A stretch of DNA of 64,000 nucleotides from Muricea muricata (taxonomy: Eukaryota; Cnidaria; Anthozoa; Malacalcyonacea; Plexauridae): NCBI GenBank assembly GCA_963855995.1, contig OY979719.1, positions 3,968,001 through 4,032,000 of the forward strand. The letters run 5' to 3'. Position 1 is the first letter of the stretch. Every line of letters begins with the position of its first letter. Shown here piece after piece: positions 1-64,000 of the stretch. The notes under the pieces were generated by a model. It did not search any database and was not told the origin of the DNA. It saw nothing but the letters and a program-made list of their open reading frames with translations. The position numbers and the translations under genes were made by a program.

Positions 1-565
1 AGAAAATCAGAATTTCTTAAGCATTACTTCTAAGAAATGGGGACTACATTTATCTCTTCGACTCTTGCTGTTGCACCAATAGATCTTGAACTATGAAAAC
101 ATTAATAATGCACTATTTTTTCTCAACCTGTTATGAAGGATGTCAAACTATTAAAAAAACCTTAAAAAACGTTAAGTAAATAAAAGATAAGCACCATTTT
201 AAAGTATCTTCATAATCTTGGACCAACATTGCTTGTTCTGTGAACTACCACTCTCTCACTGGGTAGCTTTCATGAAAAATAGAAATATATATAAGCATAA
301 ATACTAAAAATTTATAATAAATATTTGCATTTTTATTCATAAAATATACCTCAACAACACCTTTTCTAAATAACTATATTCAGTGAAATGCTGAAGTGTC
401 AGTTTTTGGTCATGGCTAAATCCAGTATTTCACGTTTCAAACCGGTCATCAAATTGTTCAGTTCAAATGATTCACACCCAACACTATATACAAAATATTT
501 AACACTTAACGTATGTTATGACAAATACTAACTATCCTAACAAAAAAAAACACAAGTTCTCGTAT
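1..565. other. AT-rich flank, no gene seen
   Basis: No open reading frame, splice-supported exon or RNA gene could be recognised here. The stretch is AT-rich and probably holds the 3' untranslated region of the minus-strand gene that ends at 566. Confidence 0.5.
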
Positions 566-1484
566 CTAACAACACAACGAATCAAACTTTTCAACTAACG
601 AGATTTGTTTTTGAAATAAACCTGCTCGACAATGCGGAGCCATATTTGAACCGCTTGAAGTGCTTCTTTGTTCGTCAACGCATTTCGAGTTTAATTTTTT
701 TGTCCTATTTTCACCAAACGTTTCGCTAAAACTGGGCAAAACAGCACTTTGCTCATTCCTGTTTTCCTCTCTTTTATGTTTGTTAGGTTTTGAGCTACTT
801 AGTCCAGAGAGGAATGAATTTATACCTAATAAGTCATCGTCATCATCATCCTGACTCATTTCATCTGTCATGCACCAACCATTCGGGCCATCTTGCCACT
901 CGTATTTTTCCTCGCTTTTTCGTTTCTTAGTCCTTTTCATCGACCTTTCTGTTATTTCATCGTTTATTCTTTGAACTGTTCTTTGTAGTAAAGCTTCTCT
1001 GTACATATCCGGTCTCCTTCGCTTCGCCGCGCGCTTCTTGTCCAAAGCCGACGAGAGAAACGTCCACATTTCTGTTTCGGAAAAATGTTCATCAGGAGTT
1101 CTTTTCGCGTTACCCTGACACATTTTACGCTTCATAGATCGAAAAAGATTCTCCTCTTTAGTTAAATTGTACCAATACTGACACCAACTCACCAACCAAA
1201 GGGGAATGCTTTATCCTTTGTCTTTGACGTAGTCTTTTTTCCTTTAAATTTCTTCGACTTAAATTTCTTGTTTCGTTCCGTTTCTCGTTAAAAAACACGT
1301 TACAAGATTGCCCCAATGTTTCTTCTTTAAAGTAATAACGTTCTAGTAAAGAAAAGAGTAAAAACGTTTTCTTTTGTAACGATCGAAGTCGCTTGTGTTT
1401 ACTGGTTGCTAGAAAGCTTTCTGACAAAATGGCGTCTTCTTCTTCGGCTTTTAAGCAGCTTTCGCCCGTTGACTTTAAATCCAC
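566..1484 (-). CDS. uncharacterised basic/acidic protein, possibly SERTA-like; exon structure unclear
   Basis: Two overlapping minus-strand reading frames lie here. The downstream one (about 1195 to 566) has its first true ATG at 1135. It encodes a lysine/arginine-rich stretch with the segment PDMYREALLQRTVQRINDEI, then a run of six aspartates (DDDDDDLLG) and a low-complexity Ser/Lys tail. That segment loosely resembles the C-terminal half of a SERTA domain, which binds transcription regulators; the resemblance is weak and is inference. The upstream frame (1484 to about 1199) begins MDLKSTGESC and is also highly basic. A phase-0 junction joining the two (donor near 1198, acceptor near 1112) is possible but uses a weak donor. 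I do not recognise the gene with confidence. The basic composition and acidic run suggest a nuclear protein. Confidence 0.35.
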
Positions 1485-1731
1485 AAAGCAAGTAACCTTT
1501 CTCAGAACGTTTCTTAAAAATATAGTAACAAATATTATAAGTTTTGACGAGAACCAAAGCCGTTAAAAAGCGGCGAAACTAGATTATTTTTAAGACCGAA
1601 ACAAAATATAAACCTCTTGCCCACACAACGACCGCGCCACACAATTACGCACGTCCTTTTGATGACGCTGAAATAGACCTGTCCAAGCAGGAAAAACAGG
1701 TTTTCATGCAGTCTCGCCAATCAGAAACAGC

Positions 1732-2180
1732 CATAGAGATTATAAATAACACTAGAGGAGGCATTGTAATCTTTTTCACTGATAACAAAAGGGAACGCGT
1801 TTATTGGGGGGCAAATTCAAGTCCCGGATGCAGGGCTAGGCGCTTATTGGCTGAGCTAATGCTTCCTTAGCAACCACCTTAGCAACAGCAGAAATCTGTA
1901 TGAAATGCTTTCCTCATCGTTGTTGAGGTCGTTTTTCCGGTTTTGTGGGCAAAATAGTACTTTTTCAATTGTTTTTATTGTTTTAGACAATCTGAAATGA
2001 TATTTTCAATATTTTTACGAGGAAAAACATTTCAAAAAGCAAAAAAACTCGTCTAAAATGACTTTTTTGCCTGGGACATCGTGAATGAGTGAACATCCGG
2101 GACTTGAATTTGCCCCCCAATAGCCGCGCTCCCAAATTTTACCCTCGATGTCCTCTCTAGTGTTATTTATAATCTCTATG
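1732..2180. mobile_element. hAT-like MITE with 8-bp target-site duplication
   Basis: The element is 449 bp and bounded by perfect 8-bp direct repeats GAAACAGC (1724-1731 and 2181-2188). Its terminal inverted repeat starts CATAGAGATTATAAATAACA and is perfect for 26 bp. A diverged stretch follows, then a second perfectly inverted block around ATTGGGGGGCAAATTCAAG (about 1802-1831 and 2092-2121). There is no transposase frame. An 8-bp duplication and a CA start are typical of the hAT superfamily, so this is a non-autonomous hAT-type element. Confidence 0.88.
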
Positions 2181-2188
2181 GAAACAGC

Positions 2189-2775
2189 TACTCTGGAACA
2201 AATGTGACGTAATATGACGTAACAATCAAGAAAATCAGGTTTAAGTGGGCTGTATTTGCATGACGGAAAGCAGGTAGGGAGGACAATGCCACTTGTCCAT
2301 ATATGGCAAAATCCGGGGAAAAACAATATAACATGTAATGAATATTTTTAATTTTTGCTCAAATTTTATATTATATCCAGGTAAAGTCCCTTGGGATTAC
2401 AAGTACAATACTTTTTGTGTATTCTAGGGAATTTTTCCAGGAAGACTCAAGAGATTTTTGAAACTTTAACGCATGGTTGTAAATCTAGTATTTTAACACC
2501 ATATAAACCAATACAAAACCAATAAAAATTATAATAATTTATACAATAATATATATGAAATTATACATTCTTTATTTCTAAGTTTACAGATTTACAATTA
2601 TAATCAACTTCAACACTTCCTTGTAAAACACTCCTTGTAAATTGTATAAATGCGTAGGTGTAAACAATGTGTGGCAGACAGGGGATACCATAGGAGAGTG
2701 CTGGGGCAAATGAACTGATACACTGTTGAAAGTTTAAATAGTTGCTGTATTTTAAATCCGAATATCAGATTTAGG
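2189..2775. other. intergenic DNA 3' of NAA80
   Basis: No coding signal is visible. It separates the MITE from the NAA80 stop codon and probably holds the NAA80 3' untranslated region. Confidence 0.5.
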
Positions 2776-4032
2776 CTAGACTGTACTGTCATGACTGTAA
2801 AGTTCTTTTTTCATCCAAACATAATTCTTGTAAAGTGGTGATGAAATCAGGTTCAATGGTGCTCCAACTGTTGGTGGTGGAGGTGGTGGTGGGATTGGAA
2901 GTGGTTGTTGAATTGGTATTGGTGGTATTGATAGTGATGATGTTACTGATGATGGCTGTGGTGGTGTTGAAAATGCAGATGAGGGTGGCATCACACATTG
3001 TGAAGGCTTTGCTTTTTCTTCAGTTCCTGAATAATTTGCCTCCTTCACTGCATCATGATCATTTGCCTTTTTGATCTGAAAATGCATTTCCAAAAAATAA
3101 TTAAATCATCAAAAAACATTGAAAGACATATGTAGTAACATAGTTTATAAACAACTAGTACCTGTAATTTAGCAAAGTATTTGAAAACTTTTGTCTCAGG
3201 AGATACTGGGGATGATAAAGAGTAGCCAAGATGTTCATAGAAGGACTGTTTGTCATGTGTTGATAGATGAATTGTAACATACCCCTGCCTACAACATTCA
3301 TGGAAATTATAGGTAACAGCAATTTTAACTGAAAACAGTTCTATATTTCTCTATGCTACATGAAGATCATACTTTTGAGCAAAATCTTCTGTATGTTTCA
3401 TTATCATCTTGCCTAACCCACATCCTCTCAGAGTCTTGTCAACAACGACTAAAAAAATAACATGGGATCAAGCTTCTAAAGCTTACAAGTTATTCTACAT
3501 ATATATATGTTATTTGGTCTTCAGCAGTCACAAAACAAACTATGACACTCATAATACCTGACTCAACTAGAACTGATTTAGGCAATTGTAAAACTTTAGA
3601 CAGACGACTAAATCCCACCACTGTCGGTACATTTCCGTCTGTTGAGACTTTCAATAATGCAAAGGAGCAAGGCAGATTATCAGATGACTGTCCAATAACA
3701 TCACATCTAGAATGTAACAAACATTCATGAAATGTTTAGTGGTTTAATACCAACCTAAGTAGGACCAATGCTGCAATGGATTAAAACATTACTACATGTA
3801 TAAACTGCAATATATAACAAACACATATATTGTAATCCTCTAGCCAAGTAAATATATGCTACAGTCACAGACTTCATAATTGACTTCACATTGCTTCATA
3901 ATTATTTGTGTGTGAGCTGTACATTTACCTTGCATCTAAGGATCTTGGCCATTCATCATTAAGAAGCTGAGCAGCTTCTTTGATCAAGTCTGGTGACTCA
4001 TGGAGTTTAACCACTTTACATTCATGATCCAT
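2776..4032 (-). CDS. NAA80: N-alpha-acetyltransferase 80 (actin N-terminal acetyltransferase)
   Basis: Five exons, all phase-consistent: 4032-3929, 3706-3558, 3448-3373, 3288-3162 and 3075-2776, giving about 251 residues. The GNAT fold is clear. It opens with LLNDEWPRS, continues through GQSSDNLPCS and FSRLSKVLQLP, and carries the acetyl-CoA loop RGCGLGK (about residues 92-98). Strand and helix 4 read HLSTHDKQSFYEHLGY. A long proline-rich segment (PIPPPPPPPT) near the C-terminus and a final YVWMKKEL match the NAA80 layout, where the polyproline tract recruits profilin-actin. NAA80 acetylates the processed acidic N-terminus of actin after translation in the cytosol. The start ATG lies 281 bp from the ARMT1 start on the opposite strand. 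Confidence 0.93.
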
Positions 4033-4313
4033 CTACACCAGCTCACCCAGGTACTTATCTCCCCAAATCACACCCCTCCCCCAATATATGTTTCCCCTTC
4101 CCCTTTACATTTTGTAACACAATATTGTAACAAAATTTAACTACTGTTGACAATATCTATAAATTCACTGTTCCGAAATGTAATAAAAGTATAAAATATA
4201 GAGAAAAAATATAATTGTACTAATGCATATTTTTACATAATTAAATTTCGCATAATTTACATACTGTCAAGTAAAAACTATTCCAGCAACCTTTGTACAA
4301 CACGACAAGCGCG
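4033..4313. promoter_or_regulatory. divergent intergenic region NAA80/ARMT1
   Basis: 281 bp separate the two oppositely oriented start codons, so both promoters must lie here or overlap. No TATA box is placed convincingly. Bidirectional use is inferred from geometry. Confidence 0.6.
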
Positions 4314-6439
4314 ATGGAGAAGTCTCGTCCAGAACCGCTTTCAGCAAAAGACCAAGGGTAGTAGCAATATTTTAATGAAGCTAACTAGTTCTGTATTCAG
4401 TTTTGTTAAATATTTGTTTCATTATTTGTGTTTTAAGGTCGTTTGCGTTCGATACGGTGAACAGGCGAATGCCAGTCATACTGACACGTGTCATCGATGA
4501 TACAAGCAAGCTTGCTTCCAAATTAACGCATGAAAATGATCATGTTAGTAGGTCTAAGAGTACTGTAATGAAATTAAACAATAAGAGAAATAGTAGGTTT
4601 TCTAGTGTTACCAGGATTACATACATCATGGGGGTGGGGTGGGGGAACTGGAATTTTAGCAATGGGCAAATTATACCCTTGTATACACTATAACATTTCC
4701 ACGAATTTCTATGGCATCTATGGGCTGTGGCTTATCCGTTTAACTTCCATGTGATGTCTGGTTAATTGGCAGATTTTTAACCCGTGATTAAATAAGGGCC
4801 TGGTACAAATACCATCAAAAGTCTGTGTCATTACGGCTGGATTTTGGTTGTAACTCTAATTAGCTTATTTTTGGCAAGAGTATTTTTGATTGGTTAATGC
4901 TAACTACAAAAAATATATTTAGACCGTCAGCGGCTACATAGTGTAGAGCATGATCACAGGTTAGCAGAGTTGGTACAATATTACAGACACTAGTTGAACT
5001 TCCATACTTTTGGTACATTGTTCAGAAAAAGGCAGATGATGTCAAAAGTATTGTGCACAAGTTATCAGGACTCAAGTATGAAATGGAGACAAACAAACCC
5101 ATAAAACTGCTTGACGACAACCAAACTGACACTAATGACTGGAACAAACTTTTACAAGAGACAAAGGCCTTGGTGCTGGGAAAGGATCTCACATTTTATA
5201 CTGGAGCATGGTTGCTGTGTGAATGCTATATGTATCGGAGAATATTTCAAGCATTTGTTAAAAGGTGATTATAGTTGAGAGGGATGGATATGCAGAATGG
5301 CCTGTATGGGTCTTTACTTACTGGGGCAAGTTTTATTACTAAGCCCTGGTATATTATGCTGCAGTTCTATCTTGTAATTCTGTTTTATAGTTCAAAAGAT
5401 ATTTTTCCATTATAGCTCAATGTTCAAAGACTATGACCCATTCAGTGAGCAGAAAAGGGAATCATTTTTCAGCACAATTGATTCGGTGAAGTCTTTGTCT
5501 CAGAATGTCGTGGAATGCACTGGAAACCTTGGCAAGAATTCGAGTGACGAAGCTGTGCAACTTGAATTTGAGACTTTGTTGCAGGTTTGATAAATTAAAT
5601 TACAATATTCTGTAGAAGTGCATCTGCTTTTAGACTATGTAAGTATTAGATTAATATCAAATGTATTCGTACAGTTTTCCCTATGGGCTAACAAGTGTGA
5701 CCTGTCAGTGTCGGGTGGTGAAATCAAAGATGGCCAACACACTGGTATGGCTGAGCAACTCAAGCACCTTAAAGACAAGATCCTTGTTGACAACACTTCT
5801 GAAGTTTGGAAACTCCTGAGAACCATTGATCGCAACACAGATCACGAGGTCCATATTGACTTTGTGTTAGACAATGCTGGTTTTGAGGTCTTCGCTGACT
5901 TGTGCTTGGCAGAATTCCTGCTTTCTCTGAATCTAGCTAAAACAGTCTACTTTCATGTGAAGAATATCCCTTGGTTTGTTTCGGACGCTTCTGAACGAGA
6001 CATCAATTGGCTGATTGAGCAGATGAAGCAATCAGAGAATAGCTACATTTCCAAGCTTGGAATGAGGTGGCAATCCCGATTCAAAGATCGTTCATTTCAA
6101 TTCAAAAAGCATTCATACTGGACATCAGGACATGACTACAGTGAAATGAAGGCAACTGCCCCAGATTTATATGAGGAATTGAGCAAAGCAAAACTGGTGT
6201 TCTTTAAAGGAGATCTGAATTACCGCAAGTTGGTCGGCGATCGCAAGTGGCCCCACACAACCCTCTTTGCCGAAGCATTGTGGGGATTTTGCCCATCTCC
6301 GTTGTGTTCATTGCGTACACTCAAAGCTGATGTAGTTGTTGGATTATGTGATGGACAAGACAGTGAGGCCCAATCAAAGGATGAAAAATGGATGGTTAAT
6401 GGAACTTATGCTGTTATACAATATCAACATAATTTATAA
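4314..6439 (+). CDS. ARMT1: damage-control phosphatase ARMT1 (DUF89 family)
   Basis: Five exons join in phase: 4314-4357, 4438-4543, 5026-5264, 5416-5584 and 5675-6439, giving 440 residues against 441 in human. Family hallmarks are LLCECYMYRRI, LWANKCDLS, VLDNAGFE (Asp252 and Asn253, metal-binding in the family), PWFVSD, LFFKGDLNYRKL and SLRTLKAD. DUF89 subfamily III enzymes are metal-dependent phosphatases that clear reactive sugar phosphates such as fructose-1-phosphate. The human protein was also reported as a glutamate O-methyltransferase; phosphatase activity is the better supported role. The first exon is short, and GSFAF at the exon 1/2 junction matches the human N-terminus, which supports this start. 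A polyadenylation signal follows at 6522. Confidence 0.95.
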
Positions 6440-6521
6440 TGTGTAATTTAACATTGATGTGGACATACATACTGCATACCCTCTCATTCGTTTGGTTCAT
6501 TTACTACAGTTTTAGCTATTC

Positions 6522-6527
6522 AATAAA
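6522..6527 (+). terminator. AATAAA polyadenylation signal for ARMT1
   Basis: A canonical AATAAA hexamer lies 83 bp after the ARMT1 stop codon. Another AATAAA occurs near 6583. Confidence 0.55.
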
Positions 6528-6631
6528 TTATAATAATTTTCTGCTTCTTGTTTGTGATTAAATTTAATATACATGTGTGAAGAATAAATTGTTAGATGTG
6601 AAGGCCAGGATGATGGACTGAAGCTACTCCT

Positions 6632-6637
6632 GTTTAT
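6632..6637 (-). terminator. AATAAA polyadenylation signal for COMMD1
   Basis: TTTATT on the plus strand reads AATAAA on the minus strand, 28 bp beyond the COMMD1 stop. The ARMT1 and COMMD1 transcripts converge on this short spacer and may overlap at their 3' ends. Confidence 0.55.
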
Positions 6638-6664
6638 TTTTCAATGCTGTTTTAGATTGAATTT

Positions 6665-7401
6665 TTATTTCCCATATGTTTCAATCAATTTTTCAATATC
6701 TCCAATGCTTTGTAGAACATTACTTAGTTGTTTTTCATCCATTTCAAAATGCATTGTCTCGATATTCTACAGAAAAATATAACAATATGTTAATTGGGGT
6801 GAAAATAAAGTACTCATCACATGCATATTAATTAGCATATTAATTCTACTTAATTAATCATTTCAAAATTAACAAACTAATCAAGTCTAAATTATGCCAA
6901 TCTAGACTGAAAAATTATTTCTAAGCATAAATCATACCACACCTCGTCGTTTCTGGGATTTTGAAACTTCATTTCCACGATTGCAACAGGTGTGTTTAAC
7001 TGAGTCACATGCCGTGCCTGATTTTTGAAATCTATTCTCCAACTTAAGTCCTTTAGTTTGCTGTTCCACCGGCTTTTATTCACTAAAACATCGTGAATCT
7101 TGCTTTTTTGAGACTTCCAAAACTTCACAATCGCAGCAGATTGTCCCTCAGTGATCGCGCCCTGACGCTTTCGCCTTTGTGAGGTCAAAAACGCCTCAAG
7201 TTGGGTAAAATCCATGTCGGCTGCAACAATATTTTTCATCAAAGCATCACATTTCTTTAACAAGGCGTCAAACTCTTCTTGTGTTAAATCCGGAAAGAGT
7301 TCCTGCTTTAAAAATTCGTCAGTGATATCCTCTTCGGCAAAGTAAGTCCTTCTTGCAAGCCCGTTTAGTAATCCAACAAAATTTTTATCAGCAGCGGCCA
7401 T
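6665..7401 (-). CDS. COMMD1: COMM domain-containing protein 1
   Basis: Two exons, 7401-6943 and 6766-6665, encode 186 residues (human 190). The helical N-domain includes ADMDFTQLEAFLTSQ and VKFWKSQKSKI. The COMM domain begins near LKDLSWRIDFKNQARH, continues through TPVAIVEMKF, and is completed by exon 2 (MHFEMDEKQLSNVLQ, then IEKLIETYGK). COMMD1 is part of the Commander/CCC complex, which recycles membrane cargo from endosomes, and it also promotes cullin-dependent turnover of NF-kappaB subunits. The exon 1 donor is GTGTGG; the nearby GTATGA would create a stop at the junction, so it was not chosen. The start codon sits in CAAAATGGCCGC, and a reversed CCAAT box (ATTGG, 7413-7417) lies just upstream. 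Confidence 0.96.
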
Positions 7402-7529
7402 TTTGTGTTTCTATTGGGACGATAACCCCCCTGGAGGTAACATTATTCTTGAATATATAAGGGGGGGAATTTATATATACACATGCATGGTGGAAAAGAT
7501 GAGATATTTGCTTGATTAAATGTTGAATT
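7402..7529. promoter_or_regulatory. compact divergent promoter COMMD1/COQ6
   Basis: Only 128 bp separate the start codons. It contains ATTGG (CCAAT on the minus strand) at 7413-7417 and a G-run at 7460-7467. A shared bidirectional promoter is the simplest reading. Confidence 0.7.
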
Positions 7530-10500
7530 ATGAGAGCTTATAAATCCGTTACTATTTTATTGAGGAAATTTGCAAGTCAAGGAGCAAAAGGAAAAGCTTG
7601 GCTTTCAACGCAGCAGTATTGCAGTTCACAGTTTTATGATGCAATCATTGTGGGGGGTGGGATGGTAGGGTCAACACTTGCCTGTGCTTTGGGTATGTTG
7701 TTTATATCAAAATAGCAAATCTGGTGGAGGTGGAGTGGTTAGAATAGGGAAGTTTTACTACATGATGTGTGTTGTGTATCCTGGGGTCACTTGTGTATTT
7801 GGGAATTTAATTATATAATTTATATATTTATATAATTTAATAAGGCTCCTGATGTTACACATTGGTGAACTCATCCTCAGCACCTGAGAATCAGAGTTTA
7901 ATGCAGCTATAAGTGTTGGTTGCTAGTTAGTTATGTTAACAGTGTACTTCTACCAGCTCTACAGTCGTTTCATTCAACATTGTAGTACCATACATAGCAT
8001 CAATTAAATTAATTTACAGTTGCCTTTTTCAAACTATATTGATGTTTAGGTAATGATGCAGTACTTCAGGATAAAAAAATACTGGTGTTAGAAGCTGGTC
8101 CACAAGTTAAACTGGACAAACTAAATGAGTTATACAGTAATCGTGTGAGCACCATTAATCCTGGATCACAGAAATTACTGGAGAGTAAGTCTTAGGTCCT
8201 TTTTATTGATGAAAAATGAATGGGACAACGCTCTGTATAAACGTTTGATAATTCTAGAATTCTATCTATATCTCTAGGTATTGGAGCCTGGAATCACATT
8301 GAAAATATGAGAGTAAAGCCATTCAAAAGAATGCAGGTTTTTATACTGGTTTTTTGCATTGAAATCATTGACTTTTTTACTAGATTTAATCAATGACCAT
8401 TATTTAATCCACAAAATTACAGTATTTTTTCGTAATGGCTCTTGTGAGACGGCTTATATCACATGTAGTAGACGGCATGTTATTTCCATTTTTTAGTTTA
8501 TTGATTTCCAGAAACTTGAACTGTGAATTTTTTGAAAATTACTTCGCCAATAGATCTATAAAAATTTAAAATTGAAGAGTTTTACAAGCCATTTACATTT
8601 GCCTCCGTGCTGTCTCAGATATACAACTCTCGTCTTCTGGGAGTTTGTACTTTCGAAACACACAAGCCGCTTATGTTGAAAGTCGTACCAAAATTATTTG
8701 TCATAATTTAGCACTTGGTAGCATTGCCTTCGTTAAAAACATTGTCCACCAGTTCTTACTTAAATCGTAGATAGTTAAAGGAAGTTTCTCCAACCATTCA
8801 CGAATTCTAAAACTCTAGGTCTGGGACGCATGTGGTGATGGTTACCTGACGTTTCAAGCTTCAAATGACCTGAAACGTTCAGTAAACATGGGTTACATTG
8901 TGGAAAATAATGTCCTCGTCACAGCGCTGGAAATGGAGTTGGAAAAGCTGAGATCTAACGTTGATATTCTGTATAAGACAAAACTTAAGAAGTTCAGAAT
9001 TCCTCCGCCATCGACGAGTGAAAGTCCGTGGGCTGAGATTGTATTGGAAGACGGACAAGAATTCTCGACCAGACTTTTGGTGAATGTTTGAAATAATTTG
9101 TAATAAACATCTCCAATTTATGTTTTCATTCTTCCGTTGTTATCTTGGTGCTTAAAATGCGCTATTTATTCCGTTGGGGGTTATTTATTGGTGAATTAGT
9201 TTATTTGCCGGGAAATCAATCGATGGCAAGTTCCCACATCGCCCCACGGTGGGCGAGTAGAGGTTCAGATTGACTAGAGTATGCGTAACTTGTCTTTCTA
9301 AGGTTGGCGCGGACGGATTCAATTCTCAAGTTCGAAGAAATTCTGATATTAATTGTATCTCTTATGATTATAAACAAAGTGGCGTTGTTGCTACACTTTG
9401 TTTTTCTGAGGTAAATATACGTATGTTTTTTTACGAGCATCACACGCAACAATTTACACTTCTGTCAAAAAAGTATATAAAACTTCGTATTGTTACCTTC
9501 TACTATTAGCCCACCGAAAATATCGTTGCCTGGCAGCGTTTCTTACCAACTGGACCAGTCGCGATTCTGCCAGTAAGTTCATAGACCTCGCTTGGTTACG
9601 ATGATTCCAATTTATAACCTTTCTTAAACTTATCACAAACTATATCATGGTTGCAGCTATCCGATAGTAAAAGCTCGCTTGTTTGGTCAACCACAACAAG
9701 TCATGCTAAAAATCTCGTCTCTTTACCAGAAGAAAAGTTTGTTGAAGCTGTAAATGACGCGCTGGTAAGAAGCTGGGAGATTATAATTATAAATAAATAC
9801 CAACCGAACACAATCATGCCGTAGATACTCCCAACCAAAAAATGTACACGTTTCGTATCTTCGTAGACAGAAGATATTGCAAGAAACTCGTTCTCGGAAA
9901 TGGCAACCACATTGATGCATAACGCACTTTCGATGATGCAACCAGGCAAGGATGTCATGTTTTGACCTTTTAGACTTGAAAAAACTCGAAACTGGCAAAA
10001 ATATTACCACATCTTGAAAGAGCATCCTGACCTTAGTATAATTGCAAAGTTTGGTTCTAAAATGTTGTATACTGTAGAAAATATAGCCTTGCGAATTTGG
10101 CCCAGTTTGTATACATTTGTATTACGGGTGGAAAATAATACCCTGTTGATACCCTTGGGTATTCATTTCTCACGGATAATACAAAACAACTGAAAATTTC
10201 GCAGGGCTATATTTTAAATAGTTTACAACATTTTACAACCAAACTTTGCAATTTTGCTATGTTTAGGATGCACTTTCAGGCTGTAGTAATATTTTTTCTA
10301 TTTCGATTTTTTTCAAAATTACGTCTAAAAGGTTAAAGGTTCATTTGGCAGCTTCTTTGTGTCACCTGCAAATGACGATAAACCAGCGAAGTCATTTAGT
10401 CCTATAACGACTCGGGACTGTGTCTAAGTATTTTTTACAGGTGAATTAAACTTCTATTTTGGCTCATGGTTTCAGACTACCTTGGTTTACAAATTCCGCC

Positions 10501-11334
10501 AAGAATAGAGAGTATTGAAGAGAACAGTCGAGCGTCTTTCCCTCTTGGACTCAATCATTCTTCATATTATGTCAAACCGAGAATGGCACTTATAGGGTAA
10601 GATGAAATGCTTTCTCATTGTTAGCGGGAAACAAACGTAAGAGTACACCAAGCACCTTCTTAGCGCCAATCAAACAACAGTAAAAGGAAAGTTCTAGTTT
10701 CAATATTTTTTCAGAGATGCTGCTCACAGAATTCATCCTCTCGCAGGACAGGGTGTGAACCTTGGATTTAGCGACGTGGAGTGTTTGAGAAACGAATTAC
10801 GACAAGCGGCCATTAATGGCCAAGATTTGGGTAGGACTTGGCTAGAATTAGTTGCCCTTTGTTTTTGGTAGTCCTAAATCGTCAGATACAAATTGAAATT
10901 GAAAATAGTCACTTTTTGTTAGAAACATTTGTGTGATTGATTTTCTTTCAAAACGAGCTGAATTTTTCATCTATTTTAAAGGTTCTCTTGAGCATCTCCT
11001 CAGATACGAGACAAAGAGACAAAAAGAAGTGACAGTTATGATGGGAGCGACCCATGGTCTGAATACTCTTTTCTCGACTTCATTTCCGCCTTTTGTCACG
11101 ATTAGAAACCTTGGAATTCAAATGACAAACGCATTGACTCCAGTAAAAGTAAGTTGGAACTAGGCTAGCGATAGGAAGTAATGTTCGTAAACTCTGCAAC
11201 TTGTTAGGCATCTCACGTCATAAAATTTTCAGAAAATTTTTGTTTCAGTAAAATTTGATTGCTTGAACAGAAGTTGTTTTCAAAAGTTTTCTTCTTTTCT
11301 CTAGAAGCAAATTGTTGAATATGCAATGAAGTAA
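7530..11334 (+). CDS. COQ6: ubiquinone biosynthesis monooxygenase COQ6, mitochondrial
   Basis: Twelve exons join in phase: 7530-7692, 8050-8184, 8278-8336, 8819-9079, 9303-9410, 9510-9572, 9657-9764, 9867-9945, 10476-10596, 10715-10830, 10982-11148 and 11305-11334. They give 469 residues (human 468). Residues 1-35 are basic and Ser/Ala-rich, as in a mitochondrial presequence. The FAD-binding Rossmann motif is [14 protein letters not shown] (about 39-52), the second FAD motif is [11 protein letters not shown], and [19 protein letters not shown] starts at about 366. COQ6 hydroxylates C5 of the coenzyme Q ring on the inner membrane, with electrons from ferredoxin. Exon 8 is the least obvious exon: its acceptor was fixed by phase, and its donor is the GC dinucleotide at 9946-9947. 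The gene is divergent from COMMD1. Confidence 0.94.
9962..10342. mobile_element. long-inverted-repeat fold-back element in COQ6 intron 8
   Basis: The ends read ACCTTTTAGAC (from about 9965) and GTCTAAAAGGT (to about 10339). The arms then align for well over 100 bp with small gaps. Shared blocks are AAATATTAC, GAAAGNGCATCCT, TTGCAAAGTTTGGTT, AAAATGTTGTA and AAAATATAGCC with GCGAA. There is no coding capacity. It fills most of the intron and begins some 15-20 bp after the GC donor. No clear target-site duplication was found. Confidence 0.72.
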
Positions 11335-11513
11335 AAGATAACTGTGAGTAAAGAAAAGTCGTTGGGGCACCAACAAAGAAGACATTTTTGAAGTTTTCTG
11401 TCTGTACAGTGGAATTACTAGTTACTAACACTGGAAACATGGCTGTTTTATAATACATTCAAATTTAAATATATAGAATATATTATATTTCCGTTCACTT
11501 CGTTTGAGGGATG

Positions 11514-11609
11514 TTTACCGTATCTGGGTTCTTTCTCCGCTATAGACTTTACCGTATTTTGCGATCATTCTCCGTCCATGGATTTTACCGTATATGGGAT
11601 ATTTTTCCG
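11514..11609 (+). repeat. three direct repeats upstream of PDCD2
   Basis: Three copies of a roughly 35-bp unit built on TTTACCGTAT ... TTCTCCG start at about 11514, 11548 and 11584. The last ends about 5 bp before the first PDCD2 ATG. They could be reiterated promoter elements or a small decayed tandem repeat. Confidence 0.7.
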
Positions 11610-11613
11610 ATAA

Positions 11614-13052
11614 ATGATCAATATGGCGGCAAAGCATGTGGAATATCAAGATTCTGAGAATTTATTAGCTTCAAGATGTGTTGAGCTTGGGTTTGTGGAG
11701 ACAGTAGAAAGTCCTGTTGTTCTTACCAGCCCTTTCTTCCCGAGCAAAATTGGAGGAAAGCCAGCATGGCTTGCTTTAACGGGACTTCCCTCTGCAATTT
11801 TGTGTAAAAACTGCGAGAAACCGTTGATATTTCTACTGCAAGTTTACGTGCCTTCCGAGGACGAAAAAAGCTCGTCATACCATCGAACGGTATTTGTTTT
11901 TTGCTGTAAAAATGGCGCGTGTTATAAGTCAAACTGTAATAAATCATTCGTAGCTTTAAGAAGCCAGCTTACTAGAGAAAATGAGTTTTATCACCCTGAC
12001 TCGAGTTTCCAACAACGAGATAAAGTTTTACAAGAATTTAAGGATCGGGGAGTTAAGGCGGCTTCTAATTGGACAAAGTTGTGTAAAGTGTGTGGGTGCC
12101 GGGGGGATAAATTGTGTGCAAAGTGTCACAAAGTGCATTACTGTTGCAAAGAGCACCAGGCTGTTGACTGGAAGGCGGGACACAAGGTGTCATGTGGGGA
12201 TCATGGTGGACAGAGTACTAATCAGCCAGGTAGGTGATAGACCACATATGGCACTGTAATGGTACTCCTAGACACTTTCTCTAACTCAAAGTAATATTTT
12301 CAGGTTTGGAGCAAAAGTTTCCAAACATTCTTTTTCCTGAGTATGAACTTGTAACAGAACCTGAAGAAATTAATGTAGATGATACAAACATAGAAGATCA
12401 AGAAAACATAAAAAAGTATGAGGAATACCTCAAGGATTGTGGCAATCTTGACAAGAATTCTGACAAAGACTGGAAATCATTAGAAGAAGAAAGCAAGAAA
12501 ATAAATGATGTTGTGGAGGATAAAACATATTGGGAATTCAAGAAAATAATTTCACACGAGCCTGAACAGGTTTGTGAGACAAGAGTGATAAACATCATTT
12601 TGTCATCAGAGAAGTTTTCCACCATTGACGTAAAATCTTAAATGTTCACAATTTCAGGTCCTACGTTATCAACGTCATGGAGATCCACTTTGGGTATCAA
12701 AGTTGAATATACCAAATGACAGCAATATACCCAAGTGCTCTTGTGGGGCAGAAAGAACATTTGAATTCCAGGTATCTAGAAAAAGGATTATCTTGATATC
12801 TTGACTGTTTTTACAATATTGTCTTTTTAAGTAAATGTGTGTTCTCTTTTTACATAGGTTCTGCCACAGTTATTGAATCATTTGAAAGTTGACTCATTGC
12901 AAGCCAGCATTGACTGGGGTACACTTGCTGTATACACTTGTTCTCAAAATTGCAACTGCCAAGATGCAACTTATACAGAGGAATTTGTTTGGAAACAAGA
13001 TTTTTCCAATACTGGCCTGCCAGTTGATATTTTATCTAAACTACAAAAATAA
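11614..13052 (+). CDS. PDCD2: programmed cell death protein 2
   Basis: Four exons, 11614-12229, 12304-12569, 12658-12771 and 12858-13052, encode 396 residues from the first ATG or 393 from the ATG at 11623. The second lies in a strong ATGGCGGC context and is probably the real start. The N-terminal half has VELGFVE and [11 protein letters not shown], as in PDCD2/TSR4. A MYND zinc finger spans about residues 157-194 ([20 protein letters not shown], then CKEHQ...KVSC). The C-terminal domain has YQRHGDPLW, a C-S-C pair ([14 protein letters not shown]) and LLNHL. PDCD2 is a dedicated chaperone for ribosomal protein uS5 in 40S subunit assembly. The acidic linker in exon 2 makes it longer than human PDCD2 (344). 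FANCM follows 227 bp downstream on the same strand. Confidence 0.94.
11619..11630 (+). promoter_or_regulatory. TISU/YY1-like element at the PDCD2 start
   Basis: The sequence CAATATGGCGGC matches the TISU consensus SAASATGGCGGC at 11 of 12 positions and also fits a YY1 site. TISU elements drive cap-dependent initiation on very short 5' leaders. This favours the ATG at 11623 over the one at 11614. Confidence 0.6.
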
Positions 13053-13206
13053 TGCATTAATGAAATGCTACAGATGAAATAATTAGTCCTGTAAACAATA
13101 TGTTGCAAGTTTAATATTAAAGTATATTATTGTTTCGTTGAATCCACGAATCTCGCGCGGGATGTGGCGCGAAAGTCCAAAATTTTGTGAGAATGGCGAA
13201 ATAAAC

Positions 13207-13293
13207 ATGGCGGCAAAAACGTTGAAAACATATGTTTGCGTTTGGGCAGAAATAACTGCCTTACTTCTTTACAAAGACAATGAAGAAAACTAA
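13207..13293 (+). promoter_or_regulatory. upstream ORF overlapping the FANCM start
   Basis: An ATG in AAACATGGCGGC context opens a 28-codon frame that ends at TAA 13291-13293, overlapping the FANCM ATG (13280) in another frame. If the transcript begins upstream of 13207, this uORF would restrain FANCM translation. If the motif acts only as a YY1 site, the transcript may start downstream of it. Confidence 0.5.
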
Positions 13294-16200
13294 CCGACCG
13301 ACTGGGCAAACGACCTTATTTCAAACGTGGCATAAACAAGAAAATAAGTCAAAAAAACAAAATTCCAAAAGCCTTTTTGACACATGGGAAACGTCGACGA
13401 ATACATCTGCGGTATCCAATACCGGACATCTTGATGAGCCCAAGAATGAAGAATGTTTTGATTTTACTACTATTGGCGATGATGATGATGATATTGACTT
13501 GCTTGCAGCCGTTGAGGAAATCGAACAGTCTGTAAATGATGTTAAAAACAATGATGTTGGCAATCTTTCATTCACAGCTTCTAGCAATGATGATGGTGGC
13601 ACTGATGTCATCCTTGGGTTTGATTGCACTGCTGGAAATTCTTGGATATATCCGACAAACTACCCTTTAAGAGAATATCAGTTTAATATCGTCGAAAAAG
13701 CTTTGTTTCACAACACTCTGGTAACGTTACCGACTGGTCTTGGAAAAACATTCATTGCAGCTGTTGTGATGTATAATTTCTACAGGTGGTACCCCCAGGG
13801 GAAAATCATATTCATGGCTCCTACAAAGCCGCTTGTTGCACAACAGATTGACGCTTGTTATAACATCATGGGTATACCACGACAAGATACTGCCGAAATG
13901 ACTGGTTAATATCTTATTAGTTGATTATTAATTGACTGTTAATCCTTGCATAATAAATTTTTGCATAAGGTCACTGCCAAAAAAGTCTAATCTGATAAAT
14001 TTAAACTGAAAACAATTTAACCAAATAATAATAGCAATAGCTTGCTAGGAGAGCATTTGCAAAGGTTACAAATAGCAATTTGATTGTCTTGACTGGAGGT
14101 TGCCACCAACCCATACTAGCTTGCTTTGTGAATGGTTGGTTATAACTATAAAAGACAATAAACTATAGAAATTAATTTGCTAATGAATGAATCACAAATG
14201 AGGATGACTTTTGTTTCAAAAGGTCTATCGTAAAGCCAAACTATTTTGGCTACCCTGACAGTTGCAATATCAGCACGAACATGTAAAATTATGTAGCAGA
14301 AATTTCTGTCTATATAAAGTCCTCTTCTACATCAGCAATTTATTGCACATGAATTATTCATTTTTTGCTTTTGCGGTGAGAATTCAATGGAATGAACACC
14401 ATCTATACTTTGCAGGCACTTTTTTCGCGTAGAATTTTGCTGTTACTTATACCTGCAGACTTCTTGTTTCAGCTAAAGTTACACTGCACATTTTATTCCC
14501 AGGTAATAAGTCCCCTGCAAAGCGAGAACAGTTGTGGAAAGAAAAAAGGGTGTTTTTCCTCACACCGCAAGTATTTCAGAACGACTTAAGTCGAGGATCC
14601 TGCCGTGCTGACGATGTTGTTTGTCTTGTGTTCGATGAGGCACACAAAGCACTTGGAAATTATTCATATTGTCAGGTTTGTGTGGGGAGGGAGGGACATC
14701 ACACCTATAGGATCACACCCCACACCTCTTGGTTTTAATGACCTTCGGGCCTAAATCCTAGTTCCAGACGTGAAATAAAAGATTATTCCCAAACCAGCTA
14801 TTGATAATTCTGTCGTTTATTTTTAGGTTGTAAGAGAAGTGTTGGATTACAACAAGAATTTTCGAGTTCTAGCTTTGAGTGCCACTCCTGGTGATGGAAT
14901 CAAAGTATGTTTTTCTCTCACAGGATTCACTCAAAAGTTGAAAATTAAGCCATTAAAGGCATTTGGTCTTTGTATTTTTCCCACCTCATTACTGGAATAC
15001 ATATTATATTTTATTTCACCTGTGCTATTCTTATTGTATGTCTACCTTGTAGTATCTTTGTCAATTTTGGTAACTTGACGTAATGTCTTAAAACTGCTTG
15101 AAACCTCGCACAGATGACAGAAAGGGTTTTGTATAAAGTCAACATATGTTTAGAATTGTTCTCAAAATTTTAGCTGTGATGATTTCTGCTGCAATCTCTT
15201 CAAATGGAATTGTGTTTCAAAACTGCTTCAAACTTTATACAAATAACCGAATAGAATTTCTTTGATGATTTCAAAATAAATATACGACATTATTTAGTCA
15301 TTTCGTTGTATATTGAAAACAAATATACGACATTATGACTCATTTCATCGTATATTGAAACAAGATATGACGTCATGCTATAATTTAGGCGGCTTTTGAC
15401 TGACCTTGTAATCTGACAATTGTTTTAAGAATATTTTTTTCGTAATCGATTAGCTTATTAATGTTTCCGAACAATTTCATGCTGTTCCATTGTTAGCAGC
15501 TTGTGTCTTCTTACTTACAAAGCAAGCGTTTAAACTGAGTTTAAAATATTTTCAAAAAATAATAAAACAATTATTAAATTTGGTTCTCGAAGAATATGAG
15601 GTATTATTAAGCCCTCGGTTTGTGATAACACAAATCTCTTTGTAATAATTCCTCATATCCTGCTCGACCTCGTTCAATAATTGTTTATTAACCAAGGGTT
15701 CACGCTAAAAATTACGACTGCCATATTGTATTTATATAGAACATTTTTTTCTTTTGTTCTATACGTTTCGACAAGTATTACAAGTCATCTTCAGTAGAAT
15801 AGCTGTTATAATAAATTGAAACAGTTTATAAACTGTTTATTAGGCCTAACCCGGCAGCTTTCAACAACCTACCCCAAGTGAATCGTATAGCGGTATCCGA
15901 GCTTTGCATAATTCAATGATCCCAGTTTATGTGTTTATGAAATATTTCATAGCATGTTTATCTTGTTTCAGGCGGTGCAACAAGTGATCACCAACTTACT
16001 GGTCTCTCACATCGAGTTGAGATCTGAGGACTCAGCCGATATCAAGCCATACACGCATCAAAGACAAGTGGAGAAAATTGTCGTGAAATTGGGCGATAAT
16101 ATCGAATTCTTTAAGACAAAATTTCTCAGAGTAAGGTCTAAGGATAGTGTTTATTAGTATTGATTCCAATGTTTTCGATCATACGTTTTTTGTCGCACAG

Positions 16201-19200
16201 ACAGCCTATCAGTTGAGGCTGTTTTCCAGTTACGCGTTTTACACACGTACGCACACGCACGTAAAGGTCTAAATCAATATCAATGTTACATTTGAAATAA
16301 ACAAATGTTTTGATGGAGAGAATTCAACATTCCCTACGAGTTAGCATACTTTAGTGATTCTATTTGTTAGATACAAGAGTTTACGCTTTTACGTGCGTGC
16401 ACGTGCGTGTAAAAAGCGGATAACTGGAAAGCAGCCTTTAGTAAGGTAAGTTGGTCAATCCCTCAGTTGGATAGTTGTTCAGCTGTTTGATGGGCTGGGG
16501 CCAGTTCTACGAAAGCGCTATCCACCGGATGGTGATTTTCAACTGCTGCAGAAAGGCATGCAAAGCAATGACAACAGGGACATTTACTCGCTAGAGATAA
16601 AAAGCAACTTCCAAGCCTTGAAATAAATATTTTCAGCTTTGTCCGGCAACTTCTTCGTTGCGCCGGACAAAATTTTCAAATATAATGTTCCAGCTATGAG
16701 CACTGGCGATTTCCGATATTTTTCACATATTACACAGATTAACTGTCGACTCGCTAGGTTTTCATGATACCATCTATTGGAAAAGAGCAAAACAAGTAAA
16801 TATTAGATGTAAGGCAACGAGACTCGCTGGAACGACGAGCGGAGCCGAGGAAGTTTTCATAGTTCACTCGTCTCCTGCATCATATTACACTGGAAAAAAC
16901 TGTAGAGAGCTTGGAAAATATATTTCTTGAGGCAATAAAAATATTCTACCGGACAAAATGTCCGGCAGATCAAAAGTAGTGTCGGACAAAACTGAATTTT
17001 TAAATTTTCAGCCGGACAAATGTTCGATGTACGTCCGGCGCTATTTCAAGGCTTGACTTCAACTCGAAACAGTAGGTACATCCATTGATGGACTGGTGAT
17101 TTTCAGGTTCTGCGTGTTGTGATAAGTCGGCTGTCGAATCAGGAGGTGCTGTGGATGAGAGATGCTGAACGGGTCAGCAAATGCATGTTGCTCTCAGCTA
17201 GAGAACAGTTTAGAAAAAAGCTTGCTGCCGGCCAACAGGTACTGTTGTAATAAGTTCCTTGTATGTTTGCATGGTGATTATTAATCAAAGTACAATTTTG
17301 TGGAAACACCGCGATGGTAAATTTACGTGGTGTTTTTACGAAATTATACTTTGATAGGTAATAATGTGTTGCTATCTGTCAGTGTCCTTGCGGAATATTA
17401 GAGAGGTTCAGATTTGACTTCCTCCACCACTACCACCACCTTTTTCCGATTTTTAAACAATTTGATTGGTTAATCGGGTAGGTCCGGCACATCTGATTGG
17501 CTGAAAGGTAGATTAAGGTAGTGGTAGAGGTATTGGAAGCTAAATTTGAACCTCTCTATTATAAACCAATACAAAGACTAAGTATTCTTCGCAAAAAAAC
17601 TTTAATACAACTTGTAGCAAGCATGCGAACAAGCCGTCAACAAGTCATATAGAAAGTTATCTCAAGATTTTTTCGTGAAATTACAATTACTGTGACCATT
17701 TTAGCCTCGAAATCAATCAGGTGCTATCGAAGGTGACTTCGCTGTGGCAATAAGCTTGTATCATGGTTATGATCTCCTCCTGCAGCATGGCTTGTTACCT
17801 TTTTATAATTTCCTCAAAGGTCAGTGGAAAGATGTCCTTTTTGAAGCTTTTTTGTGTGCAAGATTGCTTAAAATACTCGGGTACCTGTATTAAATGTAGT
17901 GAATTACTCAATTGGTAGAACGGCGGTCTAGAAACCCGATATGCGAGTTCTAATCCCGCTTGGGACAACAAAATTTTCTGCAGTGTCAGATTGATATGAA
18001 TCTAGTTTGTTTTTTTTTTTTGGACAAGCTTTCGTTCCAAGATGAGGAATATATCTCAATTATTACGACGCGTATTACGCCGATTTAGTAAGAGGTCGTT
18101 TTCTCCCGGCATAAACTCGGTGTGTGTGTGTGTGTGTGTGTGTGTGTGGAGGGGGAAAGGTCATACGTAGGTGGGGGGAGTAAGTGTGGGGAGGTATCAC
18201 CCCTCTCGGTACGTCCCTATAGTAGCATTTTACAATACGTTGCCGTAGTTTTTGCTTGAATTGCCTGAAGATCCAGTAAAGAACTAATATTTTAAACGCA
18301 GCACCACTTGCCGGAGAGTAGTATTCACCTTGATGTTTTGGACATTTTTCAGGTAATTCAGACCTGAATCTCAGCAGCTCATTGGAGGCTAAATCAGTTC
18401 TTTTATATTCTTACTGACAGGAATAGTCGACGGCAGTAAGGGAGTGTCTAAAGCAAGGACTGCACTCTCTCGAAATGTAGATTTTGTCGGTATTCTCCAC
18501 AGCCTTAGAGACCAAATAGAACTGCCAACGCAACCCGGTGGCAGCAGTGACGAATATCAGGTCAATCCTTCGTTTATCGGCCACCCGAAGTTGCTGGAAC
18601 TAAAGGATATCGTTTTGGAACATTTTCGCGCTCGTGAAAGCGTGCGAGCTGCGGGAAACACGAATGGGTCACGCGTGATGATATTCGCGCAATTTCGTGA
18701 CAGTGTTCAAGAGATATCGCGCATGCTTTCCGAGCATGAACCGCTGGTGAAGGCGATGAGCTTCATTGGTCAAAGAAGCAAAGGGAATTCGTCGAAAGGC
18801 CTAACACAGAGAGAACAATTACAGGTTTGTTAGTTCGATACTGTTCTCCCTAAAGGCATTACAGCTGAAACGAGTTTGTCTCTTTGTTGATAACTGTGAG
18901 AAAGCCAATTTCTCAAATTCGAGTTCATAACATATATGAACTATATAGTTTCTTTAAAGTTCGTTAAGCTATCCAAGCTTAGGGAGGAACTGCATGTGTA
19001 CTGCACGGGCAAAAATTATGAGTTCTTACTGCAGCTTGTTGAAAACAGGATGCAACGTTGTTGTTGGGGCAACTTTGTTCTTGGTTGTCGGCAATATTGA
19101 ACAATATTGTCGAGCCTAAATCAGCCCGCAATACTGAATATTGTTGACAAACTGGAACAATGTCACCACAACACTGATCTGATTTTTGGCCCTGCAGTGT

Positions 19201-22200
19201 GCTACTGTGGCACCTGTTGCGGGTTAATTCAAACTCGACAATGCTGGACAATGTTGTTGAGAACGTTGAACAATGTGGGCTGCAAAACATTTACTTCTGT
19301 TATCAGCAACCCTGATGAACTGGTTGTTCTTTTTTTTTGTTTAGGTGATACGAAAGTTCCGTAATGGTGGTTACAACACACTGGTCGCGACGTGTGTTGG
19401 AGAAGAAGGGTTGGATATTGGAGAGGTCGACCTCATTATTTGTTTCGATGCGAGTGCCTCTCCTATACGTCTTGTTCAGCGCATGGGAAGGACGGGAAGA
19501 AAGCGAGATGGACGGATCATTGTTCTAGTCACAGAAGGCAAAGAAGAACAGGTTTGGAATGTTTTGTTTTGCTGAAGGAAAGCACGGGGGGGTTGTTCCT
19601 CTCGCCACCTAAACTTGGCACTAGCGAAGCCAGCCCGACAATTTGGTCATGCTATGCAAATTTAAATCATTATCATTATTCATTTCTTTAGAAATTGATT
19701 CCTTATACGGTCTATAAACACTAAAAAAATTGCATTTGAATGACAAAATGTCGGGCTGGCTTCGCCGCTGAAACTAGGCCTGGTGTGGTATTTTCCCTGT
19801 GAGAGAAAGAGATCCCGCTGTTGATCTCTCCTGTGCTTCGAGGATTTTTCTCCGGTACTCTTTTCTCCAGGTACTCCGGTTTCCCCCTCTCTAAAGTGAA
19901 CACATATAGGATATTAAAGTTTTAAGGTAGACGCATGTTGAGTTAGGGCTCGGTTAGGCCGTCTGTTCACCCATCACAGGAATTATCGAAGAAGTGATCT
20001 TCAATAAAGTATCCGCCTGTTTATTCTTTCCTTGTGTGTACTCCAGGTCTACCAAAGGAGTCAACGCAACAAGTCAAGCATTCACAAGGTTATTCTAGAG
20101 TCTGCGCGCACGCTTGAATTGTACTTGGAAAATCCTCGCATGGTTCCGAAGAACATCAAACCTGTTTGCCAAAAGATGTTCATCACCGTTGCTGCAAAGC
20201 CTGCGACGAACACGAGGTAACCCGTTGAATGTCTGTCTCCTGTTGAATGTCTGTCTCCTGTTGAATGTCTTCACTTCTGTTTACCTAGTCCTAATAACCA
20301 GTCAATATTTTAAGAGATTGGCTTGTGATGGAAACAGTCTTCTAGCCTCGAATGACGTTTTTACAATACGGTGTTTTTGCCCTCTCCCCAACAACGTAAC
20401 AGGGAAGAAGACCCCATTTTCCATGTTGTTAAACCTGCTTTCACCGCTCACTTATAAATTAAGCGGGGGGGGGGGGTTCATATCTTTCAATGGAACTGAG
20501 ATTTATATTTCCAGTATGTCAACATACAAGGAACTTGTTTGCGCCTGCGTTGCATCGGATAGACAACTCTCGCCTTAAGCTCGAGTTTGTACGTCCAATT
20601 GCTATACAGCACGGTCGCCCATGTTTAAATGTACATATGTCTTTATTTCAACGCTCGTTGTTCTTCGTAGAAAATCTGCTAAATGTTCGAAAACGAGTGC
20701 AGATTGCAACATCAAGAAATTATTATCTGCAAGCGGAAGAAAAGGTTTTCTGTCACCGGAAGAACTTCGTTACTGGAACGACAACTTCAAACTTCCGAAC
20801 CACGAAGCCGGTCTAACTCCTGTAAAGTCCTGCCTTGTGGGCCAGCAGCATGACAATTGTTTGAAAGGTCAGCAATGTCCACCAAGTCTATCGCTAACCG
20901 AGTGGACAGCGTGGCAAACTCCTCTGCAGCAAGTCCATTTCGTCGACCACTCGAAGCGCTCTCGACATTTCGTAGAAATTTTGGAATTCTGTGATTTTCG
21001 TCGCGAATACAATGACAACGAGGATAGCTATGATTTGGAGATGTATTCGTACTTAAACCGCGAGGATGTTTTGCGACCTGGCGAGATTGAAGTTTTTGGA
21101 AATCCTGCCAAGGTGAAGAGGAAAGATGTTGTTGTTGTTGACGATGATGATGGCGAGACGACAAGGAGAGAAGATGGCGACAATAAGACGACAAGGAAAG
21201 AAGATGGCGAGACGACAAGGAGAGAAGATGGCGACAATAACACGACGGAATCTAACAAGAACAAAACTGGTAACAAAGATGGCAGCAAAAAGAGGAAATC
21301 GGCGGTATTTTTTTCGGACATTGATGATGATTTTGAAGATTCGTTCGTTCACGTGCCTGAGAAAACGGCAAAGATTGACGAAAGTTCACCTCGATGTGAA
21401 CCACCTTTGGAAACAGAACTTGAAAAGATCTCGCCAACAAAGACGCAGTTAGAACTGAGTCACTCGCTTGCCAAGAACATGACAGAATCCGCTAATCACC
21501 TCGAACTGAATCGTCCACTGTCTACTGACACACGTTCTGAAAACGATCTCTCGGATTTATTCGACATCCCTAGTTCTCAAAGGCATTGTAATGTAAATAG
21601 CAAGGGGCAGATATCGTATGATGCGAAATCTAAGAGTCTGCTCTCCAAGATAATCCCCGATGCTCCATCTTTGGATACTTTGCTAGAGCTCAGTGCGATA
21701 AGTGAAGGAATGGAACTGGAAGATGAGAACGATATTCAAGATAGGGAATCTGATCGGGATTTTTTTCCAACCATGTTTGCCGAAGCGCCCAAAGCAAACA
21801 AAGATCAGACATGTAAAATTGAAGTTGAGCCCGGTAAGCGAAAATCTTTCGATGAAACTGTTGAAGACGAATGTGATAAAAAAGAGGTTTCAGAGAAAGG
21901 TTCTAATTCTAAGAAGTCAAAGAATATTGAGAAGGATGGAATGACGGGAAATGATATTGCAGAACGGAACAGGGAACGTAAAGCCATGGACGGAGTGACC
22001 AGCGGTGATGGTGTTAGAAACGACTTCTGTAGCGTTGGAGAAAAGAAGGATAAAATTCTGGATAAACGATTACAACGTAGGGCAGAAGAGGATCGTCAAG
22101 AGGGACCGCATGTGTTTGGCTCAGGTTTGGTGTGCGATGCTGTTCCAGGAAACAAAGAGGATGACGGAGTTGATTTTGATTTTGACCAAGAGCTGGTTCA

Positions 22201-25200
22201 CTCGTTCTTCGACGCCGATGATGAGATGGATCGCATTCTCTGCGCTGTTAAGACACCGGGCCTGTCAGGCGATGATGAGAGGGTAAAAAATCTCGATAAT
22301 AAGAAAACAAAACACACTTCGAATGGCAAAGGTACAAACAAGAATTCCTCTACTGAGAAATTGGGCTCAGGTGCCAAACCTGACGGTACGAGTAAACACC
22401 AACTTCAGACGCCATGTGTGTTTGATGACGACATGTTTGTAAATGCGAACGAAAGGAATCGTACTGTGGGACAGTCGAATCGTGGACATAAAAATATCGA
22501 GACATTGAAATACAATCTTCAAACTCCGCAATTGTTTGATGATGAAGAATTTGAAAGTGAAGAGAATGACCAGGGGACGGAGCTACGGAGTACAATCAAA
22601 CATCTCACCTATCCGGATATGTCGTCTCATCTCACCTATGTGGATATGTCGAAGCCTGATTGTGGAGAAAGTGTGGATAACCAAGTAACCGCAAGCAAGT
22701 CTCGAAGAAAGCCGTTGGTTGAGCACAACGTAGACTCTAAAACAACAAACGAATTGGCAAAACCGAAATCCCAAAGTTCCTTGAGTAGAATCCAATCTTC
22801 TTCCATTCTCAAACCAACTGCTGATCAGTCCAAGTCCAAGTCTCAGAAAAACATATCCAAACCGCATAATGATTTTGTCTACTCATTTCACGAATACGGC
22901 CATGACGTAGTCGCTCCCACTCCTAATCGCACCTCGTACTTTGACAAGTCGCGTAGCTTTAGAATGGTACCCCTTTCTCTCAAAAGCTTTTCTTACGCAG
23001 GTGGCGGAAAAAATGAAACGACAAGACTTGAAGCGAGGAAAAATGTGTTGAAACTGAGGTCTAACGATACGGGTAAAGATTTAAGATCGAATCAAACCCT
23101 TCAGGTTGACGCCGAGATGTTAAAAAAGAGGTCTTCAGTTCAGGATGATTCCTTGAATGGTAGAGGTGAGGAGAAGCAAAAACAGACTACAAGAACGGAA
23201 CGAGGCAAAGCAACAAGCCCTTCATCTAATCAAACCAAATCCTCCATTGACGTTTCTATCAAAGGTAGCGAAAACACGGAAAATTTTTGTCTGCAAACTA
23301 AATTCGATGAACAGCCAACTACACTTAAAAATTCTTCATTCACGAAAACCGCATCTCCCAAAATCGAATCTCAGCCGCCAGAAAAGTCAGAGTATGCAGA
23401 CGCAAGCAAGAATAGTTCTTTTGAGGAAGAACTTATGGATGAAGAAATGGATCTGGCTTGTTTAAGTGCTTGCAACGAATCAAACTCTCCACTGGTGCGC
23501 CAAGAGAAAGGCACTGTTTCCTTGCACGATGTCGAGCGAGATGATACAAACGAGGAGGAAATATTGAAGGAGAAAACTGTATTTAAAAGTCCCCCTCCTG
23601 CTGAAAGGAAACCTTCGGGTCGATTTGAAGCTTCTGGTTCGAATAAAACAATGTCTGAATGTCAGGTTGAATATTTAGTGGACTCCCAGCCTGTGACTAA
23701 ATCGAAAGGAAATTCCAGATCAAAGGCTTTAAATAAACTGCAAGATAGTGATGAGGAATGTGGCGATGAAGCAAGTGATAATGATGGCGGGTCTGAAGAA
23801 GAAACACAAATAAAGAACGGAGGTGATGCGAGTGTGGTTTGTAAGCAAGGCTCTAACAGGAATCTTACTAAAATTGTTCATAAGATCCCTGACAGCGATG
23901 AAGAGGAGTTTGACTTGCCCAAGAAAGGTAAATAAGTACCGAGAGTTTAATGTCACTTAAAGTTTCTGTAAACTCTGTTCGTATGAAATTAAGGATGCTC
24001 TTTCCGGCTGTGCTAGTTGATTTTTCGAATTCAAAAGCTGTCTGATTGGGGAATAGTCTACTGTTATGTTAAGAAATATATTCCGTTTGCACATGAATTT
24101 ATGTTTGGGATTTCTGATATCCTAAATATTAATTGTAAAAATTAACGTTTTTTAGCGAAGCGAAAAAGGGAGTCTTCGCTTCTTGGAAGGTCCAAGGTCA
24201 ATAAGCAGAAGGTATCTTTTAAGTCTTGCTGATGTTCGTAAGAGTTTTACAATTTAACAGTGCATCTCAATTCTATCTGTCCTCAAATTTACATGATTAT
24301 TTCTAATAAAACATGTTTAAATTTCAAACGTTTTTTTAGAAAAGTCGTCCTCTGGTCAATGATTTTCTGGAAGTTGAAGCAGAGGTTTCCGAGGATGAGA
24401 TAAACATTAGCCATGGTTCATCAGATGACGGGGGAGATCTGGAAGAAATGGAGGATAGCTTTATTGACGATCGTAGTCAGCTTACGCAACGCAGTCCTCT
24501 CACAGCTATGAAGCAAAAGAAGACAGATAAGTCGGGGAACATGATGGATATATACAGAGCGTCCCTTCTTACCCCTCATCGTCAACAACTACGTTTTCAA
24601 TCGCCTGCATTTCATCGTAACAAGAGCAGGTACACATACAAAACTTTACTGCACGTGCTTAGTGGACAGGGCTATTACTCGTAATCTCTTCAAGGGTCCA
24701 CTAAGGGACATGACTTGTTACTCCTGTGATAGTCAAGTACAGCAAAAAACCTTGAACTGACTTTGTATACTAGATAGATCTATTAATTTTCGTGCACGAG
24801 TCCTGAGAGAAGCACCACAAGTAGCACACCTAAATCGAACTTTCATACTGAAGTCTTGTTTAATCTATCTATCGGCTCCAAATTGTCCTTTAGAGATTTA
24901 ATAGGACCTAACCTTTTGTTACTGCTCTAAGAAACCTGGAATGCTACGATTCTATTTTGCATGCTATTGGCAAGATATTATTGATGGAACTTCCCTTTCA
25001 CGTAGGTACAAGATGGTGTACCAAGAAACTACATCCACGCGAAACCCCATCACTTTCCAACCAGATGACGACAGCTATCATGATGTTTCCATGGAAACAG
25101 AGGAGTCCGATGACGACACGTTGGTTGAGGAACAGGACACTGCCTGCCCCTCCTTTGTCTCCCCGGACGAGAGTCAAATAACTGTACGAAGAAAACGTCG

Positions 25201-28200
25201 TGGTGCGAAACGCGTGTTAGCAGAAAGTTATTTCGCCAGTCCCAATGCGGCTGATTCCGTAGACCAAACGAGCCTTTCCGATCATAAAACAAAGCTTTCC
25301 GAACATAAAACGAACTTACCCGAACATAAAACGAAAGTTTCCGATCATGAAACGACGTTTTCCGAACATAAAACGAGCCTACCCGAACATAAAACGAAAG
25401 TTTCCGATCATGAAACGACGCTTTCCGATCATAAAACAAAGATTTCCGAACAGGGATTAAAGCCTTGTAAGCCAAGCTTGTATCTTCGTTCTAGGCGAAG
25501 TTTGTGCGTAGAACTAAAAGACATCAAGAATTCTCAGAATTTTGGTGGCACAAAGGACGACGCGATATTCAAACGCCCTGTAAACACAGCACCGGTGAGT
25601 GTGAATAAAGGACTTTGTGGGATTGCAAAGGGGACGACAGGACATCCAGGAGACAAAGAGGGCATTGATGATATCTTAGCAGCATTGAATGACACCGATG
25701 ACGAGACATTGTTGAGGGAAATTGATGCAATCAGTACGACTGTAAAAAAGAACGAAGTAGCTACGAAAAATGCATCAGAGACGGCTTTACCAAATATTTC
25801 CAAGAAAACACAGGATTATTCCTCAAGCAAACCAAGAATAAGTACTGATTCTAGGAAACCTAAAAGACATAGTGACCCTGGAAGTGCGAATACAAACATG
25901 ATTCATGTCAAAAGTAATGAAATTTCTAGAAACGCTCATTTATCTAGAAGCGTACAACTTTATTCAAGTGACGCGTGCGTTTCTGGAACTCGGCACTCTT
26001 CAAACAGCTCTAAACCGACGGAAAATAAACAGAAATCTAGAAATAATAACAATGATCAATCTAGGAACTCGGAATGTTTTAAAATAAACGCAGAACAGCA
26101 TGCTGGCACACGCACAATGATTCAATTCAATAGAAGTAATGTGACAGAAAATTTAAGAACTGGATTAAATTTTCAAACTAGTTCTAAAACGATGAGGACA
26201 GATGCCAATCCACATTTGAACAGCTCTACGACAAGATCGAAAAATAACACTGGAAACGTTAAGCCAAATGAATCTTATCCCGGTGTGGTGAAAAACTGCT
26301 CTCCAATATACCAACCGTTGACGACAATGTCGTCATCGAAAGATGATACACATGTTTACCCAGAGACGACCGCTGGTCAGGAGTCCTTTTCTGAGCACAC
26401 TATATTAGATGCATCAAATGCAACAGCAATCTCGGATGCTCCTAGCACATCATCAAATCCTGCTCTAACAGTATGTCGATATCTCTTTTCATATGATAGT
26501 CTAGTTCACTATCATTTCCCGCTTCTTTTGTTATCCAGTCAGTTAGGTCCCCCAGTACGGTAGTAACACTAGGGCAATAAGAGATGTTCCTTACTGGACC
26601 TCTAGGTAGAACCGTTTAGAACTGCTAGACCTATCCAGTATGAATAAAGTAAGTTAAGTTTAGGTTTCCTCCTGTGGTGTAACACCGGATCGATAAGAGA
26701 TGTTCCTTACTGGAGCTCCAAAAAGTACAGTTTAGAGGTATAAGGTTATGTCCAGTGTAAATAAAGTTAGCTTAGTGTAGGTTTCTCCTCTTGTAAAAAT
26801 GGATCAGTACGAGATATCCTTTAACGGACCAGTAGGAAGAACGGTTTAGAACTGATAGAGCTATCTAGTATAGATGAAGTCTGTTTAGTTGAAGTTTCCT
26901 AGTGTAGTAAAATTGGATCTATAAGAGATTATCTTTAGTGGACATCTTCTACGAAGAAGAGTTTAGAACTGATGGAGTTATCTAATTTATAAGTCAGTTT
27001 AATCTAGATTTCATTCCGTAGTTCCACTTTTACAACAAGTGTTGTTAGAACTCTTCTGAGAAAAGCAATTTGGACCTAAAATGATTTTGGGATGTGGTTT
27101 TGGTTTTTTTAGCCTGCACAGCGGGATAAGAACAAACTGACGATCTTAGTTGGTCCTACAGAAGTTTCGAACTGCCAGGTTTGTCCACTTCATTAATGGT
27201 CACAATTAACTTCTAATGTAGAGTTAATGGTCATATATTACTATTAATGTAGATTACTGAAATTTATTACACATATTCTTTGTTATAGATTGTTTCATTC
27301 CTACGTCGTAAACACAATATTAAGGCCATAGTGTCTCCAGTTACTGGATGTGACTATATCGTAAGCAATCGTATGGCCGTGGAACGGAAATCCACGTCAG
27401 GTCGGTGAAATGCATAGATATCTCATATACACTAGATAGCCCTGTATATCAAAAAGTGAAGTCAAAAATCTCAGCGGTATCCCCTCATAGCAAAAGGCGG
27501 CGGCCATATTGGTCGTTCCCACTCATGAAAAAAATGCTACAAAAACACTATACTTTTCTGCATTTGTGTATAAAATGCTTTTTAGCTGCATAAAAGAGGA
27601 TTTATTGTCAACTAACTCTGTCCATTTCCGCAATACAAAATACACAAATTATCATGCCCGCTGTCAACAACCATGCAGCGCCTGCGATCCGGCTTCAATT
27701 TTTGCCTGCCCACAGTGTGGGATATCTATGGTGAAATGATATAGTCTAGATTTACTTTGCTTCAGACTCGACCTAATTATTGTCCATGGAAGATGATATT
27801 GTTTTTCCGCAATCTTTTACAGATATCTCTAACCAGTCCAACTACAAGAAACTGTTGGCAAGAGTTCGAGATTTATGTGATCTGTATGATCGATCGTGTA
27901 TAGTGATTGAGCGTGACCGTGTTAAGAATGGCGAGACTCAAGTGAAACACGAGTAAGTTTGTTAATGTATTAGCCTCTGTTCACACGATGCTTGTGCTAA
28001 ATTGTGCTGGCAGAAGTCGTTGTATTCTCGCATAGATGGTCCCATCTTCTGAGGATTTGAGATTTTTGCGTGAGTATGTAGTTTGATAAATCCTTTTATG
28101 CTTGTTTTAGAGTTCGCAGTAAATATTTTGATCGAATCCTCGCTTGTCTGTCTCAGGCGCACGTCAAAGTCTTGTTCAGTGAGGGACAAGGTGGGAATTT

Positions 28201-29116
28201 ATTTGTTGTAGTAACGTATCGGCGGTGCAGAGTCGGCTGGCCTGTTAAAACAATGATTTCGACTATCTTTGCAGAAGGAACAGCGGATATTTTGGCTTCG
28301 TTAGCTCACGCTGAAGAGAGGAAAGGTCGTGCCATTATCTATCCGTTACCTTTGAACAAAGAACGGGAACAGGTAGCTACGCATGCATTGCTAACCTTGA
28401 CGTCATAAACCTCAGGGGTTATACGAGGATAAGAGCTGAGAAAACTCTCACTTTACTTTTCAAATCTCCTCGCTCATCCTCTAAAATTTTATATTTCAGA
28501 TTGTGAAGTTCTTAAGTTCAATTCCACGAACAAGTTATATCACGGCGATCGGTTTATGCTACCATTACAAGAATCTTCAAGATATTATGAACAGGCAAGA
28601 ACTAAAATTTCATTTGCATGGAAGATCAGTGACAAATGTTTTGTAAACACCGTCTTTAATACAGCCCTTTCAGACATCAAGATTTGATGTATGCTGTAGT
28701 GGATAGGGCTGGCATCGATCTTTACTCAAAAATAAAGGGTACATACATAAACATACAAATGTACAAAACGTTTGCCCTGTGTAAAGGAATCCTGAATCTT
28801 GCAATATTTACTGGCAATGTGCAATCCTCTAGTAGGAATGTGAAATCCACTAATAGGAACCGGATTCCACCAGATTCAACTAGTATACGTATTACAATCC
28901 CAATTCCACTAGCAGAAATCAGGGAGCACTGGTGTCCTTTCTCATGGATCTCTTTACATAGTTAGCTTAATTAGTCAGCTTGCTTATATTCTTAACAGTT
29001 CCCCTGAGGAGTTGATCAAACGAGTGAAGTCTCTCTCTGAAAAACGTGCCAAAGATATCCACAGCTTCTTTCAACACAGATTTTCTGCAGACATGGTTAA
29101 CTGCGGTGGCACGTGA
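13280..29116 (+). CDS. FANCM: Fanconi anaemia group M protein, Hef-type helicase/translocase with C-terminal XPF-like domain
   Basis: Twenty phase-checked exons: 13280-13904, 14503-14675, 14827-14904, 15972-16130, 17107-17238, 17705-17819, 18421-18824, 19345-19551, 20047-20216, 20671-23927, 24156-24211, 24340-24629, 25006-26470, 27113-27178, 27289-27400, 27823-27952, 28111-28190, 28275-28372, 28500-28594 (GC donor) and 28999-29116, giving about 2609 residues (human 2048). Superfamily 2 motifs: Walker A PTGLGKT (151-157), DEAH (253-256), [24 protein letters not shown] and [18 protein letters not shown] remodels stalled forks and anchors the Fanconi core complex to DNA. The long acidic middle (exon 10) carries short internal repeats: [24 protein letters not shown] and [16 protein letters not shown]. 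From about residue 2378 an ERCC4-type domain retains ERKSTSD (2431-2437), followed by helix-hairpin-helix segments at the C-terminus. TLFQTW at the N-terminus also matches human. Confidence 0.95.
15558..15690. mobile_element. fold-back MITE in FANCM intron 3
   Basis: Arms of about 50 bp: AATAAAACAATTATT...ATATGAGG on the left and its near reverse complement CCTCATAT...AATAATTGTTTATT on the right. A related arm fragment (AAAACAATTATTGAACTTGG) occurs near 61061, so this is a dispersed family. Confidence 0.7.
16217..16436. mobile_element. MITE in FANCM intron 4 with CG-rich inverted repeats
   Basis: Left arm GGCTGTTTTCCAGTTACGCG then TTTTACACACGTACGCACAC; right arm is the approximate reverse complement (TTTACGTGCGTGCACGTGCG ... 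ATAACTGGAAAGCAGCC). About 220 bp, no coding capacity. No target-site duplication was settled. Confidence 0.7.
16612..17055. mobile_element. MITE with 5-bp target-site duplication beside FANCM exon 5
   Basis: Terminal repeats CAAGCCTTGAAATA and TATTTCAAGGCTTG are bounded by ACTTC at 16607-16611 and 17056-17060. Inside are several CCGGACAAA motifs in both orientations. It is 444 bp and ends about 50 bp before the exon 5 acceptor, so it may contribute to the branch-point region. Confidence 0.78.
17401..17556. mobile_element. 156-bp MITE in FANCM intron 5 with TATTA duplication
   Basis: Ends GAGAGGTTCAGATTTGACTT and its approximate reverse complement (AAGCTAAATTTGAACCTCTC), flanked by perfect TATTA repeats at 17396-17400 and 17557-17561. 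The arms also share CCACTACCA/TGGTAGTGG-type blocks. Confidence 0.8.
17895..17970 (+). repeat. tRNA-like relic (SINE head or tRNA pseudogene)
   Basis: An A-box-like TTACTCAATTGGTAGA and a B-box-like GAGTTCTAATCC sit at about the spacing of a tRNA. Both boxes are degenerate (tRNA consensus GGTTCGAATCC) and the acceptor arms do not pair well, so a functional tRNA is unlikely. Confidence 0.45.
18121..18148. repeat. (TG)n microsatellite
   Basis: Fourteen TG dinucleotides in FANCM intron 6, followed by a G-rich stretch. Confidence 0.95.
25271..25438 (+). repeat. 21-bp coding minisatellite in FANCM exon 13
   Basis: Eight consecutive 21-bp units encode the heptad consensus x-x-(S/P)-(D/E)-H-(K/E)-T, for example [21 protein letters not shown] and KVSDHET (about residues 1978-2033). 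A partial ninth unit (KISEQGL) follows. A three-unit higher-order pattern is duplicated (LPEHKT, VSDHET, then FSEHKT or LSDHKT). The repeat is in frame and lies in the disordered linker. Confidence 0.9.
26564..27025. repeat. four diverged ~115-bp tandem repeats in FANCM intron 13
   Basis: Four copies start near 26564, 26680, 26800 and 26914. They share ATAAGAGATGTTCCTTACTGG-like and GTTTAGAACTGATAGAG-like blocks, then AGTTTAG...TTTCCT. They are diverged enough to be old. No coding capacity. Confidence 0.75.
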
Positions 29117-30065
29117 TTCAGCTGTGGGCGAGATGGCGCCGCAACTGGAGTGTGGTCATCTGATGTCGTTGGGTTCCTGGAATTACGGTCAGATAAAAAT
29201 TAATGGATCTTTCTAATAGTGACGACATATGCGGATTCATGATGTCACACGAAATTTCATTGGCCAAAAAAATGTGAAAAATGTTGAGCCAATCAAATTT
29301 CATCGAAGGTTATTTTTCCGTGGCTGACGTCGTCATATATGAGAAAGGTCTATTCACACGGGATAATATGGTACAATTGGGGACACCATTAATCCATTTG
29401 GTATGTTGGGTTTTGCGTTGAATCTGGGAAAATATTTTACATCAGTCGAACGATTTTTGAACTGAAATGAAAGTGTAAAAAATTTAAAGTGTGACAAATA
29501 TGAACAAATACGAACGCGAATGCTCAAGCATTTACGGGTGTGCGTAGGAAAATTATAAATTGACATCAAAATATATTGATATTATAGGAATATATTGAAA
29601 TTATAAACACAAGAACGGCAATTATGCATCTTCAGTGATAAATTAATCTTTGTTAATCATCGATTAACTATTGATTAAATTATAATATAATTTTGTGGAA
29701 ACACCACGTATGTTTATTATCGCAGCGCTTTCGGTCCGTAAGCTCGGATCTTTATCAATGCTAATAATAATGCGACTAATTTGAATTCACACGTCACTTA
29801 AATAGGTAAAATGTCGTGATTTGTATGCTCGCGTGATTTAAATGTTAATTAAACGGTTATCAGCTACGTCAAATCTAACAAGCAAAAAAGATTATTTTTT
29901 TATGTTCGCCATGCAAATGTACAAGGAACTTATAACTATTGATTAATAATTGACGTATTTAAAGAGTTCTAATGTTCTCTGCACGCGCGCTAGCGACGGT
30001 TGCCTAGCGACGACCCTTCTTAATGAATGACGTGACAATTAGCGGTGACAACCGAATGGAGCCGT
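29117..30065. other. FANCM/FBXO22 intergenic spacer with a dispersed-repeat fragment
   Basis: No gene was found. Around 29694-29760 the sequence AATTTTGTGGAAACACCACG followed by CGCTTTCGGTCCGTAAGCTC resembles a transposon end. A related hairpin (AATTTTGTGGAAACACCGCG...ACGTGGTGTTTTTACGAAATT) lies in FANCM intron 5 near 17292-17347. The rest is AT-rich. Confidence 0.5.
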
Positions 30066-31690
30066 ATGGAAGCGTCAAGTAGTGACCTTCCCTCTGTAAT
30101 CGCTTGCATACCAGAACTTGTCTATGAAGTCCTAAGTATATTACCAGCCCGCGTTCTGTACACCTGTACGCAGGTGAACCGTCTATGGTATCACGTGGCA
30201 AGATCCGTGCTGCGCAAGCGCGTCAGTTGTAGCACCGTGTTCGTACACGAACGAAACATCGAACAGTATGACGCGAAGGAGTACTGTGAGGGTTTATATT
30301 CGACCCCGCGGGTGATCTTCTTGTTCTCCTACGAAGATATCTGGCTCAATAGAAGAGACAAACCGCGCAGGCGTGGGCTCGAACGACAGCTGGTGAAATC
30401 AATTCGACATTTGTATGACGAACTTCCGGAAGATTGCCAGGTTCTGGGCTGTACGACGGAGAAGCTTATCTACCACCTACCGGAGAATTTTCCCTCCGGG
30501 CCCATGCACAAGAAGCGTGGTCACGTGGCTATATCATTCCCGGAAGTGAGTGGCGTGAAGTATCACACTGTTCACGTGAGGCATTTGAGATATCATAGTC
30601 GTGATTGGTCGAGACTGTTCAGGTTTGCTGTCAATCATCCTGTCAAGTTAGCCATCATCTTGGCATTACCACACAGCAGAGATATGATCGCACATATCGC
30701 GTCAGGTATGAGATGCACAACGCTTGTCTTTTTAACATTTTGTCTTGGTTTTGCTTTCTTGAGTCGAAATTATGATTGCGATGTTACTCTGATGTCTATA
30801 TCCACGCCGGACATGCTCGAAAATATGCCTGACCACGAAGGGAATCGACCCTAACAACTACGCGGTTAGGTCGGTTTGAGTATGTGATATTCCGAAACTA
30901 GTTCCTTCGATATCAATGTAGACGTAAATGTAATCATAATTTTTATGCGTCGTGGTGTTAAGTACTCGCGTGAAAATGATGTTTGTGGTGTCTATCGTAG
31001 GAACTAGACTCAGTTTTGAAATATTCGACCTGACCGTGTAGCTCAGTTGACAGAACTAATGGCTAACATTCCAAAGGTCGTAGATCCTATTCCCAGAGTG
31101 CCAGCATAGTTTCCAGCTTGCGTTGTGTAGATATAGACTCGTGTAATGCCGCAAAATCATTTTTAGTTCATGTTTTGTCCAAGTAACCTGTGTTGAACTT
31201 TGTTTTAGGTGTACGTGAAACATTTGGCGAAGGAGTTACTATGCTTGGAGGAGTTGGCCATGATCGATTGTTTATGGATGGCACGGTGCGTAGGACTAGA
31301 GCACTCGTTCTTTTGATCAGCGGTAGTGCATTTGGAGTACGTGCAGGATTTCTCAACCAGCCAGTAGCTTTGGCCGAAGGCAGAGCGGACTTCTACGAAC
31401 CAGCCCAGACTATGATCCGGGAACTTGAGGAGGAGAACTTTCGCCCCGCTGTAGCTCTTGTGTTTACCTCACGATTTGTGCATCGCGGAAACTCGTATTT
31501 CTCCAGTGCTCACGGAATATTCCGAGACAACTTCCCGACCATTTTGTCCGGGGGCTTCTACTCGAATGGGGAGTTCTGCATGAGGGATGGAGACCCGGGT
31601 AAAACCGTTGAACGCTGCCGGGAATATATGAAATACAATTCGTCCGTGTTCTGCGTTTGTGGATATGACAGGCTTGCTCTGGCTTCGTGA
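30066..31690 (+). CDS. FBXO22: F-box only protein 22-like (F-box plus FIST domain)
   Basis: Two exons, 30066-30705 and 31209-31690, join at G|GT (ASGVRETFGEG) and encode 373 residues (human 403). The first in-frame ATG is 30066. An F-box lies at about residues 13-53 (IPELVYEVLSILPARVL, then VNRLWYHVARSVLRK). Next comes the FIST N and C region with VLGCTTEKLIY, HVAISFPEVSGVKYH, VTMLGGVGHDRLF and the terminal SGGFYSNGEFC, which matches the FGFFGNGEIGC block of FBXO22. FBXO22 is the substrate receptor of an SCF ubiquitin ligase. The overall identity looks low, so another FIST-containing F-box paralogue is possible. The intron carries tRNA-like repeat sequence. Confidence 0.82.
31033..31100 (+). 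repeat. tRNA-derived SINE head in the FBXO22 intron
   Basis: The A-box-like GTAGCTCAGTTGACAGA is followed by CATTCCAAAGGTCGTAGATC and a degenerate B box. A related fragment (GCCTGACCACGAAGGGAATC) at 30824-30843 matches sequence at 34171-34190, so both belong to a dispersed family. Confidence 0.55.
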
Positions 31691-32319
31691 CTGCCTTCCT
31701 TCGAAATGTCTCAGTTAACATTCTAGTTTCTTAAACCACGCGAAATTGTTACAAATCATATCTAGGAATTTGTGTTAATAAATTAGAAAATGCTCAGTTA
31801 TTGTAATTTTATTTTAACTTTTGACGGAAAAATAATTTAAATAACTAACGACATAATATACTTACTCTTATAAATAAACAATAACTAATTTTATAAATAT
31901 AACAATTTTTTTCTCGACAAACTACATTTTGATACAAATTTGTCGATATATACAATATTTGAATGTTGACGTTCTTTTGCGAAACGTTCAGGGGCCAGTT
32001 GTTCGAGGCTGGGTTAGCGCTGGATTAAAGTTTAACCCGTTGTTTTCGTTCCTGTTTTTTACACGTCCGTTTGTTTCAAAACTTCAGAAACCAAAAGTAC
32101 TAATGATGCAGGCAAAATTTTGCTACAGCGAAATTTGTTCTGAATCTCATGTTAACCCAGGCTTAAACTAACCGCCTTTTGTACAACCGGTTTTTTAAAT
32201 TCCTCGAACTGAAAGTCGTTTGAAATTGCTTAGAGTTCTGGGATGTCCATAATGCAGTACATATTGCGTCGATGACGAGGTGGAGGCGACAACATCCGAG
32301 CATGGCCGAGGGATTTCGA
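31691..32319. other. convergent spacer between FBXO22 and TTLL genes
   Basis: The two genes end tail-to-tail around this AT-rich spacer. No coding signal was found. Most of its right half is a MITE (31991-32194). Confidence 0.6.
31991..32194. mobile_element. MITE, GGGGCCAGTTGTTC family, copy 1
   Basis: Begins GGGGCCAGTTGTTCGAGGCT and ends with the approximate reverse complement (GTACAACCGGTTTT). Subterminal GGTTAGCGCTGGATTAAA and TTAACCCAGGCTTAAAC are also inverted. The same family recurs at 54909-55129. Confidence 0.7.
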
Positions 32320-35300
32320 TTAGGAACACCAGGATGAATCGTGCAGACATTTGTATATGAACCATGTGTGCATCAAGCGATTGGCTCTGCTCAAATTTTT
32401 CAACGAAGTCATGTTTTCAGAGTGTGTCTTGGCGGTTTCTTGTGTCTGAAAATGAGAAGATGTCATGCGGTTAATCCCCTTCAGTTATAGTAGATTTCTC
32501 GTGGTATTTCGGTTAACTTGTATAAGTTGAAAAAGAAGAGATATAGCTAGTTACTGGACGATATCTCGGGAGAACAGTTTACAAATGAATGAGTTATCAA
32601 GTATAAAGGAACTTCTTTTACCATTGGAGGCGGATATATTCTTCCATACGCTCTTCTGTGAACATGTTCAAGATAAGCCATTTCGAGAAATTCACGTTCA
32701 TCTTTTTCTAAACAAGAACGACACAACTCGCACTCCTGCAATGAAATTGGTAACAAGAAATAGTCAAAATATTACTCAGTTGAAGAGGATGGAACCCAAT
32801 TAATGAATTAATCTCAACAGTTAAATTCATTAGTCGACACTAAATGTGATACATCCAAACTTACTTCACTAGAGCAAAATTTAAGACATTTCTCGCTGGC
32901 GCAGATTGCGTTAACTTGAATGTCTTCGTTACTAACAAGCATCTCAGATTCTCCGGACGAACTATCGACAGAAACAATCAATGATGCTTAGTTAGCAATC
33001 TACTCGTTCTTCATTCAACTGCTGATTCAACCGGTACGAATTTTTAAACTCTCAGCAATATAAATTCTTATATCGCACCTGTGTTTCCTTCGTGTCCGTG
33101 TAAAGTGACTCACACCAGTTAGTGTGAACAAGTTGAAAATCACCTGAATTAAAGAACAAAACTTTAGCCGGAAAAAACCACCGGCCATTTACAATGACCG
33201 GCGTACGAAAACTGGAACACTCACCTTCTCGTACATGAGCTTGTTGTGGTTGTGCGCGGCAGAGGACAGATTTGGCGACATGTTTACCTTAAGAGAAAGC
33301 AAGTAATGTAACCATCATCAAGAAATGAAATTGGGGAAAAAAAAGAATTATGTGGAGAAGCAAGAAGAAGAATATTTTCCAGACCTGATGGTAGGAACAT
33401 ATTATGAATAAGATTCAAGATTAAGCAAGGCAAGATAAAGAGCATACCTCCAACAGCCAGGCTTTCAATTGATCATCGAGAATGAAATCGAATCGAACCA
33501 ACTCAAAGAAATTTCTAAACAAACAGTGGAAACGGTTTGTGAACTGTGATTGGCCCCTGGACCCAAAGAAACCAATCAAACGCTTAGTTTACAAACCGGC
33601 TTGCGAATTCTGAAATGAACTTTTTAACTTCGCAACGAAGTTCGGTTTGTAACATTAAATACGTTTCATGTTCTTTTTCCCCTAGTTTACCTGCTCGAGC
33701 GAAAATTGGAAGAGGCAGAAACAAAGTGCTTCTCTTTCATTTGATAAACCTGAAATGATCGAACAGAGTGATGATGCTCTGTGGCTGCCACGTAAAAAGA
33801 CACAATTTGTTACAAGTCTGCAATCAAGTTTGTTAATTACAAGTTGCGTGCGCACTGCTTGTTCCTAGTCTGTCGTAACAAGTTTTCAACAAGCTGTTAA
33901 CAACTTGTAACAAGCTTGGTGGCATTATCACACGTGTTACAAGGTTGTTCTGACAAGTCTACAACCGGGTAACAAGTCTGAGACCAGTATAGTGGTAAGT
34001 TTCATGGAGAATCTGTGAAAAAAAGTACCAGATATATGTCACCTTAGAAATAGTATCTTTTATGCTGTTCCAAATTTTTGTATCATCTTTGCCTGAAAAT
34101 GGATTTTTGGGAATTTTAAAGAAACGATGTTTGTGGTGTTACGTGTCTGTTACCACTCAGCCAAGCTAAAAATGCCTGACCACGGCGGGAATCGAACCTA
34201 CGACCTTTGTTGTGCCTCACCTAGCGTGCGTAAATAAAGCCAGAGCGCATCCAGGCGCGAAAACTTTCCTTTTAAGTATATCTCCTTATATCCTGGAATC
34301 TGAAAGTTAATATTGGTTGTATTAGTTACTGAGCATGTCTGGAAAGTTTTGAAAAATCATTATCCGGTATTTGACTTTCGTATAACCGACCTCGGATGCC
34401 TACCTCTCGTGGCGGAGTATAATCATCTCCAACAACATATTTCTTCAGATCGTTGGCGTCGAATGGATGGTAATCTTTGGTGCAAAATCTACAAACCGTT
34501 GAATGCACGCTTGGAAAACGTTGTACAATTACGACACGAGAAACAGAACGAGTTGTAAAAGGTTGTAATTGCAACTTTAGTCAACCTTGCCAGTGATTGT
34601 TTCAACTAGTGCAGCCAAAACCTCACAAAAACATACTGGGTCCTTTCAATCCCTGAGACAATATAAGAGGAATTGACCATAGCAAAACAGATGGCTGCAT
34701 GTACATTTTACCAGGATGCATTGCGGGCATCAATCAAAAACAAGTGATAAAAGATGCCACGGGAAACAAACAGCCAAGGATATAAAACTTTAACAAAACA
34801 AAAAATAACCTCCTCTCTTATGCTGGCCCTTCAACAGACGTCAATTTGGTTTTTAAAACAATTGCTGACTGCAATGCACATCCACTATCTTTTACATTAT
34901 AGTCATTCAACATTTTGTGTTATTTGAGGTCTTATCGTGTTTCTCACCCTTGGCTAAGCAACAACAGGCTAGTGCTCTATTGATAAGGGATCCCAGTACA
35001 CTTTTAACTTTCTTTCCCAGTTACCATTTACGGATGTTAAGGTAAAGGCTTTCCTTTTGGCTCAATTATTGTAAGACTTGAGTGGAGGTCTTAGCAAGAT
35101 TTAAACCCTGGCCTCCTGGCTTTGAAAGGCAAGAGTCATGGCCGCAACACCACACAATTATGCTGGTAATATGTTAGAGTTAAATACCGAGAAGGAGGGA
35201 TTTATGGCGTATACAGCCTGCGAGGATGCGCAGCGTCCGAGGGCTGTGTATGCCATAAATCCCGACTTTCGAGGTATTTAACTTACTTATTTTATTTTTG

Positions 35301-37157
35301 AGGAGGTTTTCTAGTAGAATTTTAGACTTTAAACAATTTAAGTCGAAATTCGTCAAGATTTTTCCGCAAGTTTGATCTAATTATTTATTCAAGAACTGTA
35401 TCTGAGATACAGCCCGCGGTACATCAAAGAAAACCAAGACAAAAATAAAATAAGTGGCATTATTATACCTGATAAGAGCATCAGCAGTAAATATGTAAAC
35501 TCTCAGTGGATCCACTGAAGTCATCACAGTATAAATCCCAATATCAAACATTCTTTAGGAAGAAACAAATTGATAAGTTACACTTTGTTAAATTTAAACT
35601 AAGATGAATTCAAGTTCAAAACATCAGTGCATGTGTACCTGTTGTTGATTAAAAGTGGGTTTGAAATAAACTCTTGAATAAAACTGCTACTTTCTGTCAC
35701 ATCTAGTTCTATTTCTATGGAAAACAAATGGCACATTGGTGATTCCTGAGGTAGATGGTACTAGTGATGGTGGTTGTCATGGTTGTGGCAATGGTTGATG
35801 TTAATGATATTATGGTGGTACTGCCAGATATGTTGCACTCACCATGAGGTCGTTTTACAGCAATACCACGGTGACCATTACTCTTTACTACCCATAATTT
35901 CTCTGGGTGTGTCTTCACCTGTAATTTTAACAGAATTCCTATCATGACATTTTTGAAAACTAAAATTGTTTGGAAGCATATCAACCCTCCTGTCAGTTGT
36001 TTTGTACAGCAAATAAGATCTTTTACAATACTTTTACAAACATTTAATAAGCGGGGATTGCCCCAATCAAATCACTCTGTAGAGGGCAATAACACCTATC
36101 TGTTCCAAGTTCTAAAGGGGGTTGCATCTCAACCAACCTCTTAAAAACAGCTCTGCATCCTCTTACATTTCTAGATGAATCAGTCAATTTAAACTACACT
36201 GAACATGATTTACCTCCTTCAGAAAAGCATCCTTATCTTTTGGAATTTGAAAAGCAAGTGGGATAGCAGGTAAACGTGTTACTACCAGACTGGCTTTATT
36301 GGTAATAAATCCTGAGCCAGGAAAATGATTTACCTTGAACAGAGAAACATGTTAGATTTCCATAGTAAAGATATAATTCATTTATCAAGGCAGATCATGC
36401 CTTGTGTACCTTTTGATAAGGTTTCAATTCCTGTAGCTGTGTGTTTTTGTCAGTAAAGGGATAATTGTGTGACCAGAGTAGGTCCCAGTCACTGTTACCA
36501 TCTGTGGTATAAGTGTAGCCAATCCGACGCAAGACATCAATCAAATGATTCAAATATCCACTGTGCACCTGGTAAAAAGCAATATTTACATAAAGGGAAT
36601 CTGGATGAAATGTAACAACATGAAATTAAGGACTTTATCATTCATCCCCAAAAATATCCTTCACCCTCAAAACTTTCTTCTATTTTTCTGTGATTCGCCA
36701 ACTGTCATTCAACTATGCAATTGTACAACAAAAATCAATTCTGTTTTAAATTCTATCTTTTCTTAAACTAACTGAAATTAATGCAGTAGGGAAAACTTGC
36801 AAATTTTACAAAATCACCTGCTCTTGTATTCTAAATCTATGCAATTGCAATGAAAATTCTTAAAAGATTCATACAGAATAACATGTATACAATAGTGTAT
36901 AAAGGCTTGTGATGACAGCTTTTATCTTTTTACAATTGTATTGCTAAGGCAAAGATGAATGAAAGCGATCTTACATGATCGGCATAAATCCAGGCTAAAT
37001 GTCTCTCATCTTCCTTTGTGGATTGTCCTTTCACACTTTCCGTATTTTTTATGTAGCTCAGTTCGTAGACATTAAATGCAGTTAGCATTAAACCAAATAA
37101 CAGACACAAAAAAAGAAAGTAAAATAACGTGTCATTGCGACGCCGTCTTAGTCCCAT
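32320..37157 (-). CDS. membrane-anchored tubulin glutamylase, TTLL15-like
   Basis: Sixteen phase-checked exons: 37157-36975, 36568-36410, 36333-36214, 35918-35843, 35702-35639, 35552-35469, 34488-34404, 34299-34221, 34092-34043, 33749-33691, 33514-33448, 33287-33225, 33143-33079, 32961-32865, 32735-32622 and 32445-32320, giving 496 residues. After a short basic start, one membrane segment lies at about residues 11-33 (signal anchor). The TTL/ATP-grasp domain has VNHFPGSGFITNK, LWVVKSNGHRGI, FDIGIYTVMTSVDPLRVYIF, FELVRFDFILDD and LLEVNMSPNLSSA; the last supplies the acidic and Asn metal ligands. The combination of a membrane anchor and a single ligase domain fits nematode TTLL-15, which glutamylates ciliary tubulin. 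The C-terminus has clustered cysteines (EKCLKFCSSE and CELCRSCL). The ATG at 37157 is the first true start. Confidence 0.88.
33790..33990. repeat. AACAAGTTGTAACAAG-type repeat in TTLL intron
   Basis: A dense series of CAAGTTTGTTAATTACAAGT, TAACAAGTTTTCAACAAGCT, GTTAACAACTTGTAACAAGC and related words, partly self-complementary. Similar compositions recur in FANCM intron 7 (about 19035-19290) and near 58330-58455. Confidence 0.6.
34126..34215 (-). repeat. tRNA-derived SINE fragment, minus orientation
   Basis: Read on the minus strand, it contains a near-perfect B box in GGTCGTAGGTTCGATTCCC, followed by GCCGTGGTCAGGCATTTTTA. It starts immediately downstream of the donor site of TTLL exon 8 (34221). 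Confidence 0.65.
35180..35281. mobile_element. TTAA-flanked palindromic element in TTLL intron 6
   Basis: A near-perfect hairpin: TTAAATACC...GGGATTTATGGC...TATACAGCC paired with GGCTGT...GCCATAAATCCC...GGTATTTAA. The TTAA ends suggest a piggyBac- or Kolobok-type target site, though TTAA is part of the palindrome and cannot be proved to be a duplication. Confidence 0.7.
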
Positions 37158-38119
37158 TTCTACTGCAAACACATCAAAGACAGGACACAAGGAAATAAAG
37201 AATTTCCAATTAGCTTGGATGTAATTTATTCCAATTTTTTACATTTATTTTTAATTTTCTGGTACCCACGTAGTAGGAGGAAGCTCTTTCCTTCCTCATT
37301 TCAACGTCTTTTCATTTCCCGTTTATGAAATAATCATTGATCGCTTGTCTTGAGCAATGTACACAAATATAATAAAATGGAAAACAAAGTTTTGGAATAA
37401 CAAGTCGAAGTAACATCGGAAATTATCGGTAGCTTTCGGCTTGGCTCGACTGTATTTCGTTATTCGGAAACTGTCGTACCTTGAAACGAATAAAAAACAA
37501 TTTGATACAGGTTTTTGTTTCGAAATTACATTTCGTTTCCTTTTCAGCTATATTACAGAAACGAAATGCGGAACATACGTGGGAAACGGTAGTTTGTTTG
37601 TAGAGTTTTAAAAAGAAAAGATAAAAATAGATCATTTTGAGTGTTTTACAGTAATAACTGACGTAACCAAACAAAGAGAGAATTGTGGGACGGTTTTGAT
37701 AGCCATATTAGGTTGTTTTAACCATATTTGGTGCCATATCCTTGGTGATGAAATATTTACCCGCGAACGTTGCAAGAGCGTTCGTCAATCGTCATTCAAG
37801 GATTGCAGCTCAATCTGTTTGGTTTGCGCTCGTTCAAAAGCTGAAAAATAGCAGAAAACATCGACTTTTGCAGTCAAGAAGACCTTCAGAAGATAACCAA
37901 AGACTAAAGGTAGTAAATTATTGTTTTAAATATCTAAGAAGTTCGTTTTTCTTAGATTCATTTGAAACTAAAGGCGTGCGTCTTCGCGGGCGATTTGAGA
38001 TAACGTGAGAAGTGTCCGGCTAGGCAGCTGTCTATTGTCTGTTTAAGCCGTGTCTTTTTTCTCCAAGAGGCAATTTTAAAGCCACTCCGATGCATTTTAC
38101 TTCGCTACCTTGTTTCAAA
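37158..38119. promoter_or_regulatory. divergent region between TTLL and HEXIM
   Basis: About 960 bp lie between the two start codons. A plus-strand frame from ATG 37748 (86 codons, ending 38008) contains ANVARAFVNRHSRIAAQSVW and a possible donor AAAG|GTAGTA near 37910. It could be an upstream non-canonical exon of HEXIM, but no family is recognised and no in-frame join was found. Confidence 0.4.
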
Positions 38120-38692
38120 ATGTCAGAAACGTGTTTAGGCGAAGTTTCAAGAGTTTTAAAACGGAAGAAAACGCGTCGGGGCAAACGATGGCGCTCAGAA
38201 GAAAAGAGAAAGTTTATAAACGACTACATGAAACAGAGAAAGCATAGAGTGGCGCCTTCAAACACCACACAATTTCTTATGGAAGACAGAGAGAAAGTTG
38301 AACCGATATTAAATTTATCACCGTCGTCTTCGACATCAAGCACAGACGAGGAACATGATTTTGAAATTGATCCTGAGTTAGACTATTTCAATGAACAGTT
38401 CTTTTTGAAAGATTTCGAAAATACGTATCGACAATTCCACCTTGATAACCTTTACTCTCTTTCTAAAATTGAACTGCTAGAAAAGGTGAAACATTTAGAA
38501 AGTCACAGAGACAATTTGGAGAAAGAAAAACAGCTGTGTTGCAACAGTACTAGTGGTATAAGCAACTCTGTAAAGGAACCAATGGAAGATGATTCCGATG
38601 GTTTAGAAAGAGAATTTCAACAGTTAAAGAAGGAGAATGATATGTTGCGGCGAGAAAACGAAACCTTGAAGCACGAAAGGGTGAACGAATGA
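38120..38692 (+). CDS. HEXIM1: HEXIM P-TEFb inhibitor
   Basis: A single intronless reading frame, as in human HEXIM1 and HEXIM2. It has 190 residues from the ATG at 38120 (MSETCLGEVS); an in-frame ATG at 38090 would add ten. A basic arginine/lysine-rich region spans residues 12-31 (LKRKKTRRGKRWRSEEKRKF) and corresponds to the 7SK-RNA-binding segment. The core motif reads VAPSNTTQFLMEDRE (44-58), where vertebrates have APYNTTQFLM. An acidic region (TDEEHDFEIDPELDYF) and coiled coils (about 112-140 and 160-187) follow for dimerisation and cyclin T binding. HEXIM with 7SK RNA holds CDK9/cyclin T inactive. The Tyr-to-Ser change in PYNT is notable (see findings). Human has two paralogues; the ancestral single gene is assumed. 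Confidence 0.92.
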   Translation: MSETCLGEVSRVLKRKKTRRGKRWRSEEKRKFINDYMKQRKHRVAPSNTTQFLMEDREKVEPILNLSPSSSTSSTDEEHDFEIDPELDYFNEQFFLKDFENTYRQFHLDNLYSLSKIELLEKVKHLESHRDNLEKEKQLCCNSTSGISNSVKEPMEDDSDGLEREFQQLKKENDMLRRENETLKHERVNE

Positions 38693-41116
38693 ATGCCATA
38701 TTGACCCTTGCCCATTGGTTCATAAGGGTAATCTGTGTGCAGATGTTCAAATGGCACACCCACACAGACCAATATTGGCAACAGAATTCTTGCATATTCC
38801 TTGGGTGATATTATTAGACCACGGTAATATAAACCTATACATCCATACATATACGCATTTCATTTGTAAATGAAAACAAAATGTCAATTTTTTGTGCGAG
38901 TGACATGGCTTTGCAAAAATTCTTGCTTCAAAATGTTATGTTGGTAACCATTTAGTTAAAAAATGTTAAGTATTAGTCAATTTCAAACACTTGCTGATTA
39001 CCATAATCCATTTTGGAGACTGCTACTTTGCACATATGCATTGTATTCCTGTTTTTAGTTGTCTGTGTTTATGGAAACAGCAAAACAACTATGAGAAAGA
39101 CAGGGCTGCATTATTTTGCTTGAAATTGACTATTACAAATTGATTTGTAATTTGTTACATGAACCCTATGTTGGTGAACAAGAATTCCTAGAAAATATTA
39201 TGTTAAAGTAAATAGTGTTGTGTTAAAAATATGAAAAAAAGTTTATTGGTCAAATATGTTTATGTTAAAAGTAACAGGTAGCCATATTGATATGGTCTAA
39301 TGATTCAGAATTCTTATAGATGACACTGTGAATTCCTTGACGATCACCTGCTGTGTGTTAACCCATTGCAAAAATAGAGAAGGTAAATATTTCTCTCATT
39401 TTAGTATTCGTTTTTCAGTTTGTTTTGAAAGAGAGAGATAGTAATTGTGCAAAATCTTTAGTGTGATATTTCAGCCTCATTTTGTAGAAACATAAACTTG
39501 TAACAGCAAAAATGTTTTACAAAAAAAACCATACTCAGAATAATAATGCCATCTTGTAACTCCAGTTGTGAGGTATTAAATAGAAGAGGATAGATTATGC
39601 TGATTTATCTCTTGTTCTATTTAAATACACCATATCTTGAGTTTGCCAGATGTCATTACTATTTAGATTTTTTGTCTTCTATTAAACTTGTCTTCTGGTA
39701 GATGATTAAAAAAATTTATTACAGCATATTTGGCATTTGCTGTTTTAGGCTAGACTGTTGACTAGATCTAACTTATGGTGCCAAATTAATAGTTTTGATG
39801 TAATAGCTTAGTTTTGCCATAACTATGCATAAAAAACTATTAGTTTGCTTAGATATGCAGATGTATTGACACAACTACAGCTGTCTAACAGTCTGTTTTA
39901 TTATTCAAGCGAGCTGATGTGCTGTTCATTGACAACATGTCAGGGCTGGAGCAGAGAGCAGACCTGTAGTGGTCATCATTGGTATGATGTGCTGGGGTGT
40001 CTGGTGTATGCTGCAATTTTTAGGTTAAAGCCTATTGTATATCTAGTATTGTACTATGAAGCAACTATAGAATACCCTGCCAAGCAAAAGCTATACTTTG
40101 TATTGAACATGGTTACTTTAGTTACATTTGCTAACTAAATTACATGTCTACTTTGGCTACTTTAACCCTAACACTAGCATTGACCCTAAAATTAAGCCTA
40201 CTTTAGCTACCTTAGGTAGAAACTTTGCCAGTAGCCACATAGCCATGTCTTTATTTGTCATGGTATTGTATAATTGTGCCAGTACTATATCTCAGAACGA
40301 TTTTCATTTGGCTGGTGCAATAGTTTCTACATTTACAGTTAATGCTAAGCAGGAGTATTTGATAAAGTGAAATAGTGATTGTGCATTACTGTGGGAATCA
40401 TGCTGTCAATGTACCTTGTTCTATTATTTTTATGATGTATTTTATAATTTACATTATAAACATGTAGAGTAAACTATTGCTGTGTAATTGCCTGTCTACA
40501 AGGGCATTGTAGGGGGGGGAGGGGCTGAATAGAAATACAGAGAGGACTTGCCTGTTCTGCAAATGACAGATGTGAATGAGTTGAACAGTAAGCAATGTTC
40601 CAAGTGATTTCTCACAGTGAGCTCCACATCCATTTATAATTTCTGCTATCTTCAGCGTCAATTTTGACACTCAGGTTCTCACACCAGGTAGATAAGGAGC
40701 TCACTGGATTTTTCACCTAAACATTTCTAACCCAAACTTGTTCACATCCATCAAAAGCAGATATTGCAAGTTTAAAAGTTGAAGAACTGTAAGGATATAT
40801 GATGCGTAAAGTATATTCATTACTTGAATCATTTGCAAAGGAGGATAATATTTGCAATTGTGATTGACAAAACCCACTAGCACGACAATTGTTGATCAAA
40901 AATACTCATCCAGCTAAATGCATAAGCTCTATTTTTAATAATGCTTATTCACATTTGACAAATAAATTTTATCTAGAAAAGTCTAATTTGTAATGTGCAG
41001 CCAAACAATCAAAATGCAGCAGGGCAAAAAGCAATTTGAAACATTCATTCATTGTGTTTCTTGATGTCAAAGAATTAATTGCTTGTGTATATTCTAGGAA
41101 AACATCTTGCAAACAA
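38693..41116. other. long gene-free stretch between HEXIM and STIP1
   Basis: No coding exon with splice support or recognisable product was found. HEXIM and STIP1 converge here, so part is 3' untranslated sequence; several AATAAA-like hexamers occur. Short frames at 39845-40138 and 40128-40370 have low-complexity, AT-driven composition and no family resemblance. Confidence 0.55.
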
Positions 41117-44100
41117 TCATCTCATTTGTAGTACACCAACTTCCATTAACTTCTGAATCTTTCTTGCTATGTCTGGGTTTCTAAGATGGCTGATAGAAAA
41201 GACAGAGAACCATTGTTTAAACCAGTGAATCTAGATGTTTTGTATTAAAAGCCCCTCCCTGTTCCCAAAAGGTATTATTCCTAGATTATTCTTTTGAAAA
41301 ATTAAGGTAAGTAGCAAGTGCTGAATTGAAAGTACTCACTCTTGGATTGCTCCAGGATTTTCTGTCATTTGCTCAAGAATCATTCTCATGGCTGGATCAC
41401 TTAAGATTTCCTAATGATAAAACGAACCATAAGACTTTCAACAATACTTTAACTTGAGTTGAATTGGTTGCTTTCAAAATTGTCTAATTACTACCTGTAC
41501 TTCAGGGTCTGCCATTGCTCTCTTTTTAACCTCCTCAGGATCTGATGAAGGTGTTGTGGAAGTGACATAACATCTTTGCAGGCCTTCCTTGGCTTCCTAA
41601 ATTCAGAAATTAGTGGAATATTTAGAAACAGCTATGTAAATCACTGTTGTTCAATTGCTCCACCTCCTAATCTAGAAATTCTATTGTAGTTTCAGCTCTA
41701 CTGATACCACCAGCATCGCTGTATGTCCTCTAACCAAATACATTTGCTATAGCCTATAACAGGGTTTGCCCATAACATCTGTTTCAATGGGGATAAACGT
41801 CTCTTACCTTGTTATCGGGATCAAGTTCTAAGGCTTTATTGTAGGCATCCGTGGCTTTGCTGTATTCTTTCATTGCAAAATGACATGCACCTTTTCTTGT
41901 ATGCCCCTTGACTAAACAACATAAGCTTGGTAGCAAATGATTTAATATAATTTGACAAAACTTTTTGTATGGTATTTAGCTTAGCAATTAAATGCAGTAA
42001 TTAAGAAACATACCAAATTTTGGGTCCAGTTTTATGCATTCATCACAGTCCTGTGTGAGAAATGTTAAATTAGTATTTCTTCACAAAAAGGTGCCTGAAC
42101 AAAAGTATGTTTATCATATACCTTCACAGCAAGACGAATTTCAGCCAACTTCTGATAACAAGCAGCCCGATTGCTATACAATTTTGGATCACTAGGATTT
42201 CTTTTTATAGCCTCAGTATAATGTTTCATTGCTTCTGGAAATTTCCCTGAAGTCAAAAGTTTAGAACTTAAAGTGAAATGGATTAAATCGTGTCACAGAG
42301 TGTCTCATTACGGCCTCTTGGTGGAGCATCATACTGTGTACCTTTTTTAAATAACTCATTTCCTTTTTCACGTTCTTCTTCTGCCAGCTCAGGGTTTATA
42401 TAAGCTAACTTCTCCTTTTCTTGTATGTCCTTCTTTAACTGCAGGTAAAAAGATAATTGTGTATAAATAGACAGAATTGAATTAGTGAAGAATTTCTTAC
42501 CAAAACTCTTTGATTTTACCTGATTGAAGAAGACTACCCAATAGTATTTGGCATAACTATTACCAACCAAGAAGCTGTGATATCACATTACCTTGTTGGT
42601 CTTCTTTACAACAGCATCAGAACGAAACTCAGTCAAGGATCTTTCAAAATATTCAAGTGCTTCTTCCAATTTATCTTGCTTTAGATATACATTTCCTATT
42701 CTCTCTAGGGCACTAGAATTGAGTAACAAGCACAGATGGTATAACAATACAGCTTCAAGTACCCAAAACCACAGTCAGCAGTCAACTCACCGAGCAATTA
42801 TTTTGAATTCAACTCGGTGTTCTCTCCCTTGCTCTACAGCCAGTTCACAATCTTTAATACATTTATCATATTCTTCTTTTTCAAAGTAGGCAGCTATTTG
42901 AAAGAGATTTTTATACATATGATTAAGTAGTACTTAAATCAGAAAAAAATCCTGGTCTTGGATCACACTAAGCAAGCAATATTCCATCAACCCAGCACTA
43001 CCTGCTCGGTTTGTTAACAGTGTAACATTGGTTGGATCTAACTTGTATCCTTTGGTGTAATGTTGTATAGCAGTATCGAGGTCTTTATTTTTATAGGCAG
43101 TGTTACCAAGCTCTTTTTCTTTGAGAGCCTTAAAAAATAGACAATAAGTAGTGATGATTCAATATGGTGCAAATAATTTCAACAATATAGCACATGTATA
43201 CTTCTTTCTTCTCTGGGCTTATGTCATCTTTCTTTGGTTCTTCTTTATGTTTAGGTTTTTTAGGATTTTGTTTCTCTTCTTTTGTTGCTGATGATGTTGG
43301 TTTACCCTCTGTAAAGATAGTGAGGCATGTTTACTTTTGCTTTGCATTTAGGGAGGGATAGCAGGGGGGGGACATTCTCAAAATTTTACCTTGCTCTTCT
43401 GATTTGTACACGCTGATGTTAAGTAATACTTCTAACGTTTCCATAACACGAGGATCTTGCAAGTGTCTTAATAAAGAAAATACATATCATATTGAAGTTC
43501 ACACAATGTTTGAAAAAAAATTAAAGCAGGAAAACTTACTTTCCAAGTGACTTTGAGTCTGTTCTTAGTTCTTTTAAGATCTGTTGAAAGCTTTTGTCTT
43601 GCAAATATGCAGCAGTTTTTGGATTTGATGCAAGTTTTGGAATAAGATCTGGACTATTGAATGGATTATCTAATGGAACACTTTTACCAGGACCTTCGTT
43701 TTTTGGAAGTTTAAAAAAATGTTAGGTATACTATGTTATGACTATTGTAATGGTAATAAATGACCATCATGTTGGTGATGAGTGGTAACATGCTGATGAT
43801 GTTAATGTTATATAGCAGTGATAGTGGCAATGCTGGTTATGTAATGGTTATAATGTGATGGTAGGTGGTGGTGATGGTAGGTTGTGGAAATGGTAGGTGA
43901 TGTGGGGTGTGATTGTGGTCAACACTGTGCAAGCTATAATAGTATAGTAATGTTAATTGTGTGATGGTAGGTGATGTCCATGGCAATGGTGAGTCATACT
44001 GGGTGTGGTGGTGATGACTAAATGATGGTGGTCAACACTAGTGCGACCTGTAATAGTATACAAATGATAATTGTAGGGGTGGTAGTGGTGTGGTGGTGGT

Positions 44101-45005
44101 AGGTATGAAGGTGATAGTTGTGATTATACATGATGGATGCAAGTAATAATGGTATAGTGATGATAATTATTATTATTACGCATTATTTAACCAGGGTAAC
44201 TAGAATTACAATTATGTAATTTTCATCAAGGCATTATGGGTAATTAGAATGTGTGATATTCTGATTGTAAGCCTGGTGGCCACCAACAGTAATAATGGTG
44301 GTAATAGTGTTTGTGGTGGTGAAATTACCATTAGATTCAGGAACAGATTTCAAGGACTCACCAGAAAAGGTTTTTCTCAGTGTTGCTAAGTCTTCCTTTA
44401 TTTGGGCATTGTTTGGATCAAGCTCTAGTCCTTTCTCATATGCCTTTTCTGCTTCTTCAGGATTGGAAAGAAATGAATATGCTGCACCTAACCGGGAATA
44501 ACCCTAAACAGACAGAGTATTAACATCAACCTCTGGGTCGAAAGTGATCAACAAATGACCACTAACTTAGAATCAAGTTATCAGTTTATACCAAAATTAT
44601 TTCTGCTTTACACTTATTGACAGGGGGGGGGGGGGGGTTAACCCACTAATTAAAATGATTACGAGTTTATATGACAGCTCACCTTTGGCCAATCTGGTTT
44701 TAACTCAACAGTCTTCTTAGCATCTGCTAAAGCTTCTTCATAGCACTTGTCCTTAGCATATGCTGCTGATCTATTACTGTAAAATACATGATTATTTGGG
44801 TCAAATTTGATTGCTTCAGTATAGTTTTGAATTGCCTCGGTTACATTGCCGTCTTTAAGTGCCTTGTTTCCCTTTTCTTTAAATTCTGCTGCCTATAAAA
44901 TAGAAATTAAACAATTTCAATTGTAACTCTTATAATGACAGAGTATTTCCAAAATTGTTCATTCAATACTGTACAATTCTTTAATACCTTCGCCGAATCC
45001 GCCAT
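41117..45005 (-). CDS. STIP1: stress-induced phosphoprotein 1 (Hop co-chaperone)
   Basis: Sixteen phase-checked exons: 45005-44988, 44892-44683, 44503-44362, 43693-43540, 43466-43390, 43308-43202, 43128-43002, 42893-42791, 42712-42592, 42438-42342, 42246-42122, 42050-42014, 41911-41808, 41596-41495, 41410-41340 and 41180-41117. They give 552 residues (human 543). TPR1 at the N-terminus has the carboxylate-clamp residues in [18 protein letters not shown] and KGYSR. DP1 follows ([13 protein letters not shown]). TPR2A begins [12 protein letters not shown] and TPR2B begins [16 protein letters not shown]2 ends [20 protein letters not shown]. Hop bridges HSP70 (TPR1, TPR2B) and HSP90 (TPR2A) during client transfer in the cytosol. 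A lysine-rich linker ([13 protein letters not shown]) lies before TPR2A. The start codon lies in AATATGGCGGAT. Confidence 0.96.
43740..44170. repeat. GTGATGGTAG-type degenerate minisatellite in STIP1 intron 3
   Basis: The plus strand is built of GTGGTGATGGTAGG, GATGTTAATG and TAATAGTATAGTAATG words with no fixed period. It looks like a slippage-grown region. It contains no exon. Confidence 0.65.
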
Positions 45006-45395
45006 ATTTCTGACATGTGTTTTCTTCAGTTTCGATTGGGATACGAAGTATGTCCGCTCATACTCGATGGTGCCCGATCATGCTCCGATGTACATTTAAG
45101 GTGGCTTTTTATAGTTTCGATATACCGTCCTTTGCTTCTTACGATGAACAGTAGCAGATAGCACATCGTAATTTTATACTTTGTTACTATATACTGTATT
45201 TGGTTTGTTACACAATATGTCATAGAAATATAGAATTGATTATACTGGGCTAAAATACCAGAAACAAAAGTAAAATTATAATAGATTTATTTCTTTTTAA
45301 CAGTCAAAATTACACATCTTTGGAATAGCTGGTTTATTTTTTACAAACAACTAGTTTCACAACACTGTTTCTATGTTGATAGTCATCTTGCTGCA

Positions 45396-48300
45396 TTATC
45401 TTGTGTTCACCTGGAAAAAATCAAATCAGACATGTTGGCAACACACGTAAAAAAAAAAGAACACTTGCTGTGAAGGAGCTATCAGTGTAACAAACCATGT
45501 AGCATTTTAGACCAAGACCCTTTTTCACCGTGGAGATCATAGGTTTGGTCTTGACTTTGAACTCATGATACAGAGTCAGCATTACCCCAGAGTCAGGGCT
45601 TTCCAAAGGTGCTCCAGTTTCAAATGGAAAAACGCTCTCTTACTTTAAAATACTTCTCTGACTTAAAAACTCCAGTTCTTTCCCAATATTGGCATTGATT
45701 GAGATTTTGAAACTATACAAGCCTGTAGAGATTAACTGTTGCGGATTCTCACCAATAAGGCAATGTTCCACAATGCATATTACATTATCAAAACTAAGAT
45801 CCATACTGTACTAGTAATTGCAAGGTAAAACTTACAATATCATCAATTTTCAGGATACTTCGTACAGTTTCTGAAGCTAAAGTCAATGCACTGGTTGACA
45901 CTAACAGAGGCTGAAGAACATTCTCATCCAGTATGTTGGTAATTGTCCCCTAGAAGGTAACAAACATTCATAAATAGTTGCAAACAAGGAGAAAGGTCTT
46001 ATGTGTTAATGAAAGACCGATCAAGGTAAGACATCATAAGAAATTGTTGTGGAAAAATTCCTAAGAAAGTATAAGCAGTAAAAAAATATTTTGTCAGTTT
46101 GCCACAAACAGAACATACAATCAAATACACACAAAGTCTTCTATTCTACAATGTAGAAATGAATGGCATCTTGAATGTACCTTGCGGACATTTATACCAG
46201 CGTTCTTCTCTCCTTGCGCATGCTTATTCCTGAGCTCAGTGACAGTTGCAATGGGATTGAGACCAGCGTTCTCTGCCAAGGTATAAGGGACAACTTCCAT
46301 TGCCTCTGAAAATGCTCGTACACAGTAGGAATCCATGCCAGAGAGAGTGTTTGCATATTGTGCGAGATTTATGGAGAGTTCTGTCTCAGGTGCTCCGCCA
46401 CCAGCAATTAGCGCTCTACAAATATTAATAGATAAAGAAACACTGTAATCTAAATTCAATGTAAGGGATTGAGAAACCAATAGGTCCAGGTTATCTCACC
46501 GTTTTGTGTCACCTGTGGCTAAGGATTTTCAAAATTAAGACATTAACAGATCAGGGTGATTGTACGATTTACAGTAATTGCATTATGTCATTAATATTAT
46601 TGCATTGCATATATTGTCTATTTTACTGCATTTAACAACGTAATCATTGCCATGATTGTATTGCAATTGTATGGGGCAGTCGGAGAAAAGGCAGTTCCTG
46701 GAAATGGCGGATAAACCAGGGTGTGAAAAGCCAATCACATCACACTTGTATACAAAAACAAAAGCTAATTATGTGTCATTCATGAAATATTTATAAATAT
46801 ATGAAATATGTATACTGCAAGTATCAGTAGAAGTTCCTTTACAGTTGTGTTCTGCAGTGTGGTACAGTTTTACCGTTCACCAATCACTGGAGAAACTGCA
46901 CCCGGTCATCATGACAGTCCTAACATGGAACGTTATTTTGAGCCCAAAGCCATTACCTGTTTTTAACAAGACATCTTACTACACAGAGAGCATCATGTAA
47001 CGAACGTTCAGCCTCCTCAAGAACAAGTTTATTTGAACCACGAACCAATATGCTCACTGTCTTGCCAGGATTTGCTATGCCTGTTATCTGAGGAAAAACC
47101 AGCACCACAGTAAATATATAGGATCAGGCATTAGGTATGTAAGGATGGAGAGTCACAGAATACTACAAATTACTATACAAAATATACAGCTCAGATTATA
47201 TGCCAAGCAAGCTATCATTGAACAAATGGTCGTGTACCTTTACAACTTTAGCAGCGCCTGTGGACACTTCTTCAACGAGTTCTGCTGACGCCAGTACATC
47301 AGGTGTAAAATGGTCAACACTCGCAGCAGGTTTACATCCAAGACTCTGTCATAAAAGAACAATGATTCAAACCAGTTTTTCTACCTTTGACTTTGAAGCT
47401 AAAAACATTAGCACAAGTAGATGAAGTTTATTTTTAACATACCTTACAAATAAATTCTACTTCATCTCTTTCAATATCACGCAGTACCATAATTTTCATT
47501 TTTGTTAAAAAATGTAGAGCTAGGTCGTTTATAGCATCCCTGTAAAACAGAAGGACCAGATTTGAATACTATTTTTTGCAAGAAGGTTCTTTTAAGAGGT
47601 GGGAAAGTGTTCCGCTTAAGTAAGTACTGGTATTGCAATGGAACATACCTTAGAATGGACTTTTGAATCAGAAGTACATTGCATCCAGCCTTTTTTATCT
47701 TTTTACACAAATCTAGGATGTACTGTCTCTCTTCTCGTAAAACACGGTCCATCTGTGTATAATCTGACACGATGACTTGGTTATCCATCTTGAAAAGAAA
47801 AAATAGGTACATTATGCATACATCATGTGATTTCTTGTCAATTAAAAAAATGCGGTGGATAGGATAGAAAATTGGTGTGCCTTGGTTGTATACATAACAT
47901 TTAAAATACATTCACACAGACATACATCTGTTTTTGGAGCTGATAAACAAAACTGAATGAGACCAATCTTTGCTTTTTCTATACTTGATACTCCACCAGC
48001 CAGATGAGATATTTTCTGTTCTAAAACTAAACCATCCACCATCTCTGTGTCTTCCACTGTGCCACTGGCAATAATCAAAATAACAATTAGTATTTAAAAT
48101 CATTGTGCCTAAACTCTAATTATTCAGATATTAGGTGTTCAATGAAAAAAACTTACCCTAGTTTTGTGATGACTCTGATGTCATTTAAGTTAACATTACT
48201 GGCAGTTTTTGGATCAATAACCTTCATCACGGCATCGACTGATATTGGTGCTAGAAGATTTGAGTATTGAGATACAACCTAAAAAATGACAGAAATAATT

Positions 48301-50503
48301 GCTTGTTACAGTTTTTGACGTGAATTCAGAGAATTGCCATTCAAAACAATTTCCTGAACTTTAAAGCAATTATAATTTCAATTTGCCTTTGAATTGAGAG
48401 ATGTTGAAGCACTTTTTAGCAAGGACTCTCGGTCATTTAGTTCAACTGGGATTGCAATATTCTTTAATATCTCAACTCCTTTCTCACATGCAACACCAAA
48501 TGCATCTGATATGTTCATTGGGTGGATACCTAGAAATATAACAAGAACATGAGTTTAAACCAGGGATGGATCTACAGCATTAAATGGAGAGAGGGCTGTG
48601 TATATTCATATAATCAAGTTCTGCCTGACTAATTTCTTTTGAAATTAACCTTATTTTAGTGATCCCTGCTTTTTAAACTAGGGTCTCAGGATGGAATTTA
48701 TCAATCCAAACTGTTTCCTAGAGTAGGTTTGCAAGTAGTTTTACAAATTGCAAGTAATAAAACAAATATAATGCTATTATAGACAAGTCCAACAAGTTTA
48801 ATCTTGTTTGAAAGTGTGTGAAAATGGTTTTCTGCTCTGTCATAACAAACTACTCAGAACCTTTCTCAAGCAATCTTGCTGCTGCATCTAGTAAACTTCC
48901 AGCAATTACAACAACTGTTGTGGTACCATCACCAGCTTCAACATCTTGAGCTTTTGACAGTTCTACCAGCTGTAATTAATACATAATTGAGACATTACAG
49001 ACCATGACATCCAACAGTTTAGGATCTTGTATAAATTCATCATGCTCACCATTTTAGCTGCTGGATGGAAGACTTGCATTTGTTTTAAGATAGTTGCTCC
49101 ATCATTGGTGATCGTGACATCTCCATTTCCACTTTGGATCTGTGATATTTAGGAATAGAGGAAAATATGATATTGGGTTATCCCAGAAAAGATCCACCTA
49201 ACCCCTCAAACTAACAATACCCCCTCCCCCTCTCTGGACATCATACAAGTTTAAGACATTCTTCACACAATTTCCCTCCCTGGATCTTTTATGGAATGAC
49301 ATATTTTCATGAAGAGCTAAAGGCTGGGTCAAATGAGGATGACAATTCATGTAAGTTGGACATCACATAGCTACAGAGGAGATAAGTACAAAAGGTCATC
49401 TTCAGTGTTTTTTACATCACTCAATTCCTCATGATTTGTAACTCAGCAAGTGCCCTTAACAGAAGCAGTCACCCACCTGAGAATACACTATTTTGAATAC
49501 TCCCAGGGGGTGAATTCTTCTGTTCAGGGAGGAACTGCACTGCATGGGAAATAACACTGCAAGAAATTTATTATCTTTTGTACTTTGGCTAAGCACTACA
49601 ATCATACCCAAAACCTTCTTTCTTTATTTTTTTAGCAATAGATGATAACTCATGATTGCAAACTCTCATCAACTCTCAGGTCATGTTTACACTATAATGC
49701 TACCGCTGGCCGTTCAAACAAGTGTACTGTGTTTGCACAAAAAATAGTACACTACAAGGTATTTGCTGCAGCATTGCAGTGTAAACACATGAGTGACGTT
49801 TAACTATAACAGAGTCGTGGAGTGTAGCAGAGCTTTGTTCATGTATTTACACTATTTGGTTTACATTGTAATGGTAGGAATATCACTACGGAGCTGTAGC
49901 ATGATAGCGCAATGTACGAGTTAAATGGACAGGGGGGGATAGTGCCAATTGGATTTGACTCGTACATAAACTCACATGTTCGACACAGCATTAGATAATA
50001 ATGGGCAGGGGGAGGGGCTTCATGTCCAGTTTACTATAAATGTGTTTGTTAGTTCACATTCACATAGTAAAATTGTATCACACCAAAAATTGCGTACTGT
50101 ACTGTACATAATTACATTTACATCCACAGATCTAGCAGGCTTGCACCAGTTTGCCGCTAAATAGTAGCCAAATGCATTTCATATTTAGGTACAATTTCAA
50201 ATAAATGCTGATACACATGCAAAAAAAATGTGTCAAAATACATATAAAATGCCAAACCATTTTATCCATCCCCTTGGGACCAAGACTTGTCCGAATAGCA
50301 GAAGCAACAGCTAAAAACAGCCAAGTAAAATATCTCAAACAATACGAAAAAAAACATAACAACTTTCGGGACTGTATTAACACTTTCTCCCAACCTTTTG
50401 CTGCATTTATATTCGTGAATCGAATTTCCGTAGGTTTTTCTTTGTCTTTATAGACTTCACGGTTTGATTTCGTCGGTTTTCCCGCAGTCTTAGCTTCAGG
50501 CAT
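45396..50503 (-). CDS. CCT4: T-complex protein 1 subunit delta (CCT4)
   Basis: Fourteen phase-checked exons: 50503-50395, 50310-50258, 49139-49050, 48969-48861, 48529-48387 (GC donor), 48278-48157, 48064-47926, 47788-47649, 47539-47443, 47345-47238, 47087-46957, 46415-46181, 45949-45836 and 45410-45396. They give 534 residues (human 539). Signature blocks are [28 protein letters not shown], the ATPase motif [12 protein letters not shown] (Asp near 98), [34 protein letters not shown] and [20 protein letters not shown]; the last exon encodes VNTR, as in human. CCT4 is one of eight subunits of the TRiC/CCT ring that folds actin and tubulin. Its promoter faces the DMAC1-like gene, 179 bp apart. 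STIP1, another cytosolic chaperone gene, follows 390 bp downstream on the same strand. Confidence 0.97.
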
Positions 50504-50682
50504 ATTGGAAATATATTATTTTTGTGTAATAAACTGTTAAAATTACAAGTATAACGCCGTAAACTTCGGATGCAAATGGATTGTGACAAGTTCCAAAGTT
50601 TTTCAAATTCAAATTTCAAGGTAGCAAGACAGCGCCCGCTCAGAAAACGGGGGGGGGGGATTTAATAGAGAACACGCGAGAA
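50504..50682. promoter_or_regulatory. compact divergent promoter CCT4/DMAC1-like
   Basis: 179 bp separate the two opposite start codons. There is a G-run at 50651-50659 and no obvious TATA box near either start. A shared promoter is inferred from the spacing. Confidence 0.6.
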
Positions 50683-51297
50683 ATGGCAGACACAGACTCA
50701 ATGCAAAATTCACAAGATTCGCAATTAAAACGAGAGAACATAGAGCTTCCTGATTGTTTCCCGTGTAAAATAATTGGCGCAGGAGCCTGTTTTGGGTCAT
50801 CAGCTTATTTGCTAATCAAAAGAAATACATTCGGACAGACTCAGGCAGCAAGATCAGCCATAGGCATAGTGGCTGCTGGTATGTGATGTGAGGATGCATT
50901 GGGTAACACTTTGGTAGTCGAACGTATTTATTGGTGTTTAAGTGTGTATGAAAACTTTCCATAGTTAGGAAGTTGATAATCTATTAATCAGTGCCATCTT
51001 TGTACCAACTATTAAAATTTAGAACCCCCCCCCCCTGCTTGTTTATAGAGGTTGCATCTTCATGGATCTGGGTGATTCAGAATACTTTTTGGCATGACTT
51101 TCTGTGAATATTTATTTTCTGAGCACATTTTTATGTCGATCCTTCCTCCGACTCCAATCCAGCTATTCTCTCCACCCACCCCTTGAAAAATTGTAGCCCA
51201 CCCACTGCAAAAATACACCATCACTACATGTTTGAAAATGCACAAAATTTGTATTTCAGCCCTTGCAGGTCTTGGCGTGGCAAGGCTCTCCAAATAA
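50683..51297 (+). CDS. small two-helix membrane protein, DMAC1/TMEM261-like
   Basis: Two exons, 50683-50878 and 51260-51297, encode 77 residues. After a polar N-terminus comes DCFPCKIIGAGACFGSSAYL, a Cys-x-x-Cys start to a glycine-rich hydrophobic helix. A short loop (IKRNTFGQTQ) and a second hydrophobic helix (AIGIVAAGALAGLGVARL) follow. The C-x-x-C plus glycine-rich helix layout matches the DUF4536 family of DMAC1/TMEM261, an assembly factor for the distal membrane arm of mitochondrial complex I. The match is by layout and short motif only, so the name is tentative. The stop codon is immediately followed by an AATAAA overlap (51293-51298). Confidence 0.6.
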
Positions 51298-51691
51298 AGA
51301 CCTCAAAATAGTCAAAGGGATTTATTGTTCATAATGATTACATACTGAAGAGCAGAAAAATATTTACTTTGAATAATATGAATTAGATCTAATATTCATT
51401 TGTTTTCAATGATAACAATGATAATATAAATTTGAATAATAGTTATCACAATATATTTCATATCAGTCCACAGCTAGTTTTAATATAAATTAAAAAACAA
51501 CCCTTGTTTGATGTATTTTGCCTGACAGTCTTTTCTGAATGCTACAAAATGGTTTTCACTGAGTTTGAACTCCACAAAACATCTATCTACAATGTGAAAA
51601 CCCCCCACATAAAAACAAGACCAATGAGTAAAAGTGCAATAAATGATAAAGTCTATTGATTAAAAAAAACATGTAATGAAATCTGATCTAC

Positions 51692-53210
51692 TTATGTGAG
51701 ACCAAAGTACTTGAAAAGCTGTGGTACAAGGTTGATAGCATTGAATGAAACCAATCCATATGTAATCAGCTTGTGTGGAACTTCAACATGACGTTTATAA
51801 TTCAATGGTTTTACTGTTCGGTCCCTTGGCAACATCTTTGAAAGGCTTGTTGTGACACACCATTTTGAAACAATCCGAGTCAATGCTAGAAGCACTGTAC
51901 CAACTGTGAACCTTAAGATGTACAGCAACATCACCTTGTAAGCTGACATTTTTTGAGCTTTTGTGATGAAATTTAACAACAACCTTTGATTATGCGGAGA
52001 AAACCTTAGTCCAATCAGTGCTCCAGCAGCAGCCCCAAGTACTAACGCTGTGTCTGAATATGTATTGTATGATATAGGTGTCGATGTTGGGTAGAAGTAT
52101 AACAGTGCAATAGGAACCATAACACCAAGGGAAAGGATGTTTGGGGATGTTTCACACCAGTTTTCGACTGGCAGATCATTAAGAATTGGAAGCACAAAGA
52201 CCATGATCAGAATTTCAAACAGTATTCCGTATATCACATCCTAAAATTTGGAAAGAATAATGTAGTCTGACAGTAAAATATTGTTTCACTACTTCTGCTT
52301 CATAGTCTTACCGTGACGTAGTGCATTCCAAGGTAAACTCTGCTTGCGGCAACAAAACTGGAGTAAATAGTTACAAAGAATAAGGCAAAATAGATGTTGT
52401 ACTATAAAAGAAAATACAAACATGTTTAGATTGAAAACAATGGAAATTCTCAGAACATGTTGGTGATTTAATGGAGCTCCACCATTGGATACTGTCACGC
52501 TGTCGACAATCATAATGTATAATCAAGGTTCACACTTGTTGCAAGGATCAGGGATTTTCTCCTTCGCATGTATATGTGAATGAATATGTGAACAAACTAA
52601 AGAATAGGACAAACATTAGATTGCATTTGGAATGCTATAGATTTCATTCAATCACATCAGCCAGAAGAAGTCATCCCCAATTATCAAGTGTGAGCCCGGC
52701 TTCAGGTGAACCTACCCCAAAATTTTCATAAGTGAAGTAAACCAAGGAAAACGGCACAACCACTCCAATCATGGCATGTGTTGATGGAGTTGAATACTCC
52801 TCAGCATACTTTTTCTCCACCCGTATAACAGGGGGGGATGGGGGCCGTGGGGCTAGGAAAGTATCTTTTGCAACCTGTCCCAAGTAAAGAGATATAGCTA
52901 GGGACAAATACACTCTGATCACAGCTTTTTGGTCAATATTCCACAAGACAAAAGACAGCAATGCTATTAGCACTTGCTCATCCCCTAGGGCTGAGCTTAA
53001 GTAAAACAGAAAATGAATTGCAGAGTTGCACTCAAAGTCTGAGTTTTGAATGTTTGTTTTTTCTAAGTCGCCATTCTGTAAATATTTGTCTTTAATTTCC
53101 AAATCTGAATGACAGTCTTTTGATTCATATTTCGACGAGGTTTTCCATTGCAAACCACAAAACTGTTGAAATTGAACAACTGTCTCCTTGTCACCCAATT
53201 TAGCCCACAT
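51692..53210 (-). CDS. SGPP1: sphingosine-1-phosphate phosphatase (PAP2 family)
   Basis: Three exons, 53210-52716, 52401-52312 and 52240-51692, encode 377 residues. The tripartite PAP2 phosphatase signature is complete: C1 KDTFLAPRP (115-123), C2 PSTH (142-145) and C3 SRVYLGMH...D (185-196). The strings ASPP-like PPSPPV and EEYSTPSTHAM are characteristic of SGPP1/2, which dephosphorylate sphingosine-1-phosphate at the ER and so set ceramide and S1P levels. Multiple hydrophobic segments are consistent with a polytopic membrane protein. SGPP1 versus SGPP2 cannot be told apart by eye, so the symbol is provisional. The gene is convergent with the DMAC1-like gene. The true ATG is 53210. Confidence 0.92.
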
Positions 53211-53435
53211 TTTCAAGAAATATAATGAACCACAGGCGTTTCAGGTTTCTTCTATTAGCAGAAAATATAATATTTTGATATTGCAAAACTTCAAAATTCT
53301 AGAACGAACGTATGATTTTTTTGCCCAATGAAAGCACTCTTCAACTTCGAACTTTGACCTGAGCACCGGCAAACCTAGAAATTTCATTTTTACAGTCCAC
53401 GCGCGCGTCACGTAACTTTTTAGCGCACTAAAAAG

Positions 53436-53849
53436 CGGGGTTGGTAGGCTTTTGCGCATGCACAAAGCCAAATGGTGTTTTAAAAAAGGCCAAATTTAAC
53501 AAAATAAGACCAATTTTTTTCCCAAAAAAGCCAAAAAGGGCCAAATTTTATCAATGTTTTAATTTGACATGGTATCAATCAGGTTTGGTCCAGCTAATTT
53601 CTAGTATTCAAAATTTAAGCTCCAAAGTCTTTCTTTCTTCACAAAAATGAAACAGTTTTATGTTGAACACATACATAAAATAAAGCGTGTTTACATGAAT
53701 GTGTCTACGGCATTGACAGTTTTTACTTAAATCTTGTCACTCGATAATAAAGCCAAAAGGCCAAACATTTTTTTCAAGGCCAAACAAGAAATAAAAAAGC
53801 CAAAATAGTCGAGTTATTTGGCCTTAAAAAAGCCAAGTTGCCAACCCTG
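53436..53849. mobile_element. hAT-like MITE rich in GGCCAAA/AAGCC words
   Basis: The right end reads GCCAAGTTGCCAACCCTG (reverse complement CAGGGTTGGCAACTTGGC) and the left end reads CGGGGTTGGTAGGCTTTTG. Flanks are CACTAAAAAG on the left and CACTAAAG on the right, a near-perfect target-site duplication. A CAGGG terminus with an 8-bp duplication fits hAT. The interior is made of AAGCCAAA and GGCCAAA words. Confidence 0.65.
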
Positions 53850-53857
53850 CACTAAAG

Positions 53858-54774
53858 AGGCTGTTGGGTCCAGGATCCTGGTTGGGTCCTCTGAGGACGA
53901 GGTTGCTCTTCATGATGATAAAGTGATGCTGATTTCTGAAAGTCGATGCTTCGTATCTCCAACATTTAATTTCAAGTTGACACATGAGGTTTTTTGCAGG
54001 CCTGAAAAATGACCAGTTCTTAAGCCCGTTTTCCACTTCAACTGTACCGTAGCGAAACGTAGCGTATTCTATTGTGCCCATATCATTAGCTATCATTCGC
54101 TCGCGTTTCTTCTTTCCCTAAAAATTTCTCAGAAATTTCTACTTCAACGACAGTTCCTTGCAAAGCATTGAGATTTGAGAAATGATGTTTCGGGTAGTTC
54201 TGTGAATGCAATAATCTTCATGACTAGGAGAAGGAATGGAGTAATCAGTAAGGCACACATATAGAGACAGGCTGAACACTGCTTAAAACATCTACAGGGC
54301 AAAGACAATATACCAAATTGCTTCCAAGTCAGAAATACTTGGGTTTACCAGACCAGAATTAGCGATTTTGCTCCGGCATTAGTTCGAAACAATCAGAGCT
54401 GTCAAAAAATATTGGCCGTTGCATTGTAGCTGACTTAATTCGAATGGCCGTCTATTCTTTTTACATTGAGTAGCTGACTGATAGTGTAATCAATAGCTGA
54501 ATCCAACACGTGCAAAGTTTGTTGTTGTAATATGTGGTCCATGGATAACCGGTTACACTGCAATTATTGTTTCCATGTTCAAGTGACTGGTTGTTGCTTC
54601 GTAACCGTATCAAACATTGAATAAATTACACATCTTTATTAAACATGTCGTATCCTCTTGTGTGAAACAAATGAATATGCGTCATGCATCGAGTTTTTGC
54701 TTCTGTTTTTGGCGCTATGAATACGGCTGGAGATATTAAGGGGAATTAAAGTCTTGTGTGTTTCTTACGACGTG
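53858..54774. other. gene-free spacer upstream of the Gly/Tyr-rich gene
   Basis: No exon or RNA gene was recognised. It lies between the SGPP start (minus) and the Gly/Tyr-rich gene start (plus), so it probably carries the promoter of the latter. Confidence 0.5.
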
Positions 54775-56114
54775 ATGGGATGCGGTTCCTCGGCTTCGCG
54801 AGGCCAAGTGGTGTGTGCTTAATAATGTTTTGTATTTGTGTAATATTGGGAAATTGTATTTGTTCTGCTACATTTAACTTGGAACACAATAAAGTTATAT
54901 GTAATCTTGGGGCCGGTTGTTCAGAGGCTGATTAGCTCATAAATGGTTAGCTTAGCTTATAAAATTTCCTAGCTTATAGCCTTAGAATAATCTTGAAATT
55001 ATTTCTTCAGAGATGTTCTCTGGATCAATAGTAATTTTGGATTATGAAGTTTAGAGTTGAACGGACGTGAAGAAATATAGAAACTAAAACAGTGAGTTAA
55101 ACTAGGAATAGCGCTAAACAACTGGCCCCTGCCAAGTAATAAAGTCGTACGTAAGTTGGGCAATTCGCTCTTAACTTAATCCCACTATAATGACTGGATA
55201 CGAGCATCTCTACAAACAAACCCTTGTTCAATGATTATTGCATCACTTTGTAATATGATTTTATTTTGTGCTGCCCAGATTCGGCCTGAACATCGGCCGG
55301 CACATCCACCATCTGTGCAAGTTCAAAGTGCAACTGTTGGATATCCACATCCAGGTAAAACGATTGAAAAGTTTAACTTTTCGTGAATAGAAGTGTAGAT
55401 TAGCAGTACATAAAGATAGCCCATTGTGATCACAATGTCTCATTATTTTAGGGCTAAATAGGATGTGAATCTTTCATAGAGTGTAATTACATAGGTATGC
55501 ACGCCCACTCTAGGTCAGACACCGTTTCCCTAGGGTAAATAATGCACCAGTGCTCCGCCTTGCCTATAACTTAAGAGTTCATGGCATTACAGCCTAATAG
55601 ACAAGTTTTTGGCTTTCGCCAATTAGGTTACCATCAAGCACCACCAAACCGCATGGTAGCGCCTAGACCAGGCGGATATCCTCAGCAAAGACCACCACAT
55701 GGTTATGGGGCAGCTCCACCAAGAGGCTACCCACAAAACTTTGGCTACAGGCAACCAGCTCCGGTGCAATATGGCCAACAACCCGGAGCCGTGGTAGTTA
55801 ATAATAATAATCAAGGTGGCAACAATAGGTCTGGTGCTGGCGACATGATGCTTGGTATGGCAGTTGGTGCAACTCTGGCCAATTCAATGCACCATCACCA
55901 TGGTTACGGGTATGGTCACGGTGGTGGATACCATGATCACGACACGAACATCAATGTTTACGAACACAATGAATACAATTATGAACAAAATGAATATGGT
56001 GGTGATACTAATGTTGAAAATTATGATGGTGGTTATGATGACGGTGGTGGGTTTGATGATGGTGGTGGATTTGATGATGGAGGTGGGTTTGATGATGGTG
56101 ATTGTGGGGATTAA
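54775..56114 (+). CDS. Gly/Tyr/Pro/His-rich protein with putative N-myristoylation site
   Basis: Three exons in phase, 54775-54810, 55279-55354 and 55576-56114, would give 216 residues. Exon 3 alone is an open frame from ATG 55581. The N-terminus MGCGSSASRGQV fits a myristoylation/palmitoylation signal. Exon 2 adds a proline-rich stretch (IRPEHRPAHPPSVQVQ). The body is low-complexity: PPHGYGAAPPRGYPQNFGYR, a hydrophobic patch DMMLGMAVGATLAN, then HHHHGYGYGHGGGYHDHD and terminal tandem DDGGGF repeats. I do not recognise a family. The composition suggests a disordered, membrane-tethered or condensate-forming protein, which is inference. The exon 2 to 3 join depends on choosing the first of two adjacent AG acceptors (TTAAG|AGTTC). 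A MITE occupies intron 1. Confidence 0.6.
54909..55129. mobile_element. MITE, GGGGCCAGTTGTTC family, copy 2
   Basis: Starts GGGGCCGGTTGTTCAGAGGC and ends AGCGCTAAACAACTGGCCCC, the reverse complement of its start. It is the same family as 31991-32194 and lies inside intron 1 of the Gly/Tyr-rich gene. Confidence 0.75.
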
Positions 56115-57059
56115 AAATAGCACTAACGTTTTCTTCAATTTCTTTGATGAAACAAATGTAATTATAATGTCTCGACATTTGAGTGACAAAAACCACATGC
56201 ATAAATAGAACCTAAAATACTTTGTAATAGAGGTCCTTACGTCACGCCAAAGTTCAACAATTGCAATGCAATGTGGGAAACATGTAGGAAAAATTTACCT
56301 TGTATTTATATGTATTAAAAACCGCGTGACGTAAGCACGTCTAAGGTCTATTGATGGCTCTTCATGAACACAGACTCGATTAACTTGGAGTTGGGAACTT
56401 TGGAATTCAGCACTATTCAAGCTTTAAGATAGATGCTGTCAGGTCAAATAATCAGCACGTGTCAACTTACGGCATTGACTTTCCTGCATTAGTTAAATTG
56501 ACAACATTTATTGGAAGAAGTAGATGTATTGTAAATAAATGGGAGGTGGAAACCTTTTCGTTGAGGGGATAATTTTGCTTGTTGATATATTATACTGTCT
56601 CTAGATCTGACTGCAATACTTTTTTTTTAATTATTCCTCAATTCTTCAGTCGAGCTGCTTTTTTCGTGAAAGGTAATTTTCCTGGAACCGCCAGGAGTGC
56701 AGGATTGATCCCTATTTTTGCTTGGCAGGTCTTATTTTACAAGAACTACCGTTCACGAGAACTCAGACTCAGTAACCTGAAATTGATGTTAAAAGCTACT
56801 TACGATTATGAATATAAGAAATAGAATACAATTCTCATCAATTGCACCATTGCTAACGAATTGATACAAAAAGACGATGGTTCGTTCGCGTAATACTAAA
56901 AACGCGCTTTGTTGACGAGGTCATCGATTAAGACAATGATTGCAGCTCTGTTGCAATTTCGAACAAGGGGGTGGGGATGACTAAATGAGTCCCAGACCAT
57001 TCGAACAACAGTTCGAGCGTTACACCAACACAGTTACACAGTATAGTCTAACTAATTGT
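56115..57059. other. gene-free stretch after the Gly/Tyr-rich gene
   Basis: Probably the 3' untranslated region followed by spacer. A frame at 56579-56824 lacks family resemblance. A loose inverted pair (CTTACGTCACGC at 56236-56247 and GCGTGACGTAAG at 56324-56335) may bound a roughly 100-bp element. Confidence 0.45.
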
Positions 57060-58265
57060 ATATATGTATAAATTATCGACTTTAACCAATTTCTTACTTT
57101 TTAGCTAAAATATTTGCAACTGTTTGCAGCGAAATTCAAACCAATCTAATGTAACGAGTAATTCACTCCAAAGCCTGTAACACCAGATCACACATCTATA
57201 CTTGACCAAGTTGCGTAACTTATTGACTTTAACCATTTTTCCTTTTTATTTTTAACCAAAATTTTTGCCAGACTCAAAGTTAATAATTTACACCACATGA
57301 CACATGAAGAAGTGGTTTGGGGTGAATTTTCAGTTAACCATGTTCAAATCTTGCTAAAGTCTATTGCAAAAATTTTGGCTCAAAACGATGAAAAATTTTT
57401 TTGATAAAGTCAATAAGTCACATCGCATAGCCCAAACACCGTAACCCTTAGCCCAAACACCGTAACCCTTAGCCCAAACACCGTAACCCTTAGCCCAAAC
57501 ACCCAAACACCGTAACACTAACCCAGCGTAAGCTTGTGGCCTAGGGGTACAGACTTTGGTGTGCATCACCAGATAGATTAGCTCGAATCTCGTTGTAGAC
57601 AATCGTACATATTTTGGCCCAAATTGAAGCAAAAAATTGGTTACGTCAATAATTTACGTCCGCATGCACTACACAGCGTGAACCAGTGGCAGTGATCTAG
57701 TGGTGCAGGCTTTACTTTAGTGTGAATTACCAGTTAGATTGGTTCGAATCTCGTTAGGGACAATTGCAAATATGAAATATTTTGGCCTAAAATGAAGTAA
57801 AAAAGTTGGTTAAAGTCAATAATCTACGTCCCATTACTCAGCGTGAAATAACCAGTTAGATTGGTTCAAATCTCGCAGCAGACAGTTGTGAATGTTTTGG
57901 GGTAAAATGACTGAAATAAAAAATTGGGTAAAGTCAATAATTACCTTCCCACTACACCAGCGTGCGCGTGTAGTCTTTGGTGTGGATTACCTGTTAGATT
58001 GGTTTGAAGTAAAAAATTGGTTAATTAAAGTCAATAGTTTACGTCTCCCTATATAAGCATGAACTAGTGGTCTAGTGGTACAGGCTTTGATGTAAGTTAC
58101 CAGTTGCCATTTGGTTTGATTCAAGTCCCCCTGAGGTCATTTTGGGCAAGGATAAAATAGGTTAAAGTCAGTAATTTATATTCCATGCTTAATCTTGAAC
58201 AAGTAAGTGGTGCAGTGGTACAGGCTTTGGTGTGAGTGACCTTACCAGTTGGTCTGATTCAATTT
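57060..58265. repeat. array of tRNA-like repeats in both orientations
   Basis: Inverted copies (about 57065-57260) precede at least five direct copies starting near 57525, 57675, 57841, 57964, 58061 and 58196. Each copy holds parts of GTGGTCTAGTGGTACAGGCT, then TTACCAGTTAGATTGGTTCG with AATCTCGT, and ends AAATTGGTTAAAGTCAATAA. GGTTCGAATC is the tRNA B-box consensus, so the unit looks tRNA-derived. Divergence between copies is substantial. Confidence 0.7.
57431..57514. repeat. 21-bp telomere-like tandem repeat
   Basis: About three and a half to four copies of CCCAAACACCGTAACCCTTAG sit in the middle of the tRNA-like array, between the inverted and direct copies. Confidence 0.85.
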
Positions 58266-58846
58266 CAGTTTGACTATTTTGCTTTGCCCGCAGGTGAAGT
58301 ATTACTTTTCATGATGAGCCGAAAATGGTTGATGAAACAAACATGTTGGTGGTTATCAACAATGATTGAACGTGAACAACCGTCAACAATGGTTGAAGTT
58401 AGCAACAGTGGTTGACAGGGTGCAACACAACATTGTTGCAAGTTGTTGACCATATGGATCAAGCTGCTCATTTATCGTAAATCCATTGAAATAGTATTTT
58501 GAAATGCTTGTTGTAGCTAGAATAATGAATGAAATAATTGAAATAAAAGAATTAGGCAAACTAGCCGAAAATAGAAATAATACAGATTCACAATTTATAG
58601 TTCGTCCCAGTCCACTTCCTGTGTATCTCATGACGTCACAGCAGGGAAGAATTGTCTTTGTTGTTTATATTCGAGCCGAAGGACGAAGAAAAAAGGAGAG
58701 AGAAAATATATTTTTCGATTCCTCGGATCTGGCTGCGAGGATTTTGTTGTGCTACCCTGGCCTCATCTGAAGAGGAGCAACTGGAAGGTGGCCCGTCTCC
58801 CCCACCACGTAAAAAGGCTCGAAAGACGGTCAGCTTGGCGTCTGAA
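58266..58846. other. region upstream of WDR26
   Basis: A TTGTTG/CAACAA-rich stretch (about 58330-58455) resembles repeats elsewhere in the window. A frame with the WDR26 phase is open from 58652 (SSEEEQLEGGPSPPPRKKAR, then KTVSLASE) up to the ATG at 58847. It may be coding if an upstream exon supplies the start, or 5' untranslated sequence otherwise. Confidence 0.5.
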
Positions 58847-61800
58847 ATGCATCGGAGACGACCACACTACGGAGATGTTGACGTTGATGAATGTGATACA
58901 AATTCGAATGGAGAGCTATTGTGTGCTTCCAAGCACAAAATACCGTCAAACCAGGCAAAGCAGAAGAGCTTTACCAAGTTTGAAGAAGATACAGTGCGCT
59001 TAATAGGCCAGCACTTGCGAGGACTTGGCTTAAAGTGAGTTAAACGCCACTTTGAATAAGTCTAATTATTTCTATGAGTCTGAGCTGTCCTGAACTTTTG
59101 TCTCATGTAATATTGCCCATATTATAGCAAAAACGTCAATCTATATATTTAGCAAATCGGCTGAGATGTTGATGCAAGAGTCTGGCTGTAAGCTTGAACA
59201 TCAATCTGCCATGAAGTTCAGGGAAAGCGTACTAGCTGGCGAGTGGGACAGGGTATGTTAAATTTGTTGGTAACATTTTTCTCTGTGTCTTATTAATTTC
59301 TTGCTTCCTTTGCTAAATTAACTGCCTTCCTTTTGTTTAAAAGGCCGAAGCATTTTTGAAAGAGGTTAGGCCGTTTTTAGAAGCATCTGCAGAACTGTTG
59401 AAGGTAAGACATTTGTCTTTCAGAAGAAACATTTTTGTTTTGTTTTTGGGATAAAACTTTATTCAAATGAATTGTATACAATATTTCTTCATGTTTTAAC
59501 AACAGACAGAATTTTCAGATGTTATCACTATTTTACGTAAAGACATTTTCCAAGTTTTGTAAACTTGCAAGAATGTTGAGGTCATGTGTTGTGTCACATT
59601 GGTTGCACTAAAACGCACTAATTCACTTTCTGTTCAATAGAAAGTGAAGCTTTTAATTCTCGAGCAAAAATTTCTCGAATTTGTTGAATGTGGAAAGTCT
59701 GTTGATGCTCTGAGATGTTTACGGAATGAGATAACACCACTGAAATGCAATAAGGAGAAAATTCATCGTCTGTGTGGGTATGTGTTGGTATATATCTATG
59801 ACATCATTTTAGTATGACATAGCATAGTGTTCTAGATTGTTTAAAAAATGATTAAACAACTAAGGCTTTTAATACATAACTGTACATCTTTATGAATTTT
59901 AATGAAGTGCTAATTGTGAGAGATTTATTGTTACGGGAGTGTTGTAAACTCAATGTTATATCATTGCTATAAGCTGGCTGTAAAATGACACTTTACATGC
60001 TTTTCTTGATGATGTAATTACTGAGTTGAATGATAAGATCATTGAATGCTTTCACAAGCAGTGCTGACATAATATTCACATTCAAATGACAAATAATTTA
60101 GAACTGCAGTCCCTGTGTTTTACACTGTTGACAATTGACAGCACATCATATATTGACCTCTGAATATTTAATGACATTCCCCAAACATAATACACCAAAT
60201 ATACACGATTCTCTCAAGGGATCAAAGAAAGGACAAAATTGAATAAGTCATACATATTGTATTGCTTGTTTGAATCACATTACAACAAAACAAAGTGAAA
60301 TAGCACAAAAATTTGTATTGAAAACCAGAGAAAAAAATAACTAAATTTTGACCTATCAAATATATTAGCTGTTAAGTTCAAATGCTGAGCCTATTTTGGT
60401 ATTTTACTCTTATGTTATATTATATTTTCTTGTATTATATTTTCTTCTCAAATAATGTAGTAATTATTCTTTGTTTCTAGTTGACATTTACATGTTGAGT
60501 GCAAAAAGCAATAACCTGACAGCATAGATATTACATGAGAAAAAATGAGTAATGACCTTTTATGAACAAAACATTGATGTATTAAATATATTAAGTCAAC
60601 AAGCTTCACTGCTTCCAACACTGATATTTTACTTTGTCCTGCATGAGACCAGACAATTGTGAACCTGTTACAGGAAGAGCGCTCGAGCTAGTAACCAACA
60701 TCAGCAGCAAATAAGAAACAATTGCTAAGTGAACAAAAATTAAATCAAACATTCAGAAGACATTTTTTCATGTTATTCAACTTTCAAGTGTCAGTATCTA
60801 AAGCATTGAATATTTGTTATCTGAATGTCATTATCATTCTCTTTATTTGCATTTTTAGTTCTAATTGCTTAATTTACCTGCAAATAACTGTATGTAAATA
60901 ATAGTTTGAGTATGTGCATTTATTGAAAACATTGCCGACTTAAAAATTATACTCTGAGTATGCACATTGCTTTCAACTTTGTTAATTGCTGTTTTCTTTT
61001 AACTCTCTGAAGTTTTTTGTTCCTTGTTATACAGTCTTAACAAATGTTCAAAGAGAATGATAAAACAATTATTGAACTTGGTTCCCTCAAAATAAAGTGA
61101 TTTGTCAGTGGCTTGCCAATGGTGAAGGCAGAGGGAAATAATTCATCTGCTTACCACCAACAAATGATGATATTTGACTCAACCGTGGAGACCTCAAATG
61201 TAGAGAAAATTTACTCAGTGAAATGAGCATAATGATTGCCATATTATGATTTGTCATAAAAATACTTACTGCACTTACGATTACACTCATTGGACTAATG
61301 AGAGGCTTTTGCTCCCTTTTTTCCTCCTCTACCTTTTTCAAAGGGTATTTTGCCTTGTATAAGCACAATAGATATGAGCATACCATTAGAATTTTAATGG
61401 TTATGTTACTTAACATCATAGCAAAATAAAGGAGTTGACCTTCTGTATGTCTCAGTTAGTTAACCATTAGGTACCTGCAGTAGTGTAGCCAGCCTGAAGA
61501 TTTAGTCCCGCTATGCAAATATTTTCGTGTTCATTGACTGTGAAAACAACAATTTCTAAAGAAATGAATAATTATAATGATTTGGAATTTGCATGCATAT
61601 GGCAGGGTAAAATGGTTGGGCTGGTATGCTACTGTGTACCTATAATACTCAGGGTTGACCATTATTTTCCGGGGTGTCTATCATTACTTAGTTGAAATGA
61701 TTTTCTCTGTGTTCAGATTGTTGATGTGCGGTAGTAATGAAGAGCTGTATAGGAAAGCAAAATGGAATGGTAAAAGTCAACAATCTAGACAGCGCTTGAT

Positions 61801-64000
61801 GGAAAAGATACAAGGTTAGCAACAAACAGATTATTTTAATTTGTTGGTTTTCTTGCCTTCAAACCCAACTGTAGCTGTCCATTTCAAGACTACCATCCAT
61901 TTTTTGTTTTAGAGTTACTTCCTTCATCGATCATGCTACCTCCACGACGACTTTACACGCTACTAAGCCAAGCTCAAGAATTGCAAAGGAATAAATGTCT
62001 TTATCATAACTCAAAATTAGAACCTAATCCAAGCTCGCTTTCCTTACTTGTTGACCATACATGTGAAAGGTACTGTATATCAATTGCTTTATTTGAATTG
62101 TGAACTAATATTTTGAACTGGCATTGCCAGTGTCAGTAGTGCAATGAAAAACAGTGACAAGCAGAATTCAATGTTTTGAACAAATACCAAAACAAATTCT
62201 GCCTTTATTATTTCTGGTAGTGAAGATAAGTGTAGAGACAGTGGCAGATTCATATGGGTGTCATAAATTAGACAGAAATTTAAAATTCAAAGTATTTTAA
62301 TAGCAACCTTTTTTGTCAGTCATGCCTGAAGAATAATTTAAATATCCAATAGCATTGTTATTTGGGTATTTTGAATTTCAAATTATAAGTTGTTAATTTA
62401 TTTGATTGGCCTTTGGTGGATCCTCAGCTGAGAGAGACCTGATAAGGTTTATTTTTTGTGTCATCAATTAAGCATGCATTATAACTTGCAAACATACCTT
62501 ATGTCTGACTTAGTAAATAGTGTGAGTTATAATATAGGTTTTTTGTCATTGTAGGAGGCAATTTCCTTGTGAAACTAAACATATTCTCACAGAACATTGC
62601 GATGAGGTATTAAGATTATACATGTTTAGTTTAACTTTCTTCCCCCATTCATCATCATGTCTTGTGCATTTTGGAATTTTGCTCAACCTTGATAGTTCAA
62701 CTTTCGACTTTCCAGGTATTATTTTTACAATTTTCACATGATGGTACAAAGTTAGCAACAGCATCAAAAGATAACACAGTCATTATTTGGGAAGTTACAG
62801 TAAGTAAAACTGCTAACTACTTAAACATAGTCTGCAGCCTGCACTGTGAATTGGTCCTGCTCATGACAAAGGGAAAGTCCCAGATATAAAGGTTGCCCAA
62901 ATTTTGCATTTTTCCCACCTTTCTGAATTGAAACTCTGTTTTAATTTAATTTATTAGGGTAGCAAACAAAAATAGTGTTAGGTATTAATATTTTACAAAC
63001 CTGGAAGTTTAAAATGTAAACAAAACAGTTGTGTACTAGATAACTAAAAGTACATCATTGCAAACAGACATCTCTCACTTCTTTATTTTGTCTAATGTTG
63101 GACCATTTCAACACATTAATGGATAAGCATGTCATTACTTAGGAAGATGATGTTAAAAAACTACGGGTATTAGATGGCCATGAACTAGGAGCTTATTATA
63201 TATCATGGAGTCCTGATGACCAGCATCTTATTGTCTGTGGTCCTGAAGACTGCAACGAACTCTGTGTATGGGATATTGAGGTAAATGGTGGGGCGTGTTC
63301 TTTCCTAATGTGTATATAGGTGAATAACAAAGAATAGGTAAATACTGTAATCTGTGCACAAGAGGGATGGTCTGGCAGGAGGGGGGGGGGGGGGTGCTCT
63401 GCTAGCTTTAATAACTATATGCTTGACATACATAGTCTGGTTATTGTCACAGTGACATAGTTTGGGTATCATGTTACTAGCTTTGCAAAGTACTTAAATT
63501 ACTGTAGAGTATAACATTATTTCTCTAATACTTTTCTGTTTTATCATAAAAAATAGCACCTTCCCCCCCCCCCCTCTTTATGTTGCCTGGACTAGTGGGT
63601 GCACCCTCTTCCCCCCTCTCCTTGTAATTCCATCCCTGGTACATAATCTTCAAATGTTTCAACATAGACGGGAGTTCTGCGATGCCGGGCAACTCAAGCG
63701 ACTGAGGACAGTCTCACGGTTTGCTCATGGAATCCAGATGGTAAACGACTGTACACTGGAGGAAAGAGGGGCCAGTTCTTTCAATGTGTAAGAATGGAAG
63801 AGTTTTCTTATGTGATACTTCAACAAATTTTAGCTATTTTTAGACGTTAAAAGATTGTTGTAAATGGATAATGCAGATGTAAACAAAGTTCTAAGTAACC
63901 AATGAATGTTTTGACTTCGTGTTCCAGGAAGCAAAAAACCCAGCTTGCCCTGGATCTCACCCCACTGATTTACTTGAAATCGATGTTAAAATGACGAGTA
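58847..64000 (+). CDS. WDR26: WD repeat-containing protein 26, 3' partial
   Basis: Ten phase-checked exons: 58847-59034, 59153-59252, 59344-59403, 59641-59777, 61717-61814, 61913-62069, 62555-62606, 62716-62799, 63143-63280 and 63668-63787. The gene runs off the right edge. LisH and CTLH come first ([50 protein letters not shown]), then the CRA-like region ([29 protein letters not shown]). WD repeats start at [20 protein letters not shown] and run through [31 protein letters not shown] and [23 protein letters not shown]26 is the Gid7-type substrate-presenting subunit of the CTLH/GID ubiquitin ligase. The start at 58847 is the first in-frame ATG, but coding may extend upstream. Intron 4 (59778-61716) holds nothing recognisable beyond a MITE arm fragment near 61061. 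Confidence 0.93.

Follow-up and report, generated by a model that had tools for sequence, protein, structure and literature searches.

FANCM of the cnidarian Muricea muricata carries an ERKxxxD motif in a C-terminal domain that is probably a pseudonuclease

The FANCM gene and its surroundings

The window analysed here is a stretch of 64,000 nucleotides from contig OY979719.1 of Muricea muricata (assembly GCA_963855995.1). It contains a complete FANCM gene on the plus strand (13280-29116), whose structure we assembled manually using open reading frames and splice signals. The in-frame model has 20 coding exons and 2609 residues, ends at a stop codon located at 29114-29116, and presents AG/GT borders throughout, except for intron 19 (28595-28998), in which an apparent GC-AG splice pair is found. 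The C-terminal domain is spliced from seven exons (Table 1), and exons 14, 15, and 16 are joined in frame with AG/GT borders.

The domain matches described here, together with the tree discussed below, identify the protein as a FANCM orthologue. At the N-terminus, there is a DEAH translocase of the FANCM/Hef type, with the motor motifs LPTGLGKT and FDEAHKA, that matches human FANCM (9EL5) with an E-value of 1.8e-200; the next match is 1WP9 (E 2.3e-81), which we take to be the helicase of an archaeal Hef. The translocase is followed by an MHF-binding domain (PF16783, FANCM-MHF_bd; E 1e-23, 84.1 bits, with a cut-off of 25). The C-terminus is formed by an ERCC4-(HhH)2 unit that matches human FANCM with an E-value of 2.1e-44, 76 of the 213 aligned residues being identical, and the next protein, A. 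pernix XPF, follows at 9e-10.

Repeats and short motifs were also observed in the gene. Exon 13 contains a tandem array (25266-25452) with a 21-base period and 8.9 copies, placed within a 63-base higher unit, that encodes a seven-residue linker repeat of the type LSEHKTK. Exon 10 carries two copies of the short motif LQTPxxFDD[DE] (22394-22438 and 22508-22552), which could possibly be a repeated binding motif, its partner being a guess. The sequence QTTLFQTW (13307-13330), near the N-terminus, resembles a PCNA-binding box, and a similar box is presumably present in human FANCM. Open reading frames found elsewhere in the window are listed with the exons in Table 1.

Table 1. Exons encoding the C-terminal domain of Muricea FANCM and other open reading frames in the window
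Feature	Positions	Strand	Content
FANCM exon 14	27113..27178	+	Motif I, VGPTE (residues 2390-2394); VDxRE in XPF/Hef
FANCM exon 15	27289..27400	+	18 residues of the ERK motif region and the first base of the Asp2437 codon
FANCM exon 16	27823..27952	+	Remainder of the Asp2437 codon (two bases); Q2441 and R2450 at the sites of the family-invariant Ser and Gln
FANCM exon 17	28111..28190	+	Later ERCC4 domain; aligned with human FANCM
FANCM exon 18	28275..28372	+	End of the ERCC4 domain
FANCM exon 19	28500..28594	+	First part of the (HhH)2 domain, then the GC donor
FANCM exon 20	28999..29116	+	End of the (HhH)2 domain and stop
ORF	5594..6436		ARMT1-like phosphatase match, 2e-66
ORF	11614..12234		MYND finger match, 1.7e-06
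ORF	30036..30851		F-box-like domain match, 0.00043, below the cut-off
ORF	38024..38689		HEXIM match, 2.6e-17
ORF	52674..53240	-	PAP2 match, 3e-06

Residues kept and lost in the ERCC4 domain

The domain was compared with two sets of nucleases. The first consists of the best 80 of 128 prokaryotic ERCC4 relatives detected, of which 79 are archaeal and one is labelled as an Elusimicrobia bacterium; they correspond to 18 clusters at 60% identity, and their nuclease activity is presumed. The second is made up of five named nucleases, that is, P. furiosus Hef, A. pernix XPF, human XPF, and two MUS81 proteins. The patterns used to retrieve the relatives contained GDY or D..S after ERK, so these columns are biased; motif I, the Lys, and the Gln lie outside the patterns. 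Within the best 80 of 128, the Ser and the last Asp are present in all 24 loci matching only the GDY pattern, the Asp of GD is present in all 49 matching only the other pattern, and seven loci match both. Two loci, L001 and L037, start inside the domain and were left out of the motif I count, and L002 replaced L001 in the profile and the tree. When viral contigs were searched with a FANCM-specific alignment, 52 matches to the pattern were obtained, none of them a relative. Regarding the literature, searches on FANCM motifs, on other animals or eukaryotes, and on evolution returned no ERKxxxD statement for an invertebrate FANCM among the matches listed, and such a statement may exist in print.

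The original prediction, made from the sequence, was that the C-terminal domain of this protein keeps an intact ERKxxxD signature, and Asp2421, Glu2431, Arg2432, Lys2433, and Asp2437 were all reproduced, with identical numbering, in our rebuilt protein. The codon of Asp2437 is split as G and AT over intron 15 (bases 27400, 27823, and 27824). To place this junction, we tried 15 AG acceptors between 27720 and 27950 and six GT donors. Six of the acceptors leave the frame open to the stop, namely 27823; 27793, which adds 10 residues and keeps Asp2437; and 27865, 27871, 27904, and 27943, each of which removes at least 14 residues of the ERCC4 domain. Two donors are open, 27400 and 27370, and the use of the latter removes ten residues, including ERK. 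Among the junctions tried, only 27400/27823, which is the one originally proposed, keeps the frame open to the stop and also aligns with human FANCM without gaps. Nor is the motif a chance match, because the domain in which it lies matches human FANCM at the E-value of 2.1e-44 given above.

All of the 80 prokaryotic relatives (best 80 of 128) and the five named nucleases have the ERK Lys and the final Asp, so that Lys2433 and Asp2437 represent ancestral states. Human FANCM does read ERRSQSE at this site in its PDB sequence, in agreement with the earlier view that it is degenerate there, and we infer that its Arg and Glu at the Lys and Asp sites are derived. Muricea has Cys2420 in place of the Gly of GD. 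At this position, the prokaryotic relatives (best 80 of 128) have Gly in 63 cases, Ala in 16 (L006 and 15 other archaeal loci), and a gap in one, and in four of these 80 the ERK motif reads EFK or EKK. Judged from these counts, the Gly of GD is not essential for the family, and both this position and the middle position of ERK are looser than they are usually written.

A stretch of 14 residues in the ERK region differs at a single residue between Muricea and human FANCM and is the best conserved between the two proteins (11/12 in the top windows). Since the human site is inactive and the stretch is conserved nevertheless, this conservation is no evidence of catalysis. A strand of 10 residues is identical in both proteins, even though the human site is inactive, and the constraint on this strand probably has another cause, either the grip on DNA or a contact with the motor domain.

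Motif I reads V2390 G2391 P2392 T2393 E2394 in Muricea and VGGHE in the PDB sequence of human FANCM, which bears out the claim that the first Asp and the Arg are absent, as in human. The Asp (XPF D687) is replaced by Gly in both proteins, the Arg by Thr in Muricea and by His in human, and Glu2394 is retained in Muricea. For comparison, all 78 prokaryotic relatives that cover motif I (from the best 80 of 128) read D-x-R-E there, and the Asp and Glu of the motif are both present in the five named nucleases. As for the Arg, XPF keeps it (Arg689), but MUS81 has Gly or Cys there, and therefore its loss alone is not telling. Asp is absent from residues 2383-2420 of Muricea FANCM and from the aligned human segment that precedes its CD, and therefore realignment cannot rescue the motif I Asp.

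Changes are also found after the ERK motif, where the Ser and Gln of the family (XPF S735 and Q744, chain numbering) are Q2441 and R2450 in Muricea FANCM. Both residues are present in all of the 80 prokaryotic relatives (best 80 of 128) and the five named nucleases, and human FANCM keeps both. The change from Gln to Arg (AGA) at 2450 needs at least two base changes, and ERK, the Ser site, and the Gln site all lie within exons. In a passage of PMC5983712, Q744 appears among the residues conserved in the family, together with a Ser that is numbered 733 there.

The importance of the motif I Asp is addressed in studies of XPF. PMC10869700 describes XPF D687A as devoid of catalytic activity and UV or trabectedin breaks as absent from cells with this mutation; one of the two cell lines, a HAP1 line, has a further one-residue deletion. 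In the cryo-EM study PMC12804970, the relevant passages describe D687, E690, D715, and E725 around metal density, with D687 near a putative second metal, and cite a strong impairment of XPF activity by mutation of D687 and by R689A and R726A. No paper on active-site mutants of MUS81 came up in a literature search.

Profile and tree comparisons

Conservation in the prokaryotic set (best 80 of 128) reaches 95% or more in 20 columns, of which Muricea FANCM keeps 11 and human FANCM also keeps 11. Eight of these columns are common to both proteins, three are kept in Muricea only (the Lys, the Asp, and one Leu), three in human only (the Ser, the Gln, and another Leu), and six in neither. At a threshold of 85%, with the same best 80 of 128, each protein keeps 16 of 32 columns, and 12 of them are shared.

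The profile scores place Muricea below human FANCM, with 39.7 against 60.0 bits for Pfam ERCC4 and 55.3 against 67.5 bits for a profile of 23 presumed-active nucleases. When each of the 23 members was left out in turn, the scores ranged from 58.6 to 185.6, the lowest being those of the shortened MUS81 and XPF rows (58.6, 59.8, and 80.3). Muricea FANCM thus falls below all 23 members; human FANCM outscores the two MUS81 rows (58.6 and 59.8), and for this reason active and inactive domains cannot be told apart by this score, and only the order of the two FANCM proteins is used here. For the Pfam FANCM pseudonuclease domain (PF17949), Muricea FANCM reached 16.0 bits, below the cut-off of 23.6, and human FANCM was unlisted at E-values up to 1.

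In a maximum-likelihood tree of 25 rows, the two FANCM proteins were grouped with a support of 100/100; the bootstrap was not yet settled, with 17 of the 22 inner branches left open. The FANCM stem has a length of 3.83, and the tips measure 1.34 for Muricea and 0.38 for human.

Decay of the active site and comparison with known systems

The alignment against XPF, MUS81, and Hef, which had been suggested along with the original prediction and which we ran with human as the only other FANCM sequence, gives the Lys and the last Asp as ancestral and the motif I Asp, the Ser, and the Gln as lost. Considering the gene and its residues as a whole, it seems quite likely that the C-terminal ERCC4-(HhH)2 domain is dead or nearly dead as a nuclease and that, after the loss of motif I, its decay was complementary to that of the human domain. 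Such a pseudonuclease would act as a DNA-gripping module that pairs with FAAP24, as expected from the family, and serves the N-terminal translocase. The motor would move along branched DNA and remodel it, in line with passages on FANCM in PMC6320978 and PMC12263834, and the C-terminal domain, with FAAP24, would grip duplex DNA. Passages of PMC12263834 also describe a 5-bp contact made by the human FANCM pseudonuclease, as well as a contact between the two ends of human FANCM through I1827 and V1847, both of which are needed for FANCD2 foci. These two residues, which we placed by counting from R1866 and E1870 (PMC3905867), align with V2395 and V2414 of Muricea FANCM.

At the active site itself, Asp2421, Glu2431, and the backbone of Arg2432 may still form the first metal site. 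In the human protein, a Ca ion occupies the active site under high calcium (4BXO), and no metal was seen there in Mg structures, as described in PMC3905867 and PMC12263834. The presence of Ca in the human site indicates that the first metal site can survive the loss of motif I, and, by analogy, a one-metal site without cleavage is plausible in Muricea FANCM. Without the motif I Asp, which in XPF lies near the putative second metal, and without the Arg that touches DNA in XPF, cleavage would be abolished or very weak. As explained in part of PMC3905867, the inactivity of human FANCM is due to the missing Lys and last Asp and to a hydrophobic surface around the site that does not bind DNA, and a passage of PMC5962103 attributes the inactivity of human FANCM to the missing lysine. 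On the residues present in Muricea FANCM, the Lys and Asp arguments are not applicable to this protein. Moreover, the D..E.K core, which is equated with PDXn(E/D)XK in a passage of PMC6320978, is complete here (D2421, E2431, and K2433), and this counts against the pseudonuclease reading.

One could thus imagine that the D..ERK..D core still cleaves DNA, weakly or in a special manner, despite the changed motif I, perhaps with the help of FAAP24 or of another metal. Every residue of GDxnERKxxxD is present except for the first Gly, which is dispensable (Ala in 16 and missing in one of the best 80 of 128 relatives), and the human site, as noted for 4BXO, can hold Ca. However, XPF mutants of the motif I Asp are inactive or strongly impaired in the passages of PMC10869700 and PMC12804970 mentioned above, the Ser and the Gln are lost too, and SHOC1, which carries ERKX3E, is inactive in vitro as far as part of PMC5962103 describes it. 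Residual nuclease activity is therefore unlikely in our opinion; a residual or one-metal enzyme of this type has little probability, and the same goes for a living remnant whose core would retain weak or one-metal cleavage of branched DNA. If such a remnant did exist, animal FANCM would still unite translocase and nuclease in one chain, as in Hef. It is far less probable still that some of the residues compared here are not real, owing to another junction or to base errors in the assembly. The gene model does come from one genome, with its open frames and splice signals, and the Asp2437 codon is split over an intron, but no other junction tried is both open and gapless against human FANCM, the ERK, Ser, and Gln sites lie inside exons, and a Gln to Arg change through AGA would take at least two base errors.

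A further question is whether, as the original prediction had it, Muricea FANCM represents an ancestral half-way state on the path from a Hef-like FANCM to the vertebrate form. This idea survives for Lys2433 and Asp2437, which are ancestral, and for motif I, which is lost as in human. It fails for the domain, which is not an intermediate because the Ser and Gln that human FANCM keeps are lost in Muricea, both proteins keep 11 of the 20 columns, the profile score of Muricea is below that of human, and its tip branch is longer. A simple intermediate is thus quite improbable, and the pattern resembles decay along two separate branches that followed a common loss, not a step toward vertebrates. 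In the simplest history, motif I would have decayed on the stem shared with vertebrates and different losses would have followed on each side, the vertebrate lineage later acquiring ERR in place of ERK and Glu in place of the last Asp, and the Muricea lineage losing the Ser and Gln. This order of loss is drawn from two FANCM sequences and from the statement on vertebrates in PMC3905867. Outside animals, FANCM-XPF proteins of chytrids are described in PMC11061109.

Muricea FANCM lacks both human substitutions in the ERK motif yet shares the loss of the motif I Asp, which suggests that the decisive loss of the nuclease took place earlier and elsewhere. With this protein, the timing and the manner in which FANCM lost its nuclease could be tested cleanly. 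It also illustrates that ERKxxxD alone is an unsafe sign of nuclease activity.

Among known systems, the pseudonuclease of human and vertebrate FANCM (4BXO, 4M6W, and 9HJO) belongs to the same gene and family, has the same order of domains, and also presents Gly in place of the motif I Asp. In contrast, its motif is given as CDXnERRX3E in a passage of PMC3905867, while that of Muricea is CDXnERKX3D, and human FANCM has the Ser and Gln after the motif that Muricea FANCM is without. Archaeal Hef, for instance that of P. furiosus, is a single chain that carries both a helicase and an ERCC4 nuclease, according to part of PMC7776575. Both ends of Hef match Muricea FANCM (1WP9 and 1J22), with ERKxxxD and the metal Asp and Glu in common, but Hef and the 80 prokaryotic relatives (best 80 of 128) have V-D-x-R-E and S..Q where Muricea FANCM has V-G-P-T-E and Q..R. 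The XPF and MUS81 proteins (human, A. pernix, and zebrafish) share with it ERKxxxD, the Asp of GD, and the motif I Glu, but they keep the motif I Asp where Muricea FANCM has Gly. Finally, the ERCC4-(HhH)2 domain of SHOC1 keeps ERK and, as described in part of PMC5962103, showed no nuclease activity in vitro, a result for which its authors allow an artefact; SHOC1 is not FANCM, and the last residue of its motif is Glu in the same source, whereas it is Asp in Muricea FANCM.
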